From Zygnema cylindricum (Eukaryota; Streptophyta; Zygnematophyceae; Zygnematales; Zygnemataceae), in contig JBBHKE010002413.1 in assembly GCA_037447655.1 (NCBI GenBank), forward strand, positions 1 to 64,000: a stretch of DNA of 64,000 nucleotides, in the 5' to 3' direction. Below the pieces are notes generated by a model, which saw nothing but the letters and a program-made list of their open reading frames with translations, was not told the origin of the DNA and made no database searches. Numbering within the stretch: position 1 is the first letter of the stretch; the number at the start of each line of letters is the position of its first letter. Of the stretch, positions 1 to 64,000 are shown one piece after another. The position numbers were made by a program, and so were the translations under genes.

Positions 1-425
1 GACCAAGACTTAGTGATATTTAGGTACCTCTCTCTAAGAGAGCTTGTAACTATAAAGGTCAACTTTGACCAGCCATAACTTAATGCTCGGGTGAGCAAAT
101 TCAGTGATTCTTTTTGCTGCAGACTCAAGGGAGTCTAAGCTACACAAGGTTGTAGCCGGTCAGAGTCTTTGCGTGCCATGGTGGCACTTATTTAGTGGGA
201 AAGTCAAAGTGGGGAATATTGTCCAAAACACATATTCAAGCTTTGCATTCTGTGGTGGAACTGAGCACACAAAAGGTCTTCTCTTCACTGGGGTGAAGGT
301 GTATTGGGGTTTTGATTGTCAAGGGATCATTCATTTGGGTTTATATCAACTTGGAGTCGGCACTATCTAGATTAGCTTCTTTTGGATCTGCGAATTCTGT
401 GGGCAATGGAGCCCATAGAATTTCA
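1..425 (+). repeat. 5' LTR of element G1 (partial)
   Basis: Matches 3037-3460 with only scattered differences and ends at AATTTCA. After 425 the two copies diverge: here the sequence runs into gag, while after 3460 it runs into flanking DNA. The LTR contains an ATG (406-408) that is in frame with gag, so the last seven codons of LTR-encoded sequence can belong to the gag reading frame. Confidence 0.8.
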
Positions 426-2325
426 GGTTATGGGCCCACCATCTAGGGTGCCTATGTTCGATGGAACAGACTTCACTTATTGGGAGTTTACTAAGGAGGG
501 ATTACTTTTCGAGAAGCATTTATGGAGAATTGTTTCGGGACAAGTGAGATGTCCGCCACCTAGCTTTGGAGGAGCTTACTATGGAGAATTATCTAAGGCT
601 TCCTTGAATATCGACCGAAGTTCAGATGCAACGGAAGGTGAAGGGAAAAACCTTTCCGTGTATGGGGAATTAAGGGAGAAGGAAAAAGGGACACCTATGG
701 TGAGGGGAGCTAGGCTCTCAGCTATGGTACCACTTGAAGGGATTAAAACTGAAGAAAATGACACAAAAATATGGGAATAAAAAAACACTATAGCAAAACA
801 TCTCATACTTAGGTATGTGTCTAAGTCCATAGCTATCTCTCTTTTAAGTCTAGCCAAGTCTTCAAAGATATGGGAAGCATTAATTCAGATTTATAAGAGT
901 GAGACTATTCAGAGGCAGCAGTTAGTAAAACAGGAAATAGAGGCCTATGATTATAAAGGCGCTAACATGATAGAGTTTTGCAATGATATTGCTGGGTTAT
1001 ATGTTGAGCTTGCTAGTGCGGGATATGTAGAATCTGAGGAGAGAAAGATAAATACACTACTCATGAAACTCGGAGATGAGTACGAAAACATCATTTGTCA
1101 TATGCAAGCAATTGATGGCTCATTATGGACTTGGAGCTTTACCATGGGGATAATTCTTGTGAGGGAAAGCACTTTGAAGCTTCGTAGGGGAAGTGACAGG
1201 GTGAATGCATTTACAGCTGGTGGTGATTGGCGGAAGCGTGATGAGAGATACGGCGGAGACGAGCGGAACCGTGATGAGAGGAAGAAAGACGAAGGTAAAC
1301 CTTATCGGAACTTTGGTGGAAAGAGAGGGAGAGGAAAAGAAAGGAGAGCTTTGAATAAGGGGGTTTGCTTCTTTTGTAGGGAACCGGGTCATTATATGGA
1401 GGGATGCCCTTGTTTGGAAAAAATTAGAAGTTGGAATGTGGATGAGGAGGAAGAAAGGGAAGAGCAAAAAGAGGATAAAGTAATCTTAGAGCTTCTCCAC
1501 ATCGGTAGAATGGAGAGGAGAGAAAAGTACACAGAAATTCCACGAAAGCAACAGTGTGCTTTTAGAGGTATAAGGGAAGTAAAGGGAAGGGAGGTACTTA
1601 AAGGAGTTAGATATGATGTGGATGTCAACGAGTATAAAAAGTCAGATCTAGAATCTCTAATTGAAAAAGGGAAAGATAAATATAATGAGGATAATTTCAT
1701 AGATATTTTGGAAACAAAAAACTGGTTGAAAAGGGAGACTTCAACGAATTCTGAGGAAAGGGGAGAAGTAAATCTAGTGGGGGTTTTAAAAGATACGAGA
1801 GTAAAGGAATATTTCATGAAAGGTTTAGGGGAGGAGAAATATTTATTGGGGATAAAAATAGAAAGTGACAGCGGAAAGAATTTCAGGGGAGAGAGTGAGG
1901 AAAGTTCAGAAAACGGGGTGAGTATCATGGATAAAAATATGAGTACGGAAGACGTAGATCTTATGAGTGATTTAGTGGGGACACTTGATTTTTGGGAAAA
2001 TTTGGGGGGTAATGTATTTGACATCACTAATGGGAGTGATGGCATTTATGAAGGTGGGTTAGCATCTAGGTGTGTGTTGCAGATTGGAGATGGGGCTCGC
2101 TGTTTGAATTGCAAGAGGGAAATTGGATTTGGTGTAGATAGAGAAGAGATGAGGTGGATAAAATTTTGTCTTGAATTTATGAAAAATGGCATGCAAAATA
2201 AAATGTGTGATGTAATTATTATTTCAGCTCATCTAATACACTTCTTTAAATACGAGGGTATTCACTTAAAATTTTATGAGGAGAAAAGAAAGAAGAAAAG
2301 AAAAAAGAAAAAAAAGGGTGTTTAG
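406..2325 (+). pseudogene. Copia-type Gag with long unknown C-terminal tail, one in-frame stop
   Basis: The frame begins at ATG 406 inside the LTR or at ATG 430 just after it. The N-terminal part has the Copia Gag pattern FDGTDFTYWEF, then EKHLWRIVSG. A CCHC zinc knuckle (CFFCREPGHYMEGC, about 1369-1410) follows the helical Gag region. After the knuckle come about 290 further residues rich in Glu, Lys, Asp and Ser, ending in a run of Lys and Arg. That tail matches no retroelement domain I recognise, but its counterpart is conserved in the copy at 36613-38414. A single TAA (778-780) interrupts the frame, and both sides remain in the same frame. The product would package RNA into virus-like particles; it has no enzyme domains. 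Total potential length is about 640 residues. Confidence 0.75.
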
Positions 2326-2364
2326 TGCGAGTTGAAAAGAAAGTAGACTAGAAAATAAGGGGAG

Positions 2365-3460
2365 TGTTGAAATTTATGTATTTTCTAGGTCTGTATTGGA
2401 AAAATTCATAGTGTGTTGAAAAAAGGTAATTTATAGTTCACTTCTATATTTTAGTTAGAATGTAAAGAGAGAGAAAGAGAGGACCAAAGGCAGGCTATGG
2501 CTGCTGCGTCATTTAGAAGGAGGCAGAATGAATTAAGAGGTATTTTACTAGTTTTAGCAAAATACTGTATCTGGCCGGATTTGAACCGGGGTCTGCAGAA
2601 TACGATGTAGACCCACGCCTTATCCATTAAGGCACTAACGAAACGATATACGTGACATTTTTTACACATATATATCTATTGATCTAAAAGACTAATTCGC
2701 AGCAGACTAACGAAAACGCGCATTAATCAATTCATGCATGGAAGCCAATCGAAGCCGTATAAATACAACTGATCGGACAGCCAACATTACAGCCGCCACC
2801 AACAATAAGCTTTCGGAGGCCTTTGAGGGTAGCGTCATGCGGTGCCACGTGGCGCCACATTATTTGATACCGGAGAAGATAGGAGGAGGAACCATGGCTC
2901 CCGATTTGGCAAATGTCACCTTGTAGACCATGTCGTACAATGGCCGTACAATAAGTACATCGCCTATCGTACCTTCTTGTACTATATAGTGTTCCTATTG
3001 GACTAGGGTTTAGTAGTAGGTAGTCGTGAGTAGGCAGACCAAGACTTAGTGATATTTAGGTACCTCTCTCTAAGAGAGCTTGTAACTATAAAGGTCAACT
3101 TTGACCAGCCATAACTTAATGCTCGGGTGAGCAAATTCAGTGATTCTTTTTGCTGCAGACTCAAGGGAGTCTAAGCTACACAAGGTTGTAGCCGGTCAGA
3201 GTCTTTGCGTGCCATGGTGGCACTTATTTAGTGGGAAAGTCAAAGTGGGGAATATTGTCCAAAACACATATTCAAGCTTTGCATTCTGTGGTGGAACTGA
3301 GCACACAAAAGGTCTTCTCTTCACTAGGGTGAAGGTGTATTGGGGTTTTGATTGTCAAGGATCATTCATTTGGGTTTATATCAACTTGGAGTCGACACTA
3401 TCTACATTAGCTTCTTTTGGATCTGTGAATTCTGTGGGCAATGGAGCCCATAGAATTTCA
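2365..3460 (+). repeat. 3' LTR of element G1
   Basis: Starts TGTTGAAATT right after a purine tract and ends AATTTCA, so the ends form an imperfect inverted repeat. It holds a tRNA-like module on the opposite strand (2572-2642) and a cluster of GTAC palindromes (about 2930-2990). Its last 424 bases match the window start. Confidence 0.8.
2572..2642 (-). other. tRNA-like module in the LTR, antisense to the element
   Basis: On the minus strand the stretch reads like a degenerate tRNA. An A-box-like block (TAGTGCCTTAATGGATAAGG) is followed by a GGGTCT/AGACCC stem with an oversized loop and then by GGTTCAAATCC, a perfect B-box match. No convincing 7-bp acceptor stem forms and the anticodon loop is too long, so it is probably not a functional tRNA gene. 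Related modules sit at the same relative place in the LTRs of the two other elements (30541, 33604, 36276 and 39460). Confidence 0.5.
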
Positions 3461-4243
3461 TTAGGATTGTATGATAGAAAGACACGTGGCTTCTAATCTA
3501 GCCGGAGCTAGTCGCCTGACTTTTCGCCCTAAGTGTAATACAACCTGTTTTGGTCTTATGTCCGGATGATAACAATTCCCGACCGTTGATTGGCTTTTCG
3601 TATTGTTTTGACTTTGGCACTGTCGGTAGGACAAACTATGTTTGTATAAGGCACTTGGGGCCGAAGAAGACAGGTTGTTGTTTCAGTTCTGTCTCCTGAG
3701 AAAACCCTAGAAATTCCAGCAAACTTTCTTGTAGAGAAATTTTGTTTTGTATGTGATTGTGACCCTATTGCCATCTTGGTTTGCATCCTTCCTTTGTAGA
3801 AATCGTAGTCCGGTTGGGTGGTTGGCACTACTTGTCCTGTTTTGGGCGATTTGGGGACTGGTGTTTGCTGGAAAACAAGAAGGGTCTTGCTGGTTCCGGG
3901 TCGCGGAAACCGAGGAGTTAAAGAGGCCTTACCTGTTCTGGGGTTTTCAAGGGAGAATTTCGTCTCCTTTTGTTGTCCGCGTTACGTTTTGGGGGTAGGT
4001 TGAGCTCGCTTGCTATTATTCCACATTCTAACTTTATTCACTATTTTTCTAAAGGCAAATTGATAATGTTAATTCAGAGACAACAGTTTTATATTTGTAT
4101 CGTTTCATTTTTCTGAGTGGAAGCATCTTGGTTCTCTCTTTGGGTAGTCCTTTTTGGGGCTCTGGTTGGGTTTCTTCCGGGGTCGATTACCAGAATCTTT
4201 TGTACCAGAATAGTGGATTTTGAGAGGATTTTTGTTAGGCTTT
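3461..4243. other. Unassigned spacer between two retroelements
   Basis: Short overlapping open frames exist at 3747-4003 and 4117-4311, but none resembles a known family and none carries supporting splice sites that I can defend. The stretch is moderately GC-rich compared with the rest of the window. It could be an old gene 5' region or a decayed repeat. Confidence 0.3.
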
Positions 4244-4321
4244 CAACAGACCGTCACATTACTAAAAGAGGTACTATTACTCAGACAAATTATAAAGGTA
4301 TTATTTCGTGACGGTCTGTTG
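4244..4321. repeat. Perfect 14-bp inverted repeat at the edge of the scrambled Copia
   Basis: CAACAGACCGTCAC at 4244-4257 is the exact reverse complement of 4308-4321, with a 50-base AT-rich loop. The right arm ends where the duplicated Copia segment begins. It may be a small inverted-repeat element or a hairpin left at a rearrangement junction. Confidence 0.6.
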
Positions 4322-5566
4322 AGGCGAAGTAACCTCCAAAGGACGTGGAAATAAATTTGTCAATCGAAGGACCGAAGCATCATCGGTGACAGGTCGAACA
4401 AGAAAATATGTCGTGTCCAGGACCGTCGCGTCACCAGCGACAGGTCGTACATGAGTAAAATTTGTCGCGTCCAAGTTCATAGCCTCACCAGTGACAGGTC
4501 GTACAGCAGTGAAATTTGTCGCGTCCAGGACCGTCGCGTCACCAGCGACATGTCGTACAGCAGTAGGATAATTTGTCGCGTCCAGGTGTGTCGCGTCATT
4601 AGCGACAGATTGTACAGTACCAGAAATCGTGGAGCGCACTTGGGAAAATTTATTGCCGGAATTGGAGGAAGAGACAAAATCTGTGGAAAGAGTAAGATCT
4701 GTAGAAATAGGGGAAATGTGAGGGTGTAAAGGGGGGGTATTTTGCGATGGGATTAAAGGGGGTGTGAGCAAGGTGGTATTAGAATTAGAGATGACAGTTT
4801 CATAAGGAAGGAATAAACTGGGTAGAGGAGTGATGGGGAAATCGGGTACAAATGTACGTATAAGAGGAGTCTCATGAAAAATAACGTCACGAGTGGTGAT
4901 AATGCGGTGAGAAGTCGGACACCAAATACAATATATTTTGGAATTCGGGGAGTATCCCACAAAAATTACTCGCATAGCTCGAGGACCTAATTTACCATTG
5001 GAATGGGGAAGGATTTTGAAGTATGCTTTGCACCCAAAAATGCGAAAATGGGAGACATCGAGTGAGTTTATATCTCCTTGGGCATTCCCATCGGAGGACT
5101 CTTTTGTGAGAGTGGTATTCGGATCAAGAGGGGTAGGCACCGAATTGCAATCGGACATTGCAAAATGCTCAAGAAGATCAAGAATGTAGTGCTCTTGACT
5201 CATTTGCAAAATGCGTGCAGACCTTTGACGTAAAATAGTGATGCCTAGACAATAGTCAAGATCGCCTAAATCGATCATAGGCCAATAAGATGAGAGAATG
5301 TCTTTTACTTGAGTAATAGAGGATTTACTACGACCTGCGAGAATTAAATCATCTACGTAAATAATAATGATGATTAACTGGTCTCCTGTACCTCTAATAT
5401 AAATCCCAAGATCAGCACTGATTTCTTTAAAACCTTCTTTAATTAATACTGCGACAAGGGTTTGATGCCAAACTCTAGGTGCTTGTTTAAGACCATAAAT
5501 AGACTTGCGTAAATGACAAACAAGAGTTTCTATACCAGGAACAGCGTAACCAGGTGGTTGTTCCAT
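4301..5566 (-). pseudogene. Copia RT fragment fused to a duplicated integrase tail
   Basis: Minus-strand frame of 421 codons. It starts with RT motifs (MEQPPGY, YGLKQAPRVWH) and reaches the catalytic YVDDLILAG. At about codon 160 (after GDINSL) the sequence jumps to DVSHFRIFGC, the start of the integrase C-terminal region that also exists at about 6833. It continues through the 18-residue tandem repeats and stops. RNase H and the end of RT are missing. The upstream half of RT lies at 5576-7771 and is separated by one TAA at 5573-5575. Confidence 0.8.
4387..4615 (-). repeat. 54-bp coding minisatellite, copy B
   Basis: About four to five units of 54 bp, each encoding 18 residues of the form VRPVaGDAtvLDATNFta, within the duplicated segment of element C1. 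The DNA units share GTCGCGTC and GACAGGTCGTAC. The same array is present at 6159-6388. Confidence 0.75.
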
Positions 5567-5575
5567 AAAGATATC

Positions 5576-7771
5576 TTATGCAAGACTACCATGAAGAAAA
5601 GCAGTTTTGACGTCGAGTTGCTGTAATTCCCAATCATGAAGTGCTGCAAGGGACAAAATAGTACGGATGGAGTCAAACTTTGCAACAGGGGCAAAAGTGT
5701 CGTTGTAGTCAACGCCCTCTGTTTGTAAATACCCTTTGGCGACGAGACGTGCCTTGTAACGATTGATAGTACCATCCGTCAGTCGTTTTATTTTGAAGAC
5801 CCATTTTGAACCAATCGCACGACGATTTGGTGGAAGAGTACGAAGCGTCCAGGTATTGTTTGTCATTAATGCGTCATATTCCTGTGTAGCGGCAAGTGGC
5901 CACATGTCAGCATCAGGTCGTTTCAACGCGGCATTTAATGTAGGAGGATCTTTGACGTCGGCAAGGTTAGCATGAGCAAGATTTTCTTGAATCTTCCACG
6001 TCGGTTGTGAGAGGCGCGTACTTTGACGTACGGCAAGTTGTTCACCATGTGGTGTAAGCGGCGTAATGATGACTGAATTGCGAGTAACACGTGCCGGCGA
6101 AGTAACCTCCAAATGACGTGGAAATAAATTTGTCGATGGAAGGACCAAAGCGTCACCGGCGACAGGTCGAACAGGAAAATATGTCGTGTCCAGGACCGTC
6201 GCGTTACCAGCGACATGTCGTACATGAGTAAAATTTGTCGCGTCGAAAACCGCCGCGTCACCAATGACAGGTCGTACAACAGTGAAATTTGTCGCGTCCA
6301 GGACTGTCGCGTCACTAGCGACAGGTCGTACAGCAGTAGGAGAATTTGTCGCGTCCAGGTGTGTCGCGTCATCAGCGACAGATTGTACAATACCAGAAAT
6401 CATGGAGCGCACTTGGGAAAATTTATTGCCGGAATTGGAGGAAGAGACAAAATCTGTGGAAAGAGTAAGATCTGTAGAAAAAGGGGAAATGTGAGGGTGC
6501 AAAGGGGGCGTATTTTGCGATGGGATTAAAGGGGGTGTAAGCAAGGTGGTATTAGAATTAGAGATGTCAGTTTCATAAGGAGGGAATAAACTGGGTAGAG
6601 GAGTGATGGGGAAATCGGGTATAAGTGTACGTATAAGAGGAGTCTCATGAAAAATAACGTCACGAGTGGTGATAATGCGGTGAGAAGTCGGACACCAAAT
6701 ACGATATGCTTTGGAATTCGGGGAGTATCCCACAAAAATTCCACGCATAGCTCGAGGACCTAATTTACCATTGGAAGGAGGAAGGATTTTGAAGTATGTT
6801 TCGCACCCAAAAATGCGAAAATGGGAGACATCGGGTTTATTTCCATGCCATGCTTCAAAAGGAGTTTTGTTAGAGAGAGAAGAGGTAGGAGAGCGATTAC
6901 GAATATAAGAGGAAGTTAGCAAGGCTTTCGCCCAAAAGTGGAAAGGTAAAGAGGCAAAATGGAGAAGAGAGCGAGATATGTCAATGAGAGTGCGATTGAG
7001 ACGTTCGGCATCACCATTTTGTTGGGGAGAATGAGGAGAAGTTTTGTGATGAATAATACCATGTGTGAGTAAAAACTCGGAAAACTCATTGGAAACAAAT
7101 TCTCCCCCATTATCCGTGCGAATTGTTTTGATGCGATCCAACAAGTGATTTTCGACAAGCGCCTTAAAATGTTGGAAATGGGTAAAAACCTCAGATTTAT
7201 GACGCATAAAATAAACATGTGTAAAGCGAGAGAAATCATCAATAAAAGTAAGAAAATAAGATGCGCCACTAAGGCTTGGAATGGGAATAGGACCGCATAC
7301 ATCACTATGAATGAGATCAAGGGGAGCCAAAGAGCGAGAAGAAGAAGAAGGAAAAGGTAAGCGAGGCATTTTTCCAAGAATACAACCATGACAAAAGTCA
7401 ATCTTGTTTTCAATAAAAATATCGATGCCATTTACAAGCCCTTTTCCAAGGGAAGCTAGACTAGCACCATTAAGATGACCGTATCGAAGATGCCATGTCA
7501 AAAAAGAGGAAGAAGAAGGAGAATGAGCAACAAAAACATGATCAATATCATTAAAAAAAATTAAAAGATATAAGTTGCCTATTCTAGTCCCACAACCAAT
7601 GAGATCTTTTGAGGAAGAAAAGAATTGAACGTGGGATTTAGTGATGACACCAAAATTCCCATAGCGCAAAGCCGAAATAGCCGAAAAAATATTTTTTTTT
7701 AGGTCAGGTACGAAATAAACTTTGTCCAATATAATTCGACGAGAGGCGTGCGAACCGGATTTAATATACAC
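5576..7771 (-). pseudogene. Copia pol: integrase and N-terminal reverse transcriptase
   Basis: 731-codon minus-strand frame. Order: GAG-pre-integrase zinc-binding region (HLRYGHLN then CHGCILGK, residues about 118-153); integrase core with the catalytic triad in DVCGP, TDNGGEF and NGDAERLNRT; integrase C-terminal region (VSHFRIFGC, GIFVGYSPNSK); an 18-residue tandem-repeat linker (about residues 480-545); then RT beginning WPLAATQEYDALMTNNTW through [17 protein letters not shown] to FLHGSLA. A TAA (5573-5575) ends the frame where active Copia elements read on into RT. NGDAER differs from the common NGVAER next to the catalytic Glu. Confidence 0.85.
6159..6388 (-). repeat. 54-bp coding minisatellite, copy A
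   Basis: Tandem 54-bp units inside the pol frame, between integrase and RT, encoding 18-residue repeats around GDAxVLDATNF. This array is the likely parent of the copy at 4387-4615. Confidence 0.75.
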
Positions 7772-7870
7772 CTATCCAACGAGAGTGGAGGTTAGAATAA
7801 TATTATTACCCAAATAAATACATAGACGAATGGAAAAGGGAACCATATTAAGCATTTAATCACGCTGACA

Positions 7871-9025
7871 TCACATGTGATGAGAAGCGACTGAGTCAAT
7901 TAGCCAATCAGATGGATTACCTGATTGCGAAAATGCGTACCCATAGTCCACAGAGGGAAGTGGGGGAGGTATATTTGGGACAGGTACAATTGCAGGTGAC
8001 GCAGACCCTATATTTTGGGTGGACGTGGGAAAAACATGCGGTGAAACCGGCGGATTTGAAGGAAGATAGTAAAAAGGAGGAGTCGTATACCACGGTCGCG
8101 GTGGGCCGTACGACAAATTGAAGTCGATCGCCGCGTGCGCCGCATGACCAGGTGGCGGTGGATAGGCGTGGGGATACGACAAGGACTTTGGATTTGGATT
8201 TGGTGTAGTAAGTCATCGTGGTCCCCCAGCCGTACGGTCTTTTTCGCGTTTCGTAGCCAATGCAGGGCACGCGTCGATGACGTGGTCACGTTCTTTGCAG
8301 TACTTGCAAAAAAAATGAGATCCTGCAATCATTGGAGGTTTCTTGGGAGAAGAGGCAAAAAGCGCTGAACCATCATTAGTAACGACAGGGTTGTTAAGAT
8401 TTAAGCGCGTCTCTTCGTGTAATAACCGATTAGTGAGATTTTCCAAAGTGACAGTGGACGTATCAGTACTGACTGTACTTGCAAAAGAGTTAAACGAGAG
8501 AGGTAATCCACCCAAAATGACACTTATGAGATCCTCATGGGTGATTTTGTAATTAATGCATTTAAGTCGTCCAGCCAATGATTCAATTCTTTGAATAAAA
8601 ACAAGCATAGATTCGGATTTATCTTTTTGCGCGATGTTAAACTGTCGACGTAGGGCCAATCGATGTGGCCAAGTGTCAGTTTCATAGGCGCGACACAAAA
8701 TCTGCCACGCCTCATGAGAAGTTGTCGCCTCGCGAATCTGATTTGCAATTTGGCTGTCCAAAGAAAGGACAAGACGAGAAAGCGCGACAGAATCTTTTTG
8801 AACCCATGAAGCGACAGCTGTCTGAGTAGTAGCAAAGGTGACGTCACCGGCGGCAAGAAGGACAGGCAACTTGACAGTGCCATTAATGTGTCCTCAAATC
8901 TTTTCGAAAGAAAGCAAATGCTGGATTTGAAACTTCCAGTCATAGAAATTTTCGCCGTGAAATTTTGGCACAGAGTTTGAGACAGACGAAGGGCTAGGCC
9001 CATAACCTATTGAATGTGATGCCAT
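7871..9025 (-). pseudogene. Copia gag and protease region of C1
   Basis: The start is ATG 9023-9025 (MASHSIGYG) and leads into FHGENFYDWKFQIQHLL, typical of Copia Gag. A frameshift near 8895 moves the frame, which continues at 8213-8869 (UBN2-type Gag with the knuckle CKYCKERDHVIDAC). A second shift near 8213 leads into a Pro-rich linker and the aspartic protease start DWLIDSVASHHM. The usual catalytic DSG is DSV here, so the protease would be dead. The frame then breaks before pol at 7771. Confidence 0.75.
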
Positions 9026-9046
9026 AAAAGGCTGAAAGGATTAATA

Positions 9047-9477
9047 TGTCGAAATATCAAGAAAAGCCAAAACAAAGAAAAACACTAAGATAAATAAGAC
9101 AATGAAGAAAGTAACGACAAACAAGGAAACAAGTGAGAGGTTTGTCGTTCAAGTGTCTTTGATTTTGATTAATTGTTTACAACGACACAAGAGAGTCTTA
9201 TAGTAAGACGAGGTAAGGGTTAGCCGCAAAAGGCTCTAAAAGGTACATTTAGCCTAGAGCGTAACTTAGGAAGGTACATCTAGTTATGATAAAAGGAATC
9301 TAAGACTAAAGAGATTCCTACGAAAGAATCATCAATTCTAATAAAGGTATGTACATTCCACTAAATAAAGTACAGAATGCTAAACCGAAGTACAAGACTT
9401 ATAGCGTAGCAAATAGAACTTTCGAAGTAGTGTAGGAAACAACAAGTAGTGTAGAATGCTTTAATTGTATTTCAACA
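9047..9477 (-). repeat. Probable 5' LTR of C1
   Basis: On the minus strand this starts TGTTGAAATACAATT and ends TTTCGACA, about 20 bases before the gag start codon, giving a 431-bp LTR with TG...CA ends. No second copy was found in the window, so the boundaries rest on the terminal dinucleotides and the position relative to gag. Confidence 0.5.
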
Positions 9478-9710
9478 CTTACAACATAGCTTTGATCCAC
9501 TCTGGTGCCCATGTCACGACGTGTCACGGGACGTGTCGCCGAGTGTGAAGATACGAATTAGATACCCACATACATCTACGTGGCGTAAAAGATTTTCTTT
9601 ATCGCTGAAATACGTGTGACGCCGAGATTCAATAAAAGCTGCAGCTTGACACGTGTGCAGCAAACCAAAGAGTTATGTATTTCCAACGTGTCAATAGACG
9701 GCACAATATG

Positions 9711-9932
9711 GTACACCTTGTATCTCTATTAGTGTTAATGTTTTTTCGTCTCTTTTAAAACATTCTTTCTTCGTGCACACATGTCCTGTTGTGTATCTCA
9801 CGGTTGCGAATGAAATGTAAGATTTTCAGCTTCCGAACTGTGTGTCAAATTGAAAATCAGACAGGTGTGTACGCAGAAAAGATGTTTTAAGTGGCGAAAA
9901 AACTATTAACACTAATAGCGATACGCGTGTAC
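9711..9932. mobile_element. MITE, TACAC-ended family copy 1
   Basis: About 75-bp imperfect terminal inverted repeats: the left arm contains CTATTAGTGTTAATG and TTTTTTCG, and the right arm contains the reverse complement (CGAAAAAACTATTAACACTA). The element is about 220 bp, has no coding capacity and sits in the promoter region of the flavin monooxygenase exon. A second copy is at 48073-48291. Confidence 0.65.
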
Positions 9933-10175
9933 ATTTACGTCAGCACACGACAAAACATCAAAGCGAAGTCAACCCCCAAAAGCGCGCTGTAATGCGCTAC
10001 GCTCTCCGTGTTTCCTTGTGGGAAAGTTCCACATAGTGATCGTCCGCGTCATCTTCAAAATTCTCTTTTCATTAAAGTTCGTTCGAACCGAAATCTCTAC
10101 TACTGAGATGAAGAGAAAAGTGACGCAAGGCCATAATCTGCCACGTGGCCACTTCTCTGCTCTCTTTGAAGAATC

Positions 10176-10690
10176 ATGTCTTCAGTAGCCATTGCTCCCT
10201 TGCTCGTCGCACGTGTGAGGAGCCCTCCACCGTTGTCCTCGTTTCAACTCTCTTCGTCGAATGTGAGAGGCGCCATGGCTGTATCTCCTCATGCCTCCGT
10301 AATGACGTCAGCAGGAAGCCACGGCAAAACTCTAAAAGTAGCCGTTGTGGGAGCAGGTGCCGCTGGACTCGTGGCAGCCAGGGAGCTGCTTCGAGAAGGG
10401 CACCACGTGGCAGTTTTTGAGCAAAGCTCTGAAGTTGGAGGCACGTGGAATTACAGCGAAGCCATAGACAGTGATCCTATAAGCCAGGATTCCAGGAGGA
10501 CACGTGTCCACAGCAGTATGTATGCTTCCCTTAGAACAAATCTTCCCCGAGAATGTATGGGTTTTTTGGATTTTCCTCTTGTTCCTGCCCTATACATGTA
10601 TCGAATCTTCAAGGCTTACTGGATAAGGCGTACGGCTGGTCCGTACGGTGATCATCCAGAGGTCACTGGGTCAATTCTCACAAGGTGCAC
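10176..10690 (+). pseudogene. Flavin-containing monooxygenase-like gene, 5' exon only
   Basis: ATG 10176 opens a frame whose first 45 or so residues are Ser, Arg and Ala rich, like a plastid transit peptide. The FAD-binding Rossmann motif follows (VVGAGAAGLVAARELL, with FEQSSEVGGTWNY). Then come SSMYASLRTNLPRECMGF and GDHPEV, both at positions expected for plant FMOs of the glucosinolate S-oxygenase type. The homology ends near 10668, where a GT (CAGAG|GTCACT) could be a donor. No later FMO exon (NADPH site, FMO signature) is visible on the plus strand. Retroelement and duplicated sequence begins within 100 bases, so the gene looks truncated. A very long intron leading out of the window cannot be excluded. 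Confidence 0.7.
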
Positions 10691-10731
10691 TAATATATTT
10701 TGCAAAGAAAAATTGCCCTAAATGATCTGTC

Positions 10732-11504
10732 TGTCTCCTTTAGCTACAGCAGGCAGCCATGGCATTATACAGGTCCTTAGTGACTACGACAAGTATGAGG
10801 GCTGCAGTAAGTCCATAAGAAAGACTACAAAATACCTCCTTTTTCAACACTCCCCTTATTTTCTAGTCTATCTTTTGCTTCAGTCCACACTTCTCCCTAC
10901 ATAATATCAATTTAGGAGAAGGGACCGGTTTAGTCATCATATCTGCTACCATCTCTCCATCTGGTCTATATTCCAAACTAATTATTTTATTCTCAACCTT
11001 CTCTCTAACAAAGCTCAAACGAATATCCATATGCTTGGCTTTAAAGTGATGCTTAGGGTTTGCTGCAATTGCAATCGCAGCTTGATTGTCACAAAATACT
11101 TTTTGCACTCCGCTTTTCATTTATACCAATTCTTGAAGCAAAGATTTCACCCACATTAATTCTCTCACAGCGGATCAAGAGGACATATACACAGCCTCCA
11201 TGGTGGACTGAACAATCACCTTTTGCTGCTTACCGCTCCAACAACAAGCCCCATTCCCAACATACAACACATATCCAGAAGTACACCTCCTCATCGGAGC
11301 AACCCCATAACTGGCATCACTCCAAGTAGTGATGTCAGTGTTATCCCCACCCAGATGCAACCACAAATCTCTTGTTCCTACCAAATACCGCATGACCCTT
11401 TTGGCCGCTTCCCAATCTTTCTTCCTAAGATCATTCAGACTCCTACGTAATACTCCCACAGCTGCTGCTATATCAGGACGAGTGCAATTCATAAAATAGA
11501 TCAA
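10732..11504 (-). mobile_element. Truncated Copia fragment: RNase H end, polypurine tract and part of an LTR
   Basis: On the minus strand, 11504-11175 encodes the C-terminal RT/RNase H linker and RNase H (YFMNCTRPDIAAAVG, TWSDASYG). After a frame break, 11120-10863 continues (VFCDNQAAIAIA, ADMMTKPV). A purine tract (10850-10866, GACTAGAAAATAAGGGG) and about 118 bp of LTR starting TGTTGAAAAAGG follow. Protein and tract closely match the pol-only element at 30294-34458, so it belongs to that family. The 5' side is cut exactly where the duplicated protease-gene tail starts. Confidence 0.8.
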
Positions 11505-12075
11505 CTCTTTTTGGATCGTTTAGGATATTCAAAACAGAGAAAATAGTTAGCAAGTACTCCGGTAATATTTGCCATTCTCATTTACATGGGCCAGTTTTGG
11601 AAACACATATAGTGGGATCCGATTTTTTCAAATGTGATCGGAAAAAGCTTGGTGTGCACGCACGGCGGTTTAGATTTTTGAACGTGTCGGGCTTTTTGAA
11701 GCATTTATTCAGTGACGCACACGTGGACAATTTAGAGACTCGGAAAGGCTTCCTAGTGTAGTACGCCTGACGCAACCCCAAATCTCCATCATCGAGGCAA
11801 ACCTGAATTCATAAAAAACATAACAGTTTCCCTCCTTAACAACATGTATGGATTGTGTAAAATAGAAAGAGAGTTGCAAACACAAAATTTCAGACCATCT
11901 TGCCGACTTCACTTCCAATATTAGACTCTTGTACTAGCTTGTTGCTTTTTGCCATTTTTTGTGACATACCTCTTCATTTGGACCTATCATAGAGGTGGCA
12001 GAATTATCGACACGTGAACAAAATATTCCCACATTGAGCGTATAGAACTTTATGGTATTCTGAAGCTTCCCAACG
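11505..12075 (-). pseudogene. Partial duplicate of the 3' end of the LRR-papain-LysM gene
   Basis: Matches 13899-14465 along its whole length, including the last intron, so it arose by DNA duplication and not by retroposition. It holds the end of the penultimate exon (11986 to about 12070; LysM end KFYTLNVGIFC) and a complete terminal exon (11578-11802, 75 codons with stop, ending TGPCK). Frame, splice sites and length of the terminal exon are intact but the sequence has diverged (for example LRQAYYTRK against SKMANCTGR). The 5' breakpoint falls inside the LysM exon. The copy has no protease domain of its own. Confidence 0.75.
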
Positions 12076-13898
12076 AGAAAAAAGGGAAAAAAAATAAAAA
12101 ATAAATAAATAAAGAGTCCCAGTTTTTGCTTTTTGACTTTTATGCTTACATTTTGCAATACTCCACACTGAATAGTTATATAGTCGTACCGATTCCGTAC
12201 TATATCACCACTATTACCGGTGCAGTACAAGCTCTTTATCCCAAAATCTCACTTTATAACTAATCAAAGTATAAATACTTTTAAAGATACTTTTAAATTA
12301 CTTTTATACAATACTTTTATACTTTTAAACTTTTTACAAAGGGGTGAGGACAAAGCGGCGCTCTTTGAAAGCCACGTGGCGAGCGCCGAGTGGTGCATGC
12401 AAACAATTCGAACTTGGGGATGTTGTTTTAAATACGCTTATCTACTACACATGAAAAGCTCATTTGCCAAGAAAACTAATCAAGAAATGATATCATTTTA
12501 GTCAATATGCATATAGTTTGTAACCGATCTTCTTGACATTTTGTGCAAAATCTTGAAATATGTCTCTTATCTGGAAATATTAACTCTTGCAATACGAATG
12601 TCAAGACCTAAATATTTAAAATACTAAATTTCATGTTTAAAACTAAAACTTGAAAAGATAGAAAATATGTTTTTAAAAATTGGTTATGATGCCAAGGTCA
12701 CATCTATTAGAGAATAATAACCGTTGTCATATACAGTGGTGTATAAGTTTTCGCATGAAAGTATCCGTGTTTCAATCACGCTTTTGAAGCATACTAACAA
12801 ACAAAACAAAGTAAAACAAAATAAATTCGTAAACCCATAAAAATAAAAAGAGGGACCTGCAAAAAAAATGGAGGGAAAAGAAGGACAATGGCGTACTGCA
12901 ATACTTCACAAAACAAGGCTTTTGTGATCGAAAAATAAATAAAAAAACAAATGAATAAAGAAATAAATAATGACAAAATAAATAAATAACATCAACACTT
13001 ATTAGCTCACTGATCTGTAGAAAGCGAAGGGTGCATCCGGCCTCACATTCGACCGAAATAAACAATAAAGAAAAATAAAGTAAAATATAAACTAATGAAT
13101 AAAGTAAAAAATAATAACGAAAAATATATGGATAATTATTTGTGCGAAGGAAGGTCAAAGGTAACATCTGGCCACACATAGATCCGAAAAAAAAAGTAAG
13201 AAAATAAATTAATCAACTTTCTGCAATGATTTGTTGTTGGCTATCTTCAAGAGGCACACATTGTTTATTAATAGGAGGAATTCCCATATGCACTTGTCCA
13301 AACAAGAATATAGGAACGACTTTTTCACTTCTAATAAAGAACCCATCACCAACCATTGAAGCACAGATACTAGAAAAGCAAACACATGAACACCACTTTT
13401 CCAACAAACAAAAATGCTTGTTGATTTTTTAAGCCATTTTCAACATTTAGCGCCATTCAAAGTTTTAATAGATCTCTCTCTTGCTCTCTCACCCCACTCA
13501 CATTCTCTGCATTTCACTCTCTTCACTCCTCATTGTTTTGCTTTGTGTGTGTGAAGGGACAAATGCCTTTCTCAACTCATCTCAAACCATGAATATTCTA
13601 AGGTAAATGAACTGTGTTCACGCTTCCTTGACCATCATTAATAGATTCCACCAAACTGTTCCCACTTTAAATATGACCAACTTGAACACCATAACACAAT
13701 ACTAAAACTCTAACATTTTAACTTAGTGGATGGTCATTTTCCTAAAATGTAGCATCAGATAAGCAACCCCCAAGGTAAATAACCAATAACATGTTAAAAA
13801 AGGACGCCAAAGGGGAACTCTAAGGGTGTCAAGACTCCGTTGTTCTTAGTGACCGAACTGACACTAGGGACATCAACTTTTTAGGCGGTGTCACATCT
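12076..13898. other. AT-rich spacer without a recognisable gene
   Basis: Only low-complexity open frames (Phe, Leu and Tyr rich on the minus strand) occur here. The stretch includes the dispersed repeat at 12745-12935 and, at about 13020-13190, two short similar blocks around CATCCGGCCTCACATTCG and CATCTGGCCACACATAG. I see no splice-supported exon. Confidence 0.5.
12745..12935. repeat. Dispersed repeat, uninterrupted copy
   Basis: Similar to the two flanks of the pol-only Copia taken together: 12745-12800 resembles 30240-30293 (both have TTTTGAAGCATACTA) and 12801-12935 resembles 34464-34590 (GGACAATGGC, GTGCAATAC). It therefore shows what the site looked like before that insertion. Confidence 0.6.
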
Positions 13899-13969
13899 CT
13901 TTTTGGATCGTTTAGGAGATTCAAAACAGAGAAAATAGGAAGCAAGTACTCCGGTAATATTTGCCATTC

Positions 13970-16900
13970 TCATTTACATGGGCCAGTTTTGGAAACACAT
14001 ATAGTGGGATTTCGTTTTGCCAAAAGTGATCGGAAAAAGCTTTTTGTGCACGCACGACGGTTTAAATTTTTGAACGTGTCCGGCTTTATGAAGCATTTAT
14101 TCACTGACGCACACTTGGACGATTTAGAGATTCGGAAAGGCCTCCCAGTGCAGTTTGCCATCTTCGACCCCAAATCTCCATCATCGAGGCAAACCTGAAT
14201 TCATAAAAACCGTAGCAGTTTCCCTCCTCAACAAAATGTATGGATTATGTAAAATAGAAAGAGCGTTGCAAGCACAAAATTTCAGACCATCTTGCCAACG
14301 TCATTGCCAATATCAGACTCTTGTACTAGCTTGTTGTTTTTTGCCATTTTTTGTGACATACCTCTTCATTGGGACCTATCATAGAGGTGGCAGAATTATC
14401 GACACGCGAACAAAATATTCCCACATTGAGCGTATAGAACTTTATGGTATTATTAAGCTTCCCAACACCAGGATCCATGCGATTTGCAATAATAGAATCG
14501 CATGTATCTTCTGGTTTGACGTCATAATACTTCACACACGGTAAGGAGTACGGAAGATTTCCTCGCTTGATGCACACCTGGAAGACAATTAGATTGACAA
14601 AGTATACGCTGTTAGTGGTCAATGTGAATCCTCAAATTTGAAGTGCGTTTAGCTTACGTTTTAGAATTTTTCATCTGAAAAAAATTGCTAAGAGTTCTCC
14701 AAACCTGCTGATAAGGCTGGAGGTCGTTGCAATCAAGATCTGGGTTTGGTGATTCTGGTCCGAAAAAAGCCGTCAGATCAAACATATTCTTAATCGAATC
14801 ACAAGTGTCATCCTGCAAGCAAAAACACATAACTAAACAGCTCTTAGTTAAAAATAGCTTACGATTAAAAATCATGCAGAGCCTTATGAAGTTGGTTAAA
14901 AAAAAAAAAGTAAATCTCAAGAAACTCTAAGCGTGCTCAGGAGTAAGTTTTTTAAACAAAAAAAAATGCAAGCTTTAGTAGACAAATTCCACCGCAAAAA
15001 ATAAAATCTTAAATTGGCACTCAATCATATGCTGGTGAAAGCACCATGTCTTTTTTCGCAATTGCTACTTCAATGCAAAAAATTAACTGACCTTTGCCAC
15101 AGTATAAGGAAGAGAGCAGTTTCTATAAGCTGTCACATTAAGAACCGTTCTAGGAGGCAATGGGATGCTGCAGTTCAGTTTCTGCAGTACAAAAATAGTC
15201 CAATCAATTTTTCCCGAATGTGCAGATGCAGATAATCATTCACATAAACATTCACCTCGATTACACAAAAAGGTCAACCAAACATCAATTTATTGAACCA
15301 AAATTTTCTCCTGCCTCTTACTCTCACAAAGCTTTTCCTCAATAAATCTCTTAGTTACTACACGAACTTATTACTCACTACGTAAGTGTACAAAGCAATT
15401 ACCATATCGGACGTTCCGCAGTACTCACAAGTGACAAACAACACTGGACACAAACAAAGAGACGAACACGCTAACACCTATCAAGACACGTCTTACCAAA
15501 ACATAACGTGCGTTGAGAGGGAGGAACGGTACCAAGTGCTACGCACAAAAAAACAAACATACTTTCCAAACATACGTAATACTAAAACATCCATAATGAC
15601 CAGAATTCAGCGCCGATTTGCACAATATATTCTAATATTCCCTCTCTCATTGTGGAAATCATCACAACCTGTCACAAAAAGACCTTAGGTCGTCTTCCAA
15701 TAAATACATCATATGTGACAGACTTAGTTAACATATCTGCCTCTTCCTCAACTGTAGGTACAAAAATGACCTACTAACTCTTGACATTCACTATATCCCT
15801 GTTTTACCTTATTTTGATTTGCAAAGTCAATTCTTGTAATTCCATACACACTGGCGATAGTATTGCAGGTCACATTTCGACTTTCTGGCACAGTATAATT
15901 GTTTAGGGCGTTTCCAAGGATGACAGCTGCAAAAGTGGACCATCGTGAACTAGATTAGGGTTTCCGTACAAACGTCCCACAGTTAACAACAACTGAATGT
16001 GAAAACAATTGAAACTGTTTTAGTCATTAAAAGCACTTCTACATATCCATCTGCGGTTTCCTTTTACCTTTCGAATCTACTTTCTGTCATATCAGCATCC
16101 TAGTACAGTTTGTTACCTAGCACACAGAAAAGTTCCTCCTTTGTTTTCTTTGTTATGAAGTAAGGTAATTATATGTATGCTAATTCTTGCATTGACAATT
16201 GTACAGAAAAAATATACGATTCATACAAATAGTACAACTTTATTGATACGACTACTTGAAATACTTGCCAATAACGTCAGTATTTCGTATGTATAATTAC
16301 CCAATGACCGACACACATGTGAGTGCGTACTATTTAACTGACCTGGTACACACGTGAGAAGGTTCTCAGCCTCACTGGCCGCATAGCCCATAGGGCAAAC
16401 GCAAATGTAGGTTCCCGGATAAAGCGCAGAATTCACGCAAATGCCCACGCCACATGGATTTTTGGAGGTGAATGTGCACGGATTGGCTGCATGGCCGCAT
16501 AAAGCATCAATTTCCATATAGAAAAGGGCATCAGATATAACTATGAAAGGTAAAATATTCATTGAAATGGAGAGTAGGACGTTTGTCTGCCATAAACGTT
16601 ATGATGGCAACGGCGACTAAAACTCAATTGGTCGATTTAAAGCGTTCTCGGGTCTGTGAACTTCTGAAGCAAATGGAGGGCTTTCGATCCCGATTTCCCT
16701 ACATCTTTCTAATGCAATAAAGGCCTCAAAACAGGTCTGCCGTCCACTAAATTTTACATCCAAAAATAAACTGTGCAAAATTTGGAAACACGTGTGAAGG
16801 GTTTGTGTGAAAAGCGTCAAAAAATAGTTTAATTATTTTCAAGCTTAATTTTTTTGCAACTGCCCTGCTCCTGAAATATTCCCCTTACTCTACATTTTTT

Positions 16901-17648
16901 TTATGATGATAGAGATAGGATCGTTCTCACACACACGAGAGTGCGCAAAAAATGCACACACCGATAAACGAAAGCACTTCACCACTCACAAGAGGAAACT
17001 CACAGAAGATCAACACTCACAAAGAACAACACCATAAAGATTTATCACCATCAAAAGAGTCTTGTTCAAATACGCATATATTAAGGCAAAGCTATTTCTC
17101 ACTCTCACAAAGAACTCTTCACTATAAACACTTCTCACAGTCCTTACTCAAAGATTACCATACAAATGATTATACGACAACTGAAAGACCAACCTATCTT
17201 AACTTACTCATAAACATAAGAGACTTAACAAAACATACTAGGGTACAAACACTTCCACATACATAGCCAAACACAACCAAAACTAAACGTGCTTAAGACC
17301 GTGTGTACAGTACGAACGCGAACCGTAGCATGCGCAAAATATATCGACCATCACATAAAGAAAACGCATGTGAACACGAAACGGATTCATTGATTTGCAC
17401 ATTGCACATCTCTATACAAATAACGATAGGTTAACCGGAGTACAAGTATATAAATGTGAGGACAAAACCTGGAGCGCAAGTTTGCGTGCCATCCGTGTTG
17501 GCGACCGCCACGAAGTCGCTGCCGCATTTGCATAGATTGGTTGCGCCGGACACAATGCAAACGCCGTTGCCGCATGGATTCATAAGACCCGGACCATTAG
17601 CCACTTGGAGCTTATTCCGTGCAAAATTGTTTAGCCTACAAGGGTCGC
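13970..17648 (-). other. EGF-like, LysM and Cys-rich tail exons of the multidomain gene
   Basis: 17469-17648 and 16343-16540 each encode a Cys-rich EGF-like module (NPCGNGVCIV with CKCGSDF; NPCGVGICVN with CVCPMGY). 15808-15926 encodes the first LysM (NNYTVPESRNVTCNTIASVYG). 15092-15181 plus 14705-14812 encode the second (LPYTVAK joined to DDTCDSIKNMF, then CNDLQPYQQ). 14362-14577 encodes the third (YYDVKPEDTCDSI, FYTLNVGIFC). The terminal exon (13970-14194) encodes a basic Cys-containing tail ending TGPCK. Confidence 0.8.
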
Positions 17649-20600
17649 CTGCATAAATGAGAGAGCGCACATGTAAACACACACCTTCACAATATATTTA
17701 TTTTTAGTTGGCGGTTATCACCTATGATATAATTGGGGTTATTTATGTCACGGGGGTAAAAAATCCCACAGCAAAATCTAAATTTTGATTCTTCAACGTA
17801 CCTATTTTTATAGAAACGAAATCTTATACAAAGGAAACAAAAAAGGATTAAGTCGGTTCTGACAAGAAATCAAAACTTGTTACAAGAACATACGCTACTT
17901 TTTAATACCTATGGTTTGAAAATTCTCAAAAAGTGGCGTTGATGATATTACTAACAAAGTGGAAAGCAAAATTTATATTTTCAGCCACGCATATTGTGGA
18001 AGGTAACGTGGATGTTAATGACCAAGGGCAGGTGGGCTCCTACTTGGAGTATTGACAATTGGTAAAAGTGCCGGCAAAGTGTTTATTCCGCAAATTCCAG
18101 GTCCTCCCGTAATTTTTAATTTCATGTATCCTTTGTCGCCCCAATTCGGGCCCCAAGAGTTTCGGATGAGCCAATAGGGGGGAGAATAGGTCAAATCATA
18201 GCCAACCACAACGACCGCGTGGTCCACTCCACCAGAAAAACAGTCTTCATCATCAAACACTCCCTGTGGAAACAATGACAGAGGCTACAAGTCAAACCAG
18301 ACGTTTAAGAAAACCCTTTTTGTGATAGAATTGACACAATTTATTTGAAATTAGAAATAAAAAGACAATTGTCCTCGAGAGATGAGAAAAGTGAAAGTTG
18401 GGGTGAACTATTTGATCCACCTGGAGGAGTTTGCGCAACCACGATCGCGCAAGAAGTCACGAAGAGATGGTTCCGACGAATTACGAGAGTAAAAATAACA
18501 ATAATGGGGAGAGAAAGAAAAAGAAGTTGCACCTACTGTCAATAGAGAGAGGCGGTTCCGATTCAAATTTTACAGTCAAACTAAAGTCATGAGACCAGAA
18601 GACGGACGAAGTATAACGGACACTTGTATTTCTCAATTCAACTGATTTGTCTTATTCAAAAACCTAATTTGGTCATGAGAGTGTTGAAGTTTCACATGTA
18701 ACGAAATACAAACTTCCAAAATCCAGTACACCTTGTCAGATGCGATGGTTTATTTGCTTACCACCTTTAAACGTAACTCACCAATTTGGGATCATAATTC
18801 AAGAAAGCGCTTCCACTTGCTTCTAAGCTCACGATTGCTGTTTGTTGTTGGAGGGCCAAAAGCAATCCTAGCCACCCATTCATCTGGATCCTCTCGAAGG
18901 ACGATATGGTCCACTCGTTTCTTGTCTACACATTCCAATTAATTTTTTGTTAAGCGGACAGAACCAACATCACAAGGATGTACCACTTAATTAGATGGGG
19001 GAAATAGTACTGCTGGTGAGCTTCATTAAATAGCAACGACATAATGCAAATCTTTATTATCATGCTAAAAGACTTGACATTAGAGATGGAAGTAAATAAA
19101 CTGAAATTTTGATCTAGTAGGCAAATCGGTCCATTTTCCGCTTTTTGTATATTCCATTGAGATTCTAGTTTCATTAGGCAGATCGTTTGATTTTATGCCT
19201 TTGCACACCTCCCTCGGTCTTAACAGGAAAAATCCAAATTTTTGTGGCATGACAGCGAACAGAAAATTGAGGTTTTCCAGCAAAAGCCGATGTCACAATG
19301 CCAACCGAAGACATGGCATTTCCATGCGACCTCACAAATTTACTTTTTCGTATCTGGACAAAATCATAGACTCCGTAAAATTCTGAATGTTGGTAGACAT
19401 AAAATAGGCAATAGCAAGGACCCAACTAAAGAAACAAAAAGAGCAAATTGTTTATTACTGAGTTATGAATCTTCAAAGTTTAAATAATTATATTACAGAA
19501 GCAGTTTTGCATATTTATTACTATATATTTGTTTTTAGGTGTGATGTGGCAAAACCGTGCCCCACTTGGTTTCTGAAGATGGGAATAAGGTATTCATTAT
19601 TCAGTAGTCTGCGGATGTGAGAAACGCTGTTTTAGTACCTTCGGCGAACCAGTGCAGACCCTTTTATTCACAAGCGTCATAGCACTCAATTTTTCTAAGT
19701 GGAAGGACCAAAATCTTGGCCATCCAACAAATCGAAAATTGGATGACCATTACGTCCTTCTGCAATCTAAATGTATTAAAAATGCACTATAAGTCCGACT
19801 TCTGACCTAATTTATCGGCTTTTGGGACGGATCTGTCCATTTCTAACTCTAGTTCTAATGGTGGTAGTTCTGCGCAAGCTTTTAGTTTGTCTGTTCGTTT
19901 TTTATTTTCCCTAGTTCAAAATTGAGTGCATGTGGGTAAGAAAATTACTTGGCCTCTCGAGCAATTGCCTGGAGTATAGTCAGAGATCAGCATGAGAGGA
20001 TTCTTGGAGGCATAGTCAAGGGCTGCTGTTGGCCATCCACCGACAGCGCAGTCCCGGGCCAAGCCTGAGCAGTTCAATATTTGCTCCTCTGCAATAATAG
20101 GAACATCGGAACTTCCCGCATTCGTAATGTAAAAGGCGCTTTCGATAGCCGAAGTGGATGCAAAGACCCAACATGTGCCTGGAAGAGCCATGAACTTTGT
20201 GCATAAATTTTGAATTAAAATGGAGTTCATGTGGTTCAACATTTTCCTGCTGTCTAACAAATTTGATTGTGAAAAAAATCAGTTGCTAATACTATGTACA
20301 TTGAAAGGTGCCATAGATATTGCTCAAACTGTTGAAAGTCTTACATGTTGTTAAAATAAAAAAGAAAAACCTTATTGACAAAAGTGATTGTGTTTGTGAC
20401 CAGCCTTATTCTGGTAAGTGGATCAATAAAAGGTCTTTTTTCACTTGTCAATTGCCAAGATGATTTTGGGCAGTATTTTTGAAATTTCATGCTTTCATTG
20501 CCTTCAAACAATTATTTTTTAATCATGGTGGAGCTCTTTGATTATTTTGCATTAAGGTCAGGACTTGGATCATGACTTGGTAAAACGATGGTAAAAGTTA

Positions 20601-23600
20601 TACCCAACTTAATACCAATCATGCCTCAGGTTTCATTGATCTCTTTTCTAAGTACAAGCCCCATACAGAAATTGTCTTAGACATACTGCAGTTTTGCTGG
20701 TCCTTGATTGAGGCCACAGCTCTTCGCTTCACCCAATTCCAGCTTGTCGCAACCATCCAAGATGGTTTGTTGTCGTCATCTGGTAGGATGTATCCCAAGC
20801 TTACATAGCGGAAATATCGGTTCAGATTTGTAGGCTTTGCTCCTTCAAGACTTGTAAGCCCTAGACCACGTCCCTCTGCAATTTCAAAGTGGGAATTAGG
20901 CTTAAACATTAATTTCTTTGAGTCTAGGGGACCGATATGCAATCACCTTCTTATCGATAATGAAATCAGCCCTCCAGTTTCATGTACAATTTCTGAGTGG
21001 CTGATTGGTCATCTTACATTTTCAGCCTCAATGCAATTGTACTGCACGCCTTTGTCTGCTTCTTAGCGTGTAGTCGATACAATCTAAAATACATAAAAAC
21101 GTGCGCAACCAACAATTGTGCCGATATGTCTGACCTTAAGAGACAAGTGAGGCAATACACGCTACTTACCGAAGGTACAAGTTGCACTACTTTCAGTCGT
21201 GTTGTACCCCTTGTCACAAGTACATGGAACATCCAAATCCGTACAATAGCCATGACCTCCACAAACCCCCCTGGGCTGGGTTGTATTGCAAAACCTTTCA
21301 CAATCCGATACACTTTTCCTGTCTGTCGAGCCTTCACAAATTGTTGAGTTCTCAACATCAAAACAATTGTTTTCTACATTGCCACAAATAGGATTGCTAT
21401 TCACACTGATGCTCGCCGAGGAGAAGAAATTGTTGCTAACGTCAACTTTGGCGTCTAGCAAAGTTTGGAGTTCAAGAGTCAAGCTGCCAGTGAGAAGGTT
21501 GTTTCGCAAACTCCAACAATAACCTTACCACAATAGATATAGCATGGGTCGTTATTGTTCTCGTCACTTGTAATGTTTGCCACAAAAAAAAAATTCTGCC
21601 TCGTTTAATTAATACTGCAGAATGATGCACACACAAAAACTCAATTGCCGCACTTCAACGCTAGATAGCTGGTATGTCACCCACGAGGAACCTCCCACAT
21701 CATTTTTTAGACTGCATTACCATCCACATTAGTCATGTTTTAGATGAAGATATAAGAAATAACATTTTTTTGATTATTGAGCAATGAACAATGAAAAATG
21801 CCAAAATTGCTGATTTTAGAATATCAGAATTTTCTTGGGGGTTTATCATAACCCGATTTTTTCTTCTTCTTTTATTTGTAGAGGAAGGAAAAAAAAACAA
21901 GATGATTTGGACTTTAGCTTTTCAAGTTGTAGGTATCAAAGACATCTGGAGGTTTCGACAGCGACAACCATTATGACTTTTATGCTTGATATCTTAAAGC
22001 ATTCAAGGCCAGCCAAATGTCTAGCTTACTACTTTCTTCATGCCATCATAAATTCATGTTACAAATCAAATCAAAGAATGACAAAATAAAGAGATGTAAC
22101 TTACAATGCTTCAAGTTTTTTAAGACTGGAAAAACTTGCAGGCATTGTGCCCATCCACTTGTTGAAGGACAAATCTCTGCATTAAAATTGGGATTTTACA
22201 CGAAAGATTTAGTAAACGAAAGTGGGTACTTTTATGATACAAAATAATATCAACAACTTCAATATCTCCTTACTCTTGTAGTAAAGCCAGAAAATTGGGT
22301 AGAATGTGGATCAACTTACAGTTTTCGCAACTTGCTTAGGCTGCCTATATTTGCAGGTAATGGACCACTGAAACTGTTCTGATCCAGATACCTGAAACAT
22401 TCATTTGGAAAAGTTTGATATATTTATTTGAAGAAATCGCCTGGGCTCTAAGATTGAATGCCCACATCTCTGACCCAGACTCCCTTCAGCCAGAAGCTAA
22501 CACTGCTTATCCTCATACAAGCATGCAACCTATCACCGTTTCTGCAAAAAATAAGAGGGTACAATTGTATAGCATTGATTTGAAGTGGAAGGTATGTGTA
22601 CTTGTAATACTTACAACTGTTCGAGTCTTGGCAAATTCATAAGACTGGAAGGAATTGAACCTATAAGGTTGTTTTCAGAGAGGCGTCTGCACAACAACAA
22701 TCACGTCAATAGAGTAGAGTATAACTAATATTTTCTGCCGATAATTGTAGCATCACGATTTTGCCTATAAATTGAGTTTTTTTTTTGGCATCTCTTTGCT
22801 TTCCTAAGTTCTAAACTAAATAAAAAACTGCACTTATTCACAAAGACCCTTGTATACTTCGTCTCTTCCAAGGAGTGAACAAATATAGGCTTTTGAAATG
22901 GAAGGGCCACATTTTTTAGATTGGAGTGAGGTGTAAAGATACAATAACCATAAAGTACGTTTACAATAAATGTAATATTTTTAAGAAATGTCTTCTGCTG
23001 CTATTTTTTCTTCTATTATCTTTGAATCTGGGTCATTCCATGTACATTAATTTGCGTCTTCCAATACGTCACACACTTCATTTTTCACGACAGTAATTGT
23101 TAAATGTTCAATCACATTCTACAATGGTTGAAATGGGCTTAAATGGGTTTAATGTTTGACAGATGTTGGAATCTCACCACCTAAGACGATTTCCTAACAA
23201 ATTTTTGTGACAATAAAACATTACATAGCTTCAAATCACGTAACATAGTACCCTTTGTACCTCACCAAATTTTGGAGCATATTTGACCTTTATTCAAACG
23301 GTTAATTTGATCCTCAAATGAATATGTGCTGTAAATTTAAGGTAAAACCAAAAGTTATTTAAATTTGGATGTTACTTTGGAGGTTGAATTGTTCTCTGAT
23401 TTTCGTTTTTCATTTATTTCCTTTTATTTGACATAGTAGACTATTTCGGGCTCCTTTTTATGGATTTATGAAGATTTTTAGCCTGTTTTTTTTTTGGTAG
23501 TGACATTATTCCTAGTGCAACTTTTCTCCATTGCCAAACGGTTTAATTGCCTCCGTTTTTTTTTCTTGGCGTTCGAATCTCATGTGATATACATTTTCGG

Positions 23601-25516
23601 TATGTGTTTAAAAAAAGGCATTAGAACCAAAGGTGGTGTTGGGCCCACTTTTACCGTTTTTTGTCAATTGATGAATAATCAGAAAATGTGCCAACTTCAG
23701 ATCTCAGATTAATCAGATCCCAGATTGGACGTCAAGTGCTAACAGATTTCAGTTTTCAGTTTGTTCTATGCTCTTAAAATCATAGATGAAACCCAAATGA
23801 TTTTATTCAAACTCCTCCACAGTCTAACATTCACGTAAGAAAAGTATTCTTTGATGAATCTAAGTTCAATGTTAACATTAGTTCCATCAGAATTCAAATG
23901 CGTCTTTTCAGACTGTTTTGCAAACATCTAAAATTCTAGGGAAAATAAAATCCATTTTGAAACTAACAAAACGACCAATTAGAACGACATTTGAGCCCTC
24001 AAAAAAAGTTGCAAAACTGGACAAATTTTAGGATTTAAAAAGCGAAGTTGAGGGTCATGCTGATGAGCTTAACTCCGTTCAAAAAAATTATGTTTCACCA
24101 GATTTTTTTTTTGCAAAAATCACATTTGTTTCTATTTTTTCGGACGGCTCTAGGTCCATTTTTGAGATGGATAAAAATGAATGCTTTTTTTTGTCAATTT
24201 GAGAGTCACGCCAGCGAATGGGGCTGCCTAAAACGAAATCCTATTCGAGCAAAAAAAAAAAAAAGTCGAATGCATGTCGGTCACAGCAGCAAAACTCAAA
24301 AAAATGACGCGTTGACAACCATTTCCGCGAGCAACACCTACCGTGTCGACAAACGCGGTACGTGTTGCTGACGGATGTGTGAAAGGATTGATGAACTACA
24401 ATCTGTTCTTTAATCCGTTCTTTGTTCTGTCCTAGCGGGGCCTTTTTGTTATTTTGGAAATCGTAATTAACCGCAAATCGTAATTAGAGTAAAGAAATAA
24501 TTAGAGTAAAAAAACGAAAAAAAAAATAGAGTTATGAACTCTAATTTGAGTGATAGATTGTTTTCAAAAAAAAAAATTACTCTAATTTATCAATAACTCT
24601 AATTTGGGCGTAAATATATCTACTGTAAATTAGGTACACGTACAGAATCTGACAAAACCTACAGTTTCACGTCATTATGACGTTTGCACTACGCGGTCTG
24701 TTAAAACGCAGATAAATGATAACGGCCTGTACTAAATCATTATTTGTACTTTTTTACTTAATAAAGTACAATTTTGGTCAGACACCAACCGTACGCCACA
24801 CTATTTGAAATGGCACTGTATTAAAGTTATTAACGCTCATTCAAAAAGTACCTGCTCATTCAAAAAGTACCTTAAATACAGTAAAGAATAATTTAGAATT
24901 ATGTACTCTATTTATGGTGATAGAGTCAAAATTTGGGGTGACAGAATTAGCGTACAGAACTCTAATTACGATTCGCGGTGTACTTAAAAACTTAAGACTT
25001 CAAAAAATACAGCCGTCACGAAACATTCCCCAATCCCAGGTTCCACAAAATCGATCAGTTAGGAAAAACACGTAAGTGGGAGTAACCCTAGAGGTGAGCA
25101 TTAAGTCGCATGTAAAAAACTTGTGCAAAAATATTTCCCTGTGACTTGTAGATTTACAATGAAATGAGAAAAATCAAGCAAAAACCTCAAGCAAAACTGA
25201 TTGAAGGAATTCTTGAGACGGGAAAGGGAGAGGCATTAAAAAGAGTTAAGTAAAAAGAGTCTTAAACGAGATGCACTAAACTCTTGAGCTTTGGTAGCCT
25301 CAACTTATGCTTTCATCGCAGTTTGAAAATCCCTGACATTTTCCTTAAGAAATATGCATTATTTCAAAAACATTTCTGACGATTGGTTCCAGCCTAATTT
25401 GTCCGAGAAATTGGAGTGTGGGGAACAAAAATTGTCACACTTACAGTATTTTAAGCTTCCGTAAATTTCCCAGAGACGTCGGGAGAGATCCACTCAAGTT
25501 ATTGGAAGATAAATCT
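13970..25516 (-). CDS. Multidomain LRR / EGF-like / papain-type cysteine protease / EGF-like / LysM protein
   Basis: Minus-strand exons: 25445-25516, 22615-22686, 22320-22391, 22105-22176, 21170-21510, 20687-20875, 19949-20178, 18782-18925, 18044-18263, 17469-17648, 16343-16540, 15808-15926, 15092-15181, 14705-14812, 14362-14577, 13970-14194. Every junction has GT-AG and matching phase; the sum is 2548 nt, 848 residues from the first LRR to the TGA. The order is at least five plant-type LRRs, one EGF-like module, a C1A protease with Gln, Cys (QQNCSTCW), His (VDHAVVV) and Asn (RNSWG) present, two EGF-like modules, three LysM motifs and a Cys-rich tail. LysM binds GlcNAc-type glycans and LRR/EGF modules bind proteins, so an extracellular or wall-associated protease is inferred. 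No I29 inhibitor prodomain is seen. The true N-terminus is unresolved, and whether the LRR exons and the protease form one transcript rests on phase only. Confidence 0.8.
18044..20875 (-). other. Papain-type catalytic domain exons of the multidomain gene
   Basis: Four exons, about 261 residues. The first follows the EGF exon in phase and encodes a linker of about 45 residues, then WNWVKRRAVASIKDQQNC. The split codon completes STCWVFAST, with the nucleophile Cys. EEQILNCSG and GNCSRGQ follow. The exon at 18782-18925 gives AIVSLEASGSAFLNY, where papain has SVAIEA. The last exon gives GVDHAVVVVGYD and WLIRNSWGPNWGDKGYMKL. The usual GSCW is STCW here. Confidence 0.85.
21170..25516 (-). other. LRR exons and first EGF-like module of the multidomain gene
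   Basis: Four exons of exactly 72 nt (25445-25516, 22615-22686, 22320-22391, 22105-22176), each phase 2 to phase 2 with a CTTAC (GTAAG) donor. They encode repeats such as LDLSSNNLSGSLPTSLGNL and YLDQNSFSGPLPANIGSL. The fifth exon (341 nt) starts with LRNNLLTGSL, completes a final repeat with DVSNNF, then has a Cys-rich linker and an EGF-like module (GVCGGHGYC, CTCDKGY). The 2.7-kb intron before 22686 contains a MITE. Confidence 0.85.
24460..24988. mobile_element. AT-rich MITE-like repeat with GCGGTGTAC end
   Basis: Contains repeated AATTAGAGT / ACTCTAATT blocks in both orientations and ends ACGATTCGCGGTGTAC at about 24970-24985. The same end occurs at 42090-42112 and 49070-49092. It lies within the long LRR intron. 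The left boundary is approximate. Confidence 0.45.
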
Positions 25517-25689
25517 CTGAAAGATCCACCATCGAAAAATGTGATAATCATGTTACGATCATGTAATCAAATTATTTTTGAGTGAGGGACTACATGGTTT
25601 ATCTTTATTAGTTACCAATGCAAAAAAAGGAAATTGTGCCAAGAATCATAGTCTCCAGCACACACTTATTTTTCTCTAATTAAGTCTTA

Positions 25690-27220
25690 ACAAGTGCCCT
25701 TCGTTTCACGTACAATTCTACAAGAGTATCCAAGAGGCCTATGACTTCCGATATGCTTCCTCCGGAGACGGTTGATGGGAGTATCCTGCATCACAGAAAG
25801 GAAGCCTTTAAGAACCACTTTCTTCTTTGCGCAAATAGTGCAAGGGCCACTAATCAGAGAATCGTAAAAGACCATGAAGGTTGGGCTTGAAAATTATAGA
25901 TAACCCAACATGGGTTCATGTAACATTGATAAAATTTTGAATGCTACCCGGTGATTAACTGCCTTCCAATCACTCCTTTCTCTCAAAACAGACCAGATAG
26001 TGTATTTGTTTGCTGGAAGGTAGCTTAGAGCCTCGTAGGGCTCATCTGGTGAACCTTGACTCCCCTCTAGAAAGCATGTCAGTTGCGGTATTAAGGAAAA
26101 CCGCTCAAGGTAACCTTTCCAATTGATTAGTTTTCCAGTAGAGGATAAGGATTTGTGGAGAGGTTTCGGGCAACTCTGTATTGATTATTCCAAGGGAGGG
26201 GTTGCCATTGGCTGCTAATATCAGAGGATAGGCTTCAAACAAATGTGTGAAAAAGGTTAAAAATTCGCTTGACTGCTAATTCCTATGATCTTTGCAAACC
26301 AGTGAAAGAAGAGATAATATCTTTCCCTCCATTAGTTCTTGCTTGGGCAGACGTCTTAGTAGATTGCCTGGATATTAGGGAAAAATCTAAGATAGCAAAC
26401 TTGATGTATATGCTAGGTAAAATTTGTGGATACACCTTGGTTAAAAGACAAAGAATGTGAGTGACTAAGTTAGATAGTGGGACGAATTCATTGTTGTGAT
26501 TGGCAAGAGCTATATTAGAGAGAAAACGAGGCATTGGTTTTAGCAAAATCTGTTGATAAAAAAATCACCATACAGATAGTTACCAAATTAGTTATAGTAT
26601 CCTTTTCGCTTTCAAAGCTTCAGCCCTGTATTTTACAGTTGACAACTTTGTTTTCTGAACTGAAAACAGATATTTTCTTGTGTTTTATACAATGCTATAT
26701 ATCGTATAGGATGCATATCATATCCATTGAAAAAGTCAAAAGACATACAATTTGGTTACAATATTGTTCTCACACTCCACTTTAAACCACTTGCATACGT
26801 TACGAGGGTCTTTCCATGACGAAAGTATTTTTGATTGGTCGATCAACCCAGCTTTGAATTCCAACAAGATGCTTCCTGGTCCCATAGCACCATGGAGAAT
26901 CCACAATAAACCCCACTGCTTTTAACTGACAGCTCTTTATCTTGCACTCTTATGGAGATTTTTGTAGGTCTGGCAAAATGTGTAAATACAAATATTCTTG
27001 ACGTGATGGTCATCAAGTTGCTAACCATCAAATATCACGATTTTCCAGCAACTCTACTATTGTTACAATTTCTGAGATATTTTCTTTTTTGTGTGGAAGC
27101 CGTAAGTTGCCCTTGAAGGAAGAAAATGACAAGGGAAAGATGTCATTGGGATCTGGTAATGAAAAAACCCGCAGAGTCCTCCCAATCTTTACCGATTTAA
27201 AATATTTGTGCATCAGACGT
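25690..27220 (-). other. Candidate upstream exons of the multidomain gene, domain unknown
   Basis: Three minus-strand stretches look exonic. One starts near 27145 after a pyrimidine-rich CATTACCAG acceptor (PNDIFPLSFSSFKGNL). One starts near 26968 after CATTTTGCCAG (TKISIRVQDKELSV). One starts at 26175 after ATACAG and runs about 85 open codons to about 25925 (LINWKGYLERFSLIPQLT, YLPANKYTIWSVLRERSDW). A further frame at 25690-25875 contains GPCTICAKKK. Donors are weak and I recognise no family. They sit in the right place for the N-terminal part, but could be unrelated. Confidence 0.3.
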
Positions 27221-27874
27221 TTGGCAATCTTCCAACAAAAAACATTGTAAACATTGGTCTATTCTCAAAAAAAAAAGGAGAATAAACTACACAATGGAGA
27301 AAGACTGTGTATGTGAGATAGACTAATGTATTGGCTCCCATATTATCGCCTCTCGAAAATTATGCGCTTTATCTCTCATTACACTGCCATACTTTTCTTT
27401 CTATTTGCCGCGTCAAACAATACTCCCTTTTTTCTTGTGGTTTTCATTGCATTGTGCGAGGGATTAGACAGAAATATAAGATTATTATTCAAATTATGAC
27501 ATCGTAGACTTCCCGTTTCATTCATTAATAATTATGATATTTAAAATATTTTCAGATTGGAACACTTCAACATTGGGTAAATCAAAATGCATAAAACATT
27601 TTGATTGGTTAGGGCCATAAATGACAAAAAATCGATCATGTTCTCTTTTAGTTTGTAAATTCATTTATTTCAATTGAATTTAAATTAAGCAATCACTGGG
27701 AATCATCAGGATGTTTAGTTACTTTTCTCGAACAGTGACCTATCAAGAAAATATAATCAAAGGATTAAGTTATATTTTTTTGGTTTTAAGTCCTGGCAAT
27801 TATCACTGTTAGAGCTTTCAACAAATTTTTTTTTTCGAGTGTGTATACATGGAATGGGAAAAGTTGGAAACTTT

Positions 27875-28148
27875 TCATTTCAAGATGTATTTTGCTGACA
27901 TTTCCTTGTTTGGGGTATAACCAGGTGACGCTGGGGGAGGACTAGGAGTTGGGGATGATAGAGGACGAGAGAGAGGAGGTGGGGATGGCCGAGGAGAGGG
28001 ACGAGGGGGAGGGCGAGTAATTGGGGTTGGTGGAGGAGATGGGGAGGGTGGAGGGGAACGTGGAGGTGGAGATGGTGGAGGAGACGGAGGAGGTGGGGAT
28101 GGCTGAGGAGAGGGACGAGGGGGAGGGCGAGCCAGTGGGGTTGGTGGA

Positions 28149-28218
<70 letters not shown>

Positions 28219-28597
28219 GGAGGTGGGGATGGTGGAGGACGAGAGGGTGGAGGAGGGGAGAGAACGGGGGACGGGAGAGGAGGCGGTGATTGTTTCAACA
28301 CTACAAAACATTGCGAAAAAAAGCCTCGTTGTCATCAAATTATTTCTTGTCACAAAACCATCAGTTACATTTCAAGTAGACGAATCCATTGAAGGTTCCA
28401 GTATAGATTATGTAGGCATGAAATGATTGCTTACCAAAAAACGTACCACGGAGACCTTCCACGAGATCCATCACAAAAAGGTCAATATGCGTGGTTGTCA
28501 GTATGTATGGTTGTAATATAGAGTGGAATCCATTACCAAATGAACGCAAAAACCAGAAAAACTCAAATCCGCCAGCATTGGCCCTCCAATTTGAAGC
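27875..28597 (-). other. Candidate exons for an extensin-like Pro-rich region, interrupted by poly-G/C
   Basis: Exon 28435-28597 has a TTTAG acceptor, a GTAAGC donor and 54 open codons (GGFEFFWFLRSFGNGF and onward) of unknown family. Its phase joins the next exon (high end 28300, TTGTAG acceptor), which reads QSPPPLPSP, PPPPSRPPPSPPPPP into the homopolymer. After the homopolymer the Pro-rich motif continues only in another frame (PSPPPPSPPPSPPP ... ASPGYTPNK) to a TGA at 27875-27877, unless a donor lies before it. SPPPP-type sequence suggests a hydroxyproline-rich wall protein, either the N-terminal part of the downstream gene or a separate short one. Confidence 0.45.
28152..28217. repeat. 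Poly-G tract of 66 bases
   Basis: An uninterrupted run of 66 G on the plus strand (C on the coding strand), inside the Pro-rich coding stretch. Its length is not reliable in most sequencing methods, and it sits exactly where the reading frame changes. Confidence 0.95.
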
Positions 28598-30288
28598 CTA
28601 AAGTTAAATCTACTTTTTCAATTTCATGTATTCAAAACGCATGAGAAAAATAGCCTAATTAGCCACTTCCAACAATTTTGTTTTTATGAATAACCATATT
28701 ATATACAGATTGTTGAAATGAGGTTGAAACAGAAAAAAATGAAAGGTATTTAAACTGTTCGGAAAAGATAAAACTTGAAAAAAACAGAGAAAAATGTTTC
28801 CAAATCTCCTTAATTCGCAAGCAGGAGCATTACCTAGAGTCGAATGCCAAGTAAAAGTAGTTTATATACATGTATATACAAAATGAAGAATAAAAAATCA
28901 TCCCCCATCGCCCTGTCCACTTTTAACCGAATTTTCAATTCTCTAAAATTTTCAATAAATACAAATTTGGAAAAAGAAAAAAAATCTTGCTTAAAAAACT
29001 AATGTTGTGCGGCTGTCAGCGTCGACGACAAGATGCCACCCGGTCTTAGATGTTTTAGAACTTTTCAAACCCTAAAATGAACACAACGGAAAATTGTCAT
29101 CATGTACAACGAGGATCCGTCCCAAAAATTCCCGTTTGAACGGTCACGACATCACACAACTTGTACAAATACTTCCGTTTGCCGTGAAAGTCATTGTCTC
29201 GTTCGTCTTGGTCTTGTTTACCAGACGTGACAAAATCCTATTTTTCAATTTCGTTTACATCTCCAAGGGTACAAATGTCAGCATTACCTACCATGATGAT
29301 GTGCACGAGCCGTGACGGTTTATAAATTCAAAAAATATTTGTTTTTAACGCAAGATTGAGTATCCTTTTGTAAACCGTTTATCAAGTACTACATTTGAAA
29401 GTCCTTAATTTATAGAAGAAACATTTCCGAGAAAAGTTTGCAGATTTTGCTCTTGGTTGGGGTTTCTTGGAGTTTTGTATTATTCGTTTTAAGTAACACT
29501 TCAATTTCTTTTCCTTTCTATGAATATGCACAGATTTAGATAAAAAAAAAGATTCCGCAAAATTCAGGTTGACATTAGCTTGTGACGGTCTATTTTATAT
29601 GCTCATTAGTTATGGATTTCTGTAATAATCTCCAAGAGTTGCGGTAAACAAGTAACTATTTTATTCTTGGTTTTACAAACCTTCTCAATGTTTCTCACTA
29701 AATCAGTTTATTAAAAACGATCGGTTGTCTTCTTATAAAAATTGGAAAAATACAAATTTTGCATGTTTATCAAATACTGTAGTGAAAAATACCAGAAAAT
29801 CCTAAAACAAATACGCGATCATAATGTAAGAGGCTTTGAAAAAATGATACGTTTGAATACAGACTGATACGGGGAACATTTTTTCAATAAAGGGTCAATT
29901 TTACTTTTATACTAGCAACATTTGTTCGATAACGGGTCAAAAACGCAATAAATTTGTTGCAACTGTCAGGCAAATGAATATAAACTCCAAGAAAAAAAGT
30001 GGTCATCACCAAAAATCCCAAATTTCCGGCACTCAATTGAATATTTTGAATTATTTCCTACTACTTTGATTATTTCCCAAATATTTTCCATGCAATGATA
30101 ACTTCAAATTTTAAACCTCCATCACCATTAGCTGTTTAATATTTTTCTGCGTAACAATTTCGACAACGGTGAGGGCAATATCCATTTAGCAACAATATTA
30201 TGCGGTCAAGGTCTAATCTATTAAAAAATAAAAATTGTCATCATATTTGCAAGAAAATATGTGTTTTAATCGCGTTTTTGAAGCATAC
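28598..30288. other. AT-rich stretch without a recognisable gene
   Basis: No open frame resembles a known family. The minus strand has one possible short exon end near 28850 (a GTAATG donor) whose phase could lead into 28597, but nothing else supports it. The last 40 bases belong to the dispersed repeat hit by the Copia insertion. Confidence 0.4.
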
Positions 30289-30293
30289 TATAC

Positions 30294-31333
30294 TGTTGAA
30301 ATCTGAGGTTTTGTTGTATTTTCTAGATCAGAATGTAGAAAACTAAAAGGTCTTATTTGGCAGTAAGGCTCTGCCTTTCCCTCTCTGCAGTCCCCATAGT
30401 CCCCATACTTGCCTTTCCCTCTCTGCAGTCCCCATAGTCCCCATACTTGTCATAGTCACTGAAGACTGGTGAGAAAGAGATAGAGCCATGGCTGCCTGAG
30501 CAAACAAAAGATGATAGGGGGATCAGCCCTTGCAAAAAGATGACGGACCAAGGATTTGATCCTGGTCCCTACAAACTGCCGGACTAGCCGGCCGTCTTAT
30601 CCTATAGTCTAGTACCTGTGCTTGGATATATAGGGTTTGATAAACATATAAACAGATACTAGTGGACTAAGTCGATTGACCAAATTATGAGATTGTAACA
30701 TAGAAACAACTAAGTATTTTGCAGGCCCACGGATAGCACGAAATTCAGTAGTGCAAACACTTAATTTCAACGGCGCGAAATAAAATCCGGTTAACTTCGG
30801 ACGGCTCCCATCCAAGCCGCCATTACGGAATGGCCGCCTTGACTGTTTGTGGTCGTCACGTCATCGAAAGCCACGTGGCACCCTATCAGTAGATAACGGG
30901 AATCCCGCGGAGCCCGAGGACAAGTCTGAAGAGGACAGACGTCTACTCCATGGCCTTGTCGTACACATGCTATACGGAAAGTACATCGGCCCTAGTACCT
31001 TTCTGTACTGTACAGTTTTCTGATTTGTTCGTATATCAGTAGATAGGGGTTGTGAGAAGGGTTTGGGACTTAGAGGATTGAGGAGGTAGCCGCCTCTCTC
31101 CCAACAAGTTTGTATAAATATTTGCATATTTGCCACTTGATAACGAATTGCCTGGTTGGGCGTTATCAGTGATACTTTTTGTTGTGGACTCACGGGAGTC
31201 CAGACTACACGGGGTGCTGTCAGATTGTCTATTTGCTTGCTTGGGTAGTAGCAGTTCTAGTTGAATGTGGGTTAGTCAAAAGCTATCTAGAGGCTTCCTG
31301 AATTTTGCAGTCTAATGGGGACACAGAATTGCA
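30294..31333 (+). repeat. 5' LTR of P1
   Basis: 1040 bp. It has a 43-bp tandem duplication (about 30366-30449, around CTTTCCCTCTCTGCAGTCCC) that is not in the 3' LTR, a tRNA-like module on the opposite strand (30541-30612) and a GTAC cluster (about 30957-31020). Confidence 0.8.
30541..30612 (-). other. tRNA-like module in the P1 5' LTR, antisense
   Basis: Minus strand: CTAGACTATAGGATAAG (A-box-like), a CCGGC/GTCCGG arm, then GGATCAAATCC (B-box-like) inside a GGACCA/TGGTCC hairpin, ending GGTCCGTCA. The same module recurs at 33604-33672. Confidence 0.5.
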
Positions 31334-31341
31334 AAAACTAG

Positions 31342-33393
31342 ATGCTAACGAAAGCCAAGATATTAGTGGGATATGATGATGATGTCAAGGGATATCAAGT
31401 CTTTGACCTCAAGAAGAAAGATATCATAATGGTTAAGCACTTAGTTGTTATGGATGAAGGGAAGTTGATAGATCCTTTCATATACTCTAAGACAATCAGA
31501 ATTGGATTTGACTCAGGGAGTGAGGAAGAGTGAGATTTTCTTGAAAGGATTGTCAGTCATTAGATTATTGTAGATCCGGAAGAAACTCAGAGCGAGGAGG
31601 AGACTCTGGTGAATCTGCAAGCTCCGGTACAATTAAAAGACATGGAGGAAGAGGAGCCAGTTCCCATATATAAGGGAGCAGATGAAACAGTTTGGAATAA
31701 CCCGAGATTACCCTCTATTCCAACTTCCAAATTTGAAGGAGGACAAAGGAGCAGCAAAAGACTGGAAGAAAAACAGGCAGCTCACAAGGTAACAAAACTG
31801 TCACACCCTTATGAGGCTCAGATTTACTCCGAGTCAGTAAACAGTCTTAAAAAGGACAGATGGACTACGGCCATCAATGATGAGATGGCTTCTATAATAG
31901 AAGCCAATACATGGGAGTTAGTGGACTGCCCTCCAGACAGAAAACTGATTGGGTGCAAATGGATGTTTAAGCTAAAATTGAACTTAGATAATACCATTGA
32001 GAGCTACAAAGCTAGATTGGTAGCAAAGGGTTTTACCCAAAAAGAAGGGATTGACTATGAAGAGACCTTTGCACCCGTTGTACGCTTTCCCTCCGTAAGG
32101 ATTCTCCTCAGTTAAGCAATAACGGAAGACATAGAGATCCATCAGATGGATATAAAAACGACCTTCCTCAACGTTGAGTTAGAGGAAGAGAATTTTATGA
32201 GGCAACTAGAAGGCTTTGTGGAGGAAAGAGAGAAGAGTAAGGTTTGCAGACTCATTAAGTTTTTGTACGGTTTGAAATAGGTTCCCAGGCAATGGAACAA
32301 GAAACTGGATGAATTTCTAACCAATTTGGGATATGTCAGAATCAATTATGATCCCTCTATTTACATGTTCGAAAATAAGAATGGGGTTATTTTTATTGCC
32401 ATCTATGTAGATGATTTGTTGGTATTGAGTAAGTCCATAGAAAATATTAATAAGTTAAAGAAATACTTAAGAAGCAAACTTGATATGAAAGATATAGGGG
32501 AGGCAAGATATATCTCAAGAATTCAGATGGAAAGAGAAAGAGGAAAAAGAGTAATCAGATTAACTCAGAAAGAGGCAATTGGAAACATGTTAGAAAAGTT
32601 TCAGATGGTTAAAGCGAATAGTTTTACCACTCTTATGGACTTGAAGAATGTAAGTGATGGAAGTGTAGGAGGTGTGATTATTATAATTGATGAGGAAATA
32701 GGCTCGGAAGGGAGGCGGTATATGAAGTCAATTCCTTATAGGCAGATCGTAGGAAGTCTGATTTATTTCATGAATTGTACTAGGCCAGACATGGTAGCAG
32801 CAGTTGGGGTCTTCAGTAGTAGTCTTAATGATCATAAAAAGAAAGATTGGGAGGCAGCCAAGAGGGTCATGAGGTATTTGATAGGAACCCAAGATCTTAG
32901 GTTGCATATGGGAGGGGAGAATACTGACATCACCAGTTGGAGTGATGCCAGCTATAGGGATGCTCTTGTTAGGAGGTGTACATCTGGATATGTTTTGTAT
33001 GTTGGGAATAGTGCTTGCTATTGGAGCAGTAAGAAACAAAAGCTGGTTGCTCAGTCCACTATGGATGCTGAGTACATGGCCTTTTGTTCTTTTGTGAAAA
33101 AACTAGTGTGGGTCAAGTCTATTTTGCAAGAACTTGGGTTCATGAATGTTGGAGTTCAAAAAGTGTTTTGTGATAATCAAGCTGCCATTGCAATTGCAAC
33201 AAATCTAAAATATCATTTCAAAAATAATCATATGGATATAGTGCTGAGTTTTGAGAGGGAAAAGGTTGAGGACAAAATTGTGAGTTGGGAGTATAAACTA
33301 GATAGGGAAATGGTGGTAGATATGATGAAAAACCCAGTCTTATCTCCTAAACTCAAATTTTGTAGGGAACACTGTGGACTTAAAAAAAAATGA
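31342..33393 (+). pseudogene. Copia pol remnant: integrase C-terminus, RT and RNase H
   Basis: Three collinear plus-strand pieces. 31342-31533 is the integrase C-terminal end (ILVGYDDDVKGYQVFDL). 31609-32115 starts RT ([35 protein letters not shown]) and stops at a TAA inside the RT palm. 32326-33393 resumes with the catalytic IYVDDLLVL, the RT end, and RNase H (SWSDASY, VAQSTMDAEYMA, CDNQAAIAIA). The stretch 32116-32325 still aligns to RT but has stops. There is no gag, protease or integrase catalytic core. Confidence 0.85.
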
Positions 33394-33410
33394 CTAGAAA
33401 ATAATGGGAG

Positions 33411-34458
33411 TGTTGAAATTTGAGATTTTGTCGTATTTTCTAGGTCAAAATGTAGAAAACTAAAAGATATTATTTAGCAATCAGGCCCTGCCTTTCCCTC
33501 TTTACAGTCCCTATACTTGTCTTAGTCATTGAAGATTGGTGAGAGAGAGATAGAGCCATGGCTGCTTTTGAAGCCAGAAGAAGATAGGGGGATCAACCCT
33601 TCCAAAAGGATGGCGGACGAAAGATTTGATCTTGGCCCCTACAGACTGCCGGACTAGTCGGCCGTCCTATCCTATAGTCTAGTATTTGTGCTGGGATATA
33701 TAGGGTTTCATAAACATTTAAATTGATACTAGTGGACTAAGTTGATTGACGGAATTATAAGACTGTAACACCGATACCAGATAGGTATTTTGCAGACGCA
33801 CGAATAGCACGAAATTTAGTGGTGCAAACATTTAATTTCAATGGTACAAAGTTAAAGCTGGTTAACATTTAGATGGCTCCCATCCAAGCCGCCATTACTG
33901 AATGGCCGCCTTGGCTGTTTGCGGACGTCACGTCATCGGAAGCCAAGTGGCACTTTATTAGTAGATATCAAAATTTGTGGAAAATCCGGAGATAAGTTAA
34001 AAGATGACGGGCGTCCTCTCCATAGCCATGTCGTACAATGACCGTACAAGAAGTACATATGCAGTAGTACCTTCTTGTACTGTACATTCATTTGATTGGT
34101 GATGTCCCTCATTACTAGGGGGTTTAGCGAGGGGTTTTTAGGACTTAAAGAATTTGGGTAAGTAGTCGCCTCTCTCCCAGAGAGCTTGTATAAAAACTGA
34201 CATCTTTGCCTTTTGATAATTAATTGCTTGAAAGGGCATTTTGAGCATTTTTTTTTGCATGAGGCTCAGGGGAGTCCAGCATTCACAGGGGTGAAGGCAG
34301 TGAAGGCAGTCAAGGCAGTGAAAGCAGTCAGAGTCATACTCAGATTCATTGTTTGCTAGGGTGGCAGTTGTTCTTACAAGAAGGGAGGCATTTAAAATTA
34401 TCCTAGTGGCTTCAAGCAAGCTGCATATTTTGTGTGCCAATGGAGGTCGCAAATTACA
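33411..34458 (+). repeat. 3' LTR of P1
   Basis: 1048 bp, ends AAATTACA followed by TATAC. It contains a short-unit tandem repeat of GAAGGCAGT (about 34290-34330) that is not expanded in the 5' LTR, the tRNA-like module (33604-33672, minus) and a GTAC cluster (about 34030-34085). Confidence 0.8.
33604..33672 (-). other. tRNA-like module in the P1 3' LTR, antisense
   Basis: Counterpart of 30541-30612, with A-box-like CTAGACTATAGGATAGG and B-box-like AGATCAAATCT. It differs from the 5' copy by several substitutions, so the LTR pair is not recent. Confidence 0.5.
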
Positions 34459-35232
34459 TATACACAAAAAAAGTAAAGGAAAAATAATTTTAAAAGCCCA
34501 TTCAAATGAAAAGAAGAACTCGGAAAAAACATAGAGGAAAAAAAAGGACAATGGCATAGTGCAATACATTTGTAAAATAAGGTTTTTTTTCTTTTTTCCT
34601 CTTCCCGCCCCATTCCTGTTCCTCCAATACTGAACACAACAATATTGATTTTCAACAGCATCTTATGGTTGCCTTACAAGCCTTGGAGGGAAGTTAGTTG
34701 TAGGATGGTCGATAGAATGCTTCCACCCAACGTATTCAAGGTAATAATTCAATTGCTTTAGTGAAAAATCTAGTGTTTTATAAAAGGACAAAATTTATAT
34801 GTATATTTTTGTGAGGAATTTAGTGCAATGAGACTTAGAGTTCAACCTTGTCTCTATAGTTTAAGAAGCAATTGATATGCTTACCAAATCATCAATACAT
34901 GATACCTTTATTTGGAAGAGATCTAAGTTAGTATTGTTTTTGAAAAGTTAGTGTGGATTCCCACAATGAGAGATGGGATGTTAGAATTTGTGATGTGCGA
35001 ATCCGCCAAGTGCTCATGTGAGTATTTTAGTTTGGTTTATTATCTTTTGTCTGTAATTATTTAGTGAGTGTTGAGTTTCGCATTCTTACTGTACACAGTC
35101 CTGTAAGTGTTTAGTTTTGGTTAGTTTTGGTTATGTATGTTTTGATTATTGAAACAGAGTTTATTCCTTAGTATGATTTGGTGAGTGTCTATCCTTTGTG
35201 TTTGTGGCATAAGGTAGGTTACTTGTGATCTT
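34459..35232. other. Spacer with the right half of the interrupted dispersed repeat
   Basis: 34464-34590 resembles 12801-12935 (GGACAATGGC, then GTGCAATAC). The rest is AT-rich, with no recognisable gene. Confidence 0.5.
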
Positions 35233-36594
35233 TGAAATTATTTGGGCTCCATTGCCACATAGAACTCGCAGATCAAAATAAGCTAATCTAGATAGTGCCG
35301 ACTCTAAGTTTATACAAACCCAAATGATTGACCCCTTGACAATCAAAACCCCATTACAGCTTCACCCCAGTGAAGTAAGACTTTATGTGTGCTCAGTTCC
35401 ACCACAAAATGCAAAGTTAGGATACGAGTTTTTGACACATTCACCCACTCTGACTTTCCCTTAGAAATGCGGTAACCCAAGCAGGCAAAAAATCTAACCA
35501 ACCACACTCTTGTGTAGCCTGGACTCCTATGAGTCTGCAGCAACAAGAATCACTGAAATTGGTCTATTGAGTTGATAGTTATGGCTGGCCAAGGTTTGCC
35601 ATTTATACAAGGTGCTCTCTAGGAGAGGCAGCTACCTATCAGAAATATTCTAAGTCCTAAACCCCTCTCTAAACCCTCTAATACTGAGGTACGGACCAAT
35701 CACATTGCTGTTAAGTACATAAACGTACAGGTGTCGGTGTACCTTTTGTACGGCTATTGTACAACATTGCTAAAAAGTCAACACATGTCCTATCGGGATT
35801 CGCTCTTATAATCCCCGGAATTCTTGCTTCCAAACCTTATCTCTCCACGTGGCGCCAGGTCATGCCACGTTATAAAACGGTACCGTACAAGAAAGTACAG
35901 GTGCCGCAGTACTTTCTTTACGAACATAGTACGATATTGCCATAATGTGACATTTCTCACATCCGGATTTGTTGTATTGCGTTCTGTAGATTCCGCAACC
36001 TGTAAGATGTCGCCACGTGTCATCCGAATAGGTGACGTCCATAAACCGCCAAAGTCATCCTTTCGCGAAGTCGGCGCTAATCATGGCTGTCTCATTTATT
36101 TCGGCATTTAATACGGACCGTCGAAACAAATGTCCGTACTATTTGTTTCGTCCGGTACTTAAAAGTACAACTATTTCTATGCCATGTAAACCGTAATCTA
36201 GTTAAATGGAAAACCCTACTAAAAACTATTTAAATATCTACGAAACCGAATATGTCTTATCACTAGTCATAAGCTAAATGAATAAGGCTGACGCTTATTC
36301 GTTACTTGACGGACGGTAGGTAACAAGATCCATTCGTGGGTACGTCAAATACCTTTTTGGTAAGTCTACCAAATCTACACCCTTTCTTCATAGAGAACCT
36401 GCGCAGCTATGGCTCTAGTTCCCTGTCTAGCACTCAGTGGCTACAACAAGTGTAAGGGCTTAGTGAGGGGAGTTCCTTGTCTAGCCTTTAGTGGCTACAA
36501 CAAGTGTAGGGGCTTAGTGAGGGGAGTAAGAGGCAGACCACCTCAGCTCTTTTTCTATCCTAATACAGACCTAGAAAATACTCAAATATCAACA
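35233..36594 (-). repeat. 3' LTR of G2
   Basis: 1362 bp, clearly homologous to 38419-39756 throughout (for example the tracts at 35280-35360 and 38480-38560). It carries the tRNA-like module on the plus strand (36276-36349) and several GTAC clusters. Near its start, the 35-bp block GTGGCTACAACAAGTGTA... appears twice (about 36435-36520). Confidence 0.8.
36276..36349 (+). other. tRNA-like module in the G2 3' LTR, antisense to the element
   Basis: Plus strand: ATAAGCTAAATGAATAAGGC (A-box-like), then TTGACGGACGG, AAGATCCATTC (decayed B box) and TACGTCAA. It is more degenerate than 39460-39535. Confidence 0.4.
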
Positions 36595-36612
36595 CTCCCC
36601 TTATTTTCTAGT

Positions 36613-38414
36613 CTATTTTCTTTTCAACTCCCACAAACAAATAAACAAACACCCTGTCTCCTTTTTCTTTTTCCTTTTTCCTTTCATAAAACTTAAGAAA
36701 ATGCTCTCGTATTTAACACAGTGCATTAGCTGAACTGTAATAATAATTGCATCACATATTTTATTTAACATCCCACTTTTTATAAATCCGAGCAAAGATT
36801 TTATCCACCTCACACACAAAGCGATATCCCTCTTGTGATCCAAAAAGCCAGCCCCATCTCCAATCTGCAACATACACCCAGATGGTAACCCTTTTAGAGG
36901 CACACCTTCATAAACACCACAACTCCCTTTAGCGATGTCAAACCCATTGCCCGCAAAAATTGAACTTTTCTTACTCTCTCCCATGGATTTTTTTCCACTC
37001 TCTCTTTCTAAATTTATTCCCAATAAATATTTCTCCTCCCCTAAACCTTTTATTAAATATTCCTCTTCTCCCCCATCTTTTAAAAGCCCTTCGAGTTTCA
37101 CTTCTCCCCTTTCTTCGATATCCGTTGAAGTCTCCCTTTTCGACCAGTTTTTTGTTTCCCAATTATCTATAAAATTATCCTCATTAATTTTACCTTTCCC
37201 GTTTTCACTTATGGATCCTAGATCTGACTTTTGCATTTCTAAGTCATCCACTCTACACTCCTCGACATCCTCAAGTGCCTCCCCTCTCTTTACTTCCCTT
37301 ATACTTCCAAAAGCACACTTTTGCCTTCGTGGAATTTCAGTGTACTTTTCTCTCTTCTCCATTCTAACGATGTGAAGAAGCTCCAAGATTTCTTCATCCT
37401 CTTTCTCCTCTTCCTATTCTTCCTCCTCATTCGCACCCCTACTTCTAAGTTCTTCCAAACGAGGACACTCCTCCATATGGTGACCTAGTTCGCTACAAAA
37501 GAAGCAAACCCCTTTTTCCAAAGCTCCCTTTTTTTTTCTTCTCCTTCTCTTTCCACCAAAGTTTAGATAAGGTTTACCTTTGTCTTTCTTCCTCTCATCA
37601 CGCTTCCGCCAATCACCACCAGCAGTAAATGCATTCACCCTCTCACTTATCCTACGAAGCTCCAAGGTGCTTTCCCTCACAAGTATTATCCCCATGGTGA
37701 TGCTCCAAGTCCACGAGGAGCCATCATGTCCCTGCATACGGTAAATGATGTCTTTATACTCATCTGGGAGTTTCATGATTAGTGTATTAATCTTTTTTTC
37801 CTCAGATTCTCCATATCCCGCACTAGCAAGCTCAACATATAACGCAACAATATCATTGCAAAACTCTATCATGCTGCCGCTTATATAAACATAGGCCTCT
37901 ATTTCCTGTTTTACTAATTGCTGCCTCTGAATAGTCTCACTCTTAGAAATCTGATCTAGTGTTTCCCAAATTTCGGAAGACTTGGTTAGATTTAAAAGAG
38001 TGATAGCTATGAACTTAGACACATTTCTAAGTATGAGATGTTTAACTATAGTGTTTTTATTCTCCCAAATTTTATTATCATTTTCTTCTGTTTTACTAAC
38101 AACCCCTCTATGTGGAGCTGTGGCGGAGAGCCTAGCTCTCCTCACCATAGGTGTCCCTTTATCCTTCTCCACCATTTCCCCTTCCACGGCAATGATTTTC
38201 CCTTCACCTTCCGTTGCATCTCAACTCCGGTTGGTTTTTTGGGCAGCCCCAGATGATTCTCCATAGTGAGCTCCTCCAATGCGCTTGGCGAACACCTCAC
38301 TTGTCCCAAAACAATTCCACAAAAATGCTTCTCAAAAAACAATCACTCTATCGTAAACTCCCAATAAGTGAAGTTTGTTCTATCGAATATAGGCACCCTA
38401 GATGGTGGGCCCAT
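36613..38414 (-). pseudogene. Gag with conserved unknown tail, element G2
   Basis: Starts at ATG 38412-38414 (MGPPSRVP), aligned to codon 9 of the G1 gag; the upstream LTR ATG of G1 is lost (ATGGAG has become AAAGAG). The frame has a TGA after YWEFTIE and a shift near 38190. The Gag helical region and CCHC knuckle follow (CFFCSELGHHMEEC, about 37455-37500). One stop (37414-37416) separates the knuckle from the tail at 36613-37386. The tail aligns to that of G1 (LELLHI, YTEIPR, GLGEEKYLLGI, CMLQIGDGAG, MCDAIII) and ends in Lys-rich sequence. Confidence 0.75.
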
Positions 38415-38418
38415 AAAC

Positions 38419-39756
38419 TGAAATTCTATGGGCTCTTTTGCCACACAACTCGCAGATCAAAAGAAGCTAATCTAGATAGTGCCGCCTCTAAGTTTATACA
38501 AATCAAAATGATTGACCCCTTGACAATCAGAACCCCATTACAGCTTCACCCCTGAAAAGTAAGACTTTTTGCGTGCTCAGTTCCACCACAGAATGCTAAG
38601 TTAGAATATGAGTTTTTGACACATTCACCCACTTTGACTTTCCCTTAGAAATGCAGCCACCTTGGCAGGCAAAAACTCTAACGGCCTACCTTCCTGTGTG
38701 GCCTGGAATCCCTTGAGTTGGCAGCAACAAGAATCACTCAAATTGGTCAACTGAGTTGATAGTTATGGTTGGCCAAAGTTTGCGATTTATACAAGGTGCT
38801 CTCTGGGAGAGGCAACTACCTACCAGAAATATTTGAAGTCCTAAACCCCTCTCTAAACCCTCTAGTACTGAGGTACGGACCAATCACATTGCTGTGTAGT
38901 ACATAAAGGTACAGGTGCCGGTGTACCTTTCGTACAACTATCGTACGACATGGCTGAAAAGTCAACACATGTTGTATCGGGATTCGCTCTTATAATCTTC
39001 GAAATTCATGCTTCCAAATCTTATCTCTCCACGTGGCGCCAGGTCATGCCACGTCATAAAACGGTACCGTACAAGAAAGTACAGGTGTCGGAGTACTTTT
39101 TGTACGAACATAGTACGATATTGCCATAATGTGACATTTGTTACATTCGGATTTGTTGTGTTCTGTTCCGTAGATTCTGCAACCTGTACGATGTCGCCAC
39201 GTGTCATCCGGAGAGGTAACGTCCATAAACCGCCAAAATAATCCTTTCGCGAAGTCGGCGCTAATCACGGCCGTCCGATTTATTTCGGCATTTTATACGG
39301 ACCGTCGAAACAAATGTCCGTACTATTTGTTTCGTCTGGTACTTAAAAGTACAACTATTTCTATGCCATGTAAACCGTAATCTAGTTAAATGGAAAACAC
39401 TACTAAAAACTATTTAAATATTTACCAAACCCAATATGTCTAATCACTAGTCATAGACTAAATGGATAAAGCTAATGGCTATTCGTTACTTGACGGACGG
39501 TGGGTACCAGGATCAATTCCTGGGTCCGTCAAATATCTTTTTGGTAAGTCTACCAAATGTACGACTTTTCTTCATAGTGAGCCTACACAGCCATGGCTCA
39601 GCTCTAGCTCCCTGTCCAGCCTTTAGTGACTACAACAAGTGTGGGGGCTTAGTGAAGGGAGTTAAGTGTAGGGGCTTAGTGTAGGGAGTTAGAGGCAGAC
39701 CACCTCAGCTTTTTTTCTATCCTAATACAGATCTATAAAATACTCAAATTTCAACA
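38419..39756 (-). repeat. 5' LTR of G2
   Basis: 1338 bp. It starts at 39756 with TGTTGAAATTTGAGT and contains the tRNA-like module (39460-39535) and dense GTAC palindromes at 38890-38950 and 39060-39120. Confidence 0.8.
39460..39535 (+). other. tRNA-like module in the G2 5' LTR, antisense to the element
   Basis: Plus strand: TAGACTAAATGGATAAAGC (A-box-like), then a hairpin whose arms are TTGACGGAC and GTCCGTCAA, enclosing CCAGGATCAATTCCTGG, a B-box-like T-arm. Confidence 0.5.
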
Positions 39757-40872
39757 GTTATACGGAAATTATTTCGCATCGATATGTTTTAAACATGAGA
39801 ATTTATTCGAGTGAGTGAAGAGTCAGCTCGCTTAATGTATTTGTATTATGCCGAACCTTTTATGATAATGTTGTGTGCTTTTTGTGAAATTTCGCTTAAA
39901 TGTTTTTGTGTGACGTCCGCTTTATAGTGCATGATCTTTGTTCACTCTTTAGTGTGTAAACGAATGAAAATCCAAAATAAACCCTAAAAACGCCTTAAGA
40001 AATTACCATAAAAAACTCTTTCCTTCACCTTTTTCCCATCCCTTCCTCTACCTTCTAGGAGCACGCCATAGCCCTTCATCTCAACCGGCTGGAATGATTG
40101 TTATTCTTATTAATATTATTATTTATGTTTATATTAATGCCACTATATCATTATATGCTTTAGGTATTGAGATTTTTCATTATTAATATTATTTATATAA
40201 ACGTTAATTAATTTTGTTTTTTTATTTTTCTTGTCTTTCTTTATATTATTAATTGTTGTCATTACATTATGTTTATTATTCTTGAATACCATTATCAACA
40301 ACTATAATTATTTGTAATTCTATTGATAATAATTCTTCATTAAATTATAATCACTGTTAATTACTACTACAATTATTATTATTTTATATTAGTAATACGA
40401 CTATTATACTTAATTTGATTATTATTATCATCATCAATAATTGTTATTATCACTAATTAAAATTGACTCTAACTATGATTATTATTCACTTACATAAAGT
40501 AAAAGTTTCTTAAAAATAAAAGTTATGATTATTTATCATAATTACTAGTTACAAGACTTAATTATGATTTTCATTAAGGTTTATTTACCATAACAAATAA
40601 AACTTGTTATTCATTGCAAAAATTGTTATTATAATCTATACTAGTTTTTAACTATTTCATATTCTTACTGCAAACTGCGATTGTTAATCGTGACTATAAT
40701 AAAATCTTATTATCTATTACTATTTATTGTTATTGTTATTTCCCACATCAATTGTTATATATCCTTATCTCTCCCTCTCTCCCTCCCCCCCTCTCCTCTT
40801 CCCATCCCCCCCTCTCCCCTTCATCTCCCCCCTCCCTCCCTCCCTCTCGATACCTCCCTTTCCCTACCCATC
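39757..40872. other. AT-rich low-complexity stretch next to the gap
   Basis: 40090-40680 is dominated by irregular TTA/ATT triplets and holds no gene. 40770-40872 is a pyrimidine-rich CCCTC/CTTCC simple repeat running into the gap. Confidence 0.7.
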
Positions 40873-41491
40873 NNNNNNNNNNNNNNNNNNNNNNNNNNNN
40901 NNNNNNNNNNNNNNNNNNNNNNNNNNNNNNNNNNNNNNNNNNNNNNNNNNNNNNNNNNNNNNNNNNNNNNNNNNNNNNNNNNNNNNNNNNNNNNNNNNNN
41001 NNNNNNNNNNNNNNNNNNNNNNNNNNNNNNNNNNNNNNNNNNNNNNNNNNNNNNNNNNNNNNNNNNNNNNNNNNNNNNNNNNNNNNNNNNNNNNNNNNNN
41101 NNNNNNNNNNNNNNNNNNNNNNNNNNNNNNNNNNNNNNNNNNNNNNNNNNNNNNNNNNNNNNNNNNNNNNNNNNNNNNNNNNNNNNNNNNNNNNNNNNNN
41201 NNNNNNNNNNNNNNNNNNNNNNNNNNNNNNNNNNNNNNNNNNNNNNNNNNNNNNNNNNNNNNNNNNNNNNNNNNNNNNNNNNNNNNNNNNNNNNNNNNNN
41301 NNNNNNNNNNNNNNNNNNNNNNNNNNNNNNNNNNNNNNNNNNNNNNNNNNNNNNNNNNNNNNNNNNNNNNNNNNNNNNNNNNNNNNNNNNNNNNNNNNNN
41401 NNNNNNNNNNNNNNNNNNNNNNNNNNNNNNNNNNNNNNNNNNNNNNNNNNNNNNNNNNNNNNNNNNNNNNNNNNNNNNNNNNNNNNNNNNN
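40873..41491. other. Assembly gap (619 N)
   Basis: A run of N. Long open frames that cross it are artefacts. Confidence 1.
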
Positions 41492-44400
41492 TATCGATAA
41501 TCTCATATATTGCGATTAAGCCACAGGGACTTAAAACTGGGGTTTTGGACTTTATCTTAGGTATTGCGATAAACTCCTGCACCTGGTATTAGACGGTGCA
41601 GAGTCCATGATTTGATTTTAGTTATTGCGATTAAAAAAAAACTGCGATAAATTAGGAACTGAGATTATCGCTAACTGATAAGTAAAGCGTTTTGAATCCC
41701 TTGCGCTGTTTAGCATTCATAACCGAATAAGGCAGCATGTAAAACATGATTGTTAACCGTTAACCGACCGTCGTTTACGAAAAAAAAAAAAACCGAATCT
41801 TGATTTTTCGCGACTAACTGTGCCCGCCCGTAACCGAAAAAGTACAAAATGTACGACGGAATAAGCCAATACTTACGATTTGTCGCGTTCCCTAAGTTTT
41901 GCGAAATGAATAGTCAATCGCTATTAGAGTCAAGGATTAAATAGCGTCAAAAAAAAATTAGCGTTATTGATTTTAGTTTAGTACCTGAGACGTGGCAGAT
42001 TATGGTCCACGTCCTCAAATAGCGTTATGGATTCTATTTCAGGTTTTGGGGTCAAAATTCAGGGACACCGAATTAGCGTTATATACTCTAATAGCTATTG
42101 GCGGTGTACTGTGTCAGATTTGCGACGCTTTGTCGCGTTGCCTAAGATTTGTGAAATGAATATTATACTACCGTGCCAGATTTGCGACGCTAATCAAGAT
42201 ACCACGTTCTTCCACGATACCAAAAGTACAAAGAACAATAATGTTGGAAAAAAAAAAGTACAAAATTTTCATTTTTTTTGGTTTTTTGTTTGAGTGACCG
42301 TAACTGACCGGCTTTTTTTTCCTGGTGAGTCAACCGACCGTAACCGCCCGACCCCCAAAATATGGCAACCGAATCCGTTCCGGATCCGGCGCTGGCGGTC
42401 GGTTAACGGTCGGTCACGGTTTCGGTTGACCGTTTGCGACCTCTGCCGCTCGACGCTCGCACCAAACCGAACCGACAGAAAAGTACAGTATTGAACGAAA
42501 CAAAACGTAACTGATGCGAACCGAACAAAACATTTGACTGCGCGATTTCGGCCGACGCCGATTCGCCCAATATAATAACATTTCGCTGTCGATGTAAGAC
42601 TGTTGATTCGTATATAGTGTGGCTCGATTTCGTCGCGCGTGACGACGCGCATTTTTTTCATTTAATTTCAAATGATGTGGTTCGTTTTATTATAACAGTT
42701 TATTTCGTTTTTTGCGTTATAATATTTCCTTACGAAACTTATAGTACTTCAGTTTAAAATTGTTTCGTTTCACTATGCGTCTAAGTTCAATGTAACGATT
42801 ACACGATTAAATTTCAAATTTGCGGCTAAGTTCTCTCACCGTGGAGCTCACATAACGACAAAAAGTGACTGCCTGCAACACTTTTTATTTACATGTGGTT
42901 GCCGCAGTTTTGTTACCGTAAACGTTCGCCGGCCGTGTGAATTGCTAAATTTATTATGACGGTCGACGTTCGCAAGCGCGGCATAATTTTAAGCGGTTGA
43001 AAAATATTTTCAAAGTCAAAGTTGTTCAACCGATTGACCGTCAAATTTATAGTCAACGGTGCTTTATTTGTACCTGTGTGTACTTCAATTTACGTTTTTT
43101 GACAAAATGACGTGACTGTCCGCAACCAAAACAGTCTCTGTCATTATCAATTCCCTTCATTAATTCCTTTAGTTTGTTTGACGCGTGTCGGGCACCAAGT
43201 GGCGGGGAATGAATTGTACGGAAAGTTTCGTACTCACAGGGTTTTGCGCTAAAAAATAAAGTAAGTTCGCTATGTTACAAGTACGTTGGCCGTATCCTTT
43301 AAAAGAAGAAGATTTTAGTCCAAAAAGGCGATGATGGTTTAACCCATAGTTGTTCAAACCGTTTAGTACTAACGATTCAATCGCGGCGAATTATACGTAA
43401 GTAATGCATTGAACGATTTGAAAAAATCGTTAAAATCGTTAGTGATTTTGTATCCGTACTATTTCGTACATGTAAAAAAATCCGTAGGATCGTACAGAAT
43501 TCAAACTTACCGCGCGCAAATGGTGCAACACTAAAACGTCTCTTTTCGTAAAAGTCCGTACATTTTTGGGGAAAAATCTGTACATTTCCGTAAATTTCTG
43601 TACGTTTCCGTGAAAGTTCTGTTCAGTTTACCGGACAGAAAGTAATAAGAAGTGCAACGTCTCTTTTCGTCAAATTCCGTACATCTCCTTACATTTCCCC
43701 GGAAACTTTCCTTCAGTTTACCTTACAGAAAGTACTCCGCTTTTTTTTGTGATTTTTCCAAGAGTCACGAATTATACTTAGAAATCGGAAAAAAATAAAA
43801 AATCGCACGATTTGAACTACAGCGGTTTAACCATCTCGGTACAAATTATGATTGAAATGGAATATGATCGAAAGAGAGAAATATAAAAACTATGTTTAAA
43901 GGTAAGAGATAAAAATCCCTTTGGACTTTATAAGCATAACAAACGTAAAGCAAAACTATAAATCTGTAATTGCAAGCTAAAAAAAGAGTACACAACTAAA
44001 CTAGCACGAATCACTACTTCATACCCAAAAAACAAAAGAAAAAGCGAGACCTCGGCCAATAGCTTAAGACTATACCACACTAAAAATCAAAAATCACTAA
44101 ATATTTAAGTTTTCTTTTAGGTTTTATTTGTAGATCCAGCACTGCACCAAATCGTGGTCAAAGCTACGTGCTCCAGTATTCTCTCAAATTTAATTTTTGG
44201 GGTGGCAAGCCTGTAACCAAACATCGTTCGAATTGGGATTTTATCAAATTGGAGTCTCACCTTTTATATCGAAGCATATTCTTCGATGCAGTACTTGAAA
44301 TGTGGTACAGGTAGTTGGCCTGAGATTATTGTGGTGGGTTTAAATACAATATGTCACTCTAAAATTGCGATATGTTCTCGTTTTGCCTTTCTATAACGAG

Positions 44401-45846
44401 AAAATGTTTTTTTGAGTCTCCATCCCACAATGTTCTTTCGAACAACATCCCATAATGATATGTCGAACAGTCACTGCGTTTTGTCACCGTGTTGATTAAA
44501 TAACTTTTGTTATTTCCGATAGGATGTGGGTACACTGTCTGATTGATGCAATTAAAAATATTGACAAATTATAAAACATCAACTTGCTATGACAGTCTCC
44601 AGTTGATCTGCGAACAAATTCTACGCCGTTTAACGTAGAAAAAAGTTTCTGCTGCATTTGGCATGATGTTTTTTTTTTATTGATTTTTTTTGGTTGCCAA
44701 TACTCATGGTGTCCCATAATCGGAAGACATTATATGTGGTGAACACATTGTATATACTTACAATACCGTACAATACGTGTATTTTATGGGGTCATCACGT
44801 GTAGCGTTTCCAATTGTTTTCTCACATTTAAACTATGGTTTAGACGATGTTTTCACTCAAATTACTACAAGCAACAAGACTAAAGTGAGATTTTTGTATG
44901 GGGAACTGTACATTGCTCCTAGCAATTACTCAGAGCTTCAACAAACAGTGTAAAAGAGGACAGATGCAGCAAATACAAAATTTTGACCATAATACTAAAG
45001 GATCATCAAGCAGAGATGAGAGAAAGCATACAAATTTGTTTCTTCATTGTATCTGTTTGCGACAAATCAAGAAATAACACGGGTTCCATATTTACACCAG
45101 CACCATTGCAAATCATTTTCGAGTGACTTTTCTGACGGTAGTACCTTGTACAAATAATATATTCGAACCAATTGAACATCCTACAGATGATGATAATGAC
45201 AAAGAAACAAACTCAAAAGGAACCGAACAAAACCAGGGAAAAGAAGAGGGCGGGGAGAGATGCAAAACACCAATTAACACTGATAACAATAGAACAAAAT
45301 ATTACCGGTTAGTCATGTGTACGTCACGCTTCTTCACATGTGAAAACAGTTCAACCATGAGCAAAATTTGTCTGACTCTGAAGAAGAAGGACGCACCGAA
45401 AAAGACATAGGAACTTCACACGTCAAGGAAACTGCCCAATGAGAAGTAATTGAAACTTTATTTGTTTAATAATTGCTTTTGCCATCTGACAAAAACCAAA
45501 TTGGTTGCAATGTTGATACAAAAATGTTGCTCTAATTAATTGCACAATACATTTGCCCGGAAAAAAAAAAATTTACAAGAGTAAACTGTGATGATGGGAG
45601 AATCTCATCCACCTTAGCTGACAAAAGAAAACAGTCCCACCAACGATCCTCGCAACCCTCCCATGGTATCACTTACCACAAAAACGTTACAGGATACCAA
45701 AAAAAAAGTTGTTGCCACGAGAAAATTGGTTAGCGAGCTCGAGAGCTCCAAGAAGCCTTGTAAACGACAAGAATGTGGCTTGATATTTGCAGATCCGGCC
45801 TCCTCTTCAAAGTAATAATTCCATTCACACACATCACTCGATCACC
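41492..45846. other. Long stretch without a recognisable gene
   Basis: Contains a MITE (about 41930-42112), a GC-richer stretch at 42290-42660 with many CCGACCG/CGGTCGG copies in both orientations, and a run of GTAC-containing motifs at 43450-43700. A block at 44757-44830 (CGTGTAGCGTTTCCAATTGTT) resembles 60765-60800. Open frames at 42269-42671 and 45123-45410 do not look like known proteins. Confidence 0.5.
41930..42112. mobile_element. MITE-like repeat, GCGGTGTAC end
   Basis: Repeated AATTAGCGTTAT blocks on both sides and a right end TATTGGCGGTGTAC. Related to 24460-24988 and 48962-49092. Confidence 0.45.
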
Positions 45847-47930
45847 TTACATTCCCGGTCTTGTGTTGGCCCCCAACAAAGCGCCCACAATTCCTGTCAC
45901 CTGCATGAAAGATTCAAACGGGTACATAAAAGATTAAACGTTTTATTTATTAGGGTTAGGATCGCTTCAAATCGTGCATGTCCCTAACCATCATTCAGAG
46001 AAGAACATAACATCAGGATGATTAAGATTACTCGGAGTACACCAAGACCACAAAATATCACCCACCATGACTCAAATAACTAATTTACACAGTACAACTA
46101 GTTATCATAAACTCGAAATTTGTGGCATACGCAGAAGCATAAGTACTTGTAAGGACGACAGCAGTTATATCTAATTGTAAAAATTATCCAGGATAGAAAA
46201 TTACATCAACTTTCGGTATCCATTAAGCTCTTGCCTTTGATATTATTTAAATCAACCAAACTTTCACCATTTGAGGCATTTATACACAAAAAGAGAACTT
46301 GAGCCAGATGCTCCAATCACAACAACAAATTTCTTCAAAAAGTTTAAGCTGGTGGAATATAATAGTATCATTCTAATTATAAGCCAACGGAGATGTTGAC
46401 CGCTAAACTTTGACCACGGTTAAAGGACGTAAAAGTTACCTGCCAATATTTGGCCACACATCGGTCAATACAACTGTTCTCTCCCAGGTTCAACTCTCCC
46501 TCTTTGAATCTGCGTTCCCATTCAAACATTAAACGACAACCTATTAGTGACTCGTAAGCTCTCAACCAAAGTTGTTTGACATAGAAAGCAAATTTGATTT
46601 ACTGTTCATCACAACTGATTCCTCAAACAGCCGATGCAAGAAGCGAAAAGAAATAAAATTTGCAGGTCTTGCCCTTTTTGATAATTTGACCAAACACTCA
46701 CCTTTTCTCCACACATTTGTCAAAGCAGTTACCCACAAGTCTACATAGAACCACCCCACCGACCATGCCCACATAAGACTACAAACAAATGAGTTTTTCA
46801 GGGTTTTTTCTTTCATGTTTTGGCTAAAAGTTTGTGGCAAAAGTAAAAACATTTGGCTTTGCTATAGAAACCACTAACCAAAAACTACATGCATGTCCTC
46901 TGCAAATTCAAATGATTGAAAAGAAATGTGACAGGCCACATCCATTAAAACATAGTAGCCACACTATAGGTGCCTCTGACAGACAACTTTAAAGGTACGA
47001 GGAAAAAGGAAGAAACAAGATGGCGCAGTAGGAGAGGGAGAGGGAGGGGGAGGGGGAGGGGGAGGGGGAGGGGGAGGGGGAGGGGGAGGCGGAGGGGGAG
47101 GGGGAGGGAAAGAGAGGGAAAATGATTGAGAGAGAGCGAAGAGAGGGGAGGTGGGGAGAGAGGAGAGGGGGGGGTGGGGAGAGAAGAGGGGAGTACTGCC
47201 AAATACTTGGGCATACGCTCCAACAATTACAATGAGGACATCGAAGGAAGGTACATGGCTGTTTGTCAAAAAATATATGTATGCAACACTTTGATCAATG
47301 GTATGAAAGGAACTGCACCGGTGATACTCCTAAAACTAAAATAATATCCTTATTTATTTTTAATGGCCGGTTATAAGTGAACCTTGTGCTTGTTTTGCAT
47401 TTCTTGTACCTCCAGCAAAATAAAAGGTGCTTTCAAGGACCTTCGGACTCACCCGTTAAACAATCCAACTCTGTACTCCATTTCTTGCTGAGCCATCATG
47501 AATATCTGGAAGCACAGTTTATACAATTTACTTTTTTTTAATAACATCGAACAAACTCCTGTAAATATGTCAAAAATGACATAAATTCCTTCAAGGCATT
47601 GTCTTCGAGATTATATTCAGAGGTCAGTTTCAACCGAGTTTCCAATTTTCGGACGTCTTTAATACTAAAAAAAAAGAATTGACGGCTTCACAAAGGTTAA
47701 ATTGAAGGAATTCATCAATTAAGAAAAATTGGACAACTAAAACTAACCAGCAATTTATCTCTCTTCGAATATTGAATACCTTCATAACTATACACTTCCT
47801 GAGTCAGATGACTACGAAATCCTAACCCTAAAAAAACCTAAAACAATCCCTTAGCAAAATTCCTTAATCATAAAACCCTACTCACCGCTTCCTTGTCCAA
47901 AGGAACACCTTCCGCCTGTCCTTGTGACAT
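45847..47930 (-). CDS. TIM10: Mitochondrial inner-membrane import chaperone Tim10
   Basis: Five minus-strand exons: 47886-47930 (ATG 47928-47930), 47453-47505, 46702-46740, 46440-46509 and 45847-45900 (TAA). All junctions are GT-AG and in phase, giving 86 residues, the usual Tim10 length. Signature residues: MAQQEMEYRVGLFN, then the first CX3C motif in NCFDKCVEKR, 16 residues to the second in GENSCIDRCVAKYWQ, and VTGIVGALLG near the end. Tim10 forms the soluble hexamer with Tim9 in the intermembrane space that escorts hydrophobic precursors to TIM22; the twin CX3C cysteines make two disulfides after Mia40 oxidation. Two exons are only 39 and 53 nt. It lies alone between repeats. Confidence 0.92.
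47030..47115. repeat. G-rich minisatellite
   Basis: Tandem GAGGGG hexamers with few changes, inside the first half of TIM10 (intron 2, between 46741 and 47452). It could form quadruplex structures. Confidence 0.85.
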
Positions 47931-48072
47931 GGCTTCAAAATAGCTGTTACTTCAATACGTACGGACGAGAAAAGTATTGTAGTTTTTAACAAATAGTGAG
48001 GCTTTAGGAAAGTGATGTAGCAAGGGAAAAGGCGGGAGGTGTAAGGAAGCCAAAACGAGGATTGGAGAAAGA

Positions 48073-48291
48073 TACACCGCGTATCGCTATTAGGGTTAAT
48101 AGTTTTTTCGCCAATTAAAACATTTTTTCTCCGTACACACCTGTCTGATTTTCAGTTTGAGACCGTCAATTGTAAGCTGAGAATCTTTCATTTCAATCGC
48201 AACCGTCAGATCCACAATCGGACAGGTGTGTACGGAGAAAAAACGTTTTAAGAGACGAAAAAAACACTTACACATAGCGATTGACGGTGTA
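48073..48291. mobile_element. MITE, TACAC-ended family copy 2
   Basis: Starts TACACCGCGTATCGCTATTAG and ends with a near reverse complement (CATAGCGATTGACGGTGTA). Inner arms GTACACACCTGTC and GACAGGTGTGTAC are exact inverses. Same family as 9711-9932. It sits 143 bp upstream of the TIM10 start. Confidence 0.7.
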
Positions 48292-49291
48292 ATGTCTACA
48301 AACCCTAAGGGTGCGTCTCCATGTACTTGAAACTTAGAGAATTTACTTTGTTTTTTAGCGCAGATCCGGCGGACCCGGATTTCGGGTGTCCCTATGTGTA
48401 CCAAACGAAGTTGTCACTTAAGGGCGTGACGACTGTATACGTCGACAAATCCCGTGACGGCTCTCGACAGTGTACAATCCGTGATGACGCACGTTATATT
48501 TCATTATTTTGTAACTGCTTGTGACATCGCATGACTTTTCGTGACATTGTAGACGTACCGCCATCCAGCCTGTGCCGTTTCACGGTTGAAGAAGATGCAA
48601 TTTGCCTTTGCGTCTGTCCGCTCGACGTGAAATGGCATCGGATCTTGAGACCCCTAGCGAAATAAAATCCGTACCAAGCGCAAACGGACAAATTTAAACA
48701 AATTGTGTACTTTGCTTTGTCGTACCAAAACGCATACGGACAAAACATAGCGGATCGTGCACTTTTCGTCGTCGCTTGAATTCTTTTGAAATTTATTGCA
48801 AATTTGTTACACGTGCGAATACGTGTTTCTATTTGTTTTTCGAAAATTCTTTGTTTTAAAACACATCTTCCCTGTGTTTTAAAAAAGTACAGTTTTGCAC
48901 GGTCGAACGTCGTCCGTATTCCACACTATTTAAAATGAACCTATATTACAATTCTGTTACGCTAATTAAACTTACCTAAATTAGAATAATGAAAAAATTA
49001 GAATCATTTACTCTATTTGATGTCATAGAGTCGAAATTTCGAGCGACCGAATTAGAGTAATTTACTCTAATTACGATTCGCGGTGTACTGTACTGTACAG
49101 TACTTTATTTAAAACTGAAGGAACCAGAAGCCAGCTGGGCGTCTTCCTCGGGTTCAGAAAGTCGAACGACTGTGGTCTACTTTTCAACTTCTTGTAGCTA
49201 TTTTGTAAACATGCCTTACAAGAGAAAATCGTTCTGGTACAGTACAGTACAGTACAGTACAGTACTGTAGTTCATTCTTTCCGTCGTAACA
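48292..49291. other. Spacer with a second MITE and a GTACA microsatellite
   Basis: 48962-49092 has AATTAGA/ACTCTAATT blocks and ends ACGATTCGCGGTGTAC, related to 24460-24988. 49236-49268 is a (GTACA)n repeat. No gene is recognised. Confidence 0.5.
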
Positions 49292-50602
49292 ATGGTGGTC
49301 TTGTCGATGTCATTTGAAACATGTCAAACATGTCGAATCTTTAATAGCAGGCTTTCTTTTGGGAAAACAGTTGCCATGGAGGCAGTTGGTTTCTGCTGGA
49401 CAAGATGGAGAGATGTACCATCTGCAAATGAGCTTACTGTTGAAGACAAGCCAAGTGGTCAAGGGAGGAGCAGAGGGAGAAAGAGAGGAAGCGAGAGAGG
49501 ATCAATATCGCTGGGTGCACTCCCAGTAATCTTACCTTCTTCAAAAGCAAGTGGAAATGCTACTTAGTTCCTAAAATGTGAGATTTACTGTCTTATGTCG
49601 CTAGTTTGTTGGTTTTTTTTTTTGTATATCTGATGCATTTGTGCACAAAATGAGGTTATGGAGTTTCTTCATAGATTGTTCCTGACTAACAATGAATAAA
49701 TATCAATGTAATCGCTTATGTAATTGTTGCTGTATACATTGGTGATGAACAGATTGATTGTAAATAACAAACTAATTTCATAAAGGTATTGCACCTTTGT
49801 CGGCGTTCGTTGTTTTCCCGGAAAATCTTTGTCTGGTTGGACTGATGTCAAAAGGTTGTGCATTGTGAATATAATGGTTGTGGTCGGTATTTTCCGTCGA
49901 TCCTGAATCGTACACTTTGTTTGGTGTTTTCTTTGCCTTCTTAGCACATTCATGACTGAATTCTCCTTAAAGGTATTCATAAGATGTTTTTTAAATCCAC
50001 ATTTTCTCACTGCTTGATTTATATTTTTTGTTTTGTTGCAGACTCTTCTTACTGGTCATTTTATCTGGCGTAGTCAAGTTCAGAGCATAATCGCAGTGCA
50101 AAAGGTGAGATTTTCCTACTTTTGATACTAGCATTTAAGGGTTCTAGTTTTGGTTTAAGAGCTTTTATCAAAGTAAAATAGAGAAATTTCTTTCATGCAT
50201 TGATGTCCCAGGTTCAAAAGGTGAAATGCCAAAGCAGTTCTATGTGGCCTTAAGAGTAGCTTCGCGCACTTAAGGGCCTACTTGTGAATGAAAAAACTTT
50301 TATATTTGTCAGGAAGGAAGACCGAAGAGCAGAAGATGGTGATAGTGGAAGGGCTGATTTTGCAGTTTTGTAGGCATGAGGATAAAGCAGATTGGCTTTA
50401 TGAAAGTACAGAGATATTTAATGTTTCCAAGAGGCAACCTAAGGTTTCTGAGATGTGATATTTAGCTTTTGTTTTTCTGCATACTGAAGAAATCCTATTG
50501 ATGACGAAGTGAGAACTATGATTAATCATTAGCAATGCAGTGTTACTCGTAGTCTCATCGACTGTATATGATCGACCTCTGTCTATGATTTCTGGTTTTC
50601 TT

Positions 50603-50735
50603 GCGCCATTTTAACTGATTACCAGCTGGCAACCTAATGCCTGGTGTGTATGACCTTGGCGCCAAATCAGAATGGAGCACTTGCCATGGCTGCTCACAGT
50701 AGCCGTTTGGCTTATGCCTGTGAGCATTGGTCGGT
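50603..50735. repeat. Block of about 130 bp, copy 1 (copy 2 at 51298-51412)
   Basis: Both copies contain GCGCCATTTTAACTGATT, CCAGCTGGC, GTGTATGACCTTGGCGCC and later AGCC(G/A)TTTGG, in the same order and spacing, with diverged sequence between. They do not encode an open frame in common. Confidence 0.55.
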
Positions 50736-52327
50736 GCTCCCATATAAAAACATTGCTTTCTGTACTTTCACATCGGTTGATGGAGGGAGTCAGGTCCTAT
50801 ACATGGAGCTGCTTTCTGCTTTAATAAGTGAAATGAACAGATCGGAGGAACGTTTTGTGTGTGCGAAATGTATGTTTGGTTGATAAGTTAAGAGTTTTCC
50901 AGCAACTGGAAAGCAGAAGTGTGGTGTTATGAAGTTAAATGATGGCCAGAGGTGATGTTATCAATCATTTGGTTTAGAAAACTCCGTACCTAGCTGCCCT
51001 AACAAAGCTGGTTTGATACTTTGCGCTTGATTCAGGGCTTGCAATTCCAATGCTGCTTAACTTCAGCCAACTAAAGTTGATGATTTATCAAGTGAGACGC
51101 ACTTTTCTTCCCTTTCTGTTAACAAAGTAATGAATGTATTGACAGGATAGAGCAGGTTTGTTTTGTTTGCGATCAATGAAAGCCTTTGATCTATAGGGTG
51201 TACCTTTGTTGTTATGTTGCTAGCGTTTGAATTCGAATTTCTGGAATAAGCTTAAGAAAGCGAACAGCCTTGTTTCAAAATCGCACTACCAGTTTTGCGC
51301 CATTTTAACTGATTGCCAGCTGGCGACTACATGCCTTTTGTGTATGACCTTGGCGCCAAATAAGCATGGGTCACAAGCCATTACTGTTCACTATTAGCCA
51401 TTTGGTGTATTCCTGTGAAAAAGGCGGGTGGCCTGACATGCAATCAAATTTTCTTATTCAAGCCTCAGACTAAGAAAGGAGTTAAAGCTTATGATTTTTA
51501 TTCCCATCTTTAGTTACTTTGCGATGCTGGTCTAGAGTTTTTTTGTCGGTATTGTGGTAAAAGCTTTGTTTTTGCCAAATTGGAATCAAGTTTCAAAGAG
51601 AACACGTTTAAAAAAGGGTTCGGTTTCTGCCTCTTTTACCAGTGATTGTATGCTATAGTGGTTTCCCATATTGCGAGTTCTCATCAACTCTGACTATTCT
51701 ATTTGCCGTGCTCTAATGTGCACTTGCAGGCTTTTTGATCTCAATCCAGTCTGCTGAACTGGAAGGACTCTGATTACAGTGTGGTGGACAGGTGAGTGAG
51801 AAGTGTCATTGCAAAGCACAGAGTTTTAGGTGGTTTGGACTTTCAGGCCTTCTGCTTTTGTAATTGCTGTTAATGAGATGACTTCTGCGTTGCAGTAAAA
51901 TCCTAAAAAATCAGGAAACGCGGAAAGGGCTGGAGTGGTTCCAATGTGAGCAACCTGTGTTTTCTTGACAGCTGGCATGACATGGTGATATGAGTTTTGT
52001 AGTCTGCTTTAGTCGCGATAACAATGAATTTATTGAGTTGTAAAAATTTTGACAGTTATCTATTTCAATTACCCTTGTCTTCTCCACATTATAACTCCGT
52101 GTAATATTGTGATGTTGATGCAATTAGAACTATAACTTGTCGATTATTGGTGAATTCTCCCCTAAAAGCACCATCAAGTTTTTAGTTATCTGTGTCTTTG
52201 TGTCAAAAAGCATTTTTTTGTTTTTGTCTAGTTTAGTTACGGGAAAACTTAAGATCTGAAAGTAACTTGGAGTGTCTTTGTACATTTACACAGGCTCGAA
52301 GTAAACTTAATCATTACCTGTTTCTAT

Positions 52328-52502
52328 ACAGGTGTAGTACACCATACATTTTTATTAGCGTCAATAACACTAATTCGATAAAATGGCTCTATAACACTTT
52401 TTTTTTTCTTTTCAAAAACAGCCTCGTCATTGAGAACTGAGTTAGAATAAAGACCTCCACATTAATAACCTCCTCTTTACTATAATAACGGTTCACGGTG
52501 TC
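52328..52502. mobile_element. MITE-like repeat with TACACC / CGGTGT ends
   Basis: Starts TACACCATACATTTTTATTAG and ends ATAACGGTTCACGGTGT; short imperfect inverted ends, no coding capacity. Confidence 0.45.
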
Positions 52503-54979
52503 TGTGTGGATTAAGTTGTCCTTTCTCCGGTTTTACCTTTTTGAGCGGCTCTGCCACGGACAGGGTAGTCTTTTGGACCTTAACCCTACCTGCTAGAGGC
52601 ATTGCTCAAAGCATTTTTTCACTTTCTTGATAGGAAGCTGTCAGCTCCCATTGATACAGGCTGATGGTGCCATTCAAAGTGATTACATTTTCATAGCAAA
52701 CTAAGATTACCACTGGAGTCAATGGTATTGTCTTGACTAAAAGGCATACAAGTGAACAGTGACAGTCATAATTTTACGAGAGAGAACTTTGGCAGTGGTA
52801 GAGTCATTTATGGATTCAACGGCTTTTTAGAGAATCATTTTCTCTGGTGTTGTATTGCTATTTTAAAAGTCTGCGTGATGATGTGAGCTCCATATTTACT
52901 TGATTTGACGTGATGCTGTGTTTCAGATTTCGGCACACATCGTTCAATCAGCAACAAAGCAATGCGACATTCAAGAAGTTGCCTCTCAAGAGTACTTGAC
53001 AGGCTTGATTTTTAATTGACAGGCTTTCTTGGATAAATTTGTTTTAGAGGTCAGAAAATAAGTTAAAGCCGTACAAGAAAAGACCTATCTTTGCCTTTTT
53101 TGAGCCAGTATCAGCCTTTAGAAAATAGTTTCTTCTTCCTTTGCATTGCTCCAACTTTTCTCACATTTTTCTTGGGTACCAAAAAGCCTGTCTTGTTCTG
53201 AAATCCACGATGACTTTTATAATACACGTCGTTCGTTTTGATTTAAAAGAAAACCTTCTGGATATTAAAAACAGTTCCATTGTGTTTTGCATTGGAGACA
53301 TTGTGTTCGAGATTTTTTTTCCTGTTATTTATCTGTATGCCTGTGCAATTGTGTGAATTTTGTTCCCAACTTCACCAACAATATGATTTTGAAATCTCTG
53401 GTTCCCAAAATTCAGCAGTCTGTTGGTGGTTTCCTTCCATTGTTTGTATTGAAGCCTGGCTGTCCACTAGAATGTCAGGACATGCTAGTTGTGCTGGAGA
53501 ACCAATATGTAGTTGGTACCTAATATTATGTAAGCAATATCGTGAAAACATGTGGACTTTCAATTTGTACAAGGTAAAAAATATTTGGCTGAAAGGTCAA
53601 GGATAAAATTTGATGGACTGAATCATTGGAAGGTGGGATCCTGGGGTGAGAGAAACTCAAAGAGAGTACTAACGGCTGATGTATGGGAGCTAAGTCATTA
53701 ACATTAGCGGACACCAAATTGTTACTCGTGACATTGACGCGGACTTATCATGCTGACTTGTGCTTGGAAAAACAGAGGCACCCCTGACATACACCAGTAG
53801 GACACTTGGTTGGATAACCATCACAAACAAAAGGAGGAAGCCAGCAAAAGAGTAAAAAAAATATTTTCGAGCATCTGAACTAAGACTCTTTCACATGGTA
53901 TTTTATCACTGCAGGATCATGAAGTTAAATCCAAAAAAATGAGAGCTCTACCAAGCAGTTAACGATGCATGTGTACTAGACGCTAAAACTTGATTGTCTC
54001 TGTGAGGCTGGCATTACACAAAATTCTTTAATGGGATTGTTTAAATGGATTCAACTGCACAGACATTACTTTGCAAGATTTTTTTGTACCTTGACAGAGA
54101 ATCTGACATTGGAGTCCAGATCGTGGTTGCAAAGTAACTGCCAAAAAAGTGTCAAACCCATGAAAAAGACTTGTCTCATACAAAATTCCAGTGCAAAGAT
54201 GTTGGGAATATTTTCATGTACATAAATAGACTTCCTTGTGTTTTTCAAAAAATAATAAAAATAATAAAACAATGGAGCACTTAGGTTCCTTCGCATGGTT
54301 TGCTTCATTGGTGGGGAAAAAGACTTCAGAAAAAACACCATATCAGAAAATTCTTGCTTTTGTTCACTTCCTGCATTCATCATACACCTCTGATAATATC
54401 CTTGGAAAGAGCATATGACAACAAGGAGTCACCAGATACATTTATCATCCAAGTATACACTATCAAAACCAGTCAGTTACCATTTTCAAAGCCACATATG
54501 ACAACTGAAATTGAGACCTAAATTTTTTACGACTGTTTTTTCACTCTCTATATGCTGCCTCCATTTGCACAACAATAACTCTTCACCCATGGAAGTAGGC
54601 GAGGTATGGGTGCTTGTACAATGCTTATTGGGCGTACAAATGTGCTCTTCGTTTCATGCCACATACATTGTAAAATATTTCTTAACTATTCAAGAACCTC
54701 GAACAGAAAGGCATGGAACCCGTATCTGCTAATGACAATTAAGGCTAAAATGCACCTCAACTTGCCTAACAACTGAGGACAAAACTGTTTGGAAAATTGC
54801 CTGCTTGACCAGCTGCCTCTGCTTTTTGCAAACTTTCCCATCTTAACTATAGACCTTGTAATGTCCAGTCTTATGAGTCGGCCTATCTTGAATCCAAATA
54901 GGAGGACACGCAGACACTAAAGAGGCGTACAACTGGGTTGCTCCTGTGCCTTAATCACTCTGATTTGTCGAATGAGCAA

Positions 54980-55012
54980 GCCAGAGAGATAAGAGAGAGG
55001 GAGAGAGAGAGA
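54980..55012. repeat. GA-rich simple repeat
   Basis: A short AGAG run about 40 bp beyond the EF-Tu stop codon, probably in the 3' UTR. Confidence 0.8.
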
Positions 55013-55051
55013 GAGCTAGAGAGATAACTTCCAAAGATGGTGGGGACTCTT

Positions 55052-58000
55052 TTAGTCAAGCAACTTCGATACAACACCGGCCCCTACTGTACGCCCTCCC
55101 TCTCGCAAAGCGAATCGTTGGCCTGCAACAATATCACACATAGTTAAGTCGGGGCATCATAAGTGCCTCTCCAAAATCTCAACGGAGAGGTTTCTCTAAC
55201 ACAAATCCATAAACAAATTATTCTTACCTGTGTCAACAGCAACCGGGGTGATGAGTTCAAACACGGCCGTGAGATTGTCTCCGGGCATCACCATCTTCAC
55301 ATCCTCAGGGAGCTCCACTCGCCCTGTTACATCTGCTGTACGGAGGTAGAATTGAGGACGATAGTTGGAGAAAAAAGCAGTGTGCCTTCCTCCCTCATCC
55401 TTGGTCAAAACGTAGATCTCTGCTTCAAACTTCTTTGATACCTTCACAGAGTTTGGTTTGCATGCCACCTGTTGCCACGCAAATCCTTACCTTCAATATC
55501 CATGATTTATTTTATAAATATCCACAGGCAATAAGCATCAAGCTATGCACGATTTTCCAGGATTCACACAGCAGTTTCGCAAAAAAAAAAAACTGGAGTA
55601 TAAGGCTCAGATGAATTACTTGTCCTCTTTGCACATCCTCGCGCTTGATTCCACGCATAAGCAGTCCCACATTATCGCCTGCCTGCATTGATCACCTCCT
55701 TTTATTTCATCTCAGTGCATTTCACTTCCTTCACAAAACTCGCTCCAAGATTTTTTTTTTTTTTGCACGAGTACTTAAAAAACAAAAGAGTTCCATATCA
55801 GGCGAGCTGACAGCTTACCTGGCCCTGGTCAAGACTCTTTTTGAACATTTCCACTCCTGTCACTGTTGTCTTGGTCGATCCAGCCTGTGGACAACTTAAA
55901 AAAAAACCAGCAATTAGTTGAATCCGTTCGTTACAAAATAAGAAACAGGCTAAAAGGCAAGCCCTCTGCTCTCCCACCTTTCCCACCTCACAACCACCAA
56001 AAAACATAGTTGACCCACCCTATGCAAAGCCTTTTAAGGGACACAAATGCACAGATTTAAATATCTTGATAGTCAAGGATGATTCAACATCAATGCTTGC
56101 AACCCACATAAAGGCTGCAGCAGATCCAGAGATAATTAGACAGCCTTTCACAAGGAGAAGATCTTGACAGTCTGATCAGCAGTTTTCTGTGTAACATATC
56201 TGAAGGTAAAAGCAAGTAATGGCCCTTTTACTAGATTCACAGGCCTGACATGACATCGAATCAGCATAAGTATGCTATTTCAATCTGCATGAAAACAATG
56301 AAAAGGATTGAATTGTGGACGATAGAAGAAAAATGGGCATGGAAACTATTATGTCAAGTTAGCCATAAAACGAACCATGCAACTCGCAAACTCTAAAGTA
56401 CAAAATTACGTCCGAATGAAAATATTATTAACGTTATGTTTTAAGTAAAATGAAGTGGTTGATATTATTGTCCACATTTTTCATAAAAAATGAGCAATAA
56501 AGATGGATATCATCACAACAGAAGACCATGATTTTTTATTATTGTTTTTAGCCTCAAAATATTCTATGCAAGAATAAGAGTAGCACAGCTGAATACCTTG
56601 ATGCCCACAATCTCGACTTCATCTCCCACTTTCACAATACCTTGCTCCACTCGCCCGGTTACAACAGTTCCTCTTCCCTGACACCCACCAAAACATATCA
56701 CACATGAGTAAGTTTCCTCCAATGCATACTCAAAGTAATTTCTCTCTGCAACATAAAACCTAAAGTACATAACCAAAACATCGACTTGACTCAATAATTA
56801 TCAGTAGACCATTTCCATCCGATTTTCTCTCTTTTTTTCACTGAACAATCAGCAAAAAGGCCATGTATATCAAAATTCTGGCCTTGCGTCTGTTTTAGTC
56901 CTGCCAATCCTTTAGATCTGCCCGCAGCTCAAGAAGATCCTTTGGTGCTCCAACCACACCCAAGCCAAACCCACTCAACCACTTCTTATTACCTGAATAG
57001 AAAACACATCTTCGATTGGCATAAGGAACGGTTTGTCTAGCACTCTTTTAGGTTCAGGAATGTATTCGTCTACAGCCTCCATAAGTTTAAGAATAGCTTT
57101 CTTCCCAATCTCATCGTTGGTGCCCTGTAGAGCCGAAAGTGCTGATCCGCGAACGATGGGAATATCATCCCCTGGAAACTTGTAGAAGGTCAAAAGTTCT
57201 GCAAATACCCCCTCATGCACATAATGTATTTCTGTTCTGAAAATGCAAAAACTGATTACCCAAAGTGACCTTTGGCTTCACCATTCCTACCTATCCTTCA
57301 AAAGGACAGATAACAACAAGTGTAATCAGAGATATTCAAACAAACTCACTGCATCCACCAGCAATCTACATTTGTTCCCTTATGTATCTTCGTATAAGGG
57401 CGATTAACTGCAACAACCTGGTACTTAAGCCACCGCCTATATACACACTGCCCTATGGCTGAAACAATTTTTCAATAGGACGAAGCCGCACTTCTCATTT
57501 TCCAAGTCAAGTTTTCTTTGATTGTGTCACACTACGTCGGAGGAACTTTTTGATGGTGAGTAAGGTACAACAGTTTCCAAATACTAAAAGAACAGTCATT
57601 GTTAAGTCTGCATTTGAGTGGAAACATATGCCTTGGGGCTTCTTCTGTACCTCTCAGCTCCATTTCCACGAGTTCCAGTAGCTCCTCATCCTCCACCATG
57701 TCCACCTTGTTCAGAAAACAGACTAGTGAAGGCACTCCGACCTGTAATCCGGCTTCAAAACCCAGAAGGACTTAATTTCCATCTTCTGTCATACTTATTC
57801 ATAAAACTTTCTCGTCCCTATTTGTGTCCAATACAGCTACAACCATCGCTAAAAAGCGCACAATGCATCAGAGAACCCAAAAAACATATCCACTGCAGTT
57901 GTAGCCCAGAATGCTATTCACAAATATGCTGCAAATAGTGTGAATGGTGCAAATAGTGTAAATGGAGTAAATATTGTAAATGGTGTGTGTAAATAGTGCA

Positions 58001-60392
58001 AATGGTCTGAATGGTCCAAATGGTACTACAGGTGCAAATGGTGAAAATGTTGTCAATTGTGTGAGGCATTACCTGACGAGCTAACAGGATATGCTCCCTT
58101 GTCTGAGGCATAGGACCATCAGGTGCTGACACCACCAAAATGCCTCCATCCATCTGCGCTGCTCCAGTAATCATGTTCTGCAACCAAAAACACCGCCGCG
58201 TCTTTCAGTTCTTCAATCTCTCCGGCATCACCTCTCATCCTTGTCCCTCGATGCAACCATTTACCAGCCTCCTCATTGAAGACTTATATGCTTTCATGAT
58301 TCAAATACTAGACGAAAGAGAGCAACAAAGCAAGAGATGAATCAGCCACCTTCACATAGTCTGCATGGCCTGGACAGTCCACATGAGCGTAATGTCGCTT
58401 GTCGGTTTCATATTCCACATGTGCCTGCATCAAGCCGCGATATTCTTAGCTTTTTATCCCAACCAGCATGCACTCAAAGCACCAAAGCAACATATGTAGT
58501 AATATTTTGCTGCAAATCCCTTTGCAATACTTGCTTCCGTAAGCATCGTGGGACGAGGGATATGACAGATCATTCACATGGAATAATAAAAAGGTTCACC
58601 GGGCAGAATATCCGAGCCATAGCTAAGCAGGCTTAATTCTCTACATAAAAATATTACTAAATATCCACAATGCCTCCATGCTGACCTTTGTGCGACCGAA
58701 AACACTGCAACTTTGACAAGCTCGCCATGAATTTTCCAAACCAATTTCTATGCAGCACCAATATGGGGCATTTAAATTTCCACAAAATCACAGACAATGT
58801 TTCTGCATACTTGCTGTTCTGTTCAACAGGCTCTTCACAACTCCTAAAACACTGCTGCAGAACCGAAAACGTATGCTGTTAAAAAAAGTAGAAGTTGCAC
58901 TCAGCTCTTATGCAGAATATATAACCACAATTCCTGTTCCGAGCGCATATGTATAACAAATTAAGAAAGAAAATTTGTCTAGCTGCCACGGCACTTACTG
59001 TTGCAATGGTGATACCACGTGCTTTCTCTTCTGGAGCCTTGTCAATCTCGTCAAATGCAACCGCTTTCGCCTTACCCTCAGATGCCAAAACCTGCATGAA
59101 GTAATGTTCACACATTAACTTAGACATGTCTTCAAACTACTACAGGTGCAAAAGTCGATTAAATTCTGTCACAATTCACACTCTTCCATGCTTACCAGAA
59201 CTGAAAAGACAGAATTTCTTCAAATAAATTGGAAGGGCGCAGTAAATATGGTCAATATCATATCAGATCAAACTGAAAAATGGAAGAAAATGACCTTCGT
59301 GATTGCAGCAGTCAGAGTAGTTTTCCCGTGATCCACATGCCCGATTGTTCCGATATTCAAATGAGGCTTCCTGCATCCAGACCCCAGAGCCTCTATAAAA
59401 TCAGAACTGACGCTATTTCAAAACAATACAAGTTGTGAGAAAACGTCTACACTATAAATGTGTAGAACTCAAGGCAAGCCCAAAGTAAGAAAGCAAAAGG
59501 AGTGTAAAACCTTTTCAGCAATTATTTTTGTTGGTAGTGAATGTCAGGGCACAGTGGTGCACATTGCAAATTTTGCATTTCAACGAATTAAAAAAACCTA
59601 ATCTCAAAAAGTGAGGGAGCGTATCAACGCTAATACTGAAAACCTGAACCCTACAGCTCTTGCAATCAAATTCATCCTTGAAGAGATTTTTGGGACATGA
59701 CATACACGTTACAGGGAATTGGCATTTCGCTAAAATGGTTTCAACAGCTAACGAAGAGTTTTTTGAATGCTTTCAGAATGGATCACAAAATGTTAGGGAG
59801 CTACTCTAATTGAGACCAGTTTCTCTAAATGCTAACCAGTCCGAAACATATCCATATGCAATTATCTTATATTTGACCGGTCAAAGGACAAATCTAGGAG
59901 CATATGCTTAGCCAAACAAGCTACATTTTTGAGCAACAACAGTATACTTTCACTTTTTTTTTCCGTTCATTTTAAGGTCAGCCCAAAAATGTAGGAAATA
60001 TAGGTAAACCAACTAACAAATGTTATCGATCCTGCGAAAACAGGGTTGGCCAGCAAGCATGTTTTCAACAAGATAAATGCCCTAGTGCTAGGACTGGCAT
60101 TTTCCTCCCGAATCTCTCCGAACTATTGTAAACAATGAAGTTATAGAAATTACAGAAAAAAAACAGAATAAAACGAATAAGCTTACGTGCGCGTAAAAGT
60201 AGCCATACCACGACGATCATGTCTATCCCATGGGAGCAATTCGGAAGAAAAAAAACTTAACACACGAGATTCTTTTGGACATTCTGCAAGGTTCGAAACA
60301 GGACAAACTTTTGATGAAACAGATGAATGGCTAACACTTGGAACTCTCAAACGACATAGAAGACGAGAAAGGACAGGCCTTGCAGACGCCAT
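55052..60392 (-). CDS. TUFM: Mitochondrial translation elongation factor Tu (nuclear gene)
   Basis: Twelve minus-strand exons: 60187-60392 (ATG 60390-60392), 59295-59370, 58999-59091, 58350-58424, 58073-58177, 57651-57741, 56993-57198, 56597-56677, 55819-55884, 55620-55682, 55228-55468 and 55052-55122 (TAA). All phases agree; 457 residues. The first 68 are Ser and Arg rich, like a mitochondrial presequence, ending before [20 protein letters not shown] (G1). [11 protein letters not shown] (G2), [10 protein letters not shown] (G3), FLNKVDMV (G4) and RGSALSAL (G5) follow. Domain II has [13 protein letters not shown] and domain III ends [16 protein letters not shown]. The protein delivers aminoacyl-tRNA to the mitochondrial ribosome with GTP hydrolysis. 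Residues agree with plant mitochondrial rather than plastid forms. A shorter start would leave no presequence. Confidence 0.95.
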
Positions 60393-61031
60393 TGCTTCCA
60401 AAAAGAAAAAGAAAAAAAGTAAAAGGATATCTGTTTAGATTAGCAATATCTTAAAAAGAAATATTTTGAAATAACGGAGCCGCTGAGACGGCTCTCAAAT
60501 GGAAGGAGCAAGCAGATCATAGTTTCCCGAGAAACAGAAAACAAAATTGCCGAAGCCTCGTGCTTTATGCTCATTCCTTCCTCTCGTGAGAAGGAACACA
60601 AAGAATAATAGAATACATAGAAAAGTACACTGTACTTTCTGTAATCTTCTACCTAAAACAACTGTGAGCACTACTGTACAAAAAGTACAGTACAGTATAT
60701 CTGCTGTATCCGTACTATACGCATATCGTACTCAAAAAACCATATAATATGAACAGTGTACGGTGGAGTCACATATAGCGTATCCAATTGTTGTTCACAT
60801 TGAGATCGTCCACATAGCCCAATATCTTCACCCACGTGATATAGTTTTGATAGGAGTAACTTTGTTCGGAACTTGGGTTTTCTAATTTATAAATCAAACA
60901 TTGTACCGTATGAACTAAACACGTACTAAATAAATAGTACACAGCATCTTTTTTGTGGCAGCCAGGAAACAGGTCGAAATAAGAGATGCAGGAGCAGGAG
61001 CTGCAGATCTTGCAAAACTGAAACAACAGGC
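60393..61031. promoter_or_regulatory. Divergent intergenic region of EF-Tu and the thioredoxin-like gene
   Basis: 639 bp between two outward-facing start codons. It contains a cluster of GTAC palindromes (60625-60735) including AAAGTACAGTACAGTA, and a repeat-like block at 60765-60800 similar to 44757-44830. A shared promoter is inferred from layout only. Confidence 0.4.
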
Positions 61032-61520
61032 ATGGATGGATTCCTGGACAGCCTTGCAAACGCATGTAGATATTACACAGGTTTTCCCCGACCTGTCTGC
61101 CATGGCCACCTGTACGAATTCTCCTCTGAACGTGAATTTGTGAATCTTCTCTCAGAAGGAGACCCAGTAGTAGTTGCTTTCACTATCAAATGTGCTCACA
61201 CAAAGCATTTAGACAGAGCTCTCTGTGAAGCTTCAGAAGAATGGCATCCACGTGTCAGGTTCCTTCGTGTTGAATGTCCAAAGTATCCTGGTTTCTGCAT
61301 TTCTCGGCAGCGAAGGGATTATCCGTTTGTTGAAGTGTTTCAAAACTCGAAAGTGACAGGAACAGAAGATGCAGGAAGTGGCTCAGCATCTATTACCAAG
61401 TATACTGTTAGTGTGATTCCGTACACATATGATGTAAGCTCTTACGGATTTCGGGAGTTCTTTAAGAAACTCGACCTGCAAGCACCTTCAGCAGGAAAGG
61501 GTGGCACCACTGGTAGATGA
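61032..61520 (+). CDS. Thioredoxin-fold-like small protein
   Basis: One exon, 162 codons, ATG 61032 to TGA 61518-61520. The pattern DPVVVAFTIKC..TKHLDRAL, then VRFLRVECPKYPGFC and YPFVEVFQNS, follows the beta-alpha-beta order of a thioredoxin fold. The single Cys in FTIKCAHT does not make a CxxC redox site, so a plain disulfide oxidoreductase is unlikely. The frame is open for some codons upstream, and the N-terminus may begin earlier or in an upstream exon. No transit peptide or membrane segment is evident. I recognise the fold type but not a named family. It diverges from EF-Tu. Confidence 0.6.
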   Translation: MDGFLDSLANACRYYTGFPRPVCHGHLYEFSSEREFVNLLSEGDPVVVAFTIKCAHTKHLDRALCEASEEWHPRVRFLRVECPKYPGFCISRQRRDYPFVEVFQNSKVTGTEDAGSGSASITKYTVSVIPYTYDVSSYGFREFFKKLDLQAPSAGKGGTTGR

Positions 61521-64000
61521 GATGTATGTAGGGGTTCAGATTTAGATTCATATTAATCAAGATTTAGGTTTTGGATTGAGCGCAGATTTGGATTGCATTG
61601 ATGCTTTCAAACGAGCAGTTTTTTTGTATATGAGTTACGGGTGTGTACATTTTAATATTTTCAGCAAAAATAGCCATGGTTTTGAATATATGTTGCCAGA
61701 AAAGAACACGTACTCATTCTGAAACATTGTGTGAGAGAGAGAGGGGAGGCGAGAGTGAAAAGACTTGGCAGCATTGTTAATGAGAGAGGCAGGAGGGGAA
61801 AGGGAAAAGACTGAAAGGAAAGACGAGGGAAGATAGGAAGAGGGAAAGAAAGCAGGGAACTTGAAAGGAATGGTCCGTCGAGGAGGTCGAGGTCATACTG
61901 TTAACAGCTGGGTAAGTCATTTCATCTATCATTCTTTGACACAGTTCTATTCGCCTTGTTACTAACAAAGCGAGAAGCATAGCTCATTTGATTTTTTGCT
62001 TTCTGTCGATACATGGTTCAGAAATTAGTGTGTTTTGGGGTCCGGCTGTTAACTGAAATGCAGCTTCATTTCTATACTTGTTGATGATTTATATCGGGAG
62101 CAAATATGCATGGGACATTTTTCTGTTTTCCAAATAACTGTGCTTGTGCATATTCTATATGCAATTAGCGATGTCTCGAATGCTCCATGACTGCATTTTT
62201 CTTGCATGATTGTTTCCTTGCTAGTTTTATGTTTTACTTAATGCATCTCAAGATTTCATGACACTGGCAATGCTTGTGAAGGATGGATACTTTTTCAGCA
62301 GCAGATGGTGTCAAGTTGCTTGTGATTGAGGCTTTCCATAGAAGGATCATTTCTGGAGTCTACCTTTCGAGTACTTGCTGCTTGAGTTTCATTATCTCAT
62401 GGCTGACAGATACTGTGGTTGTTGACTTTTTCTACTTCTGCAGGTTGTGTTGGTTGCATGAGCCTGACCAATAAGGTCGGTTGTTGAAAAGATGGAGCAA
62501 AAACTCACAGCCTAAACTCTTTTGCATAAGTCTTGGATACTCTGAGGTATGGAGACTGATGATGTGGCTGCAGTTTGCATCTGCATTTACTCAGTTGTGG
62601 AGGAGAAGATTTGCGTTAATATTTACATTCTTATCTGGAATTGATATATTCTTTGCTTAGGATCGTGACTTTTGTATTTTAAAGGCAACAAATCGTCACG
62701 GTACCTCTTTGGGGAGGCAGACTTCAGAGTTGTAATTTTTAAACTACTTTAGTTGGCTTTATGAGGAGAAGATTTGCGTTAATATTTTCATTCTTATCTG
62801 GAATTGAAATATTCTTTGCTTAGGATCGTGACTTTTGTATTTTAAAGGCAGCAAATCGTCACGGTACCTCTTTGGGGAGGCAGACTTCAGAGTTGTAATT
62901 TTTAAACTACTTTAGTTGGCTTTATTAAATGCTGTTCTTCAACGCATCGGTGTCAATTAATCATGCATAATGGAGTGCTTTAGAAGCTATCGGAAGCTCT
63001 TAGAGGAAAAGCTGGTGAGCAATCAGCAATTGGATTTATTTCAGTCAAGTTATGCAACTACAATTTTGTCTAAGTTTGCGCTGTTTATCCCCATTTTGCC
63101 TTGAAGAGGATGTTGTCAGTGCAGAATGTAAGCATATTCCTGACCACCTTTCTCCCAGATGGACTCTCATTTCATTGTGAGCAATGGATACAAAATGGAA
63201 TGTCGGCAGTTGTTTTAGCAATGGCATGCCACTGCACAAAAATTCCAGCGTATCTTACTATTAAGGCTCGAGAGTATCTGGAGTACTCATTGGGCCTGTT
63301 GTCTGAATTGCTTGAATCACTCGAAAAGAAAAGGTAAGTTTGCATGTCACATGCGCCCCTAGTATGCTTGGCCAGTGGCAGGCTACTATCTGGTGTGACA
63401 AGTTCAGCGTAATGCTGGAGTGTTGAAGCAGGAATTCTCAAGCTTCAAGTCCACATCAGAATTATCCATGATGATTGATGAACGGGTGATCATTTCCAGA
63501 GTAGTGGGCTACTTTTAAATTTTTGTTGTTGATGGCGCCCAACTTAATTTGACAATGTGAGTTGATTTAGGAAAGTTTGAGACGCATATGCTAATCTTCA
63601 TATATGAACAGAATAAGACTGCTACATTCTCCATCACAGACTATTGTAATAAGGTGTAGACCGATTGGAACCAAAAAATGGTTACGCCCCATGTCCATCA
63701 AAAGATTTGGTAGAAGAGATGTCTACGTGGCAATCTTTCGCCAATTTAGTGAAAAGGTATCTTACTACAGAAAGCCAAAATATTATTGGGGTAAATGTGT
63801 AGTACCTTGCAACTAAAACTAGTGCAGCTTTTTCACAGACGCTTTATCGAGATAATAATAGCATAAGCTACCTATACATTATATAGGTCAGAGACTTTGC
63901 ATTTGCAAACTCTCTTTCCTTTGGCCTACTGTTCTGTGCTATTTAACCTTTAAACTGCAAAATTATAACAAAAATTTGACCAACAAACCTATTACAACTA
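61521..64000 (+). other. Candidate exons of an unidentified plus-strand gene, partial
   Basis: 61870-61911 reads MVRRGGRGHTVNSW and ends at a good GTAAGT donor. 62954-63013 contains MECFRSYRKLLEEKL before GTGAGC. 63200-63334 follows a CGGCAG acceptor, is open (AYLTIKAREYLEYSLGLL, then SELLESLEKKR) and ends at GTAAGT. The pieces have good splice signals, but I cannot join them with certainty and recognise no family. The gene would continue beyond the window. Confidence 0.3.
62600..62925 (+). repeat. Direct tandem duplication, 163-bp unit
   Basis: 62600-62762 is repeated at 62763-62925 with about three differences (for example ATTTACATTC against ATTTTCATTC), so it is a recent duplication. There is no coding frame. 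Confidence 0.9.

Follow-up and report, generated by a model that had tools for sequence, protein, structure and literature searches.

Does the minus strand of this Zygnema cylindricum locus encode one protein in which leucine-rich repeats (LRRs), EGF-like modules, a papain-like protease and a LysM region are joined, and what would such a protein do? The window, the whole stretch of 64,000 nt that was analysed (positions 1 to 64,000 of contig JBBHKE010002413.1), was initially annotated with one such gene at 13970..25516. On rejoining, all 16 minus-strand exons from 25516 to 13970 were obtained with in-phase joins and no stop, with AG before each exon and GT after all but the last, and the borders named earlier (22176-22105, 21510-21170, 20875 and 14194-13970) came out identical; the length of 848 residues did not hold, however, as 830 were counted. 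The exons within the earlier extent thus stand, but its 5' end does not, since an LRRNT_2 exon at 26875-26749, which is the missing LRR cap, joins the following exons in phase and completes a gene of 17 exons and 872 residues ending in a stop. The features are as follows.

27922..28300, minus strand: proline-rich (extensin-like) exon, probable member; both close paralogs have a comparable stretch before their LRRNT exon
26749..26875, minus strand: LRRNT_2 exon, LRR-domain cap (Pfam PF08263, E 8.7e-7)
25445..25516, minus strand: LRR exon 1, 72 nt, phase 2-2 (Pfam, 72-nt exon scan)
22615..22686, minus strand: LRR exon 2, 72 nt (Pfam, 72-nt exon scan)
22320..22391, minus strand: LRR exon 3, 72 nt (Pfam, 72-nt exon scan)
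22105..22176, minus strand: LRR exon 4, 72 nt (Pfam, 72-nt exon scan)
21170..21510, minus strand: LRR end and first EGF-like module (cysteine pattern); the same exon adjoins the protease in paralogs
20687..20875, minus strand: short conserved linker (LN-YFR--S-GY), standing where an I29 propeptide would be, and protease start with the oxyanion Gln
19949..20178, minus strand: protease exon with the catalytic Cys (NCSTCW)
18782..18925, minus strand: protease exon
18044..18263, minus strand: protease exon with the catalytic His (VDHAV) and Asn (RNSWG), PF00112 match
17469..17648, minus strand: second EGF-like module (cysteine pattern)
16343..16486, minus strand: third EGF-like module (Pfam EGF at residues 595-622 of the spliced protein, below cut-off)
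15808..15926, minus strand: LysM region exon (Pfam LysM, residues 654-690)
15092..15181, minus strand: LysM region exon
14705..14812, minus strand: LysM region exon
14362..14577, minus strand: LysM exon, used in the genome count
13970..14194, minus strand: terminal exon with stop
11578..12074, minus strand: incomplete duplicate of the final two exons, a possible alternative 3' end or fragment

The LRRNT exon has a 63% identical counterpart with the same CAG acceptor in both L029 and L030; an acceptor at 26915, also possible, was replaced by 26875, which is common to both paralogs. The proline-rich exon (28300-27922) is probably joined 5' of it, as judged from sequence comparison: its acceptor is conserved and in L029 is in phase with the LRRNT exon, while the match of the stretch itself to the paralogs lies in low-complexity sequence, where composition helps the match. 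The reading frame of this exon shifts over a run of 66 C (28217-28152). Scanning for LRR exons of 72 nt gave four on the window's minus strand, every one of them in this gene, with none on the plus strand and none in 20 mononucleotide shuffles. Acceptor 21510 lies 3 nt downstream of the expected start of a 72-nt repeat unit, which in our own reading leaves the LRR one residue short. No signal-peptide exon was found within the 64,000-nt window; in the relatives P0001 and P0018 the protein begins with a leader that is hydrophobic as read by eye.

In the spliced protein, Pfam identifies Peptidase_C1 (131.9 bits against a cut-off of 20.7, E 4.6e-38) and LRR_8 (E 9.3e-12), with LRRNT_2 (PF08263) and PF00560/PF13855 above cut-off. 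LysM reaches 26 bits against a cut-off of 20.9 (E 9e-6) over the whole protein, with no single stretch passing alone, and EGF (E 0.0051) falls below the Pfam cut-off. The catalytic Gln, Cys, His and Asn are intact (DQQNCSTCW, VDHAV, RNSWG), and both this catalytic set and a sequence match are shared with the plant papain-like proteases ficin and papain. Neither a kinase domain nor granulin (PF00396) is among the 13 Pfam families found at E up to 1.

An I29 propeptide is usual, if not universal, in C1A peptidases, and the plant papain-like proteases (ficin, papain and the granulin type RD21) carry one; these proteases are not known to have LRR, EGF or LysM modules. In the spliced protein PF08246 (I29) gave no match at E up to 1, nor was it listed for the 13 family proteins scanned, and none of 22 family proteins, partial ones included, shows a crude ERFNIN-like pattern. 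The predicted fold of the family relative P0026 appears to resemble those of plant papain-like proteases, and some rows of the comparison align this model from residues 138-141 onward with pro-papain, procaricain and procathepsin K, in most such rows from about pro-residue 62-69. The linker may therefore be the tail half of a propeptide, but pLDDT is below 50 at P0026 residues 127-147 and no argument is built on it. AlphaFold2 of P0001 from four sequences was uninformative (best-model mean pLDDT 42.3).

The window gene is a member of a family expanded in the Zygnema cylindricum genome. Two close paralogs keep the module order as far as they were fetched, and one of them (L025+L029) matches 16 of the 17 exons with a dN/dS of 0.26 against the window gene, its 17th exon probably lying beyond the fetched stretch. 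A genome count took in 106 protease-exon copies, 51 of which have an LRR-EGF exon upstream and a LysM exon downstream in sense (wrong-side or antisense neighbours: 3 and 4 among the 106), so the module parts stand in the same order in at least 51 places. Of the 34 less similar protease copies, a single one is preceded by an LRR-EGF exon, and 20 lack both flanks. Chance joining of the exons is ruled out by the paralog exon match, the shuffled LRR scan and this count. The same genome holds a lectin-protease copy (L031), and L024 and L025 keep one LRR exon that is lost from the window copy.

In one subfamily, whose protease is conserved (pN/pS 0.16-0.41), the top five ranks of variability among LRR positions go to the five classic concave ones, in a test whose exons are possibly not orthologous and whose pairs are not independent. 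At the other non-scaffold LRR positions pN/pS exceeds 1 as well, although pN is low there. Some further exons are also rather free to vary, one LysM exon reaching 0.71 (6 loci) and EGF3 0.54. Measured against its close paralogs, the window gene has an LRR ratio of 0.37-0.46, which stays below 1, with EGF2 as high (0.39-0.52). Since the LRR positions expected to touch a target vary most, it is likely that these proteins recognise surfaces that change, where they would cleave proteins.

On balance, the LRR-EGF-papain-EGF-EGF-LysM protein is probably secreted and would act as a recognition protease tethered to the wall or to glycans, in a role that would be defence-like. An N-terminal signal would direct it into the wall space, and its LysM block would anchor it at GlcNAc-containing glycans. 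The variable LRR face, whose place a legume-type lectin takes in at least one other copy, would touch a ligand that changes, most probably the surface of a microbe or of something else that is non-self. Docking would either place the papain domain on its substrate or relieve the short linker standing at the place of the I29 propeptide, and cutting would then occur only where the ligand is. The glycan or wall location and the defence role, both among the initial suggestions, are consistent with the data and sharpened by the hypervariable concave LRR face. More tentatively, hypervariable sensor (LRR, or legume-type lectin in sister copies), papain-like protease executioner and LysM glycan hold could form one extracellular molecule, present in dozens to a hundred genomic versions and acting without a kinase or NLR relay, in an alga near the land-plant root.

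A wall-bound protease whose LRR, EGF and LysM parts only anchor it to the alga's own wall, and which trims wall proteins during growth, is an unlikely alternative: the protease and EGF2 modules are conserved within a subfamily, EGF and LysM are compatible with wall anchoring, and the proline-rich exon resembles wall proteins by eye, yet housekeeping hardly accounts for a module order repeated in 51 places or for a hypervariable concave face of the LRRs. Somewhat less probable still is recognition of self and non-self, or of mates, at conjugation, where variable LRRs would fit the surface of the partner cell and the wall would be opened by the protease. The sequence evidence for a variable recognition face serves this reading equally, and relatives occur in Closterium and Mesotaenium, which are conjugating algae, but a family this large would be more usual for microbe-facing receptors.

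It is improbable that the window copy is decaying while the rest of the family works. A likely relict LRR at 23203-23151 marks the lost LRR exon, the shifted acceptor at 21510 shortens the LRR, and the 66-C run changes the frame of the proline-rich exon; against this, the 872-residue frame has no stop, the catalytic residues are kept and dN/dS to L025+L029 is 0.26. The proline-rich stretch of L030 has a comparable frame change, which casts doubt on how the C repeat was sequenced or assembled.

That the modules form one gene, as first proposed, is borne out by dozens of paralogs, by the independent single-ORF transcripts P0001 and P0018 (EukProt) and by the Mesotaenium gene model P0025 (jgi/Mesen1/2598/ME000166S01720), all three with the same module order, together with the paralog matching 16 of 17 exons at a dN/dS of 0.26. 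Two or three adjoining genes (LRR-EGF, protease and LysM protein) joined by eye are ruled out with near certainty by these transcripts and gene model, by phases that fit at every junction and by the 51 same-order paralog places, even though, of 150 LRR-EGF exon rows, 81 have none of the 106 protease exons in the next 20 kb downstream.

The recognition protease proposed here has relatives in Closterium and Mesotaenium, with at least five Mesotaenium rows among the matches listed. P0001, P0018 and P0025 carry LRR-EGF-C1-EGF-EGF-LysM in one protein like the window gene, and P0018 and P0025 share its LRRNT_2 match; these three differ from it in having more LRRs, and the proline-rich stretch was not seen in them. 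P0016 and P0017 (legume-lectin, C1 and LysM) have the same protease and LysM parts, but these two and the lectin-C1 protein P0033 (Closterium) bear an L-type lectin instead of LRR-EGF.

Plant LRR receptor proteins and LRR-extensins likewise have an LRRNT_2 cap, 24-residue LRRs in 72-nt exons and a variable concave face. The window protein differs from the receptors in having no kinase domain and a protease as its effector part, and from LRR-extensins, whose extensin part follows the LRRs, in that its probable proline-rich exon lies upstream of LRRNT. LysM receptor kinases carry a kinase in the same protein, unlike the window protein, and RD21-type papains end in a C-terminal granulin, for which PF00396 gave no match here.

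Plants are thought to sense through receptor kinases and NLRs, with secreted papain-like proteases as separate defence players. Here sensor and protease are united in one protein, which several algae have retained and one has greatly multiplied. No land-plant names are among the family matches listed; if this is a defence family, it would represent a route of recognition present in the algal relatives of land plants and apparently not retained by land plants themselves. The variable LRR face, fixed protease and glycan anchor make a testable system, and the family also allows tests of how C1A proteases without an I29 propeptide stay silent.

The initial annotation knew of no protein with this combination, which holds for the literature searched, where no LRR-C1A-LysM architecture is described; yet the whole architecture is present in public data of other algae, and its C1A and LysM half is in print. 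C1A peptidase-LysM proteins exist outside vascular plants, and EGF modules are listed with lectin domains outside angiosperms, according to an excerpt of Van Holle and Van Damme 2019 (PMC6362431). Compared by description only, the window protein has both the C1A and the LysM domain of those proteins, for which the excerpt names no LRR part, expansion or variable face.

In five Closterium relatives Ser stands in place of the catalytic Cys, so not every member of the family needs to be catalytic. A homolog search that used just the C-terminal region as query recovered P0003 and no other protein.

The 16 exons initially annotated between 25516 and 13970 on the minus strand were confirmed in their AG/GT borders and single reading frame, although they encode 830 residues instead of the 848 claimed. 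The LRRNT_2 cap is encoded by an extra exon 5' of these, at 26875-26749 if the acceptor common to two paralogs is used, which gives 17 exons and 872 residues plus a stop. A Pfam scan of the spliced protein, with the start placed at 26915, returned Peptidase_C1 (4.6e-38), LRR_8 (9.3e-12), LRRNT_2 (8.7e-7) and LysM (9e-6); as the EGF match (0.0051) is under its cut-off, the three EGF-like modules are based on the cysteine pattern and on relatives passing EGF, such as the Mesotaenium gene model P0025. A likely LRR exon relict (23203-23151, minus strand) lies inside the 2.8-kb intron following the first LRR exon, and the exon matching it is still present in the paralog loci L024 and L025. A partial second copy of the LysM exon end and terminal exon (12074-11578, minus strand; 497 nt gap-free alignment) could be an alternative 3' end or a fragment.

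The reading of these modules as one gene, and not several, is upheld by their order, which was found again in P0001, P0018 and P0025. P0001, a EukProt transcript product of 1,178 residues identified by homolog search, contains LRRs, papain and LysM, and shares 40% identity across 94% of the query region. A profile search that scored 7,994 candidates yielded 58 proteins with E no higher than 1e-6, including the transcript P0018 (LRRNT_2, LRR, C1, LysM), P0025 (LRRNT_2, LRR, C1, EGF, LysM), P0031 (LRR, C1) and several Mesotaenium and Closterium proteins with C1-EGF-LysM. Apart from P0033, a lectin-C1 protein, the matches from P0032 onward belong to the papain family with no LysM, LRR or lectin among their listed domains, and many of them are animal cathepsin O. 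P0003 (494 residues), in which part of the protease is joined to EGFs and LysM, is most likely spliced because its contig has 1,664 bases, and the tree places it within the paralogs of the window's own genome.

This genome (352.8 Mb, 2,689 contigs) contains at least 150 PF00112 matches (150 of 303 candidates scored). Twenty 10-kb loci were read around high-scoring matches to the profile's C-terminal half, picked by score and thus non-random. All 20 have the second EGF exon, 18 the LRR-EGF exon and 15 a LysM match inside the fetched stretch, and 72-nt LRR exons occur at 18 (60 sense, 1 antisense). Genome-wide, there are at least 150 matches each to the last protease exon (150 of 162 candidates scored) and the LRR-EGF exon (150 of 445), and 103 to the LysM exon (119 of 119). 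The first 106 protease-exon matches by E-value (at least 52% identity over most of the exon; 86 contigs) were counted. At no fewer than 60 of them the 20 kb upstream contain a sense LRR-EGF exon, at 73 the 20 kb downstream contain a sense LysM exon, and 51 or more have both, these counts being lower bounds wherever candidates were partly scored and the 51 same-order places not being equal to 51 reconstructed genes; neighbours that lie on the wrong side or in antisense number 3 and 4. Among the 72 copies with at least 69% identity, LRR-EGF was found upstream of 59, LysM downstream of 59 and both at 50; for the other 34, the numbers are 1, 14 and 1, with neither at 20. Of the 150 LRR-EGF rows, 81 (on contigs C96, C270, C734 and others) have none of the 106 protease exons within 20 kb downstream, and possibly represent a second large LRR-EGF family.

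Two of the 34 less similar copies were inspected. L031 encodes a legume-lectin domain (PF00139, E 6.4e-36; 910-1815) preceding the family protease, so that the N-terminal sensor is swapped; the transcript product P0016 likewise has a legume-lectin domain before its protease. The protease and second-EGF exons are present in L032, where the fetched stretch reaches just some 1.9 kb 5' of the exon with the catalytic Cys and contains no LRR match.

In the tree, the window gene clusters with L024 and L025 (support 100/99). The close paralog made up of L025 and L029 matches 16 of the 17 exons, with dN/dS of 0.26 over 781 codons (EGF3 0.15, C1 0.18, LRR-EGF1 0.21, LysM 0.23, LRR 0.37, EGF2 0.52), and the other, L024 and L030, matches 12 of 17 (dN/dS 0.29, LRR 0.46). 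All 18 loci readable at the four catalytic positions (20 examined) retain Q, C, H and N. Five of nine Closterium rows examined (P0002, P0022, P0024, P0028 and P0029) carry Ser in place of the catalytic Cys and are likely pseudoproteases in a sister lineage; P0004 and P0033 keep the Cys, and the catalytic motif was sought and not seen in P0027 and P0030.

Both close paralogs contain, 5' of LRRNT, a proline-rich stretch resembling window 28300-27922, which in L029 is a single open frame ending in phase with the LRRNT exon. The frame shifts inside the proline-rich repeat of the window and of L030; the window exon includes a run of 66 C (28217-28152, minus strand), whose flanking frames differ. 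A diverged second LRR-EGF exon with a possible phase 1 donor is located about 2.9 kb upstream of this stretch in L029 (6216-5893) and 1.4 kb in L030 (1623-1946), and may indicate either a longer gene or a tandem neighbour; of the 106 protease places, 10 are preceded by two LRR-EGF exons within 20 kb.

Across the 15 loci of a single subfamily, the last LRR exon (14 loci) has a pN/pS of 0.89, compared with 0.29, 0.41, 0.24 and 0.16 in the four exons of the protease; LRR-EGF1, EGF2 and EGF3 have 0.39, 0.20 and 0.54, and two of the LysM exons 0.71 (in 6 loci) and 0.36 (in 4). By position, in 48 LRR exons from 14 loci, with 12 exons from 4 further loci excluded, pN/pS at nucleotide identity cut-offs of 0.70, 0.80 and 0.88 is 1.21, 1.44 and 1.39 for concave positions and 1.21, 2.05 and 2.14 for other non-scaffold positions, with pN of 0.507, 0.369 and 0.196 versus 0.175, 0.113 and 0.057; the low values at scaffold positions are partly due to the search pattern, which requires them. 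The top five entropies are those of the five xxLxLxx positions, and when the position labels were permuted, 3 of 3,003 permutations separated six concave from eight other positions at least as strongly as the real labels do. As the pairs are non-independent and the exons possibly non-orthologous, these statistics, short of a codon-model test, are a strong hint that the concave LRR face is variable.

What is observed is the architecture, the number of copies, the retained catalytic residues and the variability of the concave face. The product is most likely a recognition protease that would be secreted and held at glycans by binding them, with a sensor part that would have a ligand and may gate the protease; recognition is its putative role. 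The C1A and LysM combination is known and not retained in vascular plants (PMC6362431). LRR is listed among the enriched domains of Zygnema genomes, in a paper whose main text mentions neither papain nor LysM (PMC11096116). No description of an LRR-C1A-LysM protein was found in the titles and abstract openings searched, most subscription literature being beyond reach.

Retrotransposon-like reading frames, Copia-like by eye, adjoin the gene at 4304-8893 (minus strand) and 376-2322 (plus strand). Elongation factor Tu-like gene pieces with introns (59136-55199, minus strand) were recognised by eye except for domain 3. Further matches in the window are as follows.

55199-55486, minus strand, EF-Tu domain 3, within the elongation factor Tu-like gene pieces
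10170-10718, plus strand, start of an FMO-like flavoprotein
60930-61517, plus strand, thioredoxin-like frame, just under the cut-off
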